From Spartobacteria bacterium (lineage in GTDB: Bacteria; Verrucomicrobiota; Verrucomicrobiia; Chthoniobacterales; UBA10450): DNA of 64,000 bases. A model generated the notes under the pieces. It saw only the letters and a list, made by a program, of their open reading frames with translations. It did not search any database and was not told the origin of the DNA. This document shows positions 1 to 64,000 of the stretch, in pieces. A program made the position numbers and the translations under genes. Position 1 is the first letter of the stretch; each line of letters begins with the position of its first letter. The stretch covers positions 1 through 64,000 of the forward strand of contig PNAA01000009.1 of assembly GCA_003169975.1 (NCBI GenBank), read 5' to 3'.

Positions 1-10
1 TAGTCAATGA

Positions 11-817
11 TACACTGCAGTAGGACAGATTCTTAAGAATTTCCCGGTCGACTTCGAACGGGCGGAAAAGGATGCGATCATCGAAGCGTGCTGTTCAGTT
101 GGTCGACGTGTTCTTGGCAAGATTTTGCACCTAATTGGGGAAACAAGGACGGGTTTTTTGCAGGACATGTTGCAGCTTATTGCTCGCCGGCGACCAAATC
201 TTTCAACCGAAAGACTTCGCGAAGGCGCCGTTTCGGCTGTTTTGGGGTTGTCCGAACTAGCAGCCTTCGGGATGGTGGTCCGATTATCACATGCCTTAGG
301 TTCGAAAAATCTAACGTCGACATATGATCGAACGTTTGAAGGCAACGACATAACTATCCTCAATTTAGTCTATATCGCGCTGCGGCTCGAGCATTACGAC
401 GATTTCCCTGAACGACTGATACTGGAAGCGGCTGCTGCAATGCGCACGAACGCATTCGGGTTTCGAATTCTACGTGGTCTCGTTGTCCGCTATCTCACGC
501 TCTTCCCTACGGATTTTCGCTTGAAGCAGCGGCTCAGCAGTAAATTGAACTTGGATTTTCGGAGGATCCGAGCTCCCAGACAGGAGCAACGGTTACTCGA
601 ATTAGACAAATGCGTTGCTAGCGCGCGTTGTCTCCGCATCGCTGAGCGTGCGGGCAGTCCTCTCCGAGCCGTCGATTCGCTGGCCTTTATGCTCTCGTCA
701 GCGACCACGCGACCTCGGCCATGTATGCGGTTTGTCATGGCGTCCATCCGAGCATGCGGTCTGAACCGCGGGTGCGCGTGGAATCGGTCGATTCGCTGCG
801 CGGCCTCGCGATCATAA
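11..817 (+). pseudogene. Unrecognised gene fragment, probably truncated
   Basis: I do not recognise this protein. The frame is open from 11 to 817, just after an in-frame TGA at 8-10, and reads like real protein from the first codon (about residues 1-190: leucine-rich, helical, with segments such as ITILNLVYIALRLEHYDDF). No ATG lies near its beginning; the first usable start is TTG at 125, well inside protein-like sequence. It therefore looks like the 3' part of a longer gene whose frame was broken. The tail after about 660 is Arg/Ala-rich and low-complexity and probably not native. Base composition is clearly less GC-rich than the downstream genes, and the GCCTAACGA word common elsewhere is absent, so acquired DNA is likely. 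A defence or STAND-type helical C-terminus is possible but unsupported. Confidence 0.4.
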
Positions 818-900
818 TCATGCCGCTCGATCATGTGCGCGATTTTTTCTCCAGCTACAGCGGGAATCCGACCATCCGGCGACCGTTTCCGGACGGGTGA
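754..900 (+). pseudogene. N-terminal remnant of a DUF1624/YeiB-like membrane acyltransferase
   Basis: ATG at 754 opens a 48-codon frame ending in TGA at 898-900. The peptide contains VESVDSLRGLAIIIMPLDHV followed by RDFFSS and NPT. This matches the first transmembrane helix and the DHVRDFF motif of heparan-alpha-glucosaminide N-acetyltransferase-like (DUF1624/DUF5009) proteins, which normally have 350-400 residues and about ten membrane spans. Only the first 45 residues remain; the sequence after the stop shows no continuation in any frame. I read it as a decaying remnant beside the fragment upstream, with which it overlaps. Confidence 0.6.
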
Positions 901-1006
901 TTTTTGTCACCTCATGAAATCGCGCCAGACGGTTGAATTCAGGCTTGGATTGCGAGGGAGGGAACTGGTCGAGCGCGGAGGTCTTCGAACAAGAACGCGG
1001 CGGCAC

Positions 1007-2098
1007 CTAACGATTTGTAAAGCTGAAACGGAGCGCCTGCCGCAGGCGCGGCGGCAAGGCCGGCAGATGGCGGCGCTCGATCAGAAAGGTGATGACGCCG
1101 GCCAGTTCTTTGTAGATGTAGTTGCGATTGACCGCGCCCTGGAGGTATTGCTCGCCGCTGCTGCCGCCGGTGCCGACCCGGGTGCCGATCATGCGCCGGA
1201 CCATTTGCAGGTGGCGATAGCGGAAGGTGGCCAGTTGTTCGTCGATCTCGATGAGCGAGTTGAGCAAGGCAAAGGGCAACCGGAACATCGGCTCGTCGCG
1301 GTAGAGCATGATGAAGAGCGCGGCGCGCAAAGCGGTCGACCGAAAGGCGCCCCAGCCGGTCTTGAAAAAGATGTCGTCGAACTTGCCGAGCAGGTCCGGT
1401 TTGTCGTCGCGCTCGGAAAGGCTTTGCTCGTAAAGGAGGCGGTAGCGGTTCCAGAAGGGGGAACGTCCCGGCTGCACCGCGCCTTCGTTAGGCGAGTCCT
1501 CCCAGTCGCGCCAGAATTCCTCCTCGAAGAAGGGCATCCGTTCGAGCCAGTTCTCGACCATCCCGAGGATGGTGGGCTTTTGTTCGAACTCCGTGATCTC
1601 CGCGAAGTCCTTCTCGTTAAAGCCGCCCAGCTCGGTGTGCTTGTAATAGTCGGGCCGGAACCGGTTCTCCATCCGCAGGCCTAACGACGCTTCGATCTCC
1701 CGGAATTGCCTGCTCTGGAATCCGGAGGCGCCATGGAGCAGCTCGCGGAACTCGAGAAAATCGAGCGGGGTCATCGTCTCCAGCACATCGACCTGGTGAT
1801 TGAGCAATTTCCAAATCTCGACCACCCGCTTAAGACGATGCACGACCACGTTCATGTCCGGGCCGTCGTCGTCCGCGGCCGGTTTGCTCAGGACTTCGCC
1901 GCAGGCCGTGATCTCGTGCAGGATCTGTTTGAACCAAAGCTCGTAAGCCTGGTGGATGACGATGAAGAGCATCTCATCGTGCGCGAGCAGCTTGCCCTCC
2001 TGCAAGCTGAGCGGCTTTTGTAAGGCGAGAAGTTGATCGATCGCGAGGTAGTCGCCGTAGTATTGCAGCGGCTGCTCGTGATTGAAGGGGCATTCCAT
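1007..2098 (-). CDS. kynA: Tryptophan 2,3-dioxygenase
   Basis: This heme enzyme opens the indole ring of L-tryptophan to N-formylkynurenine, the first step of the kynurenine pathway. Diagnostic motifs are HQAYELWFKQ in the N-terminal third (active-site His) and, near the C-terminus, the RYRHLQMV segment with the proximal heme ligand His, followed by GTRVGTGGSSG, the tryptophan-carboxylate loop. ATG at 2098 (MECPFNHEQ) is preferred over an upstream in-frame start at 2134, because conserved sequence begins just after it. The length, 363 residues, is long for bacterial enzymes but within the family. No other kynurenine gene is adjacent. The stop TAG lies within a CGTTAGG copy of the dispersed word. 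Confidence 0.93.
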   Translation of the reverse strand: MECPFNHEQPLQYYGDYLAIDQLLALQKPLSLQEGKLLAHDEMLFIVIHQAYELWFKQILHEITACGEVLSKPAADDDGPDMNVVVHRLKRVVEIWKLLNHQVDVLETMTPLDFLEFRELLHGASGFQSRQFREIEASLGLRMENRFRPDYYKHTELGGFNEKDFAEITEFEQKPTILGMVENWLERMPFFEEEFWRDWEDSPNEGAVQPGRSPFWNRYRLLYEQSLSERDDKPDLLGKFDDIFFKTGWGAFRSTALRAALFIMLYRDEPMFRLPFALLNSLIEIDEQLATFRYRHLQMVRRMIGTRVGTGGSSGEQYLQGAVNRNYIYKELAGVITFLIERRHLPALPPRLRQALRFSFTNR

Positions 2099-2185
2099 CC
2101 CCGCAGTGTCGCGCAGTGCGGCGATAGGCGTCAATCACCGCGGATGGCGCGGCCCTTCTCAACTTCTCCCCTCGCGGGTCGCTTT

Positions 2186-2214
2186 CCCGCGTCGCCCACA
2201 GGGCGACGGCTACA
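2186..2214. repeat. Half REP-like palindrome
   Basis: This is one arm of the REP family described at 56721-57546: GTCGCCCACAGGGCGAC hairpin followed by GGCTACA. It lies between kynA and the helicase stop codon; the partner arm is missing or degenerate. Confidence 0.65.
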
Positions 2215-2219
2215 GATGC

Positions 2220-3437
2220 CTAACGACGGCGCCGGCCGAACGAATAGCCGCGATGGGTGCGGCCGCCGCCGATGGCGCGTTTGCCGCCCGCGCCTGATTC
2301 CGGCTCGAAGAGCACGGTGTAGATGTAGGGGAAACCCTCGAGCTTGAGCCGCGGAATCTTTCGCCCAATGAAGCGCTCGATCGCCTGGAGCGATGGAAGC
2401 TCTCCACCATTCATCAATGTGAATGCGTCGCCGACGTTCTGGGCGCGGCCGGTCCGTCCGATGCGGTGGACGTAATCTTCGGGATGCTCCGGCACGTCGT
2501 AATTAATCACGTGGCTGACCCCCGCGATGTCGATCCCGCGCGCCGCGATATCGGTCGCGACCATGACTTCGTATTTGCCCGACTTGAAGCCTTCGAGCGC
2601 TTCGACGCGTTCCCGCTGGGTGCGATTCGAGTGCAAGACGGCGACCGAATGCCGCGCCTGTTTCAGTTGCGACGCGATGCGGTCCGCACCGTGTTTCGTC
2701 CGCGAAAAAATCAACGCGCTGTCGTAATTGGTGCGCTCGAGCAGCGCGATGAGCAGATCGAACTTCTGCTCCGCCGCGACCGGGTAGACCGCGTGGGTGA
2801 CGGTCTCGGCCGGCGCACGCCGCACGCCGATCTCCACCACTTCCGGTTCTCTTAGAACCCAGGCGGCGAGCCGCTCGATTTCCGGCGGCAGCGTCGCGGA
2901 AAAAAGCAAAGTCTGCCGATCGGTGGAAATCTGTTCGACGATCCGCCGCACATCGGGGAGGAAACCCATGTCGAGCATGCGATCGACCTCGTCGAGGACG
3001 AGGATGCTGACGTTGCGGAAATGCATCGCGCGTTGTTCGAGCAGATCGAGCAAGCGGCCGGGCGTCGCGCAGACGACATCAGCGCCAGCTGCAGCCTCCT
3101 CTTTTTGTTTGCCGTAGCCGACGCCGCCATGCACCACCGAGACGCGCAGATCAGTGAAGCGCCCGTAATCACGAAAGGCCGTCTCAACCTGCGCCGCGAG
3201 CTCGCGTGTCGGCTCGAGGACGAGACAGCGAAAGGTGCCGTGCCTGGCCAGTAAGGTCATGATCGGCAGCGCGAAAGCCGCCGTCTTGCCGGTCCCGGTT
3301 TGCGCGGTGCCGATGAGATCCTTGCCAGAAAGAATGATTGGAAATGCGCGGAGCTGGATCGGCGTCGGCTCGGAGAAGCCCATCGCCTGTGTTCCCCGCA
3401 CGACTTCCGGGGAAAGCCCGAAGTTGTTGAAAGACAC
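2220..3437 (-). CDS. DEAD-box ATP-dependent RNA helicase
   Basis: This cytoplasmic RNA helicase of the RhlE/DeaD group unwinds RNA duplexes using ATP. All core motifs are visible in order: Q motif GFSEPTPIQ, Walker A AQTGTGKT, PTRELAAQ, DEVD (a variant of DEAD), SAT, then RGIDIAGVSHVINYD and HRIGRTGR in the second RecA domain. The C-terminus is short and basic (GRRRR). The frame is open well upstream, but it would then overlap the divergent phosphoesterase gene. GTG at 3437, eight residues before the conserved FGLS segment, gives 405 residues, typical for the core family. The Shine-Dalgarno signal is weak, so the start is uncertain. The stop TAG sits in the GTTAGGC word. Confidence 0.9.
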   Translation of the reverse strand: MSFNNFGLSPEVVRGTQAMGFSEPTPIQLRAFPIILSGKDLIGTAQTGTGKTAAFALPIMTLLARHGTFRCLVLEPTRELAAQVETAFRDYGRFTDLRVSVVHGGVGYGKQKEEAAAGADVVCATPGRLLDLLEQRAMHFRNVSILVLDEVDRMLDMGFLPDVRRIVEQISTDRQTLLFSATLPPEIERLAAWVLREPEVVEIGVRRAPAETVTHAVYPVAAEQKFDLLIALLERTNYDSALIFSRTKHGADRIASQLKQARHSVAVLHSNRTQRERVEALEGFKSGKYEVMVATDIAARGIDIAGVSHVINYDVPEHPEDYVHRIGRTGRAQNVGDAFTLMNGGELPSLQAIERFIGRKIPRLKLEGFPYIYTVLFEPESGAGGKRAIGGGRTHRGYSFGRRRR

Positions 3438-3484
3438 AGGCCTGAACAGTAGATCGGTTAGGCTGGGAAGCAACGTTAGTTCTG

Positions 3485-3522
3485 TCTTGCGCGATCCTTC
3501 GTTTCGCTCAGGATAACGAGCA
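3485..3522. repeat. Partial TCATCCCGAGC-type repeat arm
   Basis: CGATCCTTCGTTTCGCTCAG GATAACGA resembles one degenerate arm of the inverted repeat family seen complete at 59625-59707 and 23197-23289. It lies in the divergent promoter gap between the helicase and the phosphoesterase. Confidence 0.4.
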
Positions 3523-3523
3523 C

Positions 3524-3979
3524 ATGGGTCCGAAAGCAGTGCGGATTTTTGTCCTCGCCGACACCCACAATCATCTCCCGGAAAATCTTGAGGCGCTGGC
3601 GGAGGGCGCGGATGAAATCTGGCATCTCGGCGATCTCTGCGAGCCCAGTTTGCTCGTGCGGCTGGAAAACGTCGGGCCGCCGGTGACGCTGGTGCGCGGC
3701 AACTGCGACAGCAATTCCGAGTGGCCGCTGGTGGTCGACCTGCAACGCAACGGCCTCCGTTTCCGTCTCGTCCACATTCCGCCGTCACACCCGCCGGAGA
3801 ACGTGGACGTCCTGCTGCATGCCCACACCCACGTCCCGCGCAACGAGCGCAGGGGTGGCGTGCTCTTTCTTAATCCCGGCTGCGTCACGCGCCCGGACCG
3901 CGGCACGGTGCCCAGCGTCGCGACGCTCGAGATCGCGGCGGACGGGAAGTTAATCTGGCACCTGACGCCCCTTCGTTAG
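3524..3979 (+). CDS. YfcE/MJ0936-family metallophosphoesterase
   Basis: This small two-metal phosphodiesterase has the calcineurin-like fold. Metal-binding motifs are seen in order: DTHNH near residue 13, GDL near 36, GNCD near 60, HIPPSH, and HAHTHV near 100, then NPGCVTRP typical of the YfcE family. The length of 151 residues fits. The natural substrate is unknown for most family members. ATG at 3524 is used; a later GTG (VRIFVLADTH) is possible. The gene diverges from the DEAD-box gene. Its TAG stop is part of a CGTTAGGC word. Confidence 0.88.
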   Translation: MGPKAVRIFVLADTHNHLPENLEALAEGADEIWHLGDLCEPSLLVRLENVGPPVTLVRGNCDSNSEWPLVVDLQRNGLRFRLVHIPPSHPPENVDVLLHAHTHVPRNERRGGVLFLNPGCVTRPDRGTVPSVATLEIAADGKLIWHLTPLR

Positions 3980-4095
3980 GCAAACACCCAGCGCGCCAAT
4001 ATTCTGTCTGGTCCCGAAGTGGTCGGCCCGGACCTGGTGCCGGACGGATACTAACGGCCCGGCGTTAGGCGCGCATTTTTTCGCCGTCGTTAGGC
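3974..4095. other. Cluster of three CGTTAGGC words in a gene gap
   Basis: Copies of CGTTAGGC lie at 3974, 4063 and 4088, all in the same orientation, with a related CTAACGG at 4051. The first includes the stop of the phosphoesterase. The gap to 4139 holds no gene I can support. This is the densest group of the dispersed word in the window. Confidence 0.6.
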
Positions 4096-4139
4096 GTGAG
4101 CGCTCCCACGTCCGCGAATCACGCAGAGATCGCGCTGCG

Positions 4140-4610
4140 CTAGTGCCCGTAGCTGACGACGCGCGAAATCTTCCACGAGTCGGCGGTTTTTCTCCAAAGC
4201 ATCACGAACTCGAAGACGCCACACTCATCCTGGCCCTTCTCCTGGTGGCAAAAACGGTGGGCGCCGATCTCGATCGCACCCTAGTTCTTGATCGGGTAGA
4301 CCTTGAGACTGCCTGGCACCAGGTCGCGCCGGATGTCTGGCGTGCGCGCGAACATTTTCTTAAAGTCTCCGGAACATTCCTCGTAATTCTTCAACCCATC
4401 GTTGTCCTGGTAGAACTCGAGGTCGTCGGTAAACATCGCCATCAGCGCCTCCGCGTTGTGAGCGTTGAAAGCGTCGAAGATTTTCGTGTCCAGTCGCGCA
4501 ATCGTGTCGCCGAGCTCGCGCGACGCGGCCGTCGAACTCGGCTCGGGCGTCTGCCCGGCCGCCGACAAGACGGCCGTCATGAGCAGAAGACTGCAAAGTG
4601 CGCCTCTCAA
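4140..4610 (-). pseudogene. DUF4440/NTF2-like secreted protein with an in-frame amber stop
   Basis: A signal peptide (MRGALCSLLLMTAVLSAAGQ) precedes a SnoaL/DUF4440-type cone fold: FDAFNAHNAEALMAMFTDDL EFYQD, then SLKVYPIKN. A TAG at 4281-4283 interrupts the frame; it continues as GAIEIGAHRFCHQEKGQ and WKISRVVSYGH to a second stop at 4140-4142, completing a normal family C-terminus (156 codons in all). The stop falls where homologues usually carry Tyr (GYGA), so one base change from TAC/TAT would explain it. The start is TTG at 4610, overlapping the TGA of the upstream membrane gene as TTGA; ATG at 4580 would split the signal peptide. Either a recent pseudogene or a sequencing error. Confidence 0.8.
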
Positions 4611-4822
4611 AGCGCGGCGGTAATCGAATTCTGGGCGCTCGACCCGAGGTCGGCAAACGTCACCGGCTCGTGGCTAAACTGCCAGATCGTCGTCGTGGTG
4701 GCGATGACGAGGAGCAGGTAAACGATGGCTTCCATCAAGCCGCGCTCTTTTTCCTCCGACTGGATGAGCAGTTGGTAGGTGCTTTCTTCGTGCACCGGTG
4801 TGGCGTTGGGTGTGTTTGTCAT
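4607..4822 (-). CDS. Small single-span membrane protein
   Basis: This is a 71-residue protein beginning MTNTPNATPVHEES, with one hydrophobic helix in the C-terminal half (LMEAIVYLLLVIATTTTIW). No family is recognised. ATG at 4822 is chosen over an upstream in-frame codon at 4855, because an AAGGACACC stretch (weak Shine-Dalgarno) precedes it. Its TGA overlaps the TTG of the DUF4440 gene, so the two were probably translated as a coupled pair. The function is unknown. Confidence 0.6.
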   Translation of the reverse strand: MTNTPNATPVHEESTYQLLIQSEEKERGLMEAIVYLLLVIATTTTIWQFSHEPVTFADLGSSAQNSITAAL

Positions 4823-5002
4823 GGTGTCCTTTCTTAACCCCAGAGCCTTATGCAATCGTTATGCCAGGCGATGCGCGAAAGTGTAAACCGCTGACGGAAC
4901 GATGCTTGTGAGACGAAGCGAAAATCCGCCGCGACCGCGAGTGTGTCGCAGACGGGATGAGGCGGTGCCAAAAACGGGACGGCGCGCAGCGCGCCAGACG
5001 CG

Positions 5003-5509
5003 CTACTCTTTTGCGCCCGTTTCCTTTTCGTTAGGCGCGGTTTTCTTCGCTTTGCCCGCCGGCTTGGCGTCCCCCTCGGGGCTCGCTTCGCCTTTCGCCG
5101 CTTTGCGCTTCTTGCCTTTTTCCGCCGGCGTCGTTTCCTCGATCACCACTTCCGCTGCATCCACCCACTCGAGAAAAGCAACGGCCGCCGAGTCGCTCTT
5201 GCGCTGGCCAAGCTTGATGATGCGGGTGTAGCCGCCGTTGCGGCTCGCGCTTCGCGGCGCGATGTCGTCGAACAATTTCTTGACCGCGTCTTTCTGCCGT
5301 AGAACGGAGAGGGCCGTCCGGCGCGCGTGGAGCGAGCCATTTTTGCCTAACGTCACCATCTTTTCTGCCAGTGGCCGCACCGCCTTCGCTTTGGCGAGGG
5401 TGGTTTTAATCCGCTGATGCTCGATCAAACTACAGACCTGATTCGCCAGCAACGCCTTCCGGTGCGCAGCGGTTACTCCCAATTTGACGGTTTTATTTTG
5501 GTGCCTCAT
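5003..5509 (-). CDS. rplQ: 50S ribosomal protein L17
   Basis: Large-subunit ribosomal protein. The N-terminus MRHQNKTVKLGVTAAHRKAL and the LIEHQRIKTTLAKAKAVRPL segment are the classical L17 signature, with GGYTRIIKLGQRKSDSA near residue 95. At 168 residues it exceeds the usual 120-130 because of a charged Lys/Ala/Glu-rich tail after residue 125. It lies 34 bp downstream of rpoA on the same strand, the standard order at the end of the alpha operon. Two copies of the dispersed word lie in it (5029, 5345). Confidence 0.97.
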   Translation of the reverse strand: MRHQNKTVKLGVTAAHRKALLANQVCSLIEHQRIKTTLAKAKAVRPLAEKMVTLGKNGSLHARRTALSVLRQKDAVKKLFDDIAPRSASRNGGYTRIIKLGQRKSDSAAVAFLEWVDAAEVVIEETTPAEKGKKRKAAKGEASPEGDAKPAGKAKKTAPNEKETGAKE

Positions 5510-5543
5510 AGCTGCTTCTCCCGCGAAATGTTTTGCCTAACGA

Positions 5544-6572
5544 CTATTCCTCGTCCGCGCCGTTCGCGCCGTCGGCCGGCAGCGGGATTTCAACCAAACC
5601 CGGATCGAATTTCTGCCCCAACCCGAGCCCGAGTTGCTGCAGCTTGTCCTTGATTTCGTTGAGCGACTTTTTGCCGAAGTTGCGATACTTCAGCATCTCC
5701 GCCTCGGTCTTTTGCGCGAGCTGTCCGACGGTCGTGATATTCGCGTTGTTCAGACAATTCGCCGCGCGCACGCTGAGCTCGATCTCGTTCACGCTCATAT
5801 TGAGCAGCTTCTTCAGCTTGACGTTTTCTTCGCTCACGCCCGCTGGCGTTTCGTCGAATTCGATCACGTCCTCGTTGAAGTTGACGAAGACATCGAGGTG
5901 ATGGCGCAGGATCGCGGAAGCCTGGAGCAGCGCGTCGTCCGGCGTGAGGCGTCCGTCGGTCCAGACTTCGAGGATGAGTTTGTCGTAGTCGGTGCGCTGA
6001 CCGACGCGGGTGTTTTCGACCGCGTATTTCACCCGGGTCACGGGCGAAAAAATCGAGTCGATCGGGATGAGGCCGATGGCTTGGTCGGGCCGTTTGTTTT
6101 CGTCCCCGGTCGCGAAACCGCGGCCGACGCGGACATCGAGCTCGGCTTCGAATTTGTGCTTCTTGTCGAGCGTGCAAATGACCTGCTTCGGATTGAGCAC
6201 TTCGTATCCCTGCACGAGCTGGATGTCGCCGGCGGTGACAGTGCCTTCCTTGTTCACGTTGAGCGAGAGCTTGCGCGCTTCGTGATCGGAGGCTTTGAAT
6301 TTTACCCGCTTCAGGTTGAGCACGATGTCGGTCACGTCCTCGACGACCGCGGGCAGGGTGCCGAATTCGTGTTGTGCGCCGCTGATTTTCACCGCGGTGA
6401 TGGCGGCGCCTTCGAGCGAGGAAAGGAGGACGCGGCGGAGCGAATTGCCGACGGTGTGTCCGTAGCCGGCCTCGAAAGGTTCGGCGACAAATTTGGCGTA
6501 AGTCTCAGTAGATGACTCCTCGTCCTTGACGAGGGTCTTGGGCATTTCAAAACGACCGTAACGAACTGACAT
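5544..6572 (-). CDS. rpoA: DNA-directed RNA polymerase subunit alpha
   Basis: Alpha subunit: dimerises, nucleates core polymerase assembly and contacts promoters and activators. The N-terminal domain carries FVAEPFEAGYGHTVGNSLRR (residues about 30-50), the universal assembly motif. The C-terminal helix-hairpin-helix domain reads SVRAANCLNNANITTVGQLA and NFGKKSLNEIKDKL. The length from ATG 6572 (MSVRYGRFEMPK) is 342 residues; E. coli has 329. ATG at 6542 is an alternative. The open frame continues upstream to 6791, but that part consists of an intergenic repeat and is not coding. It is followed by rplQ. Confidence 0.96.
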   Translation of the reverse strand: MSVRYGRFEMPKTLVKDEESSTETYAKFVAEPFEAGYGHTVGNSLRRVLLSSLEGAAITAVKISGAQHEFGTLPAVVEDVTDIVLNLKRVKFKASDHEARKLSLNVNKEGTVTAGDIQLVQGYEVLNPKQVICTLDKKHKFEAELDVRVGRGFATGDENKRPDQAIGLIPIDSIFSPVTRVKYAVENTRVGQRTDYDKLILEVWTDGRLTPDDALLQASAILRHHLDVFVNFNEDVIEFDETPAGVSEENVKLKKLLNMSVNEIELSVRAANCLNNANITTVGQLAQKTEAEMLKYRNFGKKSLNEIKDKLQQLGLGLGQKFDPGLVEIPLPADGANGADEE

Positions 6573-6577
6573 AGGAT

Positions 6578-6682
6578 TGAAGGATGAAGGCGGAAGGATG
6601 AGGGATGAGGGATGAAGTGCGATCGGAAAAAACAAGCCTGCGGCTAATTCATCCTTCTGCCTTCCTCCTTCATCCTTTCCAG
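6578..6682. repeat. Intergenic GGATGAAGGCGGAAGGATGA inverted repeat
   Basis: Runs of GGATGA units (AGGATGAAGGCGGAAGGATG, then AGGGATGAGGGATGA) face a complementary run, TCATCCTTCTGCCTTCCTCC, about 45 bases later. The same units recur at 14352-14376 and, inverted, at 14600-14627. It lies upstream of rpoA. Confidence 0.6.
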
Positions 6683-6823
6683 AGCGCCGGGTTCCCCCTG
6701 GCGAGCGTGGTCTCGCGTCCAGCGACGGAAACCCAGGGACCAACGGCGCAACGTTTAAAAAACTCGCTGCAGGACGGGGAATGAACACCATCTCGCCCGC
6801 TTTGCAAGCGCGACGCTCGACGC

Positions 6824-6922
6824 TGTAGCCGCTTCCCTGTGGGAAGCGCGGGATTAGGGTTGTTCGCAGCTCTGGGAATGAGCGACGCCGACGCTCGCGC
6901 TGTCCACAGGGCAGCGGCTACA
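6824..6922. repeat. REP-like doublet
   Basis: TGTAGCCGCTTCCCTGTGGG AAGCGCGG at the left and the inverted arm CCACAGGGCAGCGGCTACA at the right, separated by about 45 bases. The right arm overlaps the last codons of the TPM gene, whose TAG stop (6918-6920) is the TAG of the TGTAG terminus. Confidence 0.8.
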
Positions 6923-7355
6923 GGCTTTCCTCGACCGCGTTGGGCAATTCGTCGCGGTCGCCCGGCTCTCGCGGGAAATGCTCCGCGAGAAGCGCGCCGG
7001 TCCGGTCGATGGCGTGGATCACGGCGTCGGTGAAGTTTCCCGCTTTGAAATGCGTCTGCATTGAGGCCACGAGTTGCTGCCAGAAGGCATCGCCGCAGCG
7101 CTGGTGAATGCCTTCATCGCCGATGACCGCAAATTTTTGCGAACGCGGCGCGACGAAGATGAGCACGCCATTTCGTTCGCGTGTCGCGGTCATGCCCAGC
7201 TTTTGAAATTTTGCGCGGGCTGCCGCGACCGCGTCGTCCATTGCCCCGTGCTGAATGAAGACGCGGATCTCGCCGGAGGTTTTCGTTTCCGCCGCGGCGA
7301 TTGCATGCACGATGCGCTTGTGCTCGATTTTTTCGACAAAATGTTTGGTGCGCAT
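6918..7355 (-). CDS. TPM-domain protein (second copy)
   Basis: This 145-residue protein has one TPM domain: KTSGEIRVFIQHG, NGVLIFVAPRSQKFAVIGDEGIH and FKAGNFTDAVIHAID are the hallmark strands and helices. Unlike its neighbour it has no signal peptide or Gly-rich tail; shorter cytosolic or membrane-associated TPM proteins of this type are known next to the long form. ATG at 7355 lies 4 bp after the stop of the upstream TPM gene. The longer open frame to 7553 is a shadow of that gene's Gly-rich end. The biochemical role is not established; some TPM proteins have phosphatase activity or act in photosystem assembly. Its stop is supplied by a REP arm. Confidence 0.85.
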   Translation of the reverse strand: MRTKHFVEKIEHKRIVHAIAAAETKTSGEIRVFIQHGAMDDAVAAARAKFQKLGMTATRERNGVLIFVAPRSQKFAVIGDEGIHQRCGDAFWQQLVASMQTHFKAGNFTDAVIHAIDRTGALLAEHFPREPGDRDELPNAVEESL

Positions 7356-7359
7356 GGGT

Positions 7360-8124
7360 CTACCAACTGGAGCCGGCGCCACCGCCGCCGAAACTGCCGC
7401 CGCCCCCGCTGAATCCGCTGAATCCGCCGCCGCCGGAGCCGCCGCCACCCGACCAGCCGCCGCCGCCGAAGCCACCGATGAAAGGCCCACCGAAGCCGCT
7501 GTAGCCATAGCCGCGGCGTCGGGATCGATTGGCGAAAATGATGAAGGCCACAATGATCAAGAAAACAATCAGGCCGACAGGCATGCCGGACGAGCCGCCG
7601 CTCTCCGATTCTTTTTGCGTCCGGCCGGTGCCTTTGTATTCCCCCTTGACCGCTTGCATCATCGCCACGACCCCGGTTTTCAAACCGCCCGAGTAATCCC
7701 CTTTCTTAAAAAACGGCGCGATGAGGTTATGTGTGATGTCGAAACAAGTCGCATCGGGCAACGCGCCTTCCAGGCCGTAACCGGTCTGGATAAACATCTG
7801 GTGGTCGTCGACGAAGACGAAGAGGACCGCACCGTTGTTGCGACCTTTCTGGCCGACGCCCCAGGTTTGCGCGATGCGCTGGGTGTAATCCGCGACCGAT
7901 GATTCGCTTTCCATCGACCGGTAAACCGCGACCAGGATTTGCGTCGAAGTCTCGCGCTCGAACTGCGCCAGTTGCTCGTTCAGTTGCGCGGCGGTCGCCT
8001 GGTCCAGCACCCCCGCGTAGTCGTTAAAGTAGCGATCCGGTTTGGACGGCATCCTTTCCGCTGCGAGCGGGCCGAGCGCGCAAACGAAAAGCGCGAAGAT
8101 GCCGAGAATTAGGCGCTTCTTCAT
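7360..8124 (-). CDS. YgcG-type TPM-domain membrane protein
   Basis: The 254 residues comprise a signal peptide (1-22), a TPM domain at about 30-160 (YFNDYAGVLDQATAAQLNEQ, STQILVAVYRSM, GAVLFVFVDDHQMFIQTGYG LEG), one transmembrane helix (MPVGLIVFLIIVAFIIFA) and a Gly/Ser-rich tail ending GAGSSW. This is the standard YgcG layout, with the TPM domain outside the cytoplasmic membrane. It stands between lemA and a second TPM gene on the same strand, the usual association. The function is unproven; an envelope role is likely. Confidence 0.9.
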   Translation of the reverse strand: MKKRLILGIFALFVCALGPLAAERMPSKPDRYFNDYAGVLDQATAAQLNEQLAQFERETSTQILVAVYRSMESESSVADYTQRIAQTWGVGQKGRNNGAVLFVFVDDHQMFIQTGYGLEGALPDATCFDITHNLIAPFFKKGDYSGGLKTGVVAMMQAVKGEYKGTGRTQKESESGGSSGMPVGLIVFLIIVAFIIFANRSRRRGYGYSGFGGPFIGGFGGGGWSGGGGSGGGGFSGFSGGGGSFGGGGAGSSW

Positions 8125-8195
8125 GTCATCCCGAACGAAGTCGAAACCTTGTATATATTTTCACGGGATCCCTCGACCCCGAATGTTTTCGGGGC
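8124..8195. repeat. Incomplete TCATCCCGAAC inverted repeat
   Basis: TCATCCCGAACGAAGTCGAA at one side and GGGATCCCTCGACCCCGAAT at the other match the family seen complete at 59625-59707, here with degraded outer ends. It lies between lemA and the TPM gene and may reduce transcript read-through within the unit. Confidence 0.55.
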
Positions 8196-8210
8196 TCGGG
8201 CTGCCAGCGA

Positions 8211-8870
8211 TTATGGCGTCCCAGCAGCCGTCGCCGCCGGCGCGGGCGCCGCATTGCCAAAGTTGAATTTTACCTCGGGAGCTTTCTCGGCGCCGGGCTG
8301 GGCATTGAAGAACGGCCGCGGCTGGAAGCCCAACATCCCCGCGAAAAGGTTGGTCGGAAAAGTGCGCACCGCCGTGTTATAGGCTTGGACGGTCGTATTG
8401 AAATTCCCCCGCTCCACGGAGATGCGGTTTTCGGTTCCCTCGAGCTGCGCCTGGAGTGCAAGGAAGTTCTGGTTGGCGCGCAACTCCGGATATTTTTCGC
8501 TCACCACGAGGAGGCGCGAGAGAGCGTTGCTCAACTGGCCCTGAGCGGCCTGGAATTGCTCCAGTTGCGCGGCATCGGTCGGCGCTTTGTTCGGATCGAG
8601 TTTCACCTGACCCACGCTGGCGCGCGCGTTCGTGACCGCGATGAGTGTCGATTTTTCGAAGTCGGCGGCGCCGGCAACGGTTTGCACGAGATTCGGAATG
8701 AGATCCGCGCGCCGTTGATAAACGTTCTGCACCTGAGCCCAGGATTGATTGACGCTCTGATCGAGCTTGACCAGCCCGTTGTATTTGCCCGCGACCGCCA
8801 TCCCGACCACGACCGCCACGAAAACGAGCACGAGCAAAATTCCACCGCAACCAAAAGCAAATTTCTTCAT
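8211..8870 (-). CDS. lemA: LemA family protein
   Basis: Membrane-anchored coiled protein of 219 residues. An N-terminal transmembrane helix (GILLVLVFVAVVVGMAVAG) is followed by the LemA signature YNGLVKLDQSVNQSWAQVQN and YQRRADLIPNLVQTVAGAA, then FLALQAQLEGTENRISVER, and an Ala/Pro-rich tail after residue 190. LemA proteins project a helical bundle outward from the membrane; their function is unknown. It is first of three genes with the two TPM proteins, a pairing found in many bacteria. Confidence 0.93.
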   Translation of the reverse strand: MKKFAFGCGGILLVLVFVAVVVGMAVAGKYNGLVKLDQSVNQSWAQVQNVYQRRADLIPNLVQTVAGAADFEKSTLIAVTNARASVGQVKLDPNKAPTDAAQLEQFQAAQGQLSNALSRLLVVSEKYPELRANQNFLALQAQLEGTENRISVERGNFNTTVQAYNTAVRTFPTNLFAGMLGFQPRPFFNAQPGAEKAPEVKFNFGNAAPAPAATAAGTP

Positions 8871-8990
8871 TTGATAAGTTTCAGTGCGTAAAGAATCACC
8901 GGATCGGTCGGAATGTCACGTCCGAACGCCAGCCCTGCGTTCTCCTAATCCTCCCGTGTCGGCCTGCGCGATCCAGCAATCTCCTCGCTT

Positions 8991-9093
8991 TGTCATGTTG
9001 AGCGAAGCGAAACATCTCTGGCATTTTTCAGGACGAATTGCGCACGGAAATAATCAGAGATTCTTCTCCCGCGAGTGCGGGATCAGAATGACA
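8991..9093. repeat. TGTCATGTTGAGCG inverted repeat element
   Basis: TGTCATGTTGAGCGAAGCGA at the left and GCGGGATCAGAATGACA at the right bracket AAACATCTCTGG and CAGAGATTCTTC, which are also complementary. A second copy is at 48365-48464. It is an intergenic stem-loop of about 100 bp between lemA and scpB. Confidence 0.75.
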
Positions 9094-9116
9094 GACTTTT
9101 TAGACGCCCTCTTAGC

Positions 9117-9800
9117 TTAGTTGGATTCGGGACGATCGCTGGTGGACGGTTCGGCTGCGATTTCTCCGCTGCTGGTTTGCGCGGAGACCGCGACCGCATC
9201 GTTTTCCCCGGAAGCCACCGGCGCTTTCGGCAACTCTCGCCGTTTTAGTTCCTCGGAGTTCGGCAGTTCATCGAGATTGCGCAGTCCGAAATGCTCGAGG
9301 AAAAACTGCGTCGTCTCGTAGAGCAATGGCCGGCCCGGGACCTCGGCGCGGCCGGCAATCTTGACCAGCCCGCGCTCCATCAGGGTCTGCAAAACGCTTT
9401 CGATCGCCACCCCGCGGACCGCTTCGACATCGGCGCGGGTGATCGGTTGCCGATAGGCGATGATCGCGAGCGTCTCGAGCGCCGGCGGCGTGAGCCGGGC
9501 CGGTTTCGCGGCCGGGAAAAGTTGCCGCACCCAGCGGGCAAATTGCGGAGCGCTGGCCAGCTGCCAGCCTTCCGCTTTCTCGAGGAGTTGAAAGGCGCGC
9601 TGCTGCTCGAGGTATTCGATCTTCAGCTGCTCGAGCGCCGCGGCCACCTCGGCCTCGGTGGTTTTCGCGAACTCGTTAGGCGTGAATTCGTCTTCCGCGC
9701 CCGCGCCCCGAATCGCCGCGACGAGCTCGCGCGGGGTAAGCGGTTTTTGCGCGCTGAAGAGCAGCGCTTCGATGACAAGAGTGAGTTTCACGGGTCCCAT
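9117..9800 (-). CDS. scpB: Segregation and condensation protein B
   Basis: ScpB is the winged-helix subunit of the Smc-ScpAB chromosome condensation complex. Visible family features are VIEALLFSAQKPLTPRELVA at the start, LLEKAEGWQLASAPQFARWV, LETLAIIAYRQPITRADVEA and VRGV, and GRPLLYETTQFFLEHFGL at about residue 165. An acidic, Ala/Ser-rich tail follows (227 residues in total). ATG at 9800 (MGPVKLTLVIEALL) is the clear domain start; the open frame to 10067 is antisense to glmM. No scpA is visible beside it. It is followed on the same strand by lemA. Confidence 0.93.
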   Translation of the reverse strand: MGPVKLTLVIEALLFSAQKPLTPRELVAAIRGAGAEDEFTPNEFAKTTEAEVAAALEQLKIEYLEQQRAFQLLEKAEGWQLASAPQFARWVRQLFPAAKPARLTPPALETLAIIAYRQPITRADVEAVRGVAIESVLQTLMERGLVKIAGRAEVPGRPLLYETTQFFLEHFGLRNLDELPNSEELKRRELPKAPVASGENDAVAVSAQTSSGEIAAEPSTSDRPESN

Positions 9801-9814
9801 GGGACGTATACGAC

Positions 9815-11197
9815 CTATTCCCCGATCGCGCTCTGAATCGCCTCCGCAATCCGATCCGCCTGGCGATCGATCTGCGCCCGCTCGCAGCCTTCGATGAGCA
9901 GCCGGATTTTGGCCTCCGTGCCCGAATAACGCAGCAGCACGCGCCCGTTGCCATGCAGCTCCTTCTCGGTGTCGTGCACCAGCTTCATCACTTCCGGTAA
10001 CGTCTCGAGCGGCGGCTTTTCCCTGACCAGCAAGTTGCGTTGCGCCTGCGGATACTTCGTCAGGCATTTTTTCAGTTCGCTCAGCGGTTTGCCGGTCGCC
10101 TGCATGATCCGCAGGATTTGCAGCGCGCTGATGATGCCGTCACCCGTGGTGGTGAAATCGCGAAAGATGATGTGCCCGCTCTGCTCGCCGCCGAGGTTCA
10201 GGTTTTGCCGCACCATTTCTTCGATCACGTAACGGTCGCCGACTTTCGTGCGCACCACCTTCCCGTGATGCGCGGCGAGCGCTTCGTCGAGACCGAAGTT
10301 ACTCATCACGGTGGCGACGAGGGTATTTTCCTGCAACTGACCGTTCCGCAGCAGGTCGACCGAGGCAATGGCCAGAATTTCATCGCCATCCACGATCTCG
10401 CCCTGCTCATCGCAAAGCAGCACGCGATCGGCGTCGCCGTCGTTTGCGATCCCGACCGTCGCGCCGCTTTCCCTCACGAGTCGCTGGATTTCCTGCGGGT
10501 AGACGCTGCCGCAATGGGCGTTGATGTTGGTTCCGTTAGGCTGATTGTGCGCGACGCTTAATTCCGCCCCCAGCTCACCCAAAATGCAGGGAGTCGATTT
10601 GTAGCCGGCGCCGTTCGCGACGTCGACCGCGATGCGCATCTTCTCGAGCGACATGCCGCGCGGAAAACTCGCCTTGGCAAACTCCACGTAACGGCCCAGC
10701 GCGTCGTCGATCCGGGTGGCGCGGCCGATTTTTTTCGCCGTCGGCCGAACGGAATCGATCTCGCCGGTGAAGACGAGCTGCTCGATTTTCCGCTCGATTG
10801 CGTCATCCAGTTTGTAGCCGTCGTGCCGGAAAAATTTGATTCCGTTGTCCTCGTAGGAATTATGCGAGGCGGAGAGGACGATGCCGGCATCGGCCCGGAG
10901 CGAGCGCGTGATGTAGGCCACGCCCGGCGTGGGGAGAGGACCGATCAGGAGCACGTCCACGCCTAACGAAGTGATGCCGGCGACGAGCGCATTCTCCAGC
11001 ATGTAACCGGAGAGTCGGGTGTCCTTGCCGAGGACGATCTTCGGCCGCAAACCGGGCGGATGCGCCTGGGGATTGAGCGCGCTAAAGACATGCGCCGCCG
11101 CGCGCCCGAGCTTGAGCGCTGTCTCGGCCGTGACCGGCTCGACGTTCGCCACCCCGCGCACGCCGTCCGTCCCGAAAATTTTCTTCGCCGACGCCAT
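9815..11197 (-). CDS. glmM: Phosphoglucosamine mutase
   Basis: Interconverts glucosamine-6-phosphate and glucosamine-1-phosphate, supplying UDP-GlcNAc for peptidoglycan and lipid A. The alpha-D-phosphohexomutase motifs are present: FGTDGVRG at the N-terminus, the catalytic phosphoserine in VLSASHNSYEDNGIKFF (about residue 103), the metal loop DGDADR (about 243), GEQSGHIIF for substrate recognition, and RYSGTEAKIRLL for phosphate binding. Length 460, normal. ATG at 11197 overlaps the TGA of the upstream glycosyltransferase gene (TGATG), indicating coupling; a GTG directly before it is an alternative start. Confidence 0.96.
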   Translation of the reverse strand: MASAKKIFGTDGVRGVANVEPVTAETALKLGRAAAHVFSALNPQAHPPGLRPKIVLGKDTRLSGYMLENALVAGITSLGVDVLLIGPLPTPGVAYITRSLRADAGIVLSASHNSYEDNGIKFFRHDGYKLDDAIERKIEQLVFTGEIDSVRPTAKKIGRATRIDDALGRYVEFAKASFPRGMSLEKMRIAVDVANGAGYKSTPCILGELGAELSVAHNQPNGTNINAHCGSVYPQEIQRLVRESGATVGIANDGDADRVLLCDEQGEIVDGDEILAIASVDLLRNGQLQENTLVATVMSNFGLDEALAAHHGKVVRTKVGDRYVIEEMVRQNLNLGGEQSGHIIFRDFTTTGDGIISALQILRIMQATGKPLSELKKCLTKYPQAQRNLLVREKPPLETLPEVMKLVHDTEKELHGNGRVLLRYSGTEAKIRLLIEGCERAQIDRQADRIAEAIQSAIGE

Positions 11198-12936
11198 CAC
11201 GGTTGCCCCGCGCCGGCCTTCTGCCGGTCATGATCGCTGAAGAAGACGCCCTCGTTATCGAGCCCGAGGAGCGTCGCCCAGGGCAACGGAAATTTCTTCA
11301 GGTCGACGCTTCGCAAGATGACCGTCGCCCAATCCTTGTATTCACCCTTCAAAATATCCTTCAAGGTGTTTTGGCTGCCGCTGATCGGCGTCAGGTAAAG
11401 CGCGTTGATCTTGCCGCCAAGCAGATTGTAATCGCTCATGTCCGTAAAACCGCGCAGCGTATCCGGCAGCCAGACGGCTCGCCGATCGGCATACCACGCC
11501 ACTGCCCATGGCATGTCGGTCGCGGTGATTTCCTCGGGCTTCATCCAATCGTTGATCACGGCAATGTAAGGCGGCACATAGGGCGGCCAGCGGACGCTGG
11601 GCTTGGCGCTCGCGAGGAGCAGGTTGAAAATCATCGGCCCTCCGCACAAGACAAAAAGGAGAGTCAGAAAGCCCACGCGCGCGAGACGGCTCGTGATCTC
11701 GAGGCGGTTCCATTGCACGAGAAGGTAGGCCAGGCCGAAGCAAGTCATGATCGGGACGAAAAGGAGATGGAGTTGGTTGGCGGCGACGCCTTGTTCCTCG
11801 TTGATGCCGTAGACCGCCATTCCGACCGCCGCGCCGCCCCACATCACGAGCACGAGCCAGCGCGTCGCTGCCGTCGCGGCGCGGCGAAAGGGATGGAGGA
11901 GCGCCGCGAAAAAGAAAAGCGCCACCACGCTCCAGCCGAAGTATTGCAAAATCCGGCTGGCTTGAGCGGCCACATTGTCGCTGATCTTATTCCGCAAAAT
12001 GCCGAAGCCGATCGCATGATAGTCGATCGCGAGGTGGCGCATGTAGCCGGCTTCGCTCATCCCGAGCTGGTCGAAGAAGGAAAAAAACGCGACGCCGGCC
12101 GGGTTGCCGCAGACGAGATAATTGCGGAGCAGCCACGGCGCGTAGAGGAGGAGGAAAGGTGCCAACATCCAGACCGCCGCCCGCAAGCGCGGCCGGAAAT
12201 AGAGCGCTGCAAAAACCAGAGTCGGGAGAAAAATCCAGATCGTTAGGGCATGCGAGAGGGCGAGCATTCCAAAGCCCACTCCGGCCAGCGCGAGCCAGCG
12301 GCGCACGGTCCGGCCCTCCGCCTGTGTTTCGATCGCGCGCACGAGGAGGTAAATCGTAGGATTGAAAAGCAGCAGGAGCAGCATCTGCGGCAGGCCGGAG
12401 AGCGAGTACTGCCAGAAAGTGTCGCAGACCAGGATCAGGGCGCAGCTGAGCAAGGCGACCTTCTGGTCAAAGAGCCGGCGCGCGATTAAAAACAGGACCG
12501 CGACCGAGGCCAGGAAAAGCGCGATCGACAGCAGCGCGATCATCCTGTCGCCGACGTAGACGATATCGTGCGGCGTCATCTTGAGATGCGATCTTACCGG
12601 GAGGAGCGCGATCGCATCGACCAGCGGCGGAAGCGGCGCGTTGTAAGTGTCGGTCCATATTTTCCCGGCCACGTTCCTGCCCCGGCGCTGCAGCTGACCG
12701 GCGGCGAGCGGACGCGCGAACTTCGTTGCCCAACCGTGACCGAGGAGCAGCTCACGCCCGATCTGTGCCTGGTCCATCGCCTGCGAGGTGGCGAGGCCGC
12801 GGAACTCGTGGAGGAGATAAAAGAGCGCCAGTCCCACGATGAACGCGAAGGCCAGCATGCGGCGGATCCAGACCGCCGTGCCACCCGTTTCCAGCGCATG
12901 GATCGCGCGCTGCACCGCGTCGTCACTACCGGGCAT
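11197..12936 (-). CDS. Multi-span membrane glycosyltransferase (PMT/ArnT-like)
   Basis: Polytopic protein of 579 residues with about ten hydrophobic helices, for example MLAFAFIVGLALFYLLHEF at 27-45 and IALLSIALFLASVAVLFLIA. A large periplasmic C-terminal part follows from about residue 440. The acidic MDQAQIGRELLLGHG segment soon after the first helix fits the catalytic loop of GT-C enzymes of the dolichyl-phosphate-mannose or undecaprenyl-phosphate-arabinose type, which glycosylate proteins or lipids outside the membrane. Donor and acceptor cannot be told. It overlaps the response regulator gene by 11 bp upstream and glmM by one base downstream, so it belongs to the same transcript. Confidence 0.75.
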   Translation of the reverse strand: MPGSDDAVQRAIHALETGGTAVWIRRMLAFAFIVGLALFYLLHEFRGLATSQAMDQAQIGRELLLGHGWATKFARPLAAGQLQRRGRNVAGKIWTDTYNAPLPPLVDAIALLPVRSHLKMTPHDIVYVGDRMIALLSIALFLASVAVLFLIARRLFDQKVALLSCALILVCDTFWQYSLSGLPQMLLLLLFNPTIYLLVRAIETQAEGRTVRRWLALAGVGFGMLALSHALTIWIFLPTLVFAALYFRPRLRAAVWMLAPFLLLYAPWLLRNYLVCGNPAGVAFFSFFDQLGMSEAGYMRHLAIDYHAIGFGILRNKISDNVAAQASRILQYFGWSVVALFFFAALLHPFRRAATAATRWLVLVMWGGAAVGMAVYGINEEQGVAANQLHLLFVPIMTCFGLAYLLVQWNRLEITSRLARVGFLTLLFVLCGGPMIFNLLLASAKPSVRWPPYVPPYIAVINDWMKPEEITATDMPWAVAWYADRRAVWLPDTLRGFTDMSDYNLLGGKINALYLTPISGSQNTLKDILKGEYKDWATVILRSVDLKKFPLPWATLLGLDNEGVFFSDHDRQKAGAGQP

Positions 12937-14347
12937 CGTCGGAAGAAGCGTCCGCCTTCCCGGACGTATGTTGGTCGTTAGGCTGAGCGGTGTTCATTTC
13001 GTTGATCTTGCGGTGCAAGGTGCGGCGGCTGATGCCCAGCTTCTTCGCCGCGGCGGTGATGTTTCCCTTGGTCGTCGCGAGAGCCTGCGTAATGAGCCTC
13101 TTTTCCGTCGCGTGCAAGTCAAACGCGCTCGCCTTCTCATCGAAAGCGTGCCCGCGCACTCCCGCCGCCGGCGCGGCCTGGCGAACGGCGGCCGGGAGAT
13201 CGCGCAGCGTGACCTTCGCCCCATTCGCCATCACCACGCCGTGCTCGATCGCGGTCCGCAATTCGCGCACGTTGCCCGGCCAATCGTAAGTCAGCAGGGT
13301 GTTCATCGCATCGGTGGTGAGGTCGAGGAGCGGCTTCTCATTCGCCTTGCAGAAATGGCGCAAAAAGGAGCGCACCAGAAGCGGAATATCTTCCTTTCGC
13401 GCGCGTAGCGGCGGCATCGTGATCTTGACCACATTGAGCCGAAAATAGAGATCGTCGCGGAATTTTCCCTCGCTCACCAGCGTCTCGAGATTCTTGTTCG
13501 TCGCGGCGATCAGGCGCACATCGGCGTGCAAAGTTTGCGATCCACCGACGCGCTCGAAGGCCCGCTCTTCGCTCATCACGCGCAGGAGTTTGATCTGCGT
13601 GGTCGCGTCGATCTCGCCGATCTCATCGAGGAAAATCGTGCCGCCGTTGGCCTGCTCGAAGCGGCCGATCCGGCGTTCGTGCGCACCGGTGAAGGCCCCG
13701 CGCTCGTGACCAAAAAGCTCGCTCTCGAGAAGCTGCGGCGAAAGCGCGGCGCAATGCACGGTGACAAATTTCCCATTGTGCCGCCGGCTCAGGTTATGAA
13801 TCGCATGCGCGGCCAATTCCTTGCCCGTGCCGCTCTCGCCTTCGAGCAGGATGTTGGCCGAGGAGGGCGCGACCTGGCGGATGGTATCGAGCACTTCGCG
13901 CAGCGCGACCGATTCCCCGAGCAGATTCTCCAGTCCAAAACGCTCGTCCACCTGCTGACGGAGCGAGCGGTTTTCCTGCTCGAGCCGGCGACTGCCGACC
14001 GCGCGGGCAATTAACATCTCCACCTTGTCGAGATTGAGCGGCTTGGTCACAAAATCGTAGGCGCCGCGTTTCATCGCCTCGACCGCGGTATCAACCGAAC
14101 CGTAAGCCGTCATCATGATGCAAATCGGCGGGTGCGGCATCTTGAGCGCGCGCTCGATCAAGGTCATGCCATCCTCGCCGCCGAGGCGCAGATCGGTCAG
14201 GAGCAGGTCGATCTGATCGCGCTCCAAGACAGCGAGCGCGCTCGCGACATCGGCCGCGACGTAGGTGTCGTAGTGCTCGCCTAACAAACTCCGCAACCCA
14301 TCACGGGTGTGCTTCTCGTCGTCAACGATCAGGACCGTGGGCTGCAT
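12926..14347 (-). CDS. Sigma-54-dependent NtrC-family response regulator
   Basis: 473 residues in three domains. Receiver (1-120): VLIVDDEKHTRDGL, phosphorylatable Asp in LLLTDLRLGGEDG, conserved Lys in FVTKPL. AAA+ sigma-54 activator (about 140-380): Walker A GESGTGKE, the GAFTGA loop that contacts sigma-54, Walker B GTIFLDEIGEID, and the WPGNVREL sensor II helix. C-terminal Fis-type helix-turn-helix: NITAAAKKLGISRRTLHRKI. ATG at 14347 starts the receiver; the open frame to 14575 is repeat sequence. It pairs with the histidine kinase upstream. The target promoters and signal are unknown. Confidence 0.95.
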   Translation of the reverse strand: MQPTVLIVDDEKHTRDGLRSLLGEHYDTYVAADVASALAVLERDQIDLLLTDLRLGGEDGMTLIERALKMPHPPICIMMTAYGSVDTAVEAMKRGAYDFVTKPLNLDKVEMLIARAVGSRRLEQENRSLRQQVDERFGLENLLGESVALREVLDTIRQVAPSSANILLEGESGTGKELAAHAIHNLSRRHNGKFVTVHCAALSPQLLESELFGHERGAFTGAHERRIGRFEQANGGTIFLDEIGEIDATTQIKLLRVMSEERAFERVGGSQTLHADVRLIAATNKNLETLVSEGKFRDDLYFRLNVVKITMPPLRARKEDIPLLVRSFLRHFCKANEKPLLDLTTDAMNTLLTYDWPGNVRELRTAIEHGVVMANGAKVTLRDLPAAVRQAAPAAGVRGHAFDEKASAFDLHATEKRLITQALATTKGNITAAAKKLGISRRTLHRKINEMNTAQPNDQHTSGKADASSDDAR

Positions 14348-14351
14348 GGAA

Positions 14352-14376
14352 GAAAAGGATGAAGGCGGAAGGATGA
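14352..14376. repeat. GGATGAAGGCGGAAGGATGA repeat unit
   Basis: Same unit as upstream of rpoA (6578-6682). The complementary run at 14600-14627 overlaps the histidine kinase stop codon, so the two bracket the palindromic element between the kinase and regulator genes. Confidence 0.6.
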
Positions 14377-14428
14377 AAAGAAAAGCCGGCTGGACCGATG
14401 GGCCATGCTTTCGGCGCGGCCTTGTCCT

Positions 14429-14583
14429 GGGAGCGCGTGCGCCTCGCACGCTGGTTTTGGCGCCTTGCCAAAACAATCTTTTAGCAGAGGGTTCATTTCT
14501 CGCAGAGCGAGCAATCGCCACGTTTCGGTAAAGTTCGCGACGGCGAGGGCGCCGTCGCCAGCGTGCGAGGCGCACGCGCTCCC
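14429..14583. repeat. 155-bp palindromic element with 26-bp inverted ends
   Basis: The left end GGGAGCGCGTGCGCCTCGCA plus CGCTGG is the exact complement of the right end. Internal sequence includes AAGTTCGCGACGGCGAGGGC, closely matching the interior of the element inside uvrA at 24367-24537. Here the element stands in the gap between the kinase and regulator genes. The family is therefore not confined to coding sequence. Confidence 0.85.
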
Positions 14584-14602
14584 CGGATCCTCTTTTCCGC
14601 CT

Positions 14603-15802
14603 TCATCCCTCATCCTTCATCCTTTCCCTATCCGGCAGCATGCGCACCCTTCGATCCAAAAACGGCAACCGAATCGTCAACGTCAGCCCCTTGCCTTCGC
14701 TGCTTTCGATCGCCAACTCGCCGCCGTGTTCGCGCACGATCCGGCGCACGATGAGGAGGCCGAGACCGGAACCGCCGCTCTTCGTCGTGAAGTAGGGATC
14801 GAAGACGCGGCTCAGGTTTTCCGCCGATATTCCGCCCCCCGTGTCGGTAAAACTGATCTTCACGTGCGTGTCATCCCGATCGGTCCGGATGCGCAGGATG
14901 CCGTGCCGCTTCATCGCTTCGAAACTGTTTTTGATCGCGTTGTAGAAGGCCTGTTTCATCTGGTCGCGGTCGAGTTCCAGCGGCGGCAGATCGGAGCGCA
15001 GCTCGGTTTCCACCACGATGTCGCGGTCCTTGATTTCCGGCCGGAAGAATCGCACCGCCTCCTGCACGATGGTGTTCACGTCCTCGGGATGGAGTTGCGG
15101 CTTCGACGGCCGGATGGCGCGGAGAAATTGGGTCACGATCGAATCGAGCCGGTTGATCTCGGCCCGCGCAATATCGATCGATTCCTGGAGTTCGCGCTTG
15201 TCCTCCGTCGCGCGCAGCTTTTTCACCTTCCGCTCCATCAGCTGAAGATGGATATGCAGCGAGTTGAGCGGATTGCCGATTTCGTGCGCGACGCCCGCCG
15301 CGAGCAAAGTCAGCGCCGACAAACGCTCGGACTCGATCGTCTGTTGCGTTGAGCGCCGGCTCTCGGTGATGTCGCGCAGGATCATGGCGTGACCGACGGC
15401 TTCCGCTAATTCGTTAGGCTCTTCGTTGGGCGCCCGCCGCTCGATGAGCAAAGGCACGACGTAGAAATTGATGAACCGGTTCGCCGGATAAAAAATTTCC
15501 ATGTCGCGGCTGAGCGCGGCATCGGAGTGGGAGAGCGCCTGCCAATCGAGTCCGCGCACCTGCTCGTCGAGAGGTTTGCCGATCGCGTTCTCACCATCGA
15601 GCCCGAAGATTTCACAGGCCGCGACGTTCAGATAGGTGATCCGGCCGTTTGAATCGGTCACGATAATTCCTTCCTGGATGGCGTTGAAAATCGTCTCGAG
15701 AAATCCTTTTTCCTGCGCGAGCCGGAGCAGGTAATTCTGCACGTCCTCCGGTCCGATGCGGCCGAGGCGCCCGATCAGCTTCTCGAGAAAGCCCGCTTTC
15801 AC
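14603..15802 (-). CDS. PAS-domain sensor histidine kinase
   Basis: 399 residues without a transmembrane helix, so probably a cytoplasmic sensor. PAS domain at about 35-150 (IQEGIIVTDSNGRITYLNVA, RDITESRR). HisKA dimerisation helix with the phosphorylated His in LAAGVAHEIGNPLNSL (about 185). ATPase domain with NSFEAM (N box), DTGGGISAENLSRVFDPYF (G1/F boxes) and GGSGLGLLIVRRIV (G2). It directly precedes the NtrC-type regulator with the same orientation, so the two form a two-component system of the AtoS/ZraS-NtrC kind. Its last codons (MKDEG, stop TGA) are written by the GGATGA repeat. Confidence 0.94.
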   Translation of the reverse strand: MKAGFLEKLIGRLGRIGPEDVQNYLLRLAQEKGFLETIFNAIQEGIIVTDSNGRITYLNVAACEIFGLDGENAIGKPLDEQVRGLDWQALSHSDAALSRDMEIFYPANRFINFYVVPLLIERRAPNEEPNELAEAVGHAMILRDITESRRSTQQTIESERLSALTLLAAGVAHEIGNPLNSLHIHLQLMERKVKKLRATEDKRELQESIDIARAEINRLDSIVTQFLRAIRPSKPQLHPEDVNTIVQEAVRFFRPEIKDRDIVVETELRSDLPPLELDRDQMKQAFYNAIKNSFEAMKRHGILRIRTDRDDTHVKISFTDTGGGISAENLSRVFDPYFTTKSGGSGLGLLIVRRIVREHGGELAIESSEGKGLTLTIRLPFLDRRVRMLPDRERMKDEG

Positions 15803-15853
15803 CGCGCTAGCTTAGACAGGATTTACGGGATGAACAGGATTGGGCGCCGAGGA

Positions 15854-17032
15854 CTAGCGCGACCAGCTTGGCTCGCTGATTTTGCCCAAGCCATCGACGA
15901 TCTTGCTCTTCCGGCTCGAGATAGTGTCGAGAAGGTAGAGCGCGCCGCCTTCCGAAAAAATCAGGTGCCGCGAATCGGCGCCCCAGACCGGGTCCTGGCC
16001 GACGCCCACCGTGCGCGTGCCGCCGTTAGGCAAATCGAGCACCGCGACTTGAAACTCGCCGCCGCCCCGGACGTTGAACGCCACTCTCTTCCCGTCGGGC
16101 GACCAGTTCGGCTCGGTGCAATAGCTGCGACCGGTGGAGATCGGCCGACCTTCACCGCCCGAGGCCGAAATCCGGTAAAGCTGCGGCGATCCGCCTTGAT
16201 CGGACGAATAAATAATCTCATCCCCGTCCGGCGACCAGGTCGGTCCCGACTCCACCCCGCGGGTGTGCGTCAAGCGGCGCGCGCCGCCGCCGCTCGCACT
16301 CACGGTGTAAAGCTCCGGGTTGCCATCCTTGCTGATCGTTAGGGCGAGCCGGCTGCCATCCGGCGAGAAGGTCGCGCCGCTGTTCGTGCCGGGAAAATTC
16401 ACGATCCGGTTGCGTGCGCCGCTTCCGATATCGATCACGTAAACATCCGCGTATCCGCTCTGGTAACCGGTGTAGGCGATGCGGCGGCCGTCCGCGCTGA
16501 GCGAGGGATGCACGCTGATCGTGTTGTCGTGCGTCAATTGCCTAACGTTGCTCCCATCGTAGTCGGCCAGATAAACTTCCTTCTTCCCGCTCCGGGTGGC
16601 GCTGAAGGTGATCTTGCTCCCGGCGATTCCCTTGTGGCCGGTCAGCGTCTCGATGATGTCGTTGGCAAATTGGTGCGCATTCTCGCGCGTGCTTCCACCA
16701 TAGGTTTTGGCGAGCACGGTCCCGCCGCTGTGATCGACCACCTGGCCCTGCAGGCTGCCGCCGCTCGCCGTCCCGCGCACGGTGTAGGAACTGTCCGCGC
16801 CCTCAAGCGTGAAGTAGCCGGAAACCGCGAGATCATTTTGCACCACTTTGGTGGTCGCGGCGCCTTCGCTGCCGCCCAGCGCGGAAACGGCGAGGTTGAT
16901 TTGGTCGCCTTTGCGTACGGTGATCGTCGGCACGTCTTCGGCCACAAGCGCGGGCAGCATCGTTAGGCAAAACAAGATAGCGACCGCGATGGCATCGGCA
17001 CTCCGAAATCTGAAATCCGAAAGTCTCCTCAT
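15854..17032 (-). CDS. tolB: Tol-Pal system protein TolB
   Basis: Periplasmic beta-propeller of the Tol-Pal complex, which helps outer-membrane constriction during division. A signal peptide (about 1-32, FCLTMLPALVA) is followed by the TolB N-terminal domain, then six WD40-like PD40 repeats: ITFSATRSGKKEVYLADYDG, RRIAYTGYQSGYADVYVID, ATFSPDGSRLALTISKDGNP, PTWSPDGDEIIYSSDQGG, PNWSPDGKRVAFNVRGGG. 392 residues, close to the usual 430. It lies 4 bp after tolA and ends the tolQRAB unit. No pal is seen downstream. Confidence 0.93.
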   Translation of the reverse strand: MRRLSDFRFRSADAIAVAILFCLTMLPALVAEDVPTITVRKGDQINLAVSALGGSEGAATTKVVQNDLAVSGYFTLEGADSSYTVRGTASGGSLQGQVVDHSGGTVLAKTYGGSTRENAHQFANDIIETLTGHKGIAGSKITFSATRSGKKEVYLADYDGSNVRQLTHDNTISVHPSLSADGRRIAYTGYQSGYADVYVIDIGSGARNRIVNFPGTNSGATFSPDGSRLALTISKDGNPELYTVSASGGGARRLTHTRGVESGPTWSPDGDEIIYSSDQGGSPQLYRISASGGEGRPISTGRSYCTEPNWSPDGKRVAFNVRGGGEFQVAVLDLPNGGTRTVGVGQDPVWGADSRHLIFSEGGALYLLDTISSRKSKIVDGLGKISEPSWSR

Positions 17033-17036
17033 CGTC

Positions 17037-17948
17037 CTAGTCTAATACGAACTTGATGTTCACATCATAATAATCGTCGCCCAACCCCGAAGGCAAAGGA
17101 TCGACTTGTTTCACCCGCGCCGCAGCGGCAGAAACGGAGTCGTCGACCACGGCGTTCCCGGAAGATTTGGTGATTGAGTAATCAGAAATACGGCCGTCTT
17201 TGTGAATCCTTATCCGCAGAAGGACGGTAAGCGGCGCGCTATGCACAACGGAGACCGGCTGTATCCACTCGCTGTGGAAACGGTCCTGCAGCATGTTGCC
17301 GTACCACCCGAATTCCGAGGCGCCGCCCGCGCCCGCGCCTTTGCCCCCCGAACCGCCCTTGCCGGCGGCGGCCCCTTTGTTGACCGGCTCTTCCGATGAT
17401 TCTTCGTCGCCTTTGTCACTTTTTTCCTTGGCGAGAGCGGCCTTGGCGATGGCCTTTTTCTTTTCTAATGCCTTGGCCGCTGCCTCCGCTTCTTTGTCCG
17501 GGGTCGGCTTGGGTTTTGGTTTCGGCGTTGCTTTTTTCTTCGGCGTCGCGCTCGGTTTGGGCTTGGGCTTGGGAGTGGGTTTGGGAGTCGGACGCGGGGT
17601 TGGCTTAGGTGTCGGCTGGGGGGTCGGAGTGGGTTTCGGGGTGGGCGTGGGAGTCGGGGTCGCGGTCACCGCCGGAGTTGGAATTTCTATTTCGCTTTTG
17701 GCAGTCGGCGCAACCTCGGGCGTCGGCTCCTCCTGCGCCGGTTCGGGCGTTTCGACCGGCGCCGACTCCGGGGTCGCCGCCGGCGTTGCCGCCGCCGCCG
17801 CGATCGCCCCGGCGCCGCCTTCCATCCAGACGACGTCTTTCGGAACGCGCGCCGGCGTGCGGCTCCACCAAAGCAAACCGAGCAACACGACCACGTGGAT
17901 GAGTCCCACGATGGTGACGTTGCGCCAGAAACGCGCGTCGCGAGTCAT
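17037..17948 (-). CDS. tolA: TolA/TonB-like energy-transducing protein
   Basis: 303 residues: one N-terminal transmembrane anchor ([18 protein letters not shown]), a long Pro/Thr/Lys-rich periplasmic spacer (about 60-165, PTPKPTP units), an Ala/Lys helical stretch, and a C-terminal TonB-type domain ([36 protein letters not shown]). It sits between tolR and tolB, so the TolA role, coupling the TolQR proton motor to the outer membrane, is preferred over TonB. The spacer is a Pro/Thr/Lys repeat rather than the Ala-rich helix of enterobacteria. Confidence 0.88.
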
Positions 17949-17950
17949 CG

Positions 17951-18367
17951 CTATTTCTGCTCTTCCTGCGTCGCGATTCCCACCTTGGTGATGCCGGCCT
18001 GTTGCAGCGCGTCCATCAGACTAACGAGTTTCTGGACCGGCAATTCGCGGTCGGGCCGAATGATCACGGCCACGTCGGGCGTCGCGCGTTTCAACTCGAC
18101 AAGCCGGCTCTCGAGGGTCGCGGCGTCCATTTGCTCCTCGTTCAGGCGGATGATGGAATCGCGATCGATCGAGATCGTTTGCACCGCCGCCGGGTTGATC
18201 GGCGCGTTGGTCGTCGCACTCGAAGGAATGATCAGGCTCTTGCTGTTCTCAAGCAGCGGCGTGGTGATCATGAAAATGATCAGGAGCACAAAGGCGAGAT
18301 CGAGGAGCGGCGTGATGTTGATCTCGGAGAGCGTCGTGAGGGAGGTGCGGTTGGAGTAGCGGCGCAT
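17951..18367 (-). CDS. tolR: Biopolymer transporter TolR/ExbD
   Basis: 138-residue inner-membrane subunit of the proton-driven Tol motor. A single transmembrane helix begins with [20 protein letters not shown], containing the family Asp (LLDLAFV) that takes part in proton conduction. The periplasmic domain carries [17 protein letters not shown] and [20 protein letters not shown]. It lies 2 bp before tolA and 73 bp after tolQ; that gap contains repeated GTTGGACGT words. Confidence 0.93.
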
Positions 18368-18440
18368 CGCGTTCTTCAGTTGGACGTCGAGCGTTCGACG
18401 TTGCGCGTTGGACGTTTATTCTGGGAATCGGGGAAACGAT

Positions 18441-19208
18441 TCATCTTCGAAAATCGGACACGCGCCCGCCGTGCTCGACGTATTTGTGCTCGAATTCCGA
18501 GGCTAGCTCGGCGGCGAAGTTATCCATCTCCACAATCATCCCGCGGATGCTGGTGACGAGAAAGTTGTAGCCGAACATCGCGGGAATCGCGACGCAGAGC
18601 GCGGTCACGGTCGTGATGAGCGCGCCGGAAACGCCCGGCGCCATCGCGGCGAGATTGGCCGAGCCGGCCTCGGCCACGCCAGTAAAGGTATCCATCACGC
18701 CCCAGACCGTGCCTAACAATCCCAGGAACGGCGCGCCGCTCACCGCCGTCGCGAGCAGGATCATTTGCGACTCCAGCTTGAGCGCCGTCTCGCCGACCGC
18801 CCGCTCCATCGCCGCGGTGACCGCATGCATTTGCGCGGGCGTGATCTTGTCCGCGATCTCGAGCCGGGCCCGGAAAGTCTCGTCCAACTCCGCCGAGCCG
18901 AGGAGGTGAAAGGTCAGCTCTTCGCAACCGGCGCGATACACCTGGAAGACGGGCGAGCCCGGGAAGCGCACATTCGATTCAAACATACGCAACGGCTGCC
19001 GGTCCTGGCGAAAGGCGGCGAGAAAACGGTCGCTTTGCTTCCGCGCAAATTGAATCACCCGCATCTTCGTCACCATCACCGACCAGCTGAAGATCGAGCC
19101 GATGGCGAGAAGGAGAAGCACCATCTTCCCGGCGACGGTCGAGTGCTCGAAGGAGAAAACGAGCCCGCCAGCCGCCAGAAAATGCAGCGGAAAAATCAGT
19201 TCCGTCAT
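18441..19208 (-). CDS. tolQ: MotA/TolQ/ExbB proton channel protein
   Basis: 255 residues with three membrane spans: an N-terminal helix (VLLLLAIGSIFSWSVMVTKM) and two C-terminal helices, including ATAVSGAPFLGLLGTVWGVM and LITTVTALCVAIPAMFGYNF, the conserved GLLGTVWGVM and AxxTTxxGLxxAIP-like motifs of TolQ/ExbB. It opens the tolQRAB unit. The upstream side is a REP doublet at 19270-19370 and then lgt. Confidence 0.93.
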   Translation of the reverse strand: MTELIFPLHFLAAGGLVFSFEHSTVAGKMVLLLLAIGSIFSWSVMVTKMRVIQFARKQSDRFLAAFRQDRQPLRMFESNVRFPGSPVFQVYRAGCEELTFHLLGSAELDETFRARLEIADKITPAQMHAVTAAMERAVGETALKLESQMILLATAVSGAPFLGLLGTVWGVMDTFTGVAEAGSANLAAMAPGVSGALITTVTALCVAIPAMFGYNFLVTSIRGMIVEMDNFAAELASEFEHKYVEHGGRVSDFRR

Positions 19209-19269
19209 GCTGGGTTAGTAATAGCGGAAGTCGCGCGAAACGAAAGCGGCCAGATGGATGAAAACCTGT

Positions 19270-19370
19270 TGTAGCCGCTTCGCTGTGCGAAGCGCGGGGG
19301 ACGGTGTGCGTCGTACACCTGACCTGCATGCGACACGAATACCCGCGCCTCCCACAGGGAGGCGTCTACA
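19270..19370. repeat. REP-like doublet
   Basis: The left arm TGTAGCCGCTTCGCTGTGCG AAGCGCGG faces the inverted right arm CCTCCCACAGGGAGGCGTCTACA. The right arm enters lgt and supplies its TAG stop at 19366-19368. Confidence 0.82.
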
Positions 19371-20298
19371 ACGCGGCGTGTCGATTTCGAATTTTCCCGG
19401 CGATGATGAACGCAAGTCCAATCGCAATGAGAAAAAAGGAGAAGAATTGTCCGCGCGTAAATCCCGCGATCAACGACGCGTCCGGTTCGCGAAAATATTC
19501 TACCACGATCCGGAGGATCGCGTAGCAGACGAAGAACAGGCCGGTCAGGACGCCGTCCGGCTGGCGGGTCCGCGTGCGCACCAGCCAAAGGATGGTGAAG
19601 AGCAAGACTCCCTCGAGGAGCGCCTCGTAAATCTGCGACGGATGCCGCGGGGTGAGGATGGGGCGCAGCACCGCGCGCAGTTGCGGCTCGGCCTGCAGCC
19701 CGTGGACCAGCGCTTCCGGAGTCGTTAGGCGGGGATCGACCTGCTGCGCCGCGATCAGGGCGCGCTGCGCTTCCGCCGCGTTCTCCGGCTCGAGCAATTC
19801 CTTCGGGAAGAGCATCGCCCAGGGGACGGTCGTGACGCGGCCGTAGAGCTCGCCGTTGATGAAGTTCGCGCAGCGTCCGAAGAACAAACCGATCGGGGCC
19901 ACGACGACGAGATTGTCCCCGAGATTGGTCCACCGAAGTTTGTGTCGCCACGCATACCAAAAAGTGAACGCGATCAGGCCAAGCATCCCGCCGTGGCTCG
20001 ACATCCCGCCTTCCCAGACCCGCACGACGGAGAGCGGATCGCGCAGCATGTCGGGCCGATAAAAAAGGACGTAGCCGAGCCGGCCGCCGAGCATCACGCC
20101 AAAGAGCCCGCCCCAGGTGATGAAGTCGCCCACCTGTTCGACGGGCAGTTGGGTGTAGCCGCGTTGCGCGAGCACGCGCAGCAGCCAAAACCCGCAGGCG
20201 AAGGCCGCGACGTAGGCCATCCCGTACCAGCGCGGTCCGAAGTCGCCCCAAATGTGGAAGATGAACGGATCGAAATCGTGCAGGTAATAGGCAAACAT
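19366..20298 (-). CDS. lgt: Prolipoprotein diacylglyceryl transferase
   Basis: Inner-membrane enzyme that transfers diacylglycerol from phosphatidylglycerol to the lipobox Cys of prolipoproteins. Seven predicted spans with the Lgt landmarks GGMSSHGGMLG, the signature GLFFGRCANFINGELYGR (essential Arg and Asn), HPSQIYEALLEG, and a C-terminal REYFREPD-like stretch (VVEYFREPDASLIAG). It has 310 residues from ATG 20298 (MFAYYLHDFDPF). The 40-residue insertion EPENAAEAQRALIAAQQ before HPSQ is longer than in E. coli. The TAG stop derives from a REP arm, and a second REP doublet lies just upstream. Confidence 0.95.
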   Translation of the reverse strand: MFAYYLHDFDPFIFHIWGDFGPRWYGMAYVAAFACGFWLLRVLAQRGYTQLPVEQVGDFITWGGLFGVMLGGRLGYVLFYRPDMLRDPLSVVRVWEGGMSSHGGMLGLIAFTFWYAWRHKLRWTNLGDNLVVVAPIGLFFGRCANFINGELYGRVTTVPWAMLFPKELLEPENAAEAQRALIAAQQVDPRLTTPEALVHGLQAEPQLRAVLRPILTPRHPSQIYEALLEGVLLFTILWLVRTRTRQPDGVLTGLFFVCYAILRIVVEYFREPDASLIAGFTRGQFFSFFLIAIGLAFIIAGKIRNRHAAL

Positions 20299-20338
20299 CG
20301 GCCGCGCGACCTTCCGCGAGATTGGCGCGAGCGGCAAA

Positions 20339-20438
20339 TGTAGACGCTTCGCTGTGCGAAGCGCGGGAGTGGGGGAACGATCGCAGTTCCGACGAGAAAA
20401 GTAGCTTGGACCGCGCTGCGCCGAGCGAAGCGTCTACA
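20339..20438. repeat. REP-like doublet
   Basis: TGTAGACGCTTCGCTGTGCG AAGCGCGG facing CGAGCGAAGCGTCTACA. It fills the gap between uvrA and lgt. The TAG stop of uvrA (20434-20436) is the complement of the right-hand TCTACA. Confidence 0.85.
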
Positions 20439-23400
20439 ATGCCGCTTTTCGCTCGCGCGCGGCCAGCACGCCCCGGCCCAGCACCTCGCGCAGAAAGGGC
20501 GCCGTGCGGCTGAGCCGATTCTTCGCCACCTGCTCCGGCGTGCCGGTTGCGACAATTTCCCCGCCTAACGAACCCGCCTCCGGGCCGATATCGACCACGT
20601 AATCGGCTTCCGCGATCACACTCAGATTGTGCTCGATCACGATGACGGTGTTCCCGTCATCGACCAGCCGATGGAGGACATTGAGGAGCAGCTCCACGTC
20701 GGCCATGTGCAGTCCGATGGTCGGTTCCTCGAGCAAATAGAGGGTCGATTTGGGTTGCCGCATTTTGCGCAGCCGCTCGTTTTGGGCGCGGCCGACGCCG
20801 CGGGTCAATTTCGTCGCGAGCTTGAGGCGCTGCGCTTCGCCGCCGCTTAAGGTCGGACTCGGCTGCCCGAGTTTGAGATAACCCAGGCCGGTCTCAACCA
20901 GCAAGGCGAGCGGCCGCGCGATCTTCTGGTTCGCGGCAAAGAATTCCGCCGCCTGTCCGATCGTCATGTCCATCACGTCGCCGATGCTGCGCTCGCGGTA
21001 GAGCACCTCGAGGGTCTGCGGGTTGTAACGCCGGCCGCCGCAATCCTCACACGGAACGTAGCTGCTCGGGAGAAAACTCATTTCCAGCTTGAGCACGCCC
21101 TGGCCGCTGCACGTTTCGCAGCGCCCGCCTTCGGTGTTGAAGGAAAACCGGCTCGCCGTGTAACCGCGCACGCGGGCAACCGGGAGTTGCGCAAACAAGT
21201 TTCGGATTTCATCGAACACCTTGATGTAGGTCGCCGGCGTCGAGCGCGACGTCTTGCCGATCGGCGATTGATCGACTTCGTAAATCGCCTCGAGCGCGTC
21301 AACTCCATCGATCTGGGTAGCGCACGCGTCTCGCGTGCTGGTCGCGGCATCCTGCCGCGACGAACTTTTTCGGAAAGCCCGCGAAGGCGAGACGCGTGCG
21401 CTACCCAGAGCCTGCTGCACCGCCGGGAGCAGAACCGAACGCATCAAGCTCGATTTACCCGAACCCGAAATTCCAGTAATCACGGAAAGACGGCCGATCG
21501 GAAAACGCACGTCGACGTTTTTTAAGTTGTTCGCTTTCGCGCCGTGGATTTCCAGCCACCGCTCCACCTCGCCTAACAAGCGACGCGACTCGCGCACCGG
21601 ATGACACAGTGGCGTGCGCAGACAGCGGCCGGTCTGCGATGCCCCGCTCTTTTCGATCTCGCGCAGCGTCCCCTGCGCCACCACTTCGCCGCCATGCACG
21701 CCCGCGCCCGGGCCAAGATCGATGATGTGATCGGCGCGCCGCATCGTTTCCTCATCATGCTCAACGATGACGAGCGAATTCCCTTTGCGCTGGAGCGCGC
21801 TCAGCGTCTCAAGCAAGCGCATGTTGTCGCGTGAATGCAGGCCGATCGTGGGCTCATCGAGCACGTAGAGCACCCCGCGGAGATTGGAACCCAGCTGCGC
21901 CGCGAGCCGGATCCGCTGCGATTCGCCCCCGCTCAGAGTTTTCGCCGAACGCCCAAGCGCGAGATAGCCGAGCCCCACGTTTTCCATGAAGCGCAGGCGC
22001 TGCTCGATCTCCGGCACGAGATCGGCCGCGATCACTTTCTGCGTGCCGCGGAAGCGCAACCTGCCGATCAACCCGAGCGCTTCACCGGCCGATCGGGCGG
22101 CGAATTCATCGATCGTTTTTCCGTGCAACCGCACATGACGCGCGACCGGGTTCAGGCGCGAGCCGTGGCACGCCGGACAGACGACTGCTTCGCCCTCATC
22201 CACCGCATCGAACTGCCGCTCGGCCTGGAGCTCGTTCTCGAGCATCGACTCGCCCGTCTCCTCCTCGTTTTGCTGGAGTTTCTCGTTCCAGATTTCGCCG
22301 AAACCAGCGCACGCTTCACACCAGCCGTGGGGCGAGTTGAAGGAAAACAAACGCGGATCCAGCTCTTCAAACGCCCGCCCGCAACCCGGGCAGCTCATTT
22401 CCGTGCTCATCACTGAGAGCCGATTCTTCGCCTCGAGCAGATGCGCGGTGCCGCGACCGATTTCGAGCGCGCGCTGCACCAGATTGCGCGCCTTCAGGAT
22501 GCGCTTCGCATCGATCATCCCAACGACCGCGTCGATGGTGTGTTCCTTGAAGCGCTCCAGTTTGCGGAATTGCGCAACCGGGATGAGCGCGCGATCGACA
22601 TAGAGCGTGTCGAAACCCTGCCGCTCCGCCCAGCGCGCGACCTCGGTGTGAAAGCCTTTGCGCGCCTTGACCAGCGGCGCGAGCACCTTGAGCGGGCCGC
22701 GCCGCGCCGCGGTTTCCACCTGCCTAACGATTGCACCGAGGCTCTGTTTTTCGACCGGCAGATCGCAATCCGGGCAGAATTGCGTGCCGGCTTTGGCGAA
22801 AAGGAGCCGGAGAAAATGGTAAACCTCCGTGACCGTGGCGACGGTCGATTTGCCGCCGCCGCGCGTGACCCGTTGCTCGATCGCGACCGTCGGCGGGAGG
22901 CCTTCGATCAGGTCGACATCCGGTTTTTCGAGCTGCTCGACGAACTGCCGCGCGTAAGGCGACATGCTATCGAGAAACCGGCGCTGGCCTTCCGCGAAAA
23001 GGAGGTCGAACGCGACGGTCGATTTGCCCGAGCCGCTCAGGCCGGTGATGACGACCATCTGGTCGCGCGGGATGGCGAGCGAGATATTCTTAAGGTTGTG
23101 CTCGCGCGCGCCGTGGATGGCAATGGCGTGATGACGGCCGATGGTCCCGAATCGCGGCGGCGTTTCGGCCGCACGCGCGAGTTCGCCGTCGTCCTCGTCA
23201 TCCCGAGCGTAGCGCAGCGGAGCCGAGGGATCCCGCGGCGTTGCCTTCAAGGTTCCACGACGGGATCCCTCGACTCCGCTCGGGATGACGGTCTTAAGAA
23301 ATCTGCCGGTGTGAGAATTCGCAATCTTCGCCACCGCTTCCGGGGTCCCGGCGGCGACCAGTTGCCCGCCTTCCTCGCCGCCTTCCGGGCCGAGATCGAT

Positions 23401-26319
23401 GATCCAGTCGGCGCACTTGATGACCTCGAGGTTGTGCTCAATCACGACGATCGAATTTCCCGCCTCCACCAAACGCTGGAATAGCCTAACGAGAAGCGCA
23501 ACATCGTCGAAGTGCAGTCCGGTGGTTGGTTCGTCGAAGATGAAAAGATCTCCGGTTTCCGGTTTCCGGTTTCGGGTTTCGGCGAGATGCTTGACCAGTT
23601 TCAGTCGCTGCGATTCACCGCCGGAGAGCGTGTTCAAGGGCTGCCCAAGCCGGAGATAGCCGAGACCGACTTCCTCGAGGATGGCGAGTGGCTGCGCGAG
23701 CCGCTCCGACTCGCCGAGCGCGGTGAAAAATTTGACTGCTTCGCTCACCGTCAGTTCAAGGAGATCGTGAATCGAGCGGCCTTCCAGTTTTACTTTCAAC
23801 ACGTGCGGCTGGAAGCGCCGGCCTTCGCATTCCGCGCAGCGCACGTAGAGATCGCTCAGGAATTGCATTTCGATTTTCTCAAACCCGGTTCCCGCGCAAC
23901 GCTCGCAGCGCCCGCTGCCGGAGTTGAAGGAAAACGCGCTTGCCGTCAGGCCCTGCGCCATGGCTTCGGGCAGGCCGGCGAAAAGTTCGCGCACTCGATC
24001 GTAAACCCCGAGATAAAGAATCGGCGTCGAGCGTGGCGTGCGCGAGAGCAGCGCCTGGTCGACCATCACGATCTCTCCCACCCGATGCGCGCCGGTCACG
24101 CTCTTGCAGGCGCCGGCTTCGTCGCCCGCCAGGCCGCGGGCGCGGAACAGATTCCGGTAGAGCACTTCGTGAATGAGGGTCGACTTTCCGGAACCGGAAA
24201 CACCGGTCACGCAGGTGAAAACGCCTAACGGAACGTCGACATCGATGTTCTTGAGATTGTGCTCGGAGGCGCCTTTGATGCGGATCGCTTGGGCCGACGC
24301 ACGGCGGATTTCGGGAACCGGGATGCTCTTGCGGCCCGTTAGATATTCGGCGGTGAGTGAAGGCGTCTGGGTAGCGCACGCATCCGGCGTGCTGGTTGCC
24401 GCGTGCCGCGGCAACGAACTATTCTTGCGGGCCGGCTTTCCAGAAGATTCGGAACGTCTCTCTGCATTCGCAACGACAGGAAAAGTTCGCGAAGGCGGGA
24501 CGCCTTCGCCAGCACGCGAGACGCGTGCGTTACCCAGCATTTCCGCGAGCGAACCTTGAAAGACCAGCTCGCCGCCGCTTTCGCCGCGGCCGGGGCCGAT
24601 ATCGAGCAGATGATCGGCGGCACGAATGATCGCTTCCTCGTGCTCGACGACGAGCAGCGTGTTGCCCTTGTCCCGCAGGTCGTGCATCACCCGCACGAGC
24701 CGGCCGACATCGCGCGGATGCAAGCCCACGCTCGGCTCGTCCATCACGAAGAGGGTGTTGACGAGCGATGCGCCGAGGCAGGTTGTGAGGTTGACGCGCT
24801 GCACTTCACCGCCGCTCAAGGTGCGCGTCGAGCGATCGAGGGTGAGATAATTGACGCCGACCTCACAAAGGTAACGCAACCGCGCGACGATCTCGGCCCG
24901 GAGCATGACGGCCGCGGAGTCGTTAGGCGGAAGCGCCAGCGCGCTTAGAAATTCGCGCGCCTGCCCGATCGGCAAGGCGGCAAATTCCGGCAGAGTGAAG
25001 GCGACGTCGTCGTCCGTGACGAGCCGGTAATTGAGCGTCTCGGGTTGAAACCGTCCGCCATGACAGCTCGGGCAGGTGGTGTAGGCGCGGTAACGGCTGA
25101 GTAAAACCCGCACATGCATTTTGTAGGTCTTGCTCTCGAGCCATTTGAAAAACCCACGGACGCCGTACCAGCGATCGTTCTCGTAATCCTCCTCGCTGAA
25201 TCCGCCCGCGCCTTTCTCGCCGTTGATCACAAAATCCTGGTCGCACTTCGGCAATTCCTCGAACGGCAGATGGACGTCGATCTCTTCCCGGCCGCAGGCG
25301 CGAAGCAAATCCTTTTGCGATTCGCCCATCTCCTCGCCGCGGAAAACCCGCACCGCTCCCTGCGCGATGGAGAGTGAACGATCGGGAATGGCGCGATCGA
25401 GATCGAGCCCAATCGTGCGGCCAAAACCGCGGCACGCCGGGCAAGCGCCTAACGGATTGTTAAAACTGAAGAGGCCGGGCGTGGGCGGACGAATGTCGAG
25501 ATCGCAATGCGCGCAATGCCAGCCGGTGGAAAAAGGATGTTCCTGCTTCGTCTCGAGATCGACGAAGTTGATCTTGTCCTTCCCGAAGCGGAGCGCGGTC
25601 TCGAGCGACTCGACGAGGCGGATGCGGCCTTCTTCCGAAATCGTTAGGCGATCCTGGATCACCTGCACGCGCGCGCCGAGGCGGACTTTTTTATTTTCGG
25701 TGTCGGCCCGAACCACTTCGCCGTTCAGCCAGACGCGCAGGTAGCCTTGCTGTTGCAAAAAGGCGAAAAAATCGGCGGGCTCGGTCTTTGCCGGCACCGC
25801 GACCCAAAACGTGATCAGTCCCGCCTTACCCGGACTCTGCGCCATGATCTCGTCGGCGATCGACTTCGCCGTCTCCGGCCGAATCTCACGGCCGCAACTC
25901 GGGCAAAAGGCGCGTGCCACACGCGGCATGAGCAGCTTAAAGTAATCGTTGATTTCCGTCATCGTCCCGACGGTGGAGCGTGAGCTCTTGACCGGGTTCG
26001 ATTGCTCGATCGCGATCGCCGGCGGGATACCGCGAATTTCGTCGACCCGCGGCTTGTCCATCCGCTCGAGAAATTGCCGCGTGTAAGGGCTGAAAGTCTC
26101 GACGTAGCGACGCTGGCCTTCCGCGTAAATTGTGTCGAAAGCGAGGCTCGATTTGCCGCTCCCGCTCGGTCCGGTGACGACCGTCAACTGTCCGAGCGGC
26201 AGGTCGAGATCGATTCCCTTGAGGTTGTTTTGCCGCGCCCCGCGAATCTCAATGCAACCGGCCCGAACCGGTTCAACGGGGGCGGAGAGACGGGATTGAG
26301 CAGCGCTGGTGGAAGCCAC
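20434..26319 (-). CDS. uvrA: Double-length excinuclease ABC subunit UvrA
   Basis: DNA damage-recognition ATPase of nucleotide excision repair. Normal UvrA has about 940 residues and two ABC cassettes; this protein has about 1960 and four. Walker A motifs are GPSGSGKSS (DNA near 26160), GVSGSGKST (near 24190), GLSGSGKST (near 23035) and GISGSGKSS (near 21460). LSGGE signatures and zinc-finger Cys pairs (CPSCGREI, CAHCDLDI, CPACRGFG, CEACAGFG) occur in both halves. The fusion equals two UvrA copies joined near 23290, as known in Chlamydia. Three palindromic elements are inserted in frame at linkers. GTG at 26319 is proposed as start because the frame further upstream overlaps the divergent gene; the true start is uncertain, but conserved sequence (IEIRGARQNNLKGID) begins by 26260. 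The stop is in a REP arm. Confidence 0.93.
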   Translation of the reverse strand: MASTSAAQSRLSAPVEPVRAGCIEIRGARQNNLKGIDLDLPLGQLTVVTGPSGSGKSSLAFDTIYAEGQRRYVETFSPYTRQFLERMDKPRVDEIRGIPPAIAIEQSNPVKSSRSTVGTMTEINDYFKLLMPRVARAFCPSCGREIRPETAKSIADEIMAQSPGKAGLITFWVAVPAKTEPADFFAFLQQQGYLRVWLNGEVVRADTENKKVRLGARVQVIQDRLTISEEGRIRLVESLETALRFGKDKINFVDLETKQEHPFSTGWHCAHCDLDIRPPTPGLFSFNNPLGACPACRGFGRTIGLDLDRAIPDRSLSIAQGAVRVFRGEEMGESQKDLLRACGREEIDVHLPFEELPKCDQDFVINGEKGAGGFSEEDYENDRWYGVRGFFKWLESKTYKMHVRVLLSRYRAYTTCPSCHGGRFQPETLNYRLVTDDDVAFTLPEFAALPIGQAREFLSALALPPNDSAAVMLRAEIVARLRYLCEVGVNYLTLDRSTRTLSGGEVQRVNLTTCLGASLVNTLFVMDEPSVGLHPRDVGRLVRVMHDLRDKGNTLLVVEHEEAIIRAADHLLDIGPGRGESGGELVFQGSLAEMLGNARVSRAGEGVPPSRTFPVVANAERRSESSGKPARKNSSLPRHAATSTPDACATQTPSLTAEYLTGRKSIPVPEIRRASAQAIRIKGASEHNLKNIDVDVPLGVFTCVTGVSGSGKSTLIHEVLYRNLFRARGLAGDEAGACKSVTGAHRVGEIVMVDQALLSRTPRSTPILYLGVYDRVRELFAGLPEAMAQGLTASAFSFNSGSGRCERCAGTGFEKIEMQFLSDLYVRCAECEGRRFQPHVLKVKLEGRSIHDLLELTVSEAVKFFTALGESERLAQPLAILEEVGLGYLRLGQPLNTLSGGESQRLKLVKHLAETRNRKPETGDLFIFDEPTTGLHFDDVALLVRLFQRLVEAGNSIVVIEHNLEVIKCADWIIDLGPEGGEEGGQLVAAGTPEAVAKIANSHTGRFLKTVIPSGVEGSRRGTLKATPRDPSAPLRYARDDEDDGELARAAETPPRFGTIGRHHAIAIHGAREHNLKNISLAIPRDQMVVITGLSGSGKSTVAFDLLFAEGQRRFLDSMSPYARQFVEQLEKPDVDLIEGLPPTVAIEQRVTRGGGKSTVATVTEVYHFLRLLFAKAGTQFCPDCDLPVEKQSLGAIVRQVETAARRGPLKVLAPLVKARKGFHTEVARWAERQGFDTLYVDRALIPVAQFRKLERFKEHTIDAVVGMIDAKRILKARNLVQRALEIGRGTAHLLEAKNRLSVMSTEMSCPGCGRAFEELDPRLFSFNSPHGWCEACAGFGEIWNEKLQQNEEETGESMLENELQAERQFDAVDEGEAVVCPACHGSRLNPVARHVRLHGKTIDEFAARSAGEALGLIGRLRFRGTQKVIAADLVPEIEQRLRFMENVGLGYLALGRSAKTLSGGESQRIRLAAQLGSNLRGVLYVLDEPTIGLHSRDNMRLLETLSALQRKGNSLVIVEHDEETMRRADHIIDLGPGAGVHGGEVVAQGTLREIEKSGASQTGRCLRTPLCHPVRESRRLLGEVERWLEIHGAKANNLKNVDVRFPIGRLSVITGISGSGKSSLMRSVLLPAVQQALGSARVSPSRAFRKSSSRQDAATSTRDACATQIDGVDALEAIYEVDQSPIGKTSRSTPATYIKVFDEIRNLFAQLPVARVRGYTASRFSFNTEGGRCETCSGQGVLKLEMSFLPSSYVPCEDCGGRRYNPQTLEVLYRERSIGDVMDMTIGQAAEFFAANQKIARPLALLVETGLGYLKLGQPSPTLSGGEAQRLKLATKLTRGVGRAQNERLRKMRQPKSTLYLLEEPTIGLHMADVELLLNVLHRLVDDGNTVIVIEHNLSVIAEADYVVDIGPEAGSLGGEIVATGTPEQVAKNRLSRTAPFLREVLGRGVLAARERKAAL
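21313..21408. repeat. 96-bp palindromic element in frame inside uvrA
   Basis: Perfect inverted ends: CTGGGTAGCGCACGCGTCTC GC at the left and its complement at the right. On the coding strand it encodes a Ser/Arg/Ala-rich insert beginning GSARVSPSRAF and ending DACATQ. It lies between the fourth Walker A region and the conserved DALEAIYEVDQSPIGKT segment. Length 96 = 32 codons. Confidence 0.9.
23197..23289. repeat. 93-bp inverted repeat in frame inside uvrA
   Basis: GTCATCCCGAGCGTAGCGCA faces GACTCCGCTCGGGATGAC. It encodes VIPSGVEGSRRGTLKATPRD and so on at the junction between the two UvrA copies. Length 93 = 31 codons. It belongs to the family at 59625-59707, unlike the other two uvrA elements. 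Confidence 0.88.
24367..24537. repeat. 171-bp palindromic element in frame inside uvrA
   Basis: CTGGGTAGCGCACGC at the left and GCGTGCGTTACCCAG at the right, with an internal arm pair (GCGTGCTGG and CCAGCACGC). It encodes NARVSRAGEGVPPSRTF through DACATQ, between the first and second ABC cassettes of the first UvrA half. Length 171 = 57 codons. Same family as 21313-21408 and 14429-14583. Confidence 0.88.
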
Positions 26320-26502
26320 CGACGAGCATCGATTCTGCCGGCCGAAAGCGCAAACTTCGGACGAATAAGTGCCTAACGACGAGGGAGAAAACAACGCGAC
26401 CGCCCGCGGATGAAGCCTCGGGCCGGGGGGCCCAGCGCGGCGTCCGGCGGAACGTGACCTGCTTTTAACACCTCGCCGATTCCAGCCTGACGAATTCCAA
26501 AA

Positions 26503-27066
26503 ATGATGCGAATCCATGCGGCCGCCCTCTCCCTCGCGCTCCTCGCGAGTGCCCGGGCCGGAGTCGACTTTACGCCGGCTAGCGAGGCGCGAACCCTCGA
26601 GGGCATCGTCTTTAAACAAATCCTGTTTCATCAGGACGGCCACCCCATCGCCTACGAGCAACCACGGGGCTGGACTTTTGCTGGCGATCCGTCCGCCATG
26701 AAACTAACTCCGCCGAACGTGTCCCAGGCGCAGGCCACGATGGAACAATCGCCCCTCTCGGGACCGCAAAGTTTTGATGAAGCGGCGGCCAAAGAACTCC
26801 ACCAGCAGGTGCTCCGCTCCGTGCCGGAGGGAGCCCGCGATGTCGTCCTCGTCACTGCGGAAAAAAATCCGCTGCGGATCAATCAGCAGGAGACTTACGA
26901 AGTGACTCTCCTCTACAATTTCTACAGCGAGGATTACGAGCTAAGTGTGCTCTTCGCGAATCTGCCCGATACTCGACTGCGCTTCCGCACCGGCGCGCGG
27001 ATAGCAGATTTCGAAAAGGTACGTCGCGAATTCCACGCCAGCCTGTTCACTTTGAGCTGGAAGTAG
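26503..27066 (+). CDS. Secreted protein of unknown function
   Basis: I do not recognise the family. 187 residues with a cleavable signal peptide (MMRIHAAALSLALLASARA G), then a globular alpha/beta region: KQILFHQDGHPIAYEQPRGW, QSFDEAAAKELHQQVLRSV, YEVTLLYNFYSEDYELSVLF, and a C-terminal FEKVRREFHASLF helix. It resembles small periplasmic proteins that bind or guard the envelope, but nothing is diagnostic. It is divergent from uvrA and convergent with the cysteine desulfurase, with a REP doublet at its 3' side. ATG at 26503 or 26506. Confidence 0.75.
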   Translation: MMRIHAAALSLALLASARAGVDFTPASEARTLEGIVFKQILFHQDGHPIAYEQPRGWTFAGDPSAMKLTPPNVSQAQATMEQSPLSGPQSFDEAAAKELHQQVLRSVPEGARDVVLVTAEKNPLRINQQETYEVTLLYNFYSEDYELSVLFANLPDTRLRFRTGARIADFEKVRREFHASLFTLSWK

Positions 27067-27071
27067 GGCCT

Positions 27072-27161
27072 TGGTCGACGCTTCGCTCTGCGAAGCGCGG
27101 AGGGGAGCGCCGATTTGGATGCGACGTCCTTGCTCACTCCTCCCAGAGGGAGGCGTCTACA
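27072..27161. repeat. REP-like doublet at convergent gene ends
   Basis: The slightly degenerate left arm GACGCTTCGCTCTGCGAAGC GCGG faces TCCCAGAGGGAGGCGTCTACA. It sits between two convergent genes, and its right arm provides the TAG stop (27157-27159) of the cysteine desulfurase. Confidence 0.78.
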
Positions 27162-28317
27162 TCACGGCCAGCTGTCGCAGCTTGCGAATCGTGCGCGGGA
27201 TGATCTCGACAACCTTGTCCAGCTCCGCCTCGGTGTTGAAGCGGCCAAAGGAGAATCGAAGGCTGCTCCGGGCCCGCTCATTCGTCAGGTGCATGGCCCG
27301 CAGGACATGCGACGGCTGCACCGCACCGGTGGTGCAGGATGAGCCTAACGAACAACAGACGCCTTCCCGGTCGAGCTTGAGCAGAATGGCCTGCGCATCG
27401 ACGCCGTTGAAAGCCAGGTTCGAGGTGTTCGGCAGCCGCATGCCCGGGTCGCCATTCACGACCACGTCTTCGAGCTCGGCGAGCAGGGTCGCCTCGAAGC
27501 GGTCACGCAACGTCCGGACACGCGTGTTTTCTTCCTCGAGAGTCGCGATCGCCAGCTCCGCCGCTTTCCCGAGCCCGACGATCGAGGCAACGTTATCGGT
27601 CCCCGCGCGCCGGCCGCCCTCCTGCGGGCCGCCGACAAGGAGCGGCTGGAAGCGGGACTTCCGATCGACATAGAGCGCACCGACGCCTTTGCAGGCATGC
27701 AATTTATGGCCCGAGAGCGAGAGGAAATGGACCGGCAATTTCGTCAGGTCGATCGGCATTTTCCCGACAGCCTGCACCGCATCGGTGTGAAAGAAGACGC
27801 CCTTCGCGCGGCAAATTTCGGAAATCCTGGCCAGCGGAAAAATAACACCGGTTTCATTGTTCGCCCACATCACCGAGACGACCGCGGTGTCGGGCCGGAT
27901 GGCAGCCTCCATCTCCGCCAGGTCGAGATGGCCCTGCTCGTCGACCGCGACGATCGTCACGGAGCAACCGCGCCTAACGAATGCCTCGCAGTAGTTCAGG
28001 ACGGCATTGTGCTCGACCGAAGTCGTCACCACATGGCGTCGTTCGGGCGACATCTGCAACGCGGAATGGAGCGCCGTGTTGTCCGACTCCGTCCCGCCGC
28101 TCGTGAAAACAACTTCGTTAGGCTCGCAGCCGAGCAAAGCCGCCACCCGTTCGTGCGCCCGCTCGGTTGCCGCCTTCACTTGCGCGCCAAAGCGGTGTGA
28201 GCCCGACGGATTGCCGTAGTGCGTGGTCAGGAACGGCATCATTTCCTCCAGCACCTCCGGATCAACCCGGGTGCTCGAGTTATTATCGAGGTAGATTATT
28301 TCACTCTCGGCGGTCAT
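27157..28317 (-). CDS. Cysteine desulfurase (NifS/IscS type)
   Basis: PLP enzyme that removes sulfur from cysteine as a protein-bound persulfide for Fe-S cluster or thio-cofactor synthesis. Motifs: IYLDNNSSTRVDPEVLEEM at the start, GGTESDNTAL, SVEHNAVL, WANNETGVIFP, the PLP-binding Lys in SLSGHKLHACKGVGALY (about residue 203), and the catalytic Cys in CCSLGSSCTTGAVQPSHVL (about 325). 386 residues, class I length. No iscU, iscA or iscR is adjacent, so the acceptor pathway is open; tRNA thiolation is also possible. The REP arm supplies its stop. Confidence 0.94.
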   Translation of the reverse strand: MTAESEIIYLDNNSSTRVDPEVLEEMMPFLTTHYGNPSGSHRFGAQVKAATERAHERVAALLGCEPNEVVFTSGGTESDNTALHSALQMSPERRHVVTTSVEHNAVLNYCEAFVRRGCSVTIVAVDEQGHLDLAEMEAAIRPDTAVVSVMWANNETGVIFPLARISEICRAKGVFFHTDAVQAVGKMPIDLTKLPVHFLSLSGHKLHACKGVGALYVDRKSRFQPLLVGGPQEGGRRAGTDNVASIVGLGKAAELAIATLEEENTRVRTLRDRFEATLLAELEDVVVNGDPGMRLPNTSNLAFNGVDAQAILLKLDREGVCCSLGSSCTTGAVQPSHVLRAMHLTNERARSSLRFSFGRFNTEAELDKVVEIIPRTIRKLRQLAVM

Positions 28318-28353
28318 GGCTAAAGGTTACCGAGTTTCCCGGCATCGCACCAT

Positions 28354-28695
28354 CTACTCTTCCGCCCGCGGTTCATTCCCGGGATGGGCGACATGGTGAT
28401 GCGAGTAACGAAAATACAGGTTCCGGAGATAGATCGGCAATGGAAAAAGCGCACTCAAGACGCCGACTGAATCCCGGCGGTAAAACGCGAAATAAATCAG
28501 GAGCAAAAGGGAGCCGGCCGCGCTGCACTCCCAAAAACCGGCGGGAATGATGCTCTTGCGCGCGCGCTCGGAGGCGATCCACTGGATGATAAAGCGGGCG
28601 CCGAAAACGATGTTGCCGGCCCAACCGACGAATTTCCAGCCGTTGATCGAAAGGCCGAGAAGGTTTCCATCGGCCAGTAATTGGAAGGTGTGCAT
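28354..28695 (-). CDS. Lipid A biosynthesis N-terminal domain (LAB_N) membrane protein
   Basis: 113-residue protein with three hydrophobic helices. The sequence FVGWAGNIVFGARFIIQWIA SE followed by PAGFWECSAAGSLLLLIYFA and NLYFRYSH matches the LAB_N domain, found as small stand-alone proteins or fused to lipid-A-disaccharide synthase in envelope biogenesis loci. The exact function is unknown. It lies alone between the cysteine desulfurase and hisC (divergent). Confidence 0.85.
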   Translation of the reverse strand: MHTFQLLADGNLLGLSINGWKFVGWAGNIVFGARFIIQWIASERARKSIIPAGFWECSAAGSLLLLIYFAFYRRDSVGVLSALFPLPIYLRNLYFRYSHHHVAHPGNEPRAEE

Positions 28696-28785
28696 AGAGG
28701 GGAAAGTTCCCTCAGGATGGCGCGCGCTGAAACAGCTATTTCCCCAGACTGTTCAGGCCTGTAATTTCGCTTAACGTTGCCGGCG

Positions 28786-29886
28786 ATGGACTCCATCTGG
28801 GACCAGGCCAATCCGCACCTGCGCGATCTCGCGCTCTACCAACCGGGCAAGCCCATCGAGGAAACGGCGCGCGAATCAGGTTTGCGGGTCGACCAGATCT
28901 GCAAGCTGGCCTCGAACGAAAACCCGCTCGGCCCCTCGCACCGCGCGCGGGCCGCGATGCACGATGCGCTCGCCGGCGCGAATCTTTACCCCGATGGCGG
29001 CGGCTTTTACCTGAGCGCGGCGCTGGCGGATAAACTGAAGGTCGCACCGGAAAATATCATCCTCGGGAACGGGTCGAACGAGATCATCGAGTTTATCGGA
29101 CACGCTTTTCTCAGGCTGGGCGCGGAGTTGGTGACCTCCGAAAACGCGTTCATCGCCTACCGGCTGGTGGCGTCCCTCTTCGGCGCCACCGCGATCGAAG
29201 TCGCGGACCGCGAATATCGCTTCGACCTCGACGCCGTCCGGCAGGCGATCACCCCGCGCACCCGGCTTGTCTTTATCGCCAATCCAAACAATCCGACGGG
29301 GACTCTCGTTAGTCAGGAAGCGATTGACCGTTTCATGGCCGGCGTGCCTAACGACGTCGTGGTTGTCTTCGACGAGGCTTATTTTGAGTATCTGGACGAC
29401 CCGCCGGACACCGTGCGGTTCGTGCGGGAAGGTCGCAACGTCGTCGTCCTGCGGACATTTTCCAAAATCCACGCGCTCGCCAATGTCCGAATCGGCTACG
29501 GCATCGCGCGCCCGGAATTAATCCGGGTGCTGCAAAAAGCCCGCGAACCATTTAACACCAATGGCGTCGCCCAGGCCGGGGCCCTGGCCGCGCTGACCGA
29601 CGAGGCGCATCAGGCGGAATCGAAACGGATCACGGACGAGGGCCGGAAATATCTGGAGCATGAATTCGCCGCGCTCGGCCTCTCCTACGTCCCGAGCGTC
29701 GCCAATTTTGTTCTCGTTAGGGTAGGCGACGGCAAGGCGGTGTTCAAAGCGCTCCTTCGCCATGGCGTCATCGTGCGCGCGCTCGGCGGTTACAAGTTTC
29801 CCGAGTGGGTCCGCATCACCGTCGGGACGATGGAACAAAATCGAAAATGCATCGCCGCGCTGCGCGAGGTGCTGAGCGCGGCTTGA
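28786..29886 (+). CDS. hisC: Histidinol-phosphate aminotransferase
   Basis: Class I/II PLP aminotransferase that converts imidazole-acetol phosphate to histidinol phosphate in histidine synthesis. Signatures: KLASNENPLGPS at the N-terminus, NPNNPTG for the cofactor ring, DEAYFEY, the PLP Lys in TFSKIHALANVRIGYG (about residue 230), and a C-terminal WVRITVGTMEQN with the substrate-carboxylate Arg. 366 residues from ATG 28786; a TTG at 28777 is less likely. No other his genes adjoin. Related HisC2-type enzymes also accept aromatic amino acids, so the substrate is probable rather than proven. Confidence 0.92.
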   Translation: MDSIWDQANPHLRDLALYQPGKPIEETARESGLRVDQICKLASNENPLGPSHRARAAMHDALAGANLYPDGGGFYLSAALADKLKVAPENIILGNGSNEIIEFIGHAFLRLGAELVTSENAFIAYRLVASLFGATAIEVADREYRFDLDAVRQAITPRTRLVFIANPNNPTGTLVSQEAIDRFMAGVPNDVVVVFDEAYFEYLDDPPDTVRFVREGRNVVVLRTFSKIHALANVRIGYGIARPELIRVLQKAREPFNTNGVAQAGALAALTDEAHQAESKRITDEGRKYLEHEFAALGLSYVPSVANFVLVRVGDGKAVFKALLRHGVIVRALGGYKFPEWVRITVGTMEQNRKCIAALREVLSAA

Positions 29887-29931
29887 TTGACACGAAACCG
29901 GGTATGGCTCCAGTATGGTATGCCTTCTGCC
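29887..29931 (+). promoter_or_regulatory. Probable promoter/operator of the toxin-antitoxin pair
   Basis: TTGACA at 29887 is followed 18 bases later by CAGTAT at 29911. Between and after lie repeated GTATGG words (29902, 29913) and the partial palindrome ATGGTATGCC-TTCT-GCCAT, which reaches the antitoxin ATG. Ribbon-helix-helix antitoxins usually bind such repeats to repress their own operon, so autoregulation is inferred. Confidence 0.5.
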
Positions 29932-30168
29932 ATGAAGTCCACCTACTCGCTCGACGCGCCCACCCTGGCGACGCTGAACCGGCTGGCGCGTCGGTGGCAG
30001 GTCTCCAAAACCGAGGTCCTGCGCCGCGCTTTGCGCCAGGCGGCCGAACAGGAGGCGATCTCACCGGAGGAGCGAATCGCCGCGTTGCGTGAGCTGCAAA
30101 AACGGGTAGCGGAGAAGCGGATCGACCTGAAGAATTGGCAACGAACGATCAAAGATGGCCGCCGTTGA
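29932..30168 (+). CDS. Ribbon-helix-helix antitoxin-like protein
   Basis: 78 residues. STYSLDAPTLATLNRLARRW followed by QVSKTEVLRRALRQA is a ribbon-helix-helix/CopG-type DNA-binding segment (one beta strand and two helices), and the C-terminal half (RIAALRELQKRVAEKRIDL) should bind the toxin. ATG at 29932 starts the fold; the frame upstream to 29887 is the promoter region. It overlaps the PIN-domain gene by 14 bp, the usual VapB-VapC arrangement. Confidence 0.83.
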   Translation: MKSTYSLDAPTLATLNRLARRWQVSKTEVLRRALRQAAEQEAISPEERIAALRELQKRVAEKRIDLKNWQRTIKDGRR

Positions 30169-30559
30169 TCTTTCTGAGCTGATCGAGCTTGATTCAAATT
30201 TTTTGGTCGCCGCCCTAAGCAGAAATTCGACCGCGAGTCGACAGCTGGAGCATTGGCTGGGACAAGGGATTGTCGTGCGGATGAGCGCGGTCGCCTGGTC
30301 AGAATACCTCTGCGGCCCGCTTGACGAATCCGAGGTGCAGACGGCCAGAAAAGCACTCAGCGGGATCGATGCGTTCACCGAAGAGGATGCGGAGCTGGCG
30401 AGCGACCTGTTCAATCGCACTGGCCGACGCTCCCGCAGCCATGTGGATTGTATGATCGCAGCGCACGCCATTCGACGGGAAGCGCTCCTCGCCACCCTGA
30501 ATTTGCGAGACTTCGGGCGTTTCGAAAAACATCAGATGAGGCTCGCGCCGAAACCTTGA
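30155..30559 (+). CDS. PIN-domain toxin (VapC-like)
   Basis: 134-residue metal-dependent ribonuclease of the PIN fold. Acidic residues occur where expected: Asp in LIELDSNFLVAAL, Glu in AVAWSEYLCG, Asp in SHVDCMIAAHAI and Asp in LNLRDFGRF. VapC-type toxins cleave tRNA or rRNA and are held inactive by the antitoxin gene upstream, which overlaps it. Its TGA stop overlaps a TTG start of mnmE, so toxin and mnmE translation may be linked. Confidence 0.88.
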   Translation: MAAVDLSELIELDSNFLVAALSRNSTASRQLEHWLGQGIVVRMSAVAWSEYLCGPLDESEVQTARKALSGIDAFTEEDAELASDLFNRTGRRSRSHVDCMIAAHAIRREALLATLNLRDFGRFEKHQMRLAPKP

Positions 30560-31908
30560 ATTTAGACGTCCCCGGTGAAACCATCACCGCCGTCTCGACC
30601 CCGCCGGGGGAAGGCGCCATCGCGCTCGTTAGGCTATCCGGACCGCAGGCGATCGCGGTCGCGGACCAGATTTTTCGTGGCAAACAAAAACCGTCAGAGG
30701 CCGGATCGCATTTGCAGCAATTCGGCGAGATCGTCGCCGAGGAGCGGGTCATCGATCAGGTGATGCTCTCGGTCCATCGGGCGCCGGCGAGTTACACCGG
30801 CGAAGACGTGGTCGAAATCAGCTGTCACGGCGGCGTGCTTGTGACCGCGCGGGTTTGGGAAGCCTGCCTCCAGGCGGGCGCACGCGCGGCCCGGCCGGGG
30901 GAATTCACCGAGCGCGCTTTCTTGAATGGGAAATTGGACCTGACCCAGGCCGAAGCGGTGATCGATTTAATCCGCGCGCAAACCGATCTCGCCCTCCGCT
31001 CGGCCGCGGAACAACTGGAAGGCCGGCTGGGCGAAAGGATCTCGCGGCTGCGCGAAGAGCTGATTTCCCTCATCGCCCACCTCGAGGCCTACATCGATTT
31101 CCCGGACGAAGACATCGCGCCCGACGTCGGCGCCGCTTTTCTTGCGCGGCTCGACGAAATCCGCGCGCAGATCGATGCGTTGCTCGCCACCGCGGACCAG
31201 GGCCGCATCTTTCGCGAGGGCGTGCGGGTCGTCATCTATGGCCCGACGAATGCCGGAAAATCGAGCCTGCTCAACCGCCTGCTCGGCTTTCCGCGCGCGA
31301 TCGTGAGCGACTTGCCGGGCACGACTCGCGATACCATCGAAGAAGCGGTCAAGCTCCGCGGGATTGCACTCCGCCTGACGGATACGGCGGGATTGCGCAC
31401 CGGTGAGACGGATGCGGTCGAAAACGAAGGCATCGCGCGCACCGAGCGCTCGGTCGCCAGCGCTGATCTCCTCCTCCAAGTTGTGGATGCGAGCGCCGCC
31501 AAGCTGGCGCACTTCGCCGCGCGGCCGGCCGATCGCGCCGCGCTCTTGCTCCTGAACAAGAGCGACCTGCCGGAACATGAGGATTGGAAAACTTGCGACG
31601 CGCTGCGGATTTCCTGCCTCACGGACGACGGCCTAGCCGGGCTGGAGGACGCCATCTTGTCCAAAGTGAGCGAACAACGCTGGGATGTGCCGAGCGCGGT
31701 CGCGATCAATACGCGGCACCGCGATTGCCTGCGCCGCGCGCTCGGCGCCTGCGATCAGGCACGGAGCGCTTTTGTCCAGAATCTTGCGCCGGAATTGGTG
31801 GCGGTTGATCTGCGGGGCGCGCTGCAAGCGATCGGCGAGGTCATCGGCCACGCCGACATGGAGCAGATTCTGGATGCGCTCTTCGCCACCTTCTGCATCG
31901 GAAAATGA
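30556..31908 (+). CDS. mnmE: tRNA modification GTPase MnmE
   Basis: With MnmG it installs the carboxymethylaminomethyl group on wobble uridine 34 of tRNAs. Features: N-terminal folate-binding domain (ITAVSTPPGEGAIALVRLSG, SYTGEDVVEISCHGG, PGEFTERAFLNGKLDLTQAE), a G domain inserted in a helical domain with GPTNAGKSS (G1, DNA about 31240), TTRD (G2), DTAGLR (G3) and NKSD (G4), and the C-terminal FCIGK with the conserved Cys. 450 residues from TTG 30556, which overlaps the toxin stop (TTGA); no ATG is available near the domain start. pyrD follows with ATGA overlap. Confidence 0.95.
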   Translation: MNLDVPGETITAVSTPPGEGAIALVRLSGPQAIAVADQIFRGKQKPSEAGSHLQQFGEIVAEERVIDQVMLSVHRAPASYTGEDVVEISCHGGVLVTARVWEACLQAGARAARPGEFTERAFLNGKLDLTQAEAVIDLIRAQTDLALRSAAEQLEGRLGERISRLREELISLIAHLEAYIDFPDEDIAPDVGAAFLARLDEIRAQIDALLATADQGRIFREGVRVVIYGPTNAGKSSLLNRLLGFPRAIVSDLPGTTRDTIEEAVKLRGIALRLTDTAGLRTGETDAVENEGIARTERSVASADLLLQVVDASAAKLAHFAARPADRAALLLLNKSDLPEHEDWKTCDALRISCLTDDGLAGLEDAILSKVSEQRWDVPSAVAINTRHRDCLRRALGACDQARSAFVQNLAPELVAVDLRGALQAIGEVIGHADMEQILDALFATFCIGK

Positions 31909-32936
31909 AAAGCCTAACGAGCGGTTGGTACGAGCACCTCGTTAGGCCGCTTCTTTTCCGGATGGACCCGGAGGCGGCGCATCATTTTGCCCTGCGCCTC
32001 CTGCACGCGGCTCCGTCCATTGCCGGCGGCCGCGCGCTGTTGCGCTCGTTTGCTCCGGCGCCGCGGCCCCTCACGATCTTCGGTTTGAATTTTCCAAATC
32101 CGATTGGTCTCGCCGCGGGCTTCGACAAAAATGGCGTGGCCATTCCGGCCTGGGAAGCGCTCGGGTTTGGCTTTGTCGAGATCGGCACCGTGACCGCCCA
32201 ACCGCAGCCGGGCAATCCGCGGCCGCGCATTTTTCGTTACCCGAAGCAGGAAGCGCTGATCAACCGGCTCGGCTTCAATAACGACGGCGCTGACGCGGTA
32301 GCGCAGCGTTTGCGGAAGTTGCGCCAGGGTCCGCTCCGCCCGTCGATCCCGATCGGTGTCAATCTCGGCAAGTCGAAGGTGACGCCGCTCGAGGAAGCCG
32401 CCGCGGATTACCTCTACAGCTTTCGGCAGCTCCATCCCGTCGCCGATTACATCGTGCTCAACGTCAGCTCGCCAAATACGCCAGGCTTGCGCACTCTGCA
32501 GGAACACGACGCGCTGATTGCGTTGCTCCGTGTCATCACGGATGAGAATGCGCGCTTGCCAGCAGCCAGGCCGATCCTGCTGAAGATCGCGCCCGATCTT
32601 TCCGACGAAGCGCTGGCGGAAATCGTCGCTGCCGGCGAAGAATTTGGTCTCGCCGGGTTGATCGCCACCAACACCACGCTCGATCACTCGGCAGTCGCGG
32701 GCGAAGGCGATCAGTCCGGCGGCCTGAGCGGCGATCCCTTACGGCAACGCTCGACAGATGTCGTTCGGTTTCTGCGCAGCCGGACGCATCTGCCGATCAT
32801 CGGCGCCGGCGGGATCGGCGATCAGGAGTCTGCGCAGGAGAAGTTGCAAGCCGGGGCGCAACTCATTCAGGTCTATACCGCCTACATCTATCGCGGGCCG
32901 TCCCTGCTACGGGAAATCATCGCCGGGGCATCGTAG
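31905..32936 (+). CDS. pyrD: Dihydroorotate dehydrogenase (quinone), class 2
   Basis: FMN enzyme of pyrimidine synthesis that oxidises dihydroorotate to orotate with quinone as acceptor at the inner membrane. The N-terminal helix ([21 protein letters not shown]) is the membrane-docking part typical of class 2. It is followed by [60 protein letters not shown] with the catalytic Ser, and [19 protein letters not shown]. 343 residues. ATG overlaps the mnmE TGA as ATGA, so the two are co-translated. Confidence 0.95.
31912..31947. other. Inverted pair of the GCCTAACGA word
   Basis: GCCTAACGA at 31912 and TCGTTAGGC at 31939, 18 bases apart, can form a 9-10 bp stem at the very start of pyrD, immediately after the mnmE stop. 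Similar paired uptake sequences act as terminators in Haemophilus; here the stem would lie inside the coding sequence. Confidence 0.6.
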
Positions 32937-33048
32937 CCGCGGCCGGCGAGGGAAGATTTTCAGCTGGTCGCACCGACGGCAGTTGGTTTCCAGCCTGTCT
33001 TGCGGCATGGACACTGCTATAATTTCCATAATCTCCGTGTTCTCTGTA

Positions 33049-34500
33049 ATGAGAAAGCTGTTTCCAAAAATCCTTGCCGCCGTGTTCTTTGTGCTCCTCG
33101 CCGGTGGAGTGTCAGCTCAAACCGGAAGCCTCACCCTGGCTTGGAACGCCAACTCGGAGAATGACATCAAGGGCTATCTGGTCGACTCCGGAACAACCAG
33201 TGGCGTCTACACCCGCGAGGTGGACGTGGGTAATGTAACGACCGTGACGGTTCCGAATCTCACAGTAGGGACCACTTATTATTTCGTGGTCAAAGCCTAC
33301 AACACGGGAGGCTTGGTGAGTCTTCCGTCGGCGGAAGTTTCTGCGGTTGCGCCCGCACCAAGCCCAACACCCACACCCACACCCACGCCGACACCGACCT
33401 CAACCCCAACGCCAACTCTGACGCCAACGCCAACTCCAACGCCAACACCGACCCCGACGCCAACTCCGACTCCAACTCCAACGCCAACTCCGACTCCAAC
33501 CCCAACGCCATCTCCGACTCCAACGCCAACTCCGACCCCGACGCCAACTCTGACGCCAACGCCAACTCCAACACCGACCCCGACGCCAACTCCAACCCCA
33601 ACCCCGACTCCAACACCGACCCCGACGCCAACTCCAACTCCAACTCCAACTCCAACCCCAACTCCGACCCCAACTCCGACGCCCAGCCCAACGCCAGACG
33701 AAGCCCTGCTCAACATCTCCACTCGCGTTCAAGTGCGGAGCGGCGACAGCGTTCTGATTGGCGGCTTTATCCTCGCGGGTAGTGCCGACAAGGAAGTCGC
33801 GATCCGGGCCCTCGGACCGTCGCTCGCCGGCGCGGGAGTGCCGAAAGTCCTGCGCAACCCGGCGCTCGAGCTTTACAACGACAGCGGCATCCTGATCGCG
33901 CAGAACGGTGACTGGACCACGCTCCAGCCGGGCACCGTCCCCGTCGACCTACAACCCAGCGATCCGGCGGAAGCCGTGATCATCGCGAATTTGCCACCGG
34001 GCAACTACACCGCAGTCCTGCGTAGCGAAGACGGCAGCACCGGCGTCGCACTCTGTGAACTCTACGATCTATCCCCAGCCAACTCCAGCGTGCTCAACAT
34101 CTCGACTCGCGGCGAGGTTGGCCTGGATGATAACGCGATGATCGGCGGCTTTATCCTTGGCGGCAGCGCGCCGACCAATGTCATCGTGCGCGCCATCGGC
34201 CCATCGCTCGCGGCCGCTGGTGTTTCCGGGGTATTGTCCGACCCGGTTGTAGAACTGCACGACAGCACCGGCTCACTCATTTTCCGCAACGACAATTGGC
34301 GGGACGACCAGGAACAACAAATCATCGATACGACCATCCCGCCTCTGGACGACAAGGAATCGGCGATCGTCGCGACGCTCCCGCCGGGCGCTTACACCGC
34401 GATCGTCCGCGGCGCCAACAATGCCACTGGCGTGGCGCTGATTGAGGTTTATGCGCTCGATCCGGGCGCGTCCGTTGGCAACCCCGGCGCAAAGAAGTAG
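33049..34500 (+). CDS. Secreted protein: Fn3-like domain, Pro-Thr linker and two repeated domains
   Basis: 483 residues. Signal peptide ([18 protein letters not shown]), a fibronectin type III-like domain (about 20-100, [29 protein letters not shown]), then about 115 residues of Pro-Thr repeats. Two copies of a roughly 125-residue beta domain follow, each starting LNISTR with IGGFIL and an RALGPSLA or RAIGPSLA motif. I know this domain only as a common module of secreted verrucomicrobial proteins; its role is unknown. ATG at 33049 gives the best signal peptide; ATG at 33007 would add 14 hydrophobic residues. No copy of the GCCTAACGA word lies here. Confidence 0.85.
33358..33696 (+). repeat. 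Coding hexanucleotide Pro-Thr repeat
   Basis: About 55 tandem units of six bases (CCAACT, CCGACC, CCAACG and similar) coding Pro-Thr, with rare Ser or Leu interruptions. Because the unit is a multiple of three, slippage changes linker length without a frameshift. Confidence 0.9.
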
Positions 34501-34747
34501 GATAACTGGTCAACGTCGACGAGCGCGACACCCGTGGTGTTGGTTCTTGTCCCGGGTCACTCCACCAATCCAACCGCTCGCCTTTCCGCGAAGCATACGG
34601 GTGTGTAGGTCCCCGTGAGACCAGCCGCGGCGAGCACGCGGGCCGTCCAAACGCGAACACAAATTCGATTTTCCTCTGCCAACCCGAACGACCCGCCTTG
34701 CCAAACCTGACGATTTAGTATCTCCTCTGCGCGCTCTCCCGATCCCT

Positions 34748-35974
34748 ATGCTCCGTCACCCGTCGCCGCTCCAATGCCTCGCGCTCGGCCTCCTCGTGAC
34801 GATCGCGCAGATCGCGTTCGCGCTCGGGGTTGCCAACCCCGAGGGGACGCTCGCGGAGCGTTATCTCAGCTTCGTGCAGCACGACAGCTACTGGTTCGCC
34901 AATATCATCGACCGCGGCTACGGCACGACCGTGCCGCCGGCCGAACCCAAGGAGATGGAGGTGTCGAACGTCGCCTTCTTCCCCGCCTATCCGCTGCTCG
35001 CCGGCGCGCTCAAGCGCCTGACGCATCTCGAGACCTACCCCGCGCTGCTCGTGACGGCACAACTCGCGACCTGGGGATTTTGGACTTACTTTTTTCTCTT
35101 CTGCCAACGATGGGAACTTCCGAAATCGCTGCAGGCCTTCGGCGCGCTCGCGGTCGCGGCGCATCCGGCGGCCTTTTATCTCGTCGCCGGTTATTCGGAG
35201 TCGCTCTTTCTCATGACGCTCGTCGGGTTCATCTATTGGAGCACGAGCGAGCAGCGCGGCGCGAAGGTGTTCGCGGTCCTGCACGGTTTCGCGATGTCGG
35301 CCACGCGTATCGTCGGGCTGGTCTGCGCCACGTTTCCGGTGGTGCATGCCCTTTTCCGAAACGACACCCGGCCTAACGAAAAACTGCGCGACCGGATCAT
35401 GCGTTATCGCGTGCCGGTGCTCGTGACGGTGCTCTCGATGCTCGGCGGAATGGCGTTCTTCCTCTACTGCCAGGTCCGCTGGGGACGCTGGGATCTTTAT
35501 CTGCTGACCCAGGAATCCGGCTGGGCGATCGACGCCGATTATGGGGCGATCTTCAAGCCGGACAACTACCACTTCGCGCTCCCGCCCTTGGATGACACGA
35601 CGGCGGCCAGCCAGTTCACCAGCGCCGTGGCCGGCGTGCTTTTTGTCGTGATCGCGTTGATGGAAGTGATCGCCGCACTCCGCCGCCGGAGCGGCTGGCG
35701 GCAACGTGTGGGTCTCTATTTTTCCGCGGCGGTGATCTACTACATTTCGCTCGCCGGGGTGGCTTCGGTGCAGCTGGAAAGCATGCTGCGCTACGATCTT
35801 TGCGTGCACGCGCTTGTTATCCTAGGATTGCTCCACTTCCTGCGGGAATTCCGGATGCCGCCATGGTATGTGCGGGCGCTGGCCATGGGCGTGGCTGCAC
35901 TGGTCTGCGCCGCCGGACTCGGTTTGCAGGGATATTATGTCTGGAACTTCACGCAGGGAAACTGGGTCGCTTGA
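34748..35974 (+). CDS. PIG-V-like membrane mannosyltransferase
   Basis: 408-residue polytopic GT-C-type protein with about nine hydrophobic helices. FVQHDSYWFANIIDRGYG has the HDSxxF...GY pattern, with an acidic pair just after helix 1, and VAFFPAYPLLAGALKRL matches the FFPxYP segment of bacterial PIG-V/GPI mannosyltransferase II relatives. Donor sugar is probably carried by a polyprenyl phosphate. The gene ends 8 bp before the flavoprotein gene. The product may decorate surface polymers, but the acceptor is unknown. Confidence 0.72.
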   Translation: MLRHPSPLQCLALGLLVTIAQIAFALGVANPEGTLAERYLSFVQHDSYWFANIIDRGYGTTVPPAEPKEMEVSNVAFFPAYPLLAGALKRLTHLETYPALLVTAQLATWGFWTYFFLFCQRWELPKSLQAFGALAVAAHPAAFYLVAGYSESLFLMTLVGFIYWSTSEQRGAKVFAVLHGFAMSATRIVGLVCATFPVVHALFRNDTRPNEKLRDRIMRYRVPVLVTVLSMLGGMAFFLYCQVRWGRWDLYLLTQESGWAIDADYGAIFKPDNYHFALPPLDDTTAASQFTSAVAGVLFVVIALMEVIAALRRRSGWRQRVGLYFSAAVIYYISLAGVASVQLESMLRYDLCVHALVILGLLHFLREFRMPPWYVRALAMGVAALVCAAGLGLQGYYVWNFTQGNWVA

Positions 35975-35981
35975 AAGCGAA

Positions 35982-37499
35982 ATGAAAACCTCCGTCGCAG
36001 TGATCGGCGCGGGCCCGGCCGGACTGACCGCGGGTTATCTCCTCGCGAAAAACGAGGTCCGGGTCACTATCCTGGAGACTGACCCGGTTTACGTCGGCGG
36101 CATTTCGCGCACCACCCGCTACAAGGGTTTTCATTTCGACATCGGCGGTCATCGTTTCTTCTCGAAATCGAAGGCGGTCGACGATCTCTGGAACGAGATT
36201 TTGCCTGACGACATGCTGGAGCGGCCGCGCTCCTCGCGCATTTTCTACGACAAGAAATTCTTCGCTTATCCGCTGGAGCCGTTCGAGGCCCTGCGCAAGC
36301 TCGGCCTCTTCCGCTCCGCCGCCTGCGTCCTCTCGTGGCTCAAGGCGCGCCTCTTCCCGATTGCGAACCCGCGCAATTTCGAAGAATGGGTGAGCAACCA
36401 ATTCGGCCGCCGCCTCTTCAAGACCTTCTTCCGGAGCTACACCGAGAAAGTGTGGGGGATGGACTGCCGCGAAATCTCGGCCGACTGGGCGGCGCAACGG
36501 ATCAAGGGCTTGTCGTTAGGCAGCGCGATCCGCAACGCCCTCTTCCCGCCGCGCGACCAATCGAAGGTCATCAAGACGCTCCTCCATTCCTTTCGTTACC
36601 CGCGGAAAGGACCCGGCATGATGTGGGAAGCGGCCGCCCAGAAAATGCAGGCGATGGGCGGCGAACTCCTGCTGGGTTGCACGGTGACCGGCTGCGCATA
36701 CGACGAGCGGACCGAAAAATGGACGGTGCATTTCCGTGACCGCGACGGAGGCGGGCAGACGCTCGAAGCCGAGCACGTCATTTCCTCGGCGCCGATGCGG
36801 GAGTTGATTCGCGGGCTCGCGCCCGCCGTCCCGGAGCGGGTGCGGGAAGCGGCCGAGAGTTTGAAATATCGCGACTTCCTCACCGTGATGCTGGTCGTGC
36901 GCGCGGACGACGCCTTCGCCGACAACTGGATTTATATCCACGACCCAAGCGTGAAAGTCGGTCGCATCCAGAACTTCCGCTCGTGGTCGCCGGAGATGGT
37001 GCCGGAGCCAGATAAGGCCTGCTACGGGCTCGAGTATTTCTGCTTCGAGCACGACGGGCTGTGGGATTCGCGCGATGAAGAGTTGATCGAACTGGCGAAA
37101 CGCGAACTCGGGCAGATCGGGCTGGCGCGGGCGGGCGACGTGGTCGACGGCTGCGTCGTTAGGCAAAAAAAAGCCTATCCGGTCTACGATGACGATTATG
37201 CGCGGCACGTGGCCACGATCCGGACCGAACTCGACCAGCATTACCCGAACCTGCATCTCGTCGGACGCAACGGGATGCACAAATACAACAACCAGGATCA
37301 CGCGATGATGACCGCGATGCTCTGCGTCGAGAACATCCTGGCCGAGGAGAAACTCTACGATCTGTGGCAGGTGAACGGCGACGCCGAGTATCACGAAGCG
37401 GGCGCCGCGGAGGCCGAGCCCGAGCACGGGACCGCCATTCGGCTGGTCCCGATGCGCGCGGCCGCGACTCCCGAACTGGCTTCGGAACAGACGGGATGA
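35982..37499 (+). CDS. FAD-dependent amine-oxidase/UDP-galactopyranose mutase-like protein
   Basis: 505 residues. The Rossmann motif VAVIGAGPAGLTAGYLLAK at the N-terminus, then GGISRTTRYKGFHFDIGGHR FF, is typical of the NAD(P)-binding/protoporphyrinogen-oxidase-like group that also includes UDP-galactopyranose mutase. FFRSYTEKVWGMDCREISAD WAAQRIKGLSL and the C-terminal GRNGMHKYNNQDHAMMTAML are the strongly conserved blocks of a group seen in polysaccharide loci. Activity is unproven; a sugar-ring or lipid-linked sugar redox role is plausible given its coupling to the mannosyltransferase gene (8 bp gap). Confidence 0.78.
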   Translation: MKTSVAVIGAGPAGLTAGYLLAKNEVRVTILETDPVYVGGISRTTRYKGFHFDIGGHRFFSKSKAVDDLWNEILPDDMLERPRSSRIFYDKKFFAYPLEPFEALRKLGLFRSAACVLSWLKARLFPIANPRNFEEWVSNQFGRRLFKTFFRSYTEKVWGMDCREISADWAAQRIKGLSLGSAIRNALFPPRDQSKVIKTLLHSFRYPRKGPGMMWEAAAQKMQAMGGELLLGCTVTGCAYDERTEKWTVHFRDRDGGGQTLEAEHVISSAPMRELIRGLAPAVPERVREAAESLKYRDFLTVMLVVRADDAFADNWIYIHDPSVKVGRIQNFRSWSPEMVPEPDKACYGLEYFCFEHDGLWDSRDEELIELAKRELGQIGLARAGDVVDGCVVRQKKAYPVYDDDYARHVATIRTELDQHYPNLHLVGRNGMHKYNNQDHAMMTAMLCVENILAEEKLYDLWQVNGDAEYHEAGAAEAEPEHGTAIRLVPMRAAATPELASEQTG

Positions 37500-37557
37500 G
37501 GGGTTTGTTGCCTAACGAAACAGCGGTTGCCAGGCGCGTACTGCTGGTCGCAAACCG

Positions 37558-37589
37558 CGTCGCCTAACGAGCGATTAGGCGGTGCGACG
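37558..37589. terminator. Stem-loop built from the GCCTAA word between convergent genes
   Basis: GCCTAA (37562) and TTAGGC (37575) form a 6-bp stem with a 7-base loop, extended after a bulge by CGTCGC/GCGACG. It separates the plus-strand flavoprotein gene from the minus-strand hypothetical gene, whose TAA stop is inside it. There is no T-run, so bidirectional termination is only suggested. Another GCCTAACGA lies at 37511. Confidence 0.45.
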
Positions 37590-37928
37590 ACGCATGCCGG
37601 CGCGAGCGCGGAGTTCCGCGATCCGCAGCTTGACTGCCTTGCAGTGCTGGCGTTCGCGCGCGGCTTCGGCTTCGGGAAGCGACTGCGCCTGGTAGGGCGA
37701 GCGGACGGGCCGGAGGCAATTCTCAACGGTCTCGTTGGCGGCCAGGGCGCGGCGCAAATTGTCGTCGGTCGGGTTCTCTTCCGCTTCCCGAAAAAGCAGA
37801 TCACGCGCGGCCAGATAGGAGTGGATCTCAACGGCGGCGTAATTGCTGGCGGCGGCCGGAGTAGGCGGTTGGCGCGTGGCTTTCGGAGAAATCGTGGTGG
37901 CTTGATCGAGCGGGAGAGTGGCTTGCAT
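37575..37928 (-). CDS. Hypothetical protein, Ala/Arg-rich
   Basis: I do not recognise it. 117 residues from ATG 37928 (MQATLPLDQATTISPKATRQ), or 135 from a TTG at 37982 preceded by GAAAGAAAG. A Pro/Ala-rich N-terminal third is followed by helical sequence (SYLAARDLLFREAEENPTDD, LRRALAANETVENCL, AARERQHCKAVKLRIAELRA). No signal peptide or membrane span. It stands alone between two plus-strand genes. Codon use looks like the neighbours, which supports a real gene. Confidence 0.55.
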   Translation of the reverse strand: MQATLPLDQATTISPKATRQPPTPAAASNYAAVEIHSYLAARDLLFREAEENPTDDNLRRALAANETVENCLRPVRSPYQAQSLPEAEAARERQHCKAVKLRIAELRARAGMRRRTA

Positions 37929-38187
37929 GCCTGCTTTCAAAGCAGTTTTCGTGCTCGGACCAGAGGGAATTCCGGCTGACAAATTCTTTCTTTCTAAAAA
38001 CGATCAACCCGATCTCGAAACCGACACGGAAAAATCCCGAAGGCGGAACGCCAGCCATTGAGATGGATCCGTCGTGTGATTCTGAAAACGTTGCAAACAA
38101 ATGGGTTACGATATTCGTCCCCGGATGGTACGCGCTCTGCATATGTGTTCCGGCGTTTAACCCACCGACCGCGCCTAACCACGACCG

Positions 38188-38910
38188 ATGAGCATGTTGC
38201 TGCGACTGACCGCCACTCTCCTCTTCAGCTCGACGCTGCTTTGCCACGCGGCGGAAAAAGTCGCCGGCCGATGGGAAGGCTCGGTCCAGATTCCGAACGG
38301 AGGATTCAATCTGATCGTCGATCTCGACCAGGGTGGCGGGAAGGATTGGACCGGATCCATCATTATCCCGGGCCTTGGAGTGAAAGGCGCTCCGCTCACT
38401 GAAATCTCGGTGAATGATGCTGGGATCTCGTTCGCCATCAAAGGCGCGCTGGCCAGCGAGCGAGTCGGCCAGGCGAGTTGCAAGGCGCACCTGAACGAGA
38501 GAGGCCAACTGACCGGCGACTTCCTGCAAGCTGGCAACACGGCGCCTTTCGTGTTGCAGAAAACCGGCCCGCCACAAGTGGAACTGCCGCGCAAAAGCAC
38601 CGCGATCAGCAAAGACCTCGCGGGCGTCTGGAAAGGCGACTTCGAGATGACTGGCTACCCGCGCCACGTCACACTGACAATGACTAATCACGATTCCGGC
38701 GCGGCTTCCGCGGAGCTCGTCGTCGTGGGCAAACGCACAACCAACGCGCCGATCGATCTCGTGGTGGAACAGGATGGTTTCCTGACCATCGAATCACACG
38801 AAATCGGGATCACGTACGAAGGCCGGCTTCGGAAAGAGGCCGGCCAGATCAAGGGAACTTTTGCGCTCGGTCCCTTCGAGCTACCGCTCGTCTTGCAGCG
38901 CGCGCCATGA
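38188..38910 (+). CDS. Secreted protein with two related beta-rich domains
   Basis: 240 residues with a signal peptide (RLTATLLFSSTLLCHA). Two similar segments follow: AGRWEGSVQIPNGGFNLIVD with LTGDFLQAGNTAPFVLQK, and AGVWKGDFEMTGYPRHVTLT with IKGTFALGPFELPLVLQR. This WEG-to-FVLQ/LVLQ module often precedes alpha/beta hydrolase domains in bacterial proteins; here there is no hydrolase, only the tandem module. ATGA overlap with the PQQ-propeller gene shows they are co-translated. Function unknown. Confidence 0.75.
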   Translation: MSMLLRLTATLLFSSTLLCHAAEKVAGRWEGSVQIPNGGFNLIVDLDQGGGKDWTGSIIIPGLGVKGAPLTEISVNDAGISFAIKGALASERVGQASCKAHLNERGQLTGDFLQAGNTAPFVLQKTGPPQVELPRKSTAISKDLAGVWKGDFEMTGYPRHVTLTMTNHDSGAASAELVVVGKRTTNAPIDLVVEQDGFLTIESHEIGITYEGRLRKEAGQIKGTFALGPFELPLVLQRAP

Positions 38911-40223
38911 AAAACTCGACAAAGACGTCGCGCATCGCCGTCACGCTGATCGCTTGCCTAACGAGCGGACTTTGCCAGGCGCAGTCGATGTTCCGCGGCG
39001 ATCCCGCGCATTCCGGCGTCTATCCCGGCCCGGGGCCGCGGGCGTTTCATCGGATCAAATGGAAGTTCCCGACGGGCGATCGCGTCGTGGGTTCGCCGGT
39101 CTCGAGTGGCGGCGTGATCTATTTCGGCGGCGACGACGGCAATATCTACGCCGTTGATGCGGAGACGGGGCACCAGCTTTGGAAACACGCGGCCGGCGGT
39201 CCGGCACCATCCACTCCGGCGGTGATCGATGGAACATTGTACGCCGTCAGCTACGACGGAAAACTGCACGCGCTCGACGCGCGCACGGGAGACGTGCGAT
39301 GGAAGTTCTCCACTGGCGGCGAGCGACGTTTTGAAGCCAAAGGCATTCACGGCATGCAGCCGAAAAACCAGACGATCGCCGATCCGTTCGACGTCTTCCT
39401 CTCGAGTCCGGTGGTGGCGCAGGGCGCGGTCTACTTTGGGAGCGGCGACGGGAACCTCTACGCGGTCGATGTTGCTTCCGGCGAGCTGCGCTGGAAATTT
39501 CAAACCGGTGATGTGGTGCACGCGTCACCGGCTTATGCCGATGGCGTTCTCTTCTTTGGAAGCTGGGACAGTTATTTCTACGCGGTCGATGCCGCGACCG
39601 GGAAAGAGAAGTGGCGCTTTCACGGCGGCGAAGACCCGGTGATTCATAACCAGGTTGGATTCCAATCGTCGCCCGCCGTGGTGGACGACGTCGTCTACAC
39701 CGGTTGCCGCGATGCGCAGCTCTACGCGCTGGACGCCGCCACCGGGAAGGAGAAATGGCATTTCGACAATGCGCTGAGTTGGGTGATCAGCTCACCCGCA
39801 GTAACGCAGGGCAAAGTTTACTTTGCGACCTCGGACTCGAGTCTTTACCACGTCGTCGACGCCGCCACCGGCCAGCCGGTTCTGAAAGAGCAGGACAAGG
39901 CCTTCATGTTTTCGTCTCCGGCGATCGCGGGGGACGTGGTCTTCATCGGCGTCATGAACGGCACCCTCCAGGCCCGCGATCTAAAAAGCGGCGAAGTGCT
40001 CTGGAATTTCGAGACCGAGACTTCCAGGCAGAACAAGGGCTGGGTGCTCGCGAAGGACCGGGGTTTTAACGAACCGCTGCTTTACCACTCGAACTGGCGG
40101 GAAGATCCCATCGTCGCGGCCGATCGACAGTTCCGCATCGGCGCCATCTTCTCCTCGCCGCTCATCGTGAACGGCGTGGTCTACTTCGGAAGCACGGATG
40201 GCTACCTCTATGCGCTCGAATAG
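38907..40223 (+). CDS. PQQ-type beta-propeller repeat protein (BamB-like), secreted
   Basis: 438 residues. A signal peptide (IAVTLIACLTSGLCQAQ) and FRGDPAHSGVYPGPGP precede about seven propeller blades with the motif VYFGSxDGxLYAVDAxTGxxxWxF, for example VIYFGGDDGNIYAVDAETG and VYFGSGDGNLYAVDVASG. There is no obvious dehydrogenase active site, so it is more likely a binding or scaffold propeller than a quinoprotein enzyme. It overlaps the upstream secreted protein gene by 4 bp, so the two may act together in the periplasm or outside the cell. Confidence 0.88.
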   Translation: MKNSTKTSRIAVTLIACLTSGLCQAQSMFRGDPAHSGVYPGPGPRAFHRIKWKFPTGDRVVGSPVSSGGVIYFGGDDGNIYAVDAETGHQLWKHAAGGPAPSTPAVIDGTLYAVSYDGKLHALDARTGDVRWKFSTGGERRFEAKGIHGMQPKNQTIADPFDVFLSSPVVAQGAVYFGSGDGNLYAVDVASGELRWKFQTGDVVHASPAYADGVLFFGSWDSYFYAVDAATGKEKWRFHGGEDPVIHNQVGFQSSPAVVDDVVYTGCRDAQLYALDAATGKEKWHFDNALSWVISSPAVTQGKVYFATSDSSLYHVVDAATGQPVLKEQDKAFMFSSPAIAGDVVFIGVMNGTLQARDLKSGEVLWNFETETSRQNKGWVLAKDRGFNEPLLYHSNWREDPIVAADRQFRIGAIFSSPLIVNGVVYFGSTDGYLYALE

Positions 40224-40378
40224 TACCGCCCGCCCGGGAACAGACCGGAACGCCACTCGGCGGCGTCCGATTTTTTTGAATCCAAACGACGCCGTCGCAG
40301 CATCTCAACAGGACGTCGCGGCGGGGCGCGGCGCCCTGACTTCATTTTTTTCCGGAAACCATCAACCGAATAACCGCC

Positions 40379-42871
40379 ATGTTTTTTGAATCATTCTTTC
40401 AGGATCTCCGCATCGGTCTGCGCATGCTGATCAAGGACAAGACGTTCTTCCTCCTCGCCATCACCGTGCTCGCGCTCGGCATCTGCGGCGTGACGACGCA
40501 ATTCACGATGGTCAACGCGGTCGTGCTGCGCGGCTTTTCCTTTCCCCATCCGGAACAATTGATGAGCGTCGGCCTGATCGACCCGCAGGCCACGCCGCAG
40601 AATAACAATTTCGGCAACGGCAACATTCCCTCTGGGCAGGACTACGAGGACCTGCGCGCGGGCCAGCAATCGTTTGCGCTCATGAGCGCCTACCTCAACG
40701 GCTCGACGATCAACGTCACCTATAAGAAGAACCCGCAGCGTTACACCGGCGCTTATGTAACGGAGGATTTTTTCAAAATCATCGGGGTGAAACCGATCCT
40801 CGGGCGCGACTTCACCGCGGCGGATAACAAACCGGGCGCGGAGAAGGTCACGATTCTCGGCGACGAAATCTGGAAACGCGATTTCAATGGCGACCCGCAG
40901 ATCGTCGGCCAGGCGATCCGGATCAATGGCAAAGCCGCCACCGTCATCGGGGTGATGCCGCCGAACTTTAAATTCCCGATTAACGAGGAACTGTGGGTGC
41001 CGCTCTACAACGAATTCCCGCTCAAACCGCGCGGCGATCCCTCGGGCAGCGGGCCCGCCATCATGGGTCGGCTGAAACCGGGCGTCACCCCCGACCAGGT
41101 CAATGCGGAGTTCGTCGGTCTCGCGAAACGCATCGCGAAGGACAATCCGAAGACCAACGGCCAGCTCGTTTCCGCCGCCGTCCTTCCGCTCTTGAACGCG
41201 TTCACCGGTCCGCAACTGCGCCAGATCATTTACGCGATGCTCGGCGCGGTCCTCGTCGTCCTGCTCATCGCCTGCGTCAACGTGATGAACATGCAATTCG
41301 GCCGCTCAGCCTTGCGGGCGCGGGAATTGGCGATTCGCGGCGCGCTCGGCGCGACCCGCTGGCGCATCGTTAGGCAAATGTTGACCGAAAGTTTCCTTAT
41401 CGCATTCCTCGGCGCGGCGGTCGGCGTCGCGATGGCCTACTGGGCGGTGGACCTTCTCATCCGCACGACGAGCACCCCTCAATTCCAGCTCCCTTATTGG
41501 ATCGTCTTTACGATCGACGCCAAGGTGCTCGGATTCACCCTCGGCGCGGTCTTGCTTGCGACGCTCGTTTCGGGTCTGGTGCCGGCTCTGCTCGCCGCCC
41601 GCGGCAACGCCTCCGAGATGATGAAGGAAGGCGGACGTGGCAATAGTAGTCGCCTCGTCAACGTCATCACCCGCGTCCTCGTCGTCGGCCAGATCGCGAT
41701 GACCGCTGCGCTCCTGATCGCTTCCGCGTTGCAAATCCGATCGATCCGCAATCAGGTGAAACTCGACTACGGCTACGACGAAAACGGCGTTTACTCCGCG
41801 CGCATGGCGTTGTTTGAAGGCGATTATCCGACGGAGGATGCGCGGCGGCAGTTCTTCGTCCGGGCCGTCCGCGCGCTGCGCGCCAACCCCGCCTTCGATG
41901 GCGCGGCGATGAGCGATCGTTTCCGGATGACCTTCGCTAATTTCGGCCAATATGAAGTCGACGGGAAGGCTTACACGACCGATCGCGACCGGCCACAAGG
42001 CAACTCCGAAGCGGTCTCGGACGGCTACTTCAACACCATGGGATTGAAGATTCTCGAGGGCCGTGATTTCACCCTCGAAGACAGCGACGCGAAACAGCCG
42101 GTCGCGATTGTGAACGCCAGCTTTGCGCGCAAATACTGGGCCAACCAAAGCCCGCTCGGGCGGCGAATTCGCCGATTCAATCCCGCACAACCGCAACCGT
42201 GGCGCACCATCGTCGGCGTCGTTCCCGATACGCTGATGCAGGGGCCGTTCAATACCCAGACGGACAGCGCCGGCTTTTACGTTCCGCTCCTCGGCGGGAG
42301 CCCGGCGCCACAATTCTGCACCCTCATCGTGCGCCCGCACGCTGGACAGGTGGCGGACACGCTGGGGCCCGCGCTGAGCAAAGCCGTCGCCCAACTCGAC
42401 TCCAATCTGCCGGTCTACTTCCCCGGCACTCCGGCGACTTCGCATGCCGAATTCCTGAGCGGCAATCGACTGGTCGCCTCGCTCTTCAGCATCTTCGGCG
42501 TGGTCGCCTTTCTTCTCTCCGCCGTCGGTCTTTACGGCGTGATGAGTCTCTCGGTGAATCAGCGCACGCAGGAATTCGGGATTCGTATGGCGCTCGGGGC
42601 GGATGCTGCACGGATCTTCCGCATGGTGATGACGCAAGGCGCGTGGCAGTTGCTCATCGGGCTCTTCCTCGGCATCGGGTCGGCGGCGCTTCTCCTCGGG
42701 GTCGTCGCCGCCGGCGCGCTGCAAAACATTCTCTTCAAAGTGAACGCGCTCGATCCGTTCATCTACACCACGGTCGCCGCGCTTCTCACCGCGGTCGCGG
42801 CGGCGTCGTGTTTCGTTCCGGCGCGGCGGGCGACGCGGGTGAACCCGATGGTCGCTTTGCGCGCGGAATAG
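40379..42871 (+). CDS. ADOP-type (duplicated orphan) ABC permease, MacB/FtsX-like
   Basis: 830 residues with two MacB_PCD-FtsX units. Each has one N-terminal span, a periplasmic domain (YVTEDFFKIIGVKPILGRDF, VSDGYFNTMGLKILEGRDF) and a three-span FtsX block (VVLLIACVNVMNMQFGRSAL RARELAIRGALGATR and FGVVAFLLSAVGLYGVMSLS VNQRTQEFGIRMALGA). This duplicated single-chain layout without an adjacent ATPase gene is the acidobacterial duplicated orphan permease type. The substrate is unknown; MacB relatives act mechanically on periplasmic substrates or lipoproteins. No ATPase gene is seen nearby. Confidence 0.9.
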   Translation: MFFESFFQDLRIGLRMLIKDKTFFLLAITVLALGICGVTTQFTMVNAVVLRGFSFPHPEQLMSVGLIDPQATPQNNNFGNGNIPSGQDYEDLRAGQQSFALMSAYLNGSTINVTYKKNPQRYTGAYVTEDFFKIIGVKPILGRDFTAADNKPGAEKVTILGDEIWKRDFNGDPQIVGQAIRINGKAATVIGVMPPNFKFPINEELWVPLYNEFPLKPRGDPSGSGPAIMGRLKPGVTPDQVNAEFVGLAKRIAKDNPKTNGQLVSAAVLPLLNAFTGPQLRQIIYAMLGAVLVVLLIACVNVMNMQFGRSALRARELAIRGALGATRWRIVRQMLTESFLIAFLGAAVGVAMAYWAVDLLIRTTSTPQFQLPYWIVFTIDAKVLGFTLGAVLLATLVSGLVPALLAARGNASEMMKEGGRGNSSRLVNVITRVLVVGQIAMTAALLIASALQIRSIRNQVKLDYGYDENGVYSARMALFEGDYPTEDARRQFFVRAVRALRANPAFDGAAMSDRFRMTFANFGQYEVDGKAYTTDRDRPQGNSEAVSDGYFNTMGLKILEGRDFTLEDSDAKQPVAIVNASFARKYWANQSPLGRRIRRFNPAQPQPWRTIVGVVPDTLMQGPFNTQTDSAGFYVPLLGGSPAPQFCTLIVRPHAGQVADTLGPALSKAVAQLDSNLPVYFPGTPATSHAEFLSGNRLVASLFSIFGVVAFLLSAVGLYGVMSLSVNQRTQEFGIRMALGADAARIFRMVMTQGAWQLLIGLFLGIGSAALLLGVVAAGALQNILFKVNALDPFIYTTVAALLTAVAAASCFVPARRATRVNPMVALRAE

Positions 42872-42880
42872 GCTGGCTTC

Positions 42881-42920
42881 GGACGCGCAAAAGCGCGTTC
42901 CTCCGGGAGGGGCACCGCGC
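42881..42920. repeat. GC-rich palindromes after the permease gene
   Basis: GGACGCGCAAAAGCGCGTTC C forms a hairpin (ACGCGC/GCGCGT) and is followed by CCTCCGGGAGG, a second palindrome. There is no T-run. It could be a terminator or an intergenic repeat; no second copy was seen in the window. Confidence 0.4.
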
Positions 42921-42986
42921 CGCCGGGTCTCATGAGAATCCTCTTTTCATTTGAACCTGGGCCCAGGTTAACGAAAGAAGGTGATC

Positions 42987-43787
42987 GTGAAAATCGCCGC
43001 TGCCCAAATCGCCTGCACCCTGGGCGATCTCGCCGCCAACCTCGCGAAGATCCGCGACTTTGCCGAGCGCGCGAAGACCGCCGGCGCGGAACTCGTTGTC
43101 TTTCCGGAAATGGTGGATACCGGCTACGCCATGCAGGTCATCCGCGAACGGGCGACGCGTTGGAGCGAAGGAGCGGTTCCCGAATTGCAACACATCGCGC
43201 GGACTCTCTCGATCGCGATCATCAGCGGGGTGTCGGAACGAGCTGACGATGGCATTTACAACTCGCAAGTCGTGCTCGATGCGAGCGGGGCGATCGTGGC
43301 AAAATATCGCAAGACGCATCTTTTCGCGCCGATCGAAGAAGACAAGTTTTGCGCGGCGGGCGATGCCCTGGCCAGCGTCAGCTTCGGACCGCTGCGCCTT
43401 GGCCTAACGATCTGCTACGACCTGCGTTTCCCGGAACTCTATCGGGCGCTGGCCATCGACCAGGGGGTGAATGTCTTTATTATTTCCTCGGCCTGGCCCT
43501 TTCCCCGGGCCGAACATCTCCGCGTCCTGGCCACGGCCCGTGCCGTCGAGAACCAAAGCTATGTCATCCTCGCCAATCGCGTCGGCCGAGATGATGGCGG
43601 GCGGTTTTGCGGCACCTCCGCGGTCATTGATCCTGCTGGTGTGGTGGTGGCGGCGGCTTCGTCCGAGCGGGAAGAGGTGGTTCTCGCCGAGGTCTCGGCG
43701 GAGACGATTCAAAGCGTGCGAGACGCGATGCCGGTCTTCGCACACCGGCGGGACGATCTTTACGAGAGGATCCGCGCCGCAAAATGA
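42987..43787 (+). CDS. Carbon-nitrogen hydrolase (nitrilase superfamily)
   Basis: 266 residues with the Glu-Lys-Cys triad: Glu in VFPEMVDTGYAM (about residue 40), Lys in AKYRKTHLFAP (about 108) and Cys in TICYDLRFPELYRAL (about 143). The second Glu-containing block is VENQSYVILANRVG. It resembles NIT2/omega-amidase or deaminated-glutathione amidase and hydrolyses an amide, but the substrate cannot be fixed. GTG at 42987 has GAAGG 6 bases upstream, better than GTG at 42981. The stop overlaps the next gene as ATGA. Confidence 0.88.
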   Translation: MKIAAAQIACTLGDLAANLAKIRDFAERAKTAGAELVVFPEMVDTGYAMQVIRERATRWSEGAVPELQHIARTLSIAIISGVSERADDGIYNSQVVLDASGAIVAKYRKTHLFAPIEEDKFCAAGDALASVSFGPLRLGLTICYDLRFPELYRALAIDQGVNVFIISSAWPFPRAEHLRVLATARAVENQSYVILANRVGRDDGGRFCGTSAVIDPAGVVVAAASSEREEVVLAEVSAETIQSVRDAMPVFAHRRDDLYERIRAAK

Positions 43788-44344
43788 GCAAGAGGCTGGC
43801 CGGGCGCGCCCTTCCACCACCTCCCATCCCCATGAAATCGAAACCCAGGCGCATCACGGTCAACGACCGGATGCAACAGGGCTACGAATATCTGCTGACC
43901 AAACCCGCCGGGAAGGATTTCGCGGCTGGTTTCAAACCCGAACTGACTCCGAAGCAGATGCTCCGGCTCGGCGTCTTCGGCGGGAAATACATGACCGATT
44001 GCCAGGCGGAGTTCCCTAACGAATGGTTCGAAAAGGCCAGACTTTGCCCCGGGCGCCACGATCCGAAGCTCAATTTCTTTGGCGTCAATGCTTCGCAGCC
44101 ACTCTCCGTCTGGCGCGAGAAAGGATGGGTCTATCACGAAGATCCGCGGGGCTGGTTCCAATGGTATTGCCGTTACTATCTCGGCCGGCGGTGTCCAGAC
44201 GACCAGCGTCAAATCAAACGCTGGCGCGCGGTACGGCGTCATATTGCGCAGCTGCGCAAGAACTGCCGGCGCGGCGACCTCACCTGTCGCCCCAAGCAAA
44301 GGCAGGCCTTGCTGCAGTGGGCCTACGACTCAAGAATTATCTAG
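43784..44344 (+). CDS. Conserved protein of unknown function (GWFQWYCRYY type)
   Basis: 186 residues (170 if ATG at 43832 is used). The block GWVYHEDPRGWFQWYCRYYL GRR, with FGGKYMTDCQAEFPNEWF and RWRAVRRHIAQLRKNC, belongs to a widely distributed uncharacterised family of bacteria and plants that I know by its Trp/Tyr-rich motif but not by function. Basic, no signal peptide. It overlaps the nitrilase gene by ATGA and so is probably co-translated with it. Confidence 0.75.
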   Translation: MSKRLAGRALPPPPIPMKSKPRRITVNDRMQQGYEYLLTKPAGKDFAAGFKPELTPKQMLRLGVFGGKYMTDCQAEFPNEWFEKARLCPGRHDPKLNFFGVNASQPLSVWREKGWVYHEDPRGWFQWYCRYYLGRRCPDDQRQIKRWRAVRRHIAQLRKNCRRGDLTCRPKQRQALLQWAYDSRII

Positions 44345-44363
44345 GCTTTCCGCCCGCTAGCTC

Positions 44364-45332
44364 TCACGCCGCGCCCAGGCTGGCGCAATAGGTGTCATAC
44401 ATCGCCTCGCTCACTTCCACGAGCCGCTTCTGGATCGCTTCCAGATATTGGTGCAAACCGAACTCGAAGATCTCACTGATCGTGACGTAATCGACATCGG
44501 AGCGCAGCCGGCCCGATAACCGTTCGACTTCGTTCGCAAAGCGCGTCTCCGGCGCACCGGAAATCCGGTGCAGCGCGTTGTCGAGCGAGTCGATGCAAAA
44601 CCGGATCGAGCGCGGAAATTCCCGATCGGTGATGAGAAATTGCGCGACCTTCCAAGGCGCGACCTGGCTGACGTAAAGTTTGCAGTAAGCCTCCAGCGCG
44701 CTGCACGATTTCAGCACCGCCATCCACTCGATCGTGTCGACATTGCCGCCGACGTCTTCGCCCGAGGGCAACAAAATGTGGTACTTCACGTCGAGGATGC
44801 GCGAGGTGCAATCGGCCCGTTCGAGGAGCGCCCCGATGCGGATGAAATCCCAGCCCTCGCCATGCGACATGGTCGCGTCGGTCATGCCCTGGAAAAGATG
44901 CGAGCCCGAGGTGATGCGCTTAAGAAACTCGTGCGGGCTGGTGCGCAGGAGCTTTTTCGCCGCGTCGCTTTTCACAAAAAGATAGAGCCGGTTGATTTGC
45001 TCCCACATCTCGCTCGAGATCTGTTCGCGGGTAGTGCGCGCATTTTCGCGGGCGTGCGAGAGACAGGAAAAAATCGAGTTCGGATTTTTCTTCTGCATGG
45101 TGACGAACTCGGTGACCGAATTGCCGTCCGCTTTTTCGTAGAGCGAACCGAAAAGCTCGGTCTCCTCGAGCGAGGCGATGACCGGCGCCCAATGGTCCAT
45201 GATTTCGGCTTCCGATTGATTCCCAAGGTCGAGCAGGAGTTGGAGATTGACATCGAGAATGCGGGCGTTGTTTTCCGCCCGCTCGATGTAGCGGCTCATC
45301 CAGTAAAGGGAATCAGCGACCCGGCTTAGCAT
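44364..45332 (-). CDS. Alpha-E domain protein (DUF403)
   Basis: 322-residue all-helical protein. MLSRVADSLYWMSRYIERAE NNARILDVNLQLLL is the characteristic alpha-E N-terminus; RENARTTREQISSEMWEQIN and SHGEGWDFIRIGALLERADC TSRILD are further blocks. Alpha-E proteins form conserved loci with circularly permuted ATP-grasp and transglutaminase proteins, proposed to make or modify a peptide. It follows the ATP-grasp gene on the same strand. ATG at 45332 is used; upstream is a repeat, not coding. Confidence 0.93.
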   Translation of the reverse strand: MLSRVADSLYWMSRYIERAENNARILDVNLQLLLDLGNQSEAEIMDHWAPVIASLEETELFGSLYEKADGNSVTEFVTMQKKNPNSIFSCLSHARENARTTREQISSEMWEQINRLYLFVKSDAAKKLLRTSPHEFLKRITSGSHLFQGMTDATMSHGEGWDFIRIGALLERADCTSRILDVKYHILLPSGEDVGGNVDTIEWMAVLKSCSALEAYCKLYVSQVAPWKVAQFLITDREFPRSIRFCIDSLDNALHRISGAPETRFANEVERLSGRLRSDVDYVTISEIFEFGLHQYLEAIQKRLVEVSEAMYDTYCASLGAA

Positions 45333-45339
45333 AAAAAAT

Positions 45340-45440
45340 AGTGACGAGTGATAGGTGACGAGTGACGAGCGCATGTTCGTCGTCTGTTTAGTTTTGCACC
45401 TTGTCGTCTCATCACTCGTCACTCGTCACTTGTCACTCTT
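45340..45440. repeat. GTGACGAGTGA inverted repeat between the alpha-E and ATP-grasp genes
   Basis: GTGACGAGTGATAGGTGACG AGTGACGAG faces CATCACTCGTCACTCGTCACTTGTCACT about 35 bases later. A large hairpin would form between the two genes and overlaps the 3' end of the ATP-grasp gene by a few bases. Confidence 0.75.
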
Positions 45441-46878
45441 CTTCCTCCACCACCCAGGTATCCTTACTCCCGCCCCCCTGCGAGGAATTGACGACGAGCG
45501 AACCGGCCCGCAGAGCTACTCTCGTTAGGCCGCCGGGGATGATCGTGACTTTCTCGCCGGACAAAATATAGGGCCGCAAATCGACGTGCCGGCCCTGGAT
45601 CGAATCGTCGCAAAACGACGGCGAACGGGAGAGGGCGACGATCGGCTGCGCGATGTAGTTGCGTGGGTCTTTCCTGATCTGGGCCGCGAACTCTTCCCGC
45701 TCCGCCGCGGTCGCCTGCGAGCCGATCAACATGCCGTAGCCGCCGCTTTCGTTCGCCGCTTTCACGACCAGCTCGGGCAGATGATCGAGGATGTAGGCGC
45801 GGTCCGATTTATCGGCGGCGAGGTAAGTCGGAACGTTGCCCAGGATCGGATCCTCGCCCAGGTAATAGCGGATCATCTTCGGCACGAAATGGTAGATCAC
45901 CTTGTCGTCGGCCACGCCGGTGCCGATGGAATTGGCCAGGCTCACATTCCCGCGCCGGACTGCATCGACCAGCCCCGGAACGCCCAGCCCGGAGTCCTTC
46001 CGGAAGACGCGCGGGTCGAGAAAATCGTCATTGATCCGCCGGTAAATCACATCGACCGGCTTGCGGCCTTTGGTCGTGCGCATGAAAACACAACCATCCT
46101 GCGCGAGGAGGTCGCGGCCTTCCACGATCTCGATGCCCATCGAGCGGGCGAGGAATGAATGTTCGTAATAGGCCGAGTTGTAAACCCCGGGCGTGAGGAG
46201 CACGACGTTCGGCTCGCGCGCTTCCGGCGGCGCGATGTAGCGCAGGACGTTAAGCAACTCCTGCGCGTAATCCTCCACCGGCCGCACCCGGTATTCCGCA
46301 AAGAGATAGGGAAAGATCCGCTTCATCGCCTGCCGATTTTCGAGCACGTAGGAAACACCGGAGGGGCAACGCGCGTTGTCTTCGAGCACGAGATAATTTC
46401 CCTCGCGATCGCGAATCAGATCGGTCCCGCAGATGTGGATATAGATACTGCGCGGCACATCGAAGTTCATGAACTCCGGCCGGAAAGAAGTGGCTTCCCA
46501 GACGATCTGCTTCGGGATCACGCCATCGCGCAGGATGTTTTGCCCGTGATAAATGTCGTGCAGGTAAAGATTGAGCGCGGTGATCCGTTGCACCAGACCG
46601 CGCTCGACCAGGTCCCACTCGCGCGCCGGGATGATGCGCGGGATCAGGTCGAACGGGAAAATCCGTTCCGTTCCCTGGTCGTCGTTGTAAACCGTGAAAG
46701 TGACCCCCTGCCGGAGAAAACTGGCCGCCGCCAGCGCACGTTTGCGCTCGAAATCCGCCGCCCCCATTTCCTTGAAGCTCGCGAGGATTCTGCTGTAATG
46801 GGGACGCGCCACACCGGGCGCGGAAAACATCTCATCGAAAAAATCGTCGACCTTGTATTGGGAGAAAAGGTCGGACAT
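45433..46878 (-). CDS. Circularly permuted ATP-grasp type 2 protein
   Basis: 481 residues, the DUF404/DUF407 (CP_ATPgrasp_1/2) family. Key blocks: [108 protein letters not shown] and [23 protein letters not shown]. These proteins probably ligate a carboxylate to an amine and are linked to alpha-E proteins, as here. No transglutaminase gene is visible within 3 kb. ATG at 46878 ([17 protein letters not shown]) fixes the start; it diverges from the methyltransferase gene. Confidence 0.93.
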
Positions 46879-46939
46879 GGGAACCGTCAATTTGTCAGCG
46901 CCACAGAGCCACGCAATGAAAAACGGGACGACTGAACGA

Positions 46940-47656
46940 ATGGAACATGAGCACGCCTGCACGCGCGTCGCGGCGCGCTTCTCCGAACGCTGGCTGCGCC
47001 TCTATGCGGGGCGGAAACTGCGCAACGATCCCGTGTTCCTCACCGCCTTCGAGCTGCTCCGCGCATCGCCATCGCCGCTCGTCGATATCGGCTGCGGCGT
47101 CGGCCTCCTCGCCTTTTACCTGCGCGAGCGCAATTTCCGGCCGCCGATCAGCGGCCTGGACCGCGACGGACGGAAGATCGCGCGCGCCCATGCGGTCGCA
47201 CACGGCGTTTATGGCGACCTCGAATTCATCGAACAGGATGTCTGCGCACCGATCACGCCAACCGGCAACGTGGTGCTCTTCGACGTCCTGCATTATCTTT
47301 CGCCTAGCGAACAAGCGCGCCTTCTCGACCGGCTCGCGCCGCGCGTCGCGCCCGGCGGCCTGCTCGTCATCCGCGATTGTCCGCGCGACCGCAACGCGCG
47401 TTACTGGCTCACCCATCTGGCGGAACGTTTCGCCCAGATGACGACCTGGAACATCCAGGTGCCGCTCCATTTTCCAACGCGCGAGAAAATCCGGGCCGCG
47501 TTCGGCGACAATCAGTTCACCCAGACCGTGCAGCCGCTCTGGGGGCGCACGCCCTTCAACAATCACCTCTTCATTTTTCGCCGGCGCGACACCGCAACTG
47601 TTCCGGGCTGGGCAGAACGCAGCGATAATTCGCTTTCGTTAGGGCGAGCAGGATGA
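46940..47656 (+). CDS. Class I SAM-dependent methyltransferase
   Basis: 238 residues. SAM-binding motif I is [17 protein letters not shown] (about 45), with an acidic residue at the end of strand 2 ([12 protein letters not shown]), motif [16 protein letters not shown] and [10 protein letters not shown]. The substrate is unknown; similar proteins act in polyketide, lipid or pigment loci. ATG at 46940 is preferred over 46916. The final 28 codons overlap the end of the convergent deacetylase gene by 86 bp. Confidence 0.82.
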
Positions 47657-48389
47657 GCTCGAGACAGCGCGGATGAAAATCTGGGTCGGTGGCCGTGCGG
47701 TGTCCTTCGTGGAGGAGGAGAATCGCGCCCGGCTTCACCTCGCGCATAATGCGGGCCGCGACCGCCGCAGGATCCCTGCTTACGGTATCCAGTCCGCGCA
47801 CGCTCCAGCCGATCAGCCGCAGGTTACGCCGTACCAGCAAGGGATGAACGAAGAAGTTTTTCATCCCGGCGGGGGCGCGAAAATAACGAGATGAGACAGC
47901 GCCTTGATCGATCTCCGCGGCGATGCGCGCCGGCGGCAAGCACCAAAATGTTCCGCTCGGATGCGTGCAGGTGTGGTTCGCGATTTCATGTCCGGCGGCC
48001 CGAATCGACTCCAGTTCCGCAGGGAACTTTGTTGCCCGTTGCCCAATGACAAAGAAGGTCGCTCGCGCTTCGAAGCGCTGCAGAATTTCGAGCATCCGCG
48101 GGGTGTGAATCGGGTCCGGCCCGTCGTCGATCGTGAGCCAGACTTCGCGCCGTGATGTTTCGAAATGCGTGACGACAGGTCCCCACCACTGGCAGTTGGC
48201 GACCAGCGTCGGGAACAAAATCAGCATGTGCGAAAAGAAGAGAACGCCGAGCGCGAGCAACGGATGGAAGGAGACGACGACCAGAAAGAAGAGCGCGGCG
48301 ACCAGCGCGCAGCCGAGAATCGCTCTTCGGACGAACCCATTTCGGGATCGCTCCCCTCCCCTTCTGTCATGTCGAGCGCAGCGAAACAT
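47571..48389 (-). CDS. Polysaccharide deacetylase (NodB domain), membrane-anchored
   Basis: 272 residues. One N-terminal transmembrane stretch (about 22-60: ALVAALFFLVVVSFHPLLAL GVLFFSHMLI) is followed by a NodB domain with VWLTIDDGPD (catalytic Asp and metal Asp), the metal-binding HTCTHPSGTF (HxxxH), FRAPAGMKN and ILLLHEGH. It probably removes acetyl groups from a cell-surface glycan. The ATG at 48387-48389 lies in an inverted repeat (48365-48464), so that repeat provides the first codons; no other in-frame start is suitable. Confidence 0.85.
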   Translation of the reverse strand: MFRCARHDRRGGERSRNGFVRRAILGCALVAALFFLVVVSFHPLLALGVLFFSHMLILFPTLVANCQWWGPVVTHFETSRREVWLTIDDGPDPIHTPRMLEILQRFEARATFFVIGQRATKFPAELESIRAAGHEIANHTCTHPSGTFWCLPPARIAAEIDQGAVSSRYFRAPAGMKNFFVHPLLVRRNLRLIGWSVRGLDTVSRDPAAVAARIMREVKPGAILLLHEGHRTATDPDFHPRCLELILLALTKANYRCVLPSPEQLRCRAGEK

Positions 48390-48464
48390 CTCTGACTATT
48401 TCCGCACGGAGACTGGGAAGAACAATCAGAGATTCTTCCTCCGCTGCGCTCCGTCAGAATGACA
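48365..48464. repeat. TGTCATGTCGAGCG inverted repeat element
   Basis: Second copy of the element at 8991-9093: TGTCATGTCGAGCGCAGCGA with AAACATCTCTGA, and the complementary CAGAGATTCTTCC and CCGTCAGAATGACA. It carries the start codon of the deacetylase gene. Confidence 0.78.
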
Positions 48465-48498
48465 ACTAGGGCGAGGCGGCGCGAAGCGCGGCGTTTCC

Positions 48499-48996
48499 TC
48501 ACGCGCCGACGCCATCTTCTTCCCGAAGAATCCTCAGGATGACGATCGAAAACAAATTCGCGCCCACCAGACCGAGCCAGAAGATGCCTAACGATTTCAG
48601 CCAGCCGCTTTCGTCCTGCGCGAGCCGGAACGCGAGAAACGTAATCAGTGAGATGATGACGAAATGCTGGAACGAATTGTTCGTCCGCCCGGAGTAGAGG
48701 TCGAGTCGACGCAGGAACGCGACGATCAGCCAGTTGACGAAGTAAAGGAGGAGAAACGCGATCCAGATCGCGAACGGCATGAACAGGGCGATCACCAGTT
48801 GCCAGGGAAGTGGCCTAACGACGGGAAGAATGGCCCGCGCGGCGAAGACGCAGCCGATCCCGAAGACGAGCAGACCCACTCCGTAGGCTTCCCCGCGGCT
48901 GAGTTCGGCCCGGCGCACTTTGCGTCCCCCGAGACGCGCGACCAGCCGCGGCAGGGCAAAGGCGTAACCGATCTCGCGCGCGGTTGAGTGACTCAT
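48499..48996 (-). CDS. Membrane protein of unknown function
   Basis: 165 residues with four hydrophobic helices (VGLLVFGIGCVFAARAILPV, VIALFMPFAIWIAFLLLYFV, FVIISLITFLAFRL, LGIFWLGLVGANLFSIVIL). No family recognised. ATG 48996 overlaps the stop of the acyltransferase gene as ATGA, making it the third gene of a flavoprotein-acyltransferase-membrane unit, so a role in moving or anchoring their product is possible. Confidence 0.72.
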   Translation of the reverse strand: MSHSTAREIGYAFALPRLVARLGGRKVRRAELSRGEAYGVGLLVFGIGCVFAARAILPVVRPLPWQLVIALFMPFAIWIAFLLLYFVNWLIVAFLRRLDLYSGRTNNSFQHFVIISLITFLAFRLAQDESGWLKSLGIFWLGLVGANLFSIVILRILREEDGVGA

Positions 48997-49898
48997 CGCG
49001 CGGGAAAGATCGGAACGAGCGAAAACCATTGCGACCAGTGCGCGGCGATCACGCTCTCAAGCGTGCGACACCAGGCCCGCATCGCCTCCTCGATCGCGGG
49101 CTCGCGCCCACGCTCGGTGCGGAGGCCATGGATCGGCGCGCGGGCGATGATCTTGTAACGGTGATACGACGTCCGCACGATGAAGAGCGGAAAAATCGGC
49201 GCCTGCGTGACGAAGGCGAGCATGAAAGGCCCGTCCGGCAGCCTAACGACCTGACCAAAGAGCTGCGCCGCGCGCTGCGACCCATGCTCGACCGCGCGAT
49301 CGCCCTGGATGGAAACGATTTCCCCCTGCCGGATGGCGTTCAGGAGCTCGAAGGGCAGCGCCATACTCGAGGTGTTGTAAGCCACCTTGACCGCGCCCGC
49401 CCCCGCGCGTTCGAGCGAGGCGTCGAGATGTTGCGCGGTTTGTTCGTCGGATTCCGGCGCGCGGACCATCCGGATCTCGCGCTGGAAACGCCGCGCGAAA
49501 ATGGCGGCCCCCAGATCGTAGTTTCCCATGTGAGCGGTGAGCAAGACCGCGCCGTGCGCCGCCGCGAGCTGGTCGAGAAACTCCGCTCCTTCCACTTCGT
49601 AGGCGAACTCGGTTTGCGCCAGCCGGTCATTGGCCGCATCGGAAATCGCCCAGGCAAAATTGTAAAGTGTCAGCCAGGCGCGCCCGAGATTGAGAAGCGG
49701 GCTGGAGCCGGGAAGGACGACCCGCAGGTTGCTCAGGATGGCGCGCCGGGCCGGCGCGGCGAGGAAGAAAAAGAAGATCGTCCAGAAGAAGATCATCACC
49801 GGCTGGAGGTAGAACGGTACGTTCGTTAGGCCAAAATCGAGATAGTGCCGCCAGAGAACACCGCGCACCGCGAAACGGCGCCGCCAGAGATCGAACAT
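48993..49898 (-). CDS. LpxL/HtrB-like acyltransferase
   Basis: 301-residue membrane-bound acyltransferase. An N-terminal anchor (LQPVMIFFWTIFFFFLAAP) precedes RRAILSNLRVVLPGSSPLLN, then the HX4D/E-type active-site block VLLTAHMGNYDLGAAIFARR, and VSIQGDRAVEHGSQ, the typical LpxL/M-family layout. The acceptor could be lipid A or, in pigment loci, a polyene or resorcinol product. Its ATG shares one base with the TGA of the flavoprotein gene (TGATG), so tight co-translation is expected. Confidence 0.87.
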   Translation of the reverse strand: MFDLWRRRFAVRGVLWRHYLDFGLTNVPFYLQPVMIFFWTIFFFFLAAPARRAILSNLRVVLPGSSPLLNLGRAWLTLYNFAWAISDAANDRLAQTEFAYEVEGAEFLDQLAAAHGAVLLTAHMGNYDLGAAIFARRFQREIRMVRAPESDEQTAQHLDASLERAGAGAVKVAYNTSSMALPFELLNAIRQGEIVSIQGDRAVEHGSQRAAQLFGQVVRLPDGPFMLAFVTQAPIFPLFIVRTSYHRYKIIARAPIHGLRTERGREPAIEEAMRAWCRTLESVIAAHWSQWFSLVPIFPAR

Positions 49899-51442
49899 CA
49901 GGCTTCGACGGTCGCCGCCGCCGGAGCCGTCGCGCCCGGAGTTGGTTTCGGGCTGGCGAAGAGAAAACGCAGATTGCGCAGCTCTGCATTCCACCAGCGA
50001 AAGAGGCCTTTGCGAATCAATTTATGGAGCCTAAAATCGGGCACGAATCCGTCGTAGAGCTCGCGCCAGCCAGCATTGCTCGCCCCGCAGACGCCATACG
50101 CGATCCGGTTTTTCGCGAGCGCGCTCAGCCGTCGATTGTAGAACTTCATCATCCCGGCGAAGAGGCGGCCGGTCCTGCCGGTGAACGGCAGCTCGAGAAA
50201 GGCGCGCTCGGGATTCGCGTAAATCGGCCTAACGAGCCCCACGAAATAAAGGCCCACGTCGAGGAGCAACGCGGCCGACATCAGGTCCGCCTCGCCCATG
50301 TAAAAGTATTTGTCCAGATAGAGCGTCTCGAACCAGAAGCGGTAAGTCGTCGGGAATTGCTCGTTGTAATACTTCAGCCGCTCCGCCACGTCTTCGCCGC
50401 CGAGCGCGCGCACCAACAGGTCGCTCACCAAGGAGGTGGTGTAGGCGCAAAGATCGAGCCCGGGACTGTAAAGCGGATCGAGGAATCCGGCCGCGTCGCC
50501 GACCAGCGCCCAGCCATCGCCGCAAACATTCGTGCTGTGATACGGCAATGCGGAGTAAGCCCGGACATCGCCGGGAATGATCTTCGCGCCCGCGAAAATC
50601 TCGTGGCCGACCGGATGCTGAAGGATGTGTTGCAGCAGCCGTTCGCCGAGATTCGCGCCTTCGGGCAAAGTGAACAGCCGGCTGTCGTAAACGATCCCCG
50701 CGCTGAAATCGCCGCCTCTGAGCGGGATGATCCAGCACCACCAACCCAGGCCCATGAGATGGTTCGTCGCCCAGCCGCGGCCGGTGCGCGCGGCACCGGC
50801 GTAATCCGGAAACCTTTGCCGCCACTCATAGCTGTCCCAATCTTTCACCCCGGTAAAACGGGCCCAAGCAGCGTTGATCGGATGCTCGGAATTCGGGCAA
50901 AAATAGCCGAGTTTGCGCGCGAGAAAGGCGGCCCGGCCGCTGGCGTCCACCACCCAGCGACAGCGGGCCTCGCGCTCTGCACCGTCCGCCAGTTTCACGC
51001 CTAACGACTGTCCGTTCGCGCCGTCAAATTCAGAGCGCGTGACTTTGGCCGGCTGCCACACTTCACAGCCGGATTCCGCCGCGATCTCGAGCAGATGGGT
51101 GTCGAGCTTGGCCCGATCCAGTTGGAAACTCGGGATGCGCGCCTGATAGCGCGCCCCGATCTCCACACAGTCGTCGAACGCCTGGTCCGGGCGATTGGCG
51201 AACCAAAGCCGCAGCCCCTGTTTCGAGAGTTGCTCGTGCCCGAGGTATCTCGTTAGGCCGAGAATTTTCGTGAGAAAGCAACTGCTCACCTCGGTCGTCG
51301 ATTCCCCCACCTTGCGATCGAACTCGGTCGCTTTCTCGATGATCAGGATGCGCGTCTCGGGCCGCCGGCGCTTGATCAGGAGGGCCGTGGCCGCGCCGGA
51401 AAACGCGCCGCCGACAATCGCGACGTCGAACTCAGGAATCAT
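49898..51442 (-). CDS. Tryptophan-halogenase-like FAD-dependent oxidoreductase
   Basis: 514 residues of the flavin-dependent halogenase/geranylgeranyl-reductase-like superfamily. The FAD-binding motif is VAIVGGAFSGAATALLIKRR, and WALVGDAAGFLDPLYSPGLD LC is the conserved GDAAxxxDPxxxxG block. I do not see the WxWxIP motif as such, but GLGWWCWIIPLRGG is close (WWCWIIP), and KVGESTTEVSS resembles the GESxxP region. Substrate unknown. First gene of a three-gene overlapping unit with an acyltransferase and a membrane protein, an arrangement reminiscent of aryl-polyene or flexirubin pigment loci. Confidence 0.82.
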   Translation of the reverse strand: MIPEFDVAIVGGAFSGAATALLIKRRRPETRILIIEKATEFDRKVGESTTEVSSCFLTKILGLTRYLGHEQLSKQGLRLWFANRPDQAFDDCVEIGARYQARIPSFQLDRAKLDTHLLEIAAESGCEVWQPAKVTRSEFDGANGQSLGVKLADGAEREARCRWVVDASGRAAFLARKLGYFCPNSEHPINAAWARFTGVKDWDSYEWRQRFPDYAGAARTGRGWATNHLMGLGWWCWIIPLRGGDFSAGIVYDSRLFTLPEGANLGERLLQHILQHPVGHEIFAGAKIIPGDVRAYSALPYHSTNVCGDGWALVGDAAGFLDPLYSPGLDLCAYTTSLVSDLLVRALGGEDVAERLKYYNEQFPTTYRFWFETLYLDKYFYMGEADLMSAALLLDVGLYFVGLVRPIYANPERAFLELPFTGRTGRLFAGMMKFYNRRLSALAKNRIAYGVCGASNAGWRELYDGFVPDFRLHKLIRKGLFRWWNAELRNLRFLFASPKPTPGATAPAAATVEA

Positions 51443-51480
51443 TTGCACGAGGATGATGGACTGCGGCCAAAGTAAACGCA

Positions 51481-52635
51481 ATGATGTCGCCGCCGATGAT
51501 CTTCACCCATGGCCGGCTGATTTTTCCCGATCGGATCGCAGACGGACTCACGCTCCAAGTCGAGGGCGGGAAGATCGTCGATCTGCGCCCCACGATCCCG
51601 CCCGACGGCGAGGAGGTGATCGACCTCGCGGGGAATTTCCTCGCGCCCGGCTTCATCGATCTGCACGTGCACGGCGCGGCGGGCCGCGACACGATGGAGG
51701 GGACCGCGGAAGCGTTTCGCGCGATTTGCGATTACCACGCTGGCGGCGGCACGACCTCGCTCCTCCTCACCACCGTGACTGCGCCGATCGCCGAGATCGT
51801 GCGGGTGGTGGCAGCGATCGAAGGCGAGGTGGGACGGATCCCACAACTCCGGGGCGCGCACGTGGAAGGGCCGTTTATCTCGCGCGCGAAAAACGGGGCG
51901 CAGCGCGCCGAATTCATCGTCGAGCCGCGCGCGGAATCGGTGGTGCAATTAATGGAAGCCGCCGGGGCCATCAAACGGGTCACGCTGGCGCCCGAGCTGC
52001 CGGGCGCGCCCGAGCTGATCGCGCACCTCACGACCCGCGGAATCGCCAGCAGTGGCGGGCACAGCGATGCCTGGGAGGAGGAGGCGCGCGCGGGTTTCAC
52101 GCAGGGAATGCGCCAGGTGACGCACACTTTTAACTGCATGTCGTCGATGCGCCGCCGCGGCCGCGAACGCGTCGCCGGCCTGCTCGAGTTTGCGCTCAGC
52201 GAGCCGGAGATTTTTTGTGAGCTGATCGCCGACGGCTGTCATGTTTCCAAGACGTTGATGCGGATGCTTTACCAGGCCAAGGGGGCCGACGGAATTTGTC
52301 TGGTGACGGATGCGATCGCGGGCGCCGGGTTGCCTAACGGGGCTCGGTTTTCGCTTTTCGGGAACGACTGCCTGGTGACCGACGGGGCCTGCTGGCTGGC
52401 GGACGGTTCCGCGCTCGCCGGCAGCTCGTCGCGCATGATCGATCTCGTTAGGCGGATGGTGGCGGTGGTCGGCGTTCCCTTGCCCGAAGCGGTCCGCATG
52501 GCCACGAAAACGCCCGCCTGGGCGATGGATTGGAAGCGGAAGGGCGCACTGGTCGAAGGGATGGATGCTGATTTGGTCGTCCTGTCGCCGGAGCTGAAAG
52601 TGGTCCGGACCTTTTGCGGCGGCGCGGCGCTCTAA
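51481..52635 (+). CDS. nagA: N-acetylglucosamine-6-phosphate deacetylase
   Basis: Amidohydrolase that removes acetate from GlcNAc-6-phosphate for recycling or catabolism. Motifs: APGFIDLHVHGAAGRDTMEG (metal HxH), GAHVEGPFISRAKNGAQ with the metal Glu, GGHSDA, TFNCMSSM, VTDAIAGAG with the catalytic Asp, and a C-terminal PAWAMDWKRKGALVEGMDAD LVVL. 384 residues, normal length. It diverges from the flavoprotein gene with 38 bp between starts. No nagB or PTS gene is adjacent. Confidence 0.94.
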   Translation: MMSPPMIFTHGRLIFPDRIADGLTLQVEGGKIVDLRPTIPPDGEEVIDLAGNFLAPGFIDLHVHGAAGRDTMEGTAEAFRAICDYHAGGGTTSLLLTTVTAPIAEIVRVVAAIEGEVGRIPQLRGAHVEGPFISRAKNGAQRAEFIVEPRAESVVQLMEAAGAIKRVTLAPELPGAPELIAHLTTRGIASSGGHSDAWEEEARAGFTQGMRQVTHTFNCMSSMRRRGRERVAGLLEFALSEPEIFCELIADGCHVSKTLMRMLYQAKGADGICLVTDAIAGAGLPNGARFSLFGNDCLVTDGACWLADGSALAGSSSRMIDLVRRMVAVVGVPLPEAVRMATKTPAWAMDWKRKGALVEGMDADLVVLSPELKVVRTFCGGAAL

Positions 52636-52693
52636 CTTGTCATCCTGGGCGACACACCCGCCGGTCCACCATTGGCGGGCGTGAGTTAATCCT

Positions 52694-52776
52694 TGTAGAC
52701 GTTTCGCTCTGCGAAAGGCGGGAGTTGGATCTGCCGCGGAGTCAGCCGCCGCGTTTCGCAGGGCGAAACGTCTACA
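52694..52776. repeat. REP-like doublet
   Basis: TGTAGACGTTTCGCTCTGCG AAAGGCGGG facing CGTTTCGCAGGGCGAAACGT CTACA. The arms carry TTTCG in place of CTTCG, a coordinated change in both arms. It lies between nagA and ppk. Confidence 0.83.
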
Positions 52777-52850
52777 GCGGCGAGTTGCGCAAAGCGGGGG
52801 CGAAGGGTTAGTTACCGCTCGCCGCGGCCCGGCCGCGGGCTCTTCTCGTT

Positions 52851-55076
52851 ATGCCGACCAGCGCCAGTTCGTCCACGCCCGAACCGCCGGCCAACGTCGT
52901 GGCCATGCCCATGCCTAACGAAACGGCGACCGGGCCGCAGTTCGCCGATCCGAAGAATTTCATCAATCGCGAGCTGAGCTGGATCGAGTTCAATCGCCGC
53001 GTCCTCGAGGAAGCGCAGGACCCAACCCAGCCCCTCCTCGAGCGGGTCAAATTTCTCGGGATCGTGAGCTCGAATCTCGATGAATTTTTCGAGATCCGCG
53101 TCGCCGGCATCAAGCAGCAGATCGCGAGCGAGACGAGCGACGTCGGGCCCGACGGGATGAGCCCGACGGAAACTTTCGTCGCCATTCAGCGCGTCGTCCA
53201 CCAGATGGTGACGCAGCAGTACGCGCTCTGGAACAAGGAGATCGAGCCGCTCCTCGAGCAAAACAACATTCACCTGCACCACGTCGGCGACCTGAACGCG
53301 AAACGCGCGGCCTGGGCGCGGCGCTATTTTCAGCAGGAAGTTTTCCCCATGCTCACGCCCCTCGCGGTGGACGCGAGCCATCCGTTTCCGCAACTCCTAA
53401 ACAAGAGCCACAACCTGCTCGTTAGGGCGCGGGCGAAACGGGGGGGCGAACCGATGCACGCCATCGTGCAGGTGCCGCGCGCGGTTTCCCGTTTGATCCA
53501 CATCCCGCGGGGCGACAAGGCCGATGAGAGTTGGAACTACATTTATCTCGCCTCGCTCATCAAACAGCACGTGGCCGATCTTTTTCCCGGCCTCATCCTC
53601 GACGGGGTGCACGCGTTTCGCGTGACGCGGAACAGCGATCTCTACGTCAACGAGGAAGAAGCGGAGAATCTCCTCCGCAGCATCGAGCAGGAACTGCGGC
53701 GCTCGAGCCGCGGCAACGCGGTCCGGCTGGAAGTGGAAGCCGATTGCCCTAACGACTTCTCCAATCTGCTCCTCGAGTTCTTCCAGCTGACCGAGGCCGA
53801 TCTCTACAAGCTCGATGGTCCGCTTTCGATGACGCACCTCGCGCCGCTGGTCGCGAACGACGCCTTTGCCAAACTGAAGGACCGCGTTTTCCAACCGGCC
53901 CGCGATCCGGCGCTGCCGCCGCACGCCGATATTTTCGAGGCGATGCGCAAGCAGGACACCCTGCTCCATCATCCCTACGAAAGTTACGACCCGGTGGTCG
54001 AGCTGGTGGAAAGCGCGGCGACCGATCCGCTCGTCCTCGCGCTCAAGATCACTCTCTATCGGACGAGCGGCGATTCGCCGATCGTCGAGGCGCTGATCCA
54101 CGCCGCCAACGAGGGCAAACAAGTGACGGCGCTGGTCGAGCTGCGGGCGCGCTTCGACGAAGCGGCCAACATCCAATGGGCGCGGCGCCTGGAGGAGGCC
54201 GGGGCGCATGTCGTCTACGGCGTGGTCGGCTTGAAAACTCACTGCAAGGCGCTGCTTATCGTTAGGCGCGACCCCGATCGTTTGCGCCAGTACGTTCATC
54301 TCGGGACCGGCAATTATCATCCGCGCACGGCGCGCATTTACACCGACTTCAGCCTCTTCACGACCACGCCCGCGCTGACCGAGGAAGTGGCGATCGTCTT
54401 TAATACCCTGACCGGTCTCGCCGGTTATCCCGGCCTGAAAAAACTCCTCGTCGCGCCCTTCGACCTGCAACCGCGGTTGATCCGCCTGATCGAGCGCGAG
54501 CGCGACCTCGCCGCCGCGGGTCAGCCCGGGCGGATCGTCGCCAAGCTCAACTCGCTCGTCGACCACGAGATCATCGAAAAGCTTTACGAAGCTTCCTGCG
54601 CCGGGGTGAAGATCGATCTCATCATTCGCGGCATTTGCTGTCTCCGCCCGAAAATCCCGGGGCTGAGCGAAAACATCCGGGTGATCAGTATCGTTGGGCG
54701 TTTTCTCGAGCACAGCCGCATCTATTATTTCGGCAACGCCGGCAAACCCGATCTTTATCTGGCGAGCGCCGATTGGATGCCGCGCAATTTTTTCCGGCGG
54801 GTCGAAATCGCGTTCCCGATCGAGTCGCCTCCGTTGCGCGACGAAATCATCAACGAAATGCTGCCGCGTTTCCTGACCGACTACGGCAAGGCGCGCGAGC
54901 TGCAACCCGACGGGAGTTATGTCCGCCTGCAGCCGGAAGAAGGCGCGCCGCGTTCGCAGGCGCAAATGCAATTTCGCGAGCACTCGCGGCGGCAGGCAAA
55001 AAAGCTGGCGGAGAAACAGCGCGAGGGCAAAACGCGGCTCCTGCCCATCCAGCATCCACCGCAAGAGCGCGCATGA
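52851..55076 (+). CDS. ppk: Polyphosphate kinase
   Basis: PPK1 reversibly transfers the ATP gamma-phosphate to polyphosphate. The protein has 741 residues, with N-terminal FINRELSWIEFNRRVLEEAQ, VSSNLDEFFEIRVAG, LTPLAVDASHPFPQL, the ATP-site LYRTSGDSPIVEALIHAANE GKQVTALVELRARFDE, the phosphorylated His in GLKTHCKALLIVRR, and the second HKD-like region VGRFLEHSRIYYFG. The Ala/Pro-rich first 35 residues are probably a flexible leader. ATGA overlap with ppgK shows co-translation and links polymer synthesis with its use. Confidence 0.96.
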   Translation: MPTSASSSTPEPPANVVAMPMPNETATGPQFADPKNFINRELSWIEFNRRVLEEAQDPTQPLLERVKFLGIVSSNLDEFFEIRVAGIKQQIASETSDVGPDGMSPTETFVAIQRVVHQMVTQQYALWNKEIEPLLEQNNIHLHHVGDLNAKRAAWARRYFQQEVFPMLTPLAVDASHPFPQLLNKSHNLLVRARAKRGGEPMHAIVQVPRAVSRLIHIPRGDKADESWNYIYLASLIKQHVADLFPGLILDGVHAFRVTRNSDLYVNEEEAENLLRSIEQELRRSSRGNAVRLEVEADCPNDFSNLLLEFFQLTEADLYKLDGPLSMTHLAPLVANDAFAKLKDRVFQPARDPALPPHADIFEAMRKQDTLLHHPYESYDPVVELVESAATDPLVLALKITLYRTSGDSPIVEALIHAANEGKQVTALVELRARFDEAANIQWARRLEEAGAHVVYGVVGLKTHCKALLIVRRDPDRLRQYVHLGTGNYHPRTARIYTDFSLFTTTPALTEEVAIVFNTLTGLAGYPGLKKLLVAPFDLQPRLIRLIERERDLAAAGQPGRIVAKLNSLVDHEIIEKLYEASCAGVKIDLIIRGICCLRPKIPGLSENIRVISIVGRFLEHSRIYYFGNAGKPDLYLASADWMPRNFFRRVEIAFPIESPPLRDEIINEMLPRFLTDYGKARELQPDGSYVRLQPEEGAPRSQAQMQFREHSRRQAKKLAEKQREGKTRLLPIQHPPQERA

Positions 55077-55768
55077 AGAAGAAGATCCTCGTCGTCGACA
55101 TCGGCGGATCGAACGTCAAGTTGATGATCTCGGCCGAGGAAAAACGGCGGAAGTTCGCGTCCGGGCCGAAACTTTCGCCTAACGAAACGGTGAGGCAGAT
55201 CAGGGAGGTCGCGGCCGACTGGGATTTCGAGGCCGTCTCGATCGGTTTTCCCGCACCGGTGCGCGACGGCAAGATCATGAGCGACCCGAAACATCTCGGC
55301 AAAGGCTGGGCGGGATTCGATTTTGCGAAGGCGCTCGGCAAGCCGGTGCGACTGATCAACGACGCCGCCCTCCAGGCGCTCGGCAGCTATCGCGGCGCCG
55401 GGCGGATGCTTTTTCTCGGGCTCGGCACCGGCCTGGGCTCGGCCCTGACCTGGGAAGGCCACGTCCTCTCGCTCGAACTGGGCGACCTGCCCTTCGGCGA
55501 CGACGGGATCATCGAAGATTGGCTCGGCGAAAACGGAATGGAGACCCTGGGCCGGAAATACTGGCAGCGCGAAACCCTCTGCGCGATCAAGCAACTGAAG
55601 CTCGCGCTCATCGCCGATCACGTCGTGCTCGGGGGCGGGAACGCGAAGTTCCTCGAGAAACTGCCCGACGGTTTCGACCTTGGCCACAACCGCAACGCCT
55701 ATCCTGGCGGTTGCCGGCTCTGGGAAACCGATCCGGAAACGAAGCGCCCGCGCTGGCGCGTCATGTAG
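55073..55768 (+). CDS. ppgK: Polyphosphate glucokinase (ROK family)
   Basis: Phosphorylates glucose using polyphosphate (and often ATP). The N-terminal VVDIGGSNVKLMIS phosphate loop, SIGFPAPVRDGKI, the catalytic Asp in RLINDAALQALGSYRGAG and FLGLGTGLGSAL are characteristic of the ppgK branch of ROK kinases. 231 residues, slightly shorter than the usual 250-270, without obvious loss of a motif. It directly follows ppk with 4 bp overlap, which supports polyphosphate as donor. Confidence 0.88.
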   Translation: MKKKILVVDIGGSNVKLMISAEEKRRKFASGPKLSPNETVRQIREVAADWDFEAVSIGFPAPVRDGKIMSDPKHLGKGWAGFDFAKALGKPVRLINDAALQALGSYRGAGRMLFLGLGTGLGSALTWEGHVLSLELGDLPFGDDGIIEDWLGENGMETLGRKYWQRETLCAIKQLKLALIADHVVLGGGNAKFLEKLPDGFDLGHNRNAYPGGCRLWETDPETKRPRWRVM

Positions 55769-55815
55769 GGCACTGGATGAGAAGAAGCGAGGCCGTCCCG
55801 GTGAAGCATGGACCT

Positions 55816-55850
55816 GCGGAAGCATGTCCCTCCGGGGGGATGCGCTTCCG
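55816..55850. repeat. Palindrome between ppgK and thyA
   Basis: CGGAAGCATGTCCCTCCG faces GGGGGATGCGCTTCCG, giving a stem of CGGAAGC with GCTTCCG and inner pairing. Possible terminator of ppk-ppgK without a T-run. A TCGTTAGGC word lies just before thyA. Confidence 0.4.
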
Positions 55851-55930
55851 CGCGTCCAGTCTGTTTCGGCTGGGCGTGATTCTCAGATTAGCCGGGATCC
55901 AGGACTTGGTCGGGCAACCTCGTTAGGCCG

Positions 55931-56725
55931 ATGCGGGCATACCAGGATCTTCTCCGACTCGTCCTCGAAAAAGGGCGCCCGAAGGAAGACCGCACCGGCA
56001 CGGGGACCCTTTCGGTTTTCGGGGCGCAGGCGCGTTTCGATTTGCGCGAAACGTTCCCTCTCCTGACGACAAAAAAGCTGCACCTCAAATCAATCATCCA
56101 CGAGCTGCTTTGGTTTTTGCGCGGCGACACCAACGTCGGCTACCTCCAGGAACGCGGGGTCACGATCTGGAACGAGTGGGCGGACGAGGAGGGCGATCTC
56201 GGCCGCGTCTACGGCGCGCAATGGCGCGACTGGCGCGGGCCTGACAATGAGCACATCGACCAGATCGATCACGTCATCACGCAAATCAAAACGAATCCCG
56301 ACAGTCGCCGCCTCATCGTCACCGCCTGGAACCCGGCGGAAGTCGATGCGATGGCCTTGCCGCCGTGCCACGCGCTTTTTCAATTCCACGTGCAGGATGG
56401 CGCGCTCAGTTGCCAGCTTTATCAACGGAGCGCGGATCTGTTTCTCGGCGTGCCGTTCAACATCGCGAGCTACGCCCTGCTCACCCGGATGGTCGCGCAG
56501 GTTTGCGGCCTAACGAGTGGCGAATTCGTCCATACGTTCGGCGACCTGCATCTTTACCGGAATCATCTCGAGCAGGCGCGCGAACAACTGGCCCGCGCGC
56601 CGCGCCCGCTCCCCCGGATGGAATTGAATCCCGCGGTCAAAAACATCCGCGACTTCCAGTTCGAAGATTTCACCCTCGCGGGCTACGACCCCTATCCGGC
56701 AATCAAAGCGCCAATCGCGGTGTAG
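55931..56725 (+). CDS. thyA: Thymidylate synthase
   Basis: Converts dUMP to dTMP with methylene-tetrahydrofolate. 264 residues matching E. coli Thy[51 protein letters not shown], the catalytic Cys in [15 protein letters not shown] (about residue 146), the [19 protein letters not shown] dUMP site, and the C-terminal APIAV. The ending IKAPIAV is the normal ThyA terminus, so the REP arm that supplies the TAG stop (56723-56725) was fitted exactly at the end of the reading frame without truncation. Confidence 0.97.
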
Positions 56726-56809
56726 CCGTCGCCCTGTGGGCGACGCCGGCGCAAAGCGCCAATTGCCTGCCGCACACCTCTCTGCGCTTCGCACAGCGAA
56801 GCGGCTACA
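56721..56809. repeat. REP-like doublet overlapping the thyA stop
   Basis: TGTAGCCGTCGCCCTGTGGG CGACGCCGG faces GCTTCGCACAGCGAAGCGGC TACA. The two arms have different hairpins (GTCGCCC and GCTTCGC), as in several other doublets here. The TAG of TGTAG is the thyA stop codon. Confidence 0.87.
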
Positions 56810-56854
56810 ACTGCGCGCGTGAATGCTTTGGTGATGTGATCCACGCGCAACCCC

Positions 56855-56958
56855 TGTAGCCGTCGCCCTGTGGGCGACGCCGGCGCGACGCGCCAACACA
56901 TACCCGCGCTTCGCACAGCGACACATCTCTCGGCGCTTCGCACAGCGAAGCGGCTACA
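56855..56958. repeat. REP-like element, left flank of the transposase gene
   Basis: TGTAGCCGTCGCCCTGTGGG CGACGCCGG on the left; on the right a tandem of two CGCTTCGCACAGCGA hairpin arms ending GCGGCTACA. It abuts the stop of the RAYT gene at 56960. Confidence 0.87.
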
Positions 56959-56959
56959 A

Positions 56960-57427
56960 TCAGACCCGGTCGATGATGACGATCTCGCCGGCATAAGGCC
57001 AGGCGTCCGCTTCGCAAACCAATTTTGCTCGAACGGGATTGTCACGGACATACTCCCACTTTTGGCTGTAACTTTCGGCTGCCCGCAACACGTGATCAAA
57101 AAAGCCGCGCTGCCAGACCGGACCCGAATCGCTCCGACGGACGACGCATTTCGCCAGCACCTGCTTCAGGAGACCGATCCAGCGACCGAGATCAAAACCG
57201 CGATCTCCAGAGACAAACAGGTGTATGTGGTCAGGCAGAATAACGTAGCGCCCAACCGCGACGTTATGCTCCAGGTAAGCGCGTTTGGAGAATGCCACGA
57301 GTGCGGCGTGCAGCTCAGGGTTGGCGAGCAGCGGACGCCGCCGATGAGTGCAGAAGGTGACGAAATAAACCGGCGCCTCGAGAAACACGCGATCGAGACG
57401 AGGCGGCAGCCTGGGGAAACGACCCAT
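56960..57427 (-). CDS. REP-associated tyrosine transposase (RAYT, Y1_Tnp family)
   Basis: 155-residue single-strand DNA endonuclease of the IS200/IS605-like Y1 family that is thought to mobilise REP palindromes. The HUH motif is PDHIHLFVSG (His 67 and 69). YFVTFCTHRR is the family N-terminal strand, RWIGLLKQVLAKCV the middle helix, and the catalytic Tyr lies in AESYSQKWEYVRDNPVRAKL V (Tyr 120, or less likely 127). It is bracketed by REP doublets of its own family at 56721-56958 and 57457-57546, the classic REPtron arrangement. ATG at 57427; no frameshift is visible, so it may be active. Confidence 0.92.
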   Translation of the reverse strand: MGRFPRLPPRLDRVFLEAPVYFVTFCTHRRRPLLANPELHAALVAFSKRAYLEHNVAVGRYVILPDHIHLFVSGDRGFDLGRWIGLLKQVLAKCVVRRSDSGPVWQRGFFDHVLRAAESYSQKWEYVRDNPVRAKLVCEADAWPYAGEIVIIDRV

Positions 57428-57456
57428 CGCAAATCATCGTATCACGGAACGCAAGC

Positions 57457-57546
57457 TGTAGCCGTCGCCCTGTGGGCGACGCGGGTCCGATGGGCCAATT
57501 CCCTTGCCGCGCATACACCCGCGCTTCGCACAGCGAAGCGGCTACA
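57457..57546. repeat. REP-like doublet, right flank of the transposase gene
   Basis: TGTAGCCGTCGCCCTGTGGG CGACGCGGG facing GCTTCGCACAGCGAAGCGGC TACA, nearly identical in its arms to 56721-56809. It lies between the RAYT start and bioB. Confidence 0.87.
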
Positions 57547-57612
57547 GAATCGGAACAGGCCCCGCGTCTAATTTCGTGCACTCCACTTTGCCCCCGGCTA
57601 AGATACCGACCA

Positions 57613-58599
57613 ATGAATTTTGTCGAATTGAAACGGCTCTACGATCAGCCGCTCTTTGATCTCATCACGCAGAGCCGCGCCGCCCACCTCGAACATTGGC
57701 GCGGCGAGCAGGTGCAGCGTTGCAGCCTGCTCTCGATCAAGACCGGCGGTTGCAGCGAAGATTGCGCCTACTGCGCGCAGAGTTCGCATTATTCCACCGG
57801 GGTTGCGCGCGAGGAATTGCTGCCGGTCGACGAAATCATGCACGCGGCGCAACGGGCCCGGGCGCAGGGCGCGACGCGTTTTTGCATGGGCGCGGCCTGG
57901 CGCGGGGTGCGCGACGGGACGGCGAAATTCGAGCAGGTGCTGGCGACGATCCGGGAAGTGAGCCAGCTCGGGATGGAAGTCTGCGTCACCCTCGGCGAGA
58001 TCGGGCCTAACGAGGCGCGCCGGCTGAAAGAAGCGGGGGTGACGGCCTACAATCACAACATCGACACCTCGCCGGAGTTTTATCCGGAGATCGTCAGCAC
58101 CCACACCTTCGCCGCTCGCCTAACGACCATCGCGGCCGTCCAGGAAAGCGGCATGTCGGTCTGCTGCGGCGGGATCGTCGGGATGGGCGAGAGCGCGGAC
58201 GACCGGCTGCGGATGCTCGAGGTGCTGAGCAATTTTCAGCCGCCGCCCGAGAGCGTGCCGATCAACTGCCTGATGGCGATGCCCGGCACGCCGCTGGCCG
58301 GGCAGCCGCCGATCGACATTTTCGATCTCGTTAGGCTGATTGCCCTCACCCGCCTCGCCCTCCCGCGGGCGCGCGTCCGTCTGGCCGCGGGGCGGACCCG
58401 GCTGACCCGCGAAGGACAGGCGCTCTGCTTTTTCGCCGGCGCCAACTCGATCTTTTACGGGAATAAACTGCTCACCGCGGCCAATCCCGCGGCCGACGCG
58501 GATGTTGCGCTCCTGCGCGCGCTCGGCTTGGAAATCGAGCCTAATGAAGATTCGGAGGGACGAGGAACCGCAGTCTCAGGCGATACCTGGCGCGTCTGA
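57613..58599 (+). CDS. bioB: Biotin synthase
   Basis: Radical-SAM enzyme that inserts sulfur into dethiobiotin. The 4Fe-4S motif is GGCSEDCAYCAQSSHY (CxxxCxxC, about residues 48-56), followed by TRFCMGAAWRGVRDG, GLEVCVT-like GMEVCVTLGEIGPNEARRLK, AYNHNIDTSPEFYPEIVSTH, and CCGGIVGMGE for SAM/substrate contacts; FFAGANSIFYGNKLLTA near the end is also diagnostic. 328 residues. ATG at 57613 is chosen over the long frame from 57472, which is repeat sequence. No other bio genes are adjacent. Confidence 0.96.
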   Translation: MNFVELKRLYDQPLFDLITQSRAAHLEHWRGEQVQRCSLLSIKTGGCSEDCAYCAQSSHYSTGVAREELLPVDEIMHAAQRARAQGATRFCMGAAWRGVRDGTAKFEQVLATIREVSQLGMEVCVTLGEIGPNEARRLKEAGVTAYNHNIDTSPEFYPEIVSTHTFAARLTTIAAVQESGMSVCCGGIVGMGESADDRLRMLEVLSNFQPPPESVPINCLMAMPGTPLAGQPPIDIFDLVRLIALTRLALPRARVRLAAGRTRLTREGQALCFFAGANSIFYGNKLLTAANPAADADVALLRALGLEIEPNEDSEGRGTAVSGDTWRV

Positions 58600-58790
58600 C
58601 TTGCTGGAGGGGCAAGCCGGCGAAATCAACCCGAGCGAGGCTTTCCCGTGATCGTGTCATTTCACGAACAATTGCGTTACTCTTGAGGCATGTGGGGTCA
58701 TAAATAAAAAAAACGAAAAAAAAGCGTGACAACCACGTACCAGGTCGCATACACGTCTCCCCACGCAGTAAATCGTCAGATCATAATTAA

Positions 58791-59432
58791 ATGAAAAAAC
58801 AAATCAGTCTCAGCATCACCTGCCTTCTTTTGATGACAGGCCTAACGTTCGGCGCTAACGAAGCATTGACCCTGACAAGCGGCGGCTTCAACACCATCAC
58901 ACTCAGTTCAGGGAGTACTTCCTTTAGTCTCAACGTCTCCTCGACCTGGACGGGCTACAGTTCCATCGGCTTGTCGTTTTGGTTGCAAATGCCGAGCGCG
59001 ACTGCTTCAGACTTTACCCTGACCAGCGTCATCTACGGAACCACTTTCCCCGATCCGAATCAGCTTTCGCCGGCGACGGTCCTGTTCACCAATACGGATA
59101 CTGCGGGCGGAGCCGATGCCGGTTATACGTATGAGACGCGTGACCTGGGTTCCACCGAAAACGCCGGCCCGGTCACCGCGGGAACGTATTCGGTGGCGGA
59201 CATGACGTTTAACTTGAGCGGAGTCCCAGCGGGGACCTACGTGCTGAGATCGACTGTCGTTGGCTCGCGAAAGTCCGAGCAAAGCGACGACAGCTTCGCC
59301 AGTCACAACTTCCCGCAATCTTTCTTCACGATCATCGTTTCGCCGGTGCCGGAACCGGCCACCTGGTCCTTCCTCGCTCTTGGCGGTGTGGGCGCGATCG
59401 GTCTGACTATCCTGCGGCGGCGGCGTGCTTAA
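58791..59432 (+). CDS. PEP-CTERM sorting-domain protein
   Basis: 213 residues. Signal peptide (MKKQISLSITCLLLMTGLTF GA), a beta-rich Ser/Thr body of about 165 residues, and a C-terminal VPEPATWSFLALGGVGAIGL followed by TILRRRRA: the PEP motif, hydrophobic helix and basic end recognised by exosortase. The product is exported and processed to the surface or extracellular matrix. The 190 bp upstream is AT-rich and probably contains the promoter. A strong terminator follows at 59497. Confidence 0.93.
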   Translation: MKKQISLSITCLLLMTGLTFGANEALTLTSGGFNTITLSSGSTSFSLNVSSTWTGYSSIGLSFWLQMPSATASDFTLTSVIYGTTFPDPNQLSPATVLFTNTDTAGGADAGYTYETRDLGSTENAGPVTAGTYSVADMTFNLSGVPAGTYVLRSTVVGSRKSEQSDDSFASHNFPQSFFTIIVSPVPEPATWSFLALGGVGAIGLTILRRRRA

Positions 59433-59496
59433 GAAACGGCTGATTTAGCCGCATTGATGCGGCGCCGGCGTGGCTTGTTTCGCCGGGTTTATTGTG

Positions 59497-59539
59497 GAGC
59501 ATCGGTGGCTGTTCGAATCAGCCACCGATGCTTTTTTTT
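59497..59539 (+). terminator. Rho-independent terminator
   Basis: A perfect 14-bp stem AGCATCGGTGGCTG / CAGCCACCGATGCT with the 7-base loop TTCGAAT is followed by eight more T residues. It ends the PEP-CTERM transcript and is the clearest intrinsic terminator in the window. Confidence 0.93.
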
Positions 59540-59624
59540 TGGGCGAGGAGACCGGGCCGTCCTCTGCTTGCGCGAGCGCGGGGGGAGAAACCTGCCCTAA
59601 CGAAGAGTCCATCCTGGCGGCCGC

Positions 59625-59707
59625 GTCATCCCGAGCGCAGTCGAGGGATCCCGTGGTGAAACCTTCCAGCCAGCGCACCGGGATCCCTCGACTGCGCTCG
59701 GGATGAC
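59625..59707. repeat. Complete GTCATCCCGAGCGCAG inverted repeat
   Basis: GTCATCCCGAGCGCAGTCGA GGGATCCCG faces CGGGATCCCTCGACTGCGCT CGGGATGAC, nearly perfect arms of about 30 bases around a 25-base centre. It is the intergenic reference copy of the family found in frame in uvrA at 23197-23289. Confidence 0.88.
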
Positions 59708-59761
59708 TGGATTTTTTTAACTTTCCCATTGACCGCGCCTCTCGCCGCTAGCCTCGCCGCG

Positions 59762-60358
59762 ATGAAAGCCATTCTCGGTTCGCTTCTTTGCCTGGTCCTC
59801 CTCGCCGCCGAATGTTTTGCGATCAAAGGCGGGCCGCCCTACCCGGCGAGCACGAACATCGTCGGGACCTGTGCGGGCGTCCTGCAGCCGACCTTCGATC
59901 CAACCGATCCGTTTTCCGCCAACTCGTTAGGCGTTTTCACCCTCGGCGTGCCCTCGACCGGCGCTTCCACCGGCAACTTCCTCATGTTCACCCGCGGCCG
60001 CGTTTTCGGCGGAACGATCCAGGGCGTAACCGATCCGAACAAGGCTACGATCAGCGCGCTGATCAGTGCCACCTTTACCTATACGCTCAACTTTACCGAC
60101 AGCACCGGCACGCTGCAGACGATCGATGTCACCGCCAGCGTGACCGGTCCGCTGGCCGCGAAGGTCACGCCGACGCGCAGTCCGTTTGCGGTTTCGAGCG
60201 CGCTCCTGCAGGGAAGCGCGGTCGCCTATATTTCGAACGGCGGTGTGCAAGTCAATGGCGACCCGACGATTGACGGCACGCTTTCGCTACAGGTGGCGGG
60301 CTTCAAACAATCGAGCGTCGATCCGGGCGCGGGCACGCTCGTCCCGCCCTCGCCCTAA
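59762..60358 (+). CDS. Secreted protein of unknown function
   Basis: 198 residues from ATG 59762, which gives a clean signal peptide (KAILGSLLCLVLLAAECFA). The mature part is Thr/Ser/Gly-rich and beta-type (SLGVFTLGVPSTGASTGNFL, ISATFTYTLNFTDSTGTLQT), with no recognised domain. The TAA stop lies within a CCCTAACGA word. It may belong with the neighbouring PEP-CTERM protein in surface structures. Confidence 0.75.
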   Translation: MKAILGSLLCLVLLAAECFAIKGGPPYPASTNIVGTCAGVLQPTFDPTDPFSANSLGVFTLGVPSTGASTGNFLMFTRGRVFGGTIQGVTDPNKATISALISATFTYTLNFTDSTGTLQTIDVTASVTGPLAAKVTPTRSPFAVSSALLQGSAVAYISNGGVQVNGDPTIDGTLSLQVAGFKQSSVDPGAGTLVPPSP

Positions 60359-60377
60359 CGAGCCGGCAGATTTCGTC

Positions 60378-60484
60378 GTTCCGAGCGAAGTGGAGCGCAG
60401 CGGAACGGAGTCGAGGAATCCCGTGGCGAAACCCTTCAGGAAACGCAGCGAAATGCCGCACCTTCGCCGCGCTCCGCTCGGCCT
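60378..60484. repeat. Degenerate TCATCCCGAGC-family repeat
   Basis: GTTCCGAGCGAAGTGGAGCG and GAGTCGAGGAATCCCGTGGC match the left half of the 59625-59707 family; the right half is degraded. The ATG of the pseudopilin fragment (60453) lies within it. Confidence 0.5.
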
Positions 60485-60946
60485 GGCGCCGGTTGCCTTC
60501 ACCCTCCTCGAGCTGCTGATTGTCCTCGCCATCATCGGCATTCTGGCGACCCTGTTGATTCCGGTTTACGGCCATTTGCGCGAACGCGCGCAAAAGGTGC
60601 AGTGCATGGCCAACTTGCACAGTCTTTACGTTGGGACCGATCTCTACGTGCAGCGCAACGGCAGTTGGCCGCAGATTTTTCTCAAGAACTACGGTACGCC
60701 CGAGGACTATGCCAACGCCTGGGTCGCGGCGCTCGATCCTTTCGGGATCGAGCGCACAACCTGGATCTGCCCGACGATTCAGGAAATGCTCCATGGCCCC
60801 GATTACAACGACCCGGCCAACGCCCGGCTCGACTAATGGCCGCGCCAACCCTGGTCATCGAGACTGGCGACGTGCACGGCAACGGCAACCTCATCATCTT
60901 CACCGACGGCAGCATCGCCGAGACGAACGACGTCCTGCCGAAATAA
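60453..60946 (+). pseudogene. Type II secretion/pilin-like pseudopilin, interrupted
   Basis: The first frame (60453-60836) codes 127 residues with the prepilin N-methylation signal FTLLELLIVLAIIGILATLL (Phe after the cleavage site, Glu at mature position 5), then a globular part with DLYVQRNGSWPQIFLKNYG. It stops early at TAA 60834. A second frame overlapping as TAATG (60836-60946) codes 36 residues ending in GDVHGNGNLIIFTDGSI, which looks like the normal C-terminus of such pseudopilins; WPRQPW appears in yet another frame between them. So a deletion or frameshift probably broke one gene. No other secretion genes are adjacent. Confidence 0.7.
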
Positions 60947-61007
60947 TTCACAACCCGTTTTCCGGTATTCTTCCTCCGCGACCTCTGCGGTTAAAGATGA
61001 GCCGGCA

Positions 61008-62534
61008 TCAGGCCGCCGCCGCGCGCGCGACCAATCCGCCGTACAATTCCTCGTAGCGCTCCGCCGCTTGCGCCCAGGAGAAATCGCGCGCCAGGGCGCG
61101 CTTCATCAGCCGCTCCCATTCGCTCCGGTCGGCAAACACTTCCCGGGCCCGCTTGATCGCGTCCCAGAACGGCTCGCTCCCGTATTCGTAGAAGAGAAAA
61201 CCATAGCCGGAGCTGCCCAACGTGGGAGGGGCCTTTGTGCCCCGATCAGCCAGCGGATGACGTTCGGAATCGGGGCGCACAGGCCCCTCCCACCTTCCGG
61301 ACGGATCGTAATCGACGATGATCTGCTCGAGACTGCGGATGGCGCGCGCGATCGGCAGGACGCCGTAGCGGAGGCTGTGCATGGCGCTGAAGCCGCCCGG
61401 TTCCACCCGCGAAGGGATGAGCGCGATATCGCTTCCGCCCTCGATCAAGTGCGCGAGCGCTTCATCGTAATCGTGCCGGTAGGCGAGGCGATCGGGATAT
61501 TTGCGCGCCGCGATGGCGAGCGCGGTCTCGTAGGCCGGGTCGCCTTTGCCGAGAATGACGAGACGCACGTCGCCGGCCAGGAGGCGATCGAGCACCGGCA
61601 TGAGAATGTCGAAGCCCTTCGCTCCCACGAGGCGCGTGACCATCCCGAAAACCGGACCGCGTGGCGCCGGGGCGAGTTTCAGTTGGTCGAGCAGGGCGTT
61701 CCGCGAGGCGACCTTGAGCTCGATCGTGTCCGGGCCGTAGCGCGCGGGCAGGAGCGGGTCCGTCGCCGGATTCCAACGGCGGTAATCGGCCCCGCCGAGG
61801 ATCCCGGTGAGGCGGTAAGCGTGCTCGCGCAGCACCCCATCGAGTCCCTCGCCTAACGAGGGCGTCTGGATCTGGTGCGCGTAGGGTTCGCTCGAGACCA
61901 CGATCCGATCCGCGAAAAGGATGCCTCCCTTGAGGAGATTGAGCCGGCCGAAAAACTCGATCCCGCCCGGCTCGAAATAGCGGCCGGGCAGATTCGTCAG
62001 GGCAAAATCCCAGCTTTCGAAATTCCCCTGGTCGGCCAGGTGATGGAGCGAGAGAACGGTGGCGAAGGGCAACCCCTGATCGCGCACCAGCACCGGCACA
62101 AGCGCCGCGGTCCAATCGTGGCAATGGAGAATCTCCGGGGAGGGCGTCATCCGCCGGGCGAGCTCGACCGCGGCTTTGCTGAAAAATATGAAACGGGCGG
62201 CGTTATCCGGGTAGGGCTCGCCGCGTTCCTGGTAAACCCCGGGGCGATCGTAGAGCTCGTTGCAGCGCACGAAAAAGATCTGGAGATCCTCGGCGGTGCG
62301 GCCTTCGAGGAGATCGGCCGAGAGTTTTTTCTCGCCTAACGAGATCTCGAGGCTGACGCGCAACGGCTTCGTCTTGATCTTCTTGTTCTCGCGAATCTCG
62401 CGGTAGTAGGGCATGGCGAGCGCCAGCTCGTGGCCGCGGGATTGCAGTTCGCGCGGCAGAGCGACGAGCACGTCCCCCAGGATGCCGGAACGGGCGAGCG
62501 GCCAGCCTTCGCTGCTGATCATGAGGATCTTCAT
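61008..62534 (-). CDS. glgA: Glycogen (starch) synthase
   Basis: GT5 enzyme that elongates alpha-1,4-glucan from ADP- or UDP-glucose. The N-terminal MKILMISSEGWPLARSGILG DV is the donor-site KxGGLGDV-like loop (here RSGILGDV, lacking Lys). Other blocks are LHCHDWTAALVPVLV, GGADYRRWNPATD, GMVTRLVGAKGFDIL and IPSRVEPGGFSAMHSLRYG (the EPCGL-like loop). 508 residues, of which about 24 come from an in-frame palindromic element (61222-61293) between the two C-terminal blocks. Single minus-strand gene; other glg genes are not in view. Confidence 0.9.
   Translation of the reverse strand: MKILMISSEGWPLARSGILGDVLVALPRELQSRGHELALAMPYYREIRENKKIKTKPLRVSLEISLGEKKLSADLLEGRTAEDLQIFFVRCNELYDRPGVYQERGEPYPDNAARFIFFSKAAVELARRMTPSPEILHCHDWTAALVPVLVRDQGLPFATVLSLHHLADQGNFESWDFALTNLPGRYFEPGGIEFFGRLNLLKGGILFADRIVVSSEPYAHQIQTPSLGEGLDGVLREHAYRLTGILGGADYRRWNPATDPLLPARYGPDTIELKVASRNALLDQLKLAPAPRGPVFGMVTRLVGAKGFDILMPVLDRLLAGDVRLVILGKGDPAYETALAIAARKYPDRLAYRHDYDEALAHLIEGGSDIALIPSRVEPGGFSAMHSLRYGVLPIARAIRSLEQIIVDYDPSGRWEGPVRPDSERHPLADRGTKAPPTLGSSGYGFLFYEYGSEPFWDAIKRAREVFADRSEWERLMKRALARDFSWAQAAERYEELYGGLVARAAAA
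61222..61293. repeat. 72-bp inverted repeat in frame inside glgA
   Basis: GTGGGAGGGGCCTTTGTGCC CCGAT faces ATCGGGGCGCACAGGCCCCTCCCAC. It encodes a charged Gly/Pro/Arg insert (GRWEGPVRPDSERHPLADRG and on) between YDPS and GFLFYEYGSEPFWDAI. Length 72 = 24 codons. It is a third, distinct palindrome family. Confidence 0.88.
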
Positions 62535-62857
62535 CGGAGTAGACTAACCGCCGAGTTCACCGCGGCGCGGAGATTTTTCTGGAACAAAGACCCATCGTTT
62601 ATTTTCCTTCCTCTCTGCATTCTCGGTTGTCCTCGGCGATTAATATTCCTTTTCACCACAATCGGTCGCGAACATGCGTATGTACAATGGAAGAAGCCGG
62701 TCCAGCGCTTCCCGGGCGGCTCATTATGACAATACCATTAATACTGGATGACTTCTAAGTCTGGTTTGAGAATAGGCGTGACGCGCACCGCTTTCCTGTC
62801 CTTTTTGAGCGCGGCAAGTTACCGGTGAACGCCCAGACCAAGGAATCCCAAAATAAA
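62535..62857. other. AT-rich gene-free stretch upstream of a secreted protein gene
   Basis: 323 bases between the divergent glgA and the last gene. It is clearly more AT-rich than the surroundings (for example ATTAATATTCC, CATTATGACAATACC) and holds no open frame of interest. It should contain the promoters of both genes, but no convincing -35/-10 pair was found. Confidence 0.5.
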
Positions 62858-64000
62858 ATGAAAAACAGCAACAAGTTTAGATTCGTTAGTTTCCGCACAT
62901 TCCTGGCGGCCGGTTTTTGTTCCGGCGCCGCGCTGCTCGTGTTGACCGCGCTGGGCGTCATCCCAATCACCGCGGCTATGGCGCAGGGAAGCAAGAATCC
63001 GTCGCTGCAAAAAGGTGCGCAACTAATCCCTTCGTATCACAACGATCTTTCGCGTCCTTTGCGCGACCTTGTCAAAGAATGGAAGCCTGACGCGCGCCAG
63101 CAGCGCGAGGCGGCCGAAAACCCGCACATCGCGAACGATCACGTCGATGGGCCCGATCCGGTGATCGAGAAATCATGGCTGAACAAGCTGGCGCCGCATA
63201 TCCCGGCCCCGATCCTAAATTTCGACGGCATCCCATTTCCTGGCGTCGGCTGCAGTTGCGCGCCGCCGGATACCGACGGCGCCGTGGGCAGTACGCAATT
63301 CCTTCAGATCGTCAATGAGGGTTTTCAGGTCTTCGACAAGGCCACCGGCAACTCTCTCCTGGGACCGTCGGGTATTGCCTCGGTCTGGACCGGCTTCGGC
63401 GGGGTGTGCCAGTCGAATGGCGATGGCGATCCCATCGCGCTCTACGACCAGCTGGCAAATCGCTGGATCATTAGCCAGTTTGCCGGGACCAGCGTCCCGA
63501 CCGACGAATGCGTTGCCGTTTCCCAGACGAGCGACGCCACCGGCGCATGGTTTCGCTATGGCTTTCATCTCGGCACCAATTTCTTCGATTATCCCAAGCT
63601 CGCGGTTTGGCCCGACGCCTACTACATGGCGATGAACGTCTTTAACACCGCGGGCACAAGTTTCCTCGGGCCTCAGGCCTTCGCGATGGACCGCACCAAC
63701 ATGCTTCTGGGTAACGCTGCCACCATTATTTCCATGCCGCTCCTGGGCTCTTCATTTCCGCCCATGCTGCCTGCGAACCTCGACGGATCCACCTTGCCGC
63801 CCGCCGGCGCGCCAAACTCCTTCGTCCTCTTTCCGAGCAGCGGCACCTATCGCGTCTATCATTTCTCGGTCGGCAGCCCTTTTGGCACTTCGCCGACCTT
63901 CACTCTCTTCCAGGCTCCGGCCGCGGCGGCCTTCACCCAACTCTGCACCGCGACGCGCGCTTGCGTGCCCCAGTTAGGCGGCACCGGAAGCAATGCCGTG
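62858..64000 (+). CDS. Large secreted protein, 5' part (runs off the window)
   Basis: ATG at 62858 opens a frame of 381 codons without a stop to the window end. A long N-terminal hydrophobic segment (FLAAGFCSGAALLVLTALGV IPITAAMA) is a signal peptide or anchor. The mature part begins with a charged linker, then GVGCSCAPPDTDGAVGSTQF LQIVNEGFQVFDKATGNSLL and DPIALYDQLANRWIISQFAG, a beta-rich module typical of big secreted proteins in this kind of bacterium; function unknown. It contains several Cys residues (GCSC, GGVC, TDEC, QLCTATRAC) that could form disulfides. The only trace of the dispersed word is CAGTTAGGC near 63974. Confidence 0.85.
   Translation, partial: MKNSNKFRFVSFRTFLAAGFCSGAALLVLTALGVIPITAAMAQGSKNPSLQKGAQLIPSYHNDLSRPLRDLVKEWKPDARQQREAAENPHIANDHVDGPDPVIEKSWLNKLAPHIPAPILNFDGIPFPGVGCSCAPPDTDGAVGSTQFLQIVNEGFQVFDKATGNSLLGPSGIASVWTGFGGVCQSNGDGDPIALYDQLANRWIISQFAGTSVPTDECVAVSQTSDATGAWFRYGFHLGTNFFDYPKLAVWPDAYYMAMNVFNTAGTSFLGPQAFAMDRTNMLLGNAATIISMPLLGSSFPPMLPANLDGSTLPPAGAPNSFVLFPSSGTYRVYHFSVGSPFGTSPTFTLFQAPAAAAFTQLCTATRACVPQLGGTGSNAV

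Follow-up and report, generated by a model that had tools for sequence, protein, structure and literature searches.

The locus examined here raises the question of whether a short run of lipid-modifying genes can constitute a pathway of its own or belongs to a larger one. Within a 64,000-nucleotide stretch of DNA from a Spartobacteria bacterium of the verrucomicrobial lineage UBA10450 (positions 1 to 64,000 of contig PNAA01000009.1, referred to below as the window), genes for a halogenase-like flavoprotein (FAD1), an LpxL-like acyltransferase (AT) and a four-helix membrane protein (TM4) overlap one another, and a polysaccharide deacetylase gene (PDA) and a methyltransferase gene (MT) lie beside them. 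As the initial annotation had noted, the window holds no ketosynthase (KS) gene, and a minimal lipid-tailoring unit was proposed. We find that the locus is ordinary in its gene kinds but belongs, on our reading, to a pathway of known type whose genes are dispersed in an unusual way. Judging from sequence comparison, we put at about 60% the probability that it supplies the tailoring steps of an aryl-polyene (APE)/xanthomonadin-type lipid pathway whose genes are unlinked and occupy three or more places in the genomes of the family. The observations behind this reading are the gene kinds, their family-wide conservation, their homology to clustered versions and a linked gene replacement.

Organization of the locus

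The window genes lie on contig C18 of a 4.47-Mb genome assembled in 59 contigs (97% complete), and their coordinates are given in Table 1. The closest named hits of this genome are Verrucomicrobiota MAGs of the Chthoniobacterales/Udaeobacter-like kind, in line with a soil bacterium of Chthoniobacterales type. Direct reading of the sequence confirmed the claimed overlaps of 1 and 4 bases among FAD1, AT and TM4: in the first junction, TGATG, TGA is the FAD1 stop codon and AT starts on its last base, and at the end of AT the letters ATGA are shared with TM4. A gap of ~110 bases, partly of repeat-like sequence, separates TM4 from PDA, and MT is convergent with PDA, the tails of the two overlapping by 86 bases; PDA and MT thus lie next to the three overlapping genes, as the initial annotation had described. 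The first codons of PDA fall within the repeat-like stretch, and its true start is possibly further in. For MT, later ATGs are possible starts, with homology from near 46961. A circularly permuted ATP-grasp/Alpha-E pair (Pfam) lies beyond MT.

Table 1. Positions of the genes at the window locus
Feature	Position	Strand	Description
FAD1	51442-49898	-	514 aa, type A; flavin-dependent halogenase/monooxygenase superfamily; Pfam Trp_halogenase
AT	49898-48993	-	301 aa, LpxL/HtrB-type acyltransferase; Pfam Lip_A_acyltrans
TM4	48996-48499	-	165 aa, four-helix membrane protein
PDA	48389-47571	-	272 aa, polysaccharide-deacetylase family; Pfam Polysacc_deac_1
MT	ORF 46853-47656	+	SAM methyltransferase, TTG start; Pfam Methyltransf_23
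nagA-like amidohydrolase	51481-52635		divergent from FAD1

Neighbourhoods and clustered versions in relatives

Sixty relative loci, picked because FAD1 or AT is present, were compared with one query set. FAD1-AT-TM4-PDA-MT is contiguous in 9 of them (L055-L059, L062, L100, L101, L106), and AT-TM4-PDA-MT stands together without FAD1 in six more (L096-L099, L102, L104), so the arrangement is more than chance. In some family loci FAD1 adjoins nagA with AT only, or is solitary (for example, L061, L063, L065-L067); given such variable neighbourhoods, the set is conserved, yet it forms no fixed unit. Two counts speak against the pathway reading, namely that AT is missing from 34 of 58 genomes with the window type of FAD1 and that this type is missing from 9 of 33 AT genomes; because most genomes are drafts (53-100% complete), these absences are soft. 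Of the 147 genomes of the order, 82 encode a FAD1 relative at E<=1e-60. Among plasmid records, 76 of 72,556 match P0001, and the 25 matches listed reach 25-31% identity, with no close member among them.

Elsewhere, FAD1 homologues stand beside a second flavoprotein, FAD2 (L075, L076, L088, L090), or inside aryl-polyene-type clusters (L089, L091-L094). In one genome (G033, contig C15; L089 and L207), homology calls over ~15 kb identify FAD1, LolA, MMPL, an AMP-ligase, an FAD oxidoreductase, an LPG-synthase-TM-like gene, MT, PDA, KS, CLF, ACP, FAD2 and an acyltransferase. Pfam matches identify PDA, ACP, FAD2, AT, LolA, MMPL, KS, CLF and FAD1 in a second genome (G057; L094), which is resembled by a third (G035; L092) with FAD1, PDA, an acyltransferase with KS, CLF, ACP, FAD2 and MMPL on one contig. 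In Chthoniobacter flavus Ellin428 (L192), FAD1, LolA, MMPL, MT, a FAD2-like gene and a ligase are followed by a second group of PDA, FAD2, a LolB-like gene, MMPL, AT and LolA, ~21 kb in total, with no KS in roughly 60 kb examined, and on a betaproteobacterial MAG contig (L191) CLF-KS adjoin FAD1. These clustered loci agree with published gene lists, namely those of Azoarcus arc, of the xanthomonadin-type halogenase beside KS/CLF and of flexirubin flxP-U.

The resemblance to aryl-polyene pigment clusters pointed out in the initial annotation is thus borne out, as homologues of FAD1, PDA and MT, along with an acyltransferase, sit with ketosynthases in several relatives. The same annotation had named, as evidence that would speak against its proposal, relatives with these genes in a standard pigment cluster with ketosynthases or apart from each other. 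Such evidence was found in part: pigment clusters of relatives do contain genes of these kinds, and FAD1 is separable from AT, whereas the ketosynthase of the family is unlinked, so that the window locus is not in a standard cluster.

A ketosynthase pair and an export operon on other contigs

The window genome contains six ketoacyl-synthase matches. A pair on contig C12 adjoins lptD and consists of a KS, which has the active-site motif NACAS, and a CLF, which lacks it. This KS shares 51% identity with the one that adjoins FAD1 in L191 and 41-43% with those of L094 and L092, versus 36% with the FabF of the same genome, and the CLF is 31-34% identical to cluster CLFs versus 23% to FabF; both are closest to the cluster proteins, and the pair is accordingly of the aryl-polyene type. 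KS, CLF and LptD genes are contiguous in all six loci read, and a KS orthologue (>=65% identity) is present in 54 of 61 family genomes. The KS on C51 (with a polyketide-cyclase-fold gene), the FabF on C56 and the KS at C53:125k differ from the cluster type. The large ORF next to the C53 KS, at first a candidate exporter, encodes a histidine kinase, and a 2557-aa KS frame was seen on C53.

On contig C20, FAD2, a LolB-like gene (163 aa), MMPL and LolA stand in a row and are 56, 45, 42 and 45% identical, respectively, to C. flavus genes, which gives the genome an MMPL/RND exporter with LolA and LolB-like proteins; the LolB-like gene has no Pfam match and owes its assignment solely to its homologue in the C. 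flavus cluster. MMPL (E<=1e-30) occurs in 73 of 81 family genomes and in 29 of the 30 of good quality, and an LptF/G-like permease gene lies near the export operon in many loci. A search of the genome for the starter ligase gave no convincing orthologue, the best matches being 37% identical over part of the length or 26% over the full length. The genes are spread over three contigs rather than gathered in one cluster, with the window genes on C18, KS:CLF on C12 and the exporter operon on C20.

These results bear directly on the proposal of a self-sufficient lipid-tailoring unit, independent of any ketosynthase pathway. Such a unit would fit a window with no ketosynthase in view and the nine loci in which all five genes are contiguous; however, the genes do not travel together as a unit, and the genome carries corresponding parts of a pathway at other loci. 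The argument from a missing ketosynthase to a separate unit was rejected, because the genome has its own cluster-type KS:CLF and the KS orthologue is found family-wide. Since homologues adjoin ketosynthases in relatives, and both KS:CLF and the exporter genes are present on further contigs of this genome, we regard a stand-alone unit as very improbable.

Properties of the encoded proteins

FAD1 matches Trp_halogenase at 58.5 bits (cut-off 21). Its AlphaFold model (pLDDT 89.5) gives Z about 29-32 to halogenases, with Bmp2, PltM, CtcP, PltA and the Cytophaga flavoprotein 3NIX at about 30-32, and a lower Z of about 25 to p-hydroxybenzoate hydroxylase. FAD1 shares the fold (Z 30-32), an aligned lysine and WxWxIP with the halogenases Bmp2, PltM, CtcP and PltA (PDB), although identity in these matches is only 15-21%. 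The active-site check that had been suggested, for the halogenase lysine and WxWxIP, found both, with K74, W235, W237, I239 and P240 invariant in 40 aligned FAD1 family sequences. In profile alignments K74 aligns with a lysine of CmlS and PltA, a catalytic residue. FAD2 proteins carry the same lysine and WxWxIP; the motifs therefore indicate the superfamily and not the reaction, and they were rejected as proof of halogenation. In an NCBIfam search FAD1 reached no equivalog cut-off. From its sequence and model, halogenation by FAD1 is possible.

AT falls in the LpxL/HtrB superfamily (Lip_A_acyltrans, 61 bits; cut-off 22.3) and contains HMGNYD, an HX4D-type motif; it scores far below the cut-off of all NCBIfam lipid A acyltransferase models and is not classed as LpxL proper. 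In the tree AT stands apart from the LpxL-type paralogues of its own genome, but on a very long branch, so that any kinship to cluster ATs is tentative, a point against the pathway reading. TM4 is under purifying selection (dN 0.27-0.52 and dS 0.98-1.34 against five relatives). Searches of Pfam, NCBIfam and, at E<=0.001, PDB folds gave no match, and its profile found nothing convincing in several stretches of its own genome or in aryl-polyene loci, the latter a point against the pathway reading; TM4 thus represents a conserved family to which no known protein is related. PDA is a cluster-type polysaccharide deacetylase, as the deacetylases of the locus and the clusters split (83/95) from five paralogues of the same genome in a tree with several long branches. 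Queried with the C. flavus cluster MT, the genome returned one strong match, the window MT (49%, 1e-62; next match 1e-3), which is its orthologue and is likewise of the cluster type.

Linked replacement of the two flavoproteins

FAD1 and the cluster versions belong to a single family, with 41-48% identity. Besides type A, at the window locus, there is a type B that is 43-49% identical to it and located elsewhere. Among 81 family genomes, type A is present in 58 and type B in 13 (A only, 57; B only, 12; both, 1; neither, 11), a mutual exclusion at Fisher 2e-7 in a test that ignores kinship. In the FAD1 tree, type B appears in three places, with cluster-linked and FAD2-paired members, which indicates that replacement probably occurred more than once. 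Type A groups with UbiD-linked and other members and not with cluster-linked ones (81/82), which counts against the pathway reading.

This grouping could mean that FAD1 oxygenates aromatic or quinone rings in general metabolism, in connection with UbiD-type decarboxylation, and is next to AT by coincidence. FAD1 homologues of other families, which form a neighbouring clade, adjoin UbiD in 6 of the 60 loci (L080-L083, L085, L087), and the match to p-hydroxybenzoate hydroxylase extends the likeness to monooxygenase folds. Such an oxygenase seems improbable, however, as halogenases match FAD1 better, FAD1 homologues adjoin KS/CLF in L191, L092 and L094, and it is a type B from the cluster clade that replaces type A.

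Type B is adjacent to or within about 2 kb of FAD2 in G099, G107, G156, G145, G187, G191, G198 and G076. Where the export operon is legible past LolB, its FAD2 is gone from 5 of 5 genomes with the FAD2-FAD1B cassette (G099, G107, G156, G145, G191) and from 1 of 16 others, G131 (p 3e-4 by a Fisher test that ignores kinship and rests on two genera); the cassette genomes G187 and G076, whose operons are cut by contig ends, and G198 are outside this count. Both the window-type FAD1 and the operon FAD2 are gone from the five informative cassette genomes, and G008, G037 and G091, with type B but no adjoining FAD2, have kept the operon FAD2. G131, with type A present and the operon FAD2 absent, counts against the pathway reading. 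The replacement of two unlinked genes by one cassette is best explained by both flavoproteins serving one pathway, and, if that pathway is intact, it provides a direct handle on what the two flavoproteins do in aryl-polyene pathways. In G169, type B lies at a contig end.

It might be supposed instead that an ancestral pigment pathway has decayed or changed, so that the five genes now modify another envelope lipid, such as an N-acylated aminosugar lipid, and no polyene is made. Four AT genomes of one genus (G082, G157, G161 and G167; 66-93% complete) have no KS orthologue, which counts against the pathway reading, and the six loci in which AT-TM4-PDA-MT remain together where FAD1 has left, the adjoining nagA-like gene and a starter-ligase search that pinned none down all point the same way. 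However, KS:CLF, FAD2, LolB, MMPL and LolA are kept family-wide, and the FAD1/FAD2 replacement ties the window to the export operon; we consider such a change of use rather unlikely.

A dispersed pathway and its nearest counterparts

Under the preferred reading of an unlinked APE/xanthomonadin-type module, the KS:CLF pair on C12 would assemble an aryl-polyene acyl chain attached to a carrier protein, FAD1 and its export-operon partner FAD2 may oxidize or halogenate the aryl head or the chain, and MT, whose orthology is the observed part, would methylate the product. PDA could then free an amine on a hexosamine-type lipid head, AT, aided by TM4, would transfer either the polyene or a fatty acid to this lipid, and the MMPL exporter of C20, together with LolA and the LolB-like protein, would carry the pigment lipid to the outer membrane. 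We suggest, as a tentative extension, that this uncultured soil family of Verrucomicrobiota produces an aryl-polyene lipid of the outer membrane that may be halogenated. Its modules would be embedded in envelope-lipid loci (KS:CLF beside lptD, the exporter beside an lptF/G-like gene and the tailoring genes beside nagA), TM4 would be a new four-helix protein that assists AT, and a mobile two-flavoprotein cassette would be able to replace genes of two modules at once.

On this reading, search tools that look for a single cluster would miss the pathway. Aryl-polyene clusters as such have been reported in Verrucomicrobiota (PMC9865893), and a genome study of Ca. Udaeobacter reports few putative secondary-metabolite genes and only a weak arylpolyene cluster hit, the similarity comprising 16% of genes (PMC7343977). 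A literature search, largely without subscription papers, found no account of an aryl-polyene pathway scattered over a verrucomicrobial genome. Should the pathway be intact in this scattered form, genome mining that relies on clusters underestimates its frequency in a dominant group of soil bacteria.

Published clusters offer several points of comparison. The E. coli APE genes apeA-R include a SAM methyltransferase, acyltransferases, an RND/MMPL exporter, LolA- and LolB-like proteins, KS and CLF, as in our system; they form one cluster, however, and the gene table given in that report has no flavoprotein or deacetylase (PMC8253772). The flexirubin genes flxP-flxU of Chitinophaga pinensis, as described, likewise bring together a polysaccharide deacetylase, an acyltransferase, LolA and an exporter, but these are clustered with a glycosyltransferase and an ammonia-lyase, neither of which is seen at the window (PMC3992019). 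The xanthomonadin clusters of Lysobacter and Xanthomonas are described as having an unusual KS/CLF pair, in many genomes with an adjoining halogenase gene (PMC3691225). The same arrangement is seen in L191 and L092/L094, whereas the window FAD1 is unlinked from KS:CLF. The arcuflavin/xanthomonadin-type genes of Azoarcus BH72 comprise, by the published gene list and not by sequence, the same gene kinds as here: the halogenase arcA, methyltransferase arcM, polysaccharide deacetylase arcN, exporter arcP, lolA arcQ, acyltransferase arcR, KS arcK and KS-like arcJ (PMC3949708). In Azoarcus they are reported to lie, together with genes for core enzymes, in two or three clusters (PMC3949708), whereas here they occupy three contigs and include the additional TM4.

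Associated genes

The ketosynthase (KS), chain-length factor-type partner (CLF) and LptD-like gene were contiguous in all six loci read (L010 and L199-L203); it is unusual for a type II ketosynthase pair to be linked in this way to LPS assembly at the outer membrane. LpxL-type acyltransferases also occurred as fusions, with a heptosyltransferase-type GT9 domain in one case and, within an aryl-polyene-type cluster of genome G035, with an MMPL exporter. The TENA/haem-oxygenase-like gene that comes after LolA of the export operon on contig C20 might supply an aromatic starter, since p-aminobenzoate can be a product of proteins of this kind in Chlamydia.

Coordinates of associated features
Feature	Locus	Position	Remark
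KS, CLF, LptD-like gene	L010 (G000 C12)	9153-13857	contiguous; also L199-L203
MMPL-LpxL-type acyltransferase fusion	L092	2592-5765	single 1057-aa frame
LpxL-type acyltransferase-GT9 fusion	L012 (G000 C12)	3405-5384	
TENA/haem-oxygenase-like gene	L196 (G000 C20)	13239-13910	after LolA
ATP-grasp and Alpha-E genes	window	44364-46962	
Repeat-like sequence	window	48389-48470	between TM4 and PDA

ATP-grasp and Alpha-E genes, a common pair in their own right, accompany the block of methyltransferase, polysaccharide deacetylase (PDA), four-helix membrane protein (TM4) and acyltransferase in several genera. The predicted PDA N-terminus is supplied by the repeat-like sequence, and a similar stretch, reading 'HPERSRGI', lies at window positions 59445-59729.

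In other Verrucomicrobiota, a UbiD-type decarboxylase gene directly follows the homologue of the halogenase-type flavoprotein FAD1 (L080, L081, L082, L083, L085 and L087, and likewise L177, L180, L181, L182 and L184).
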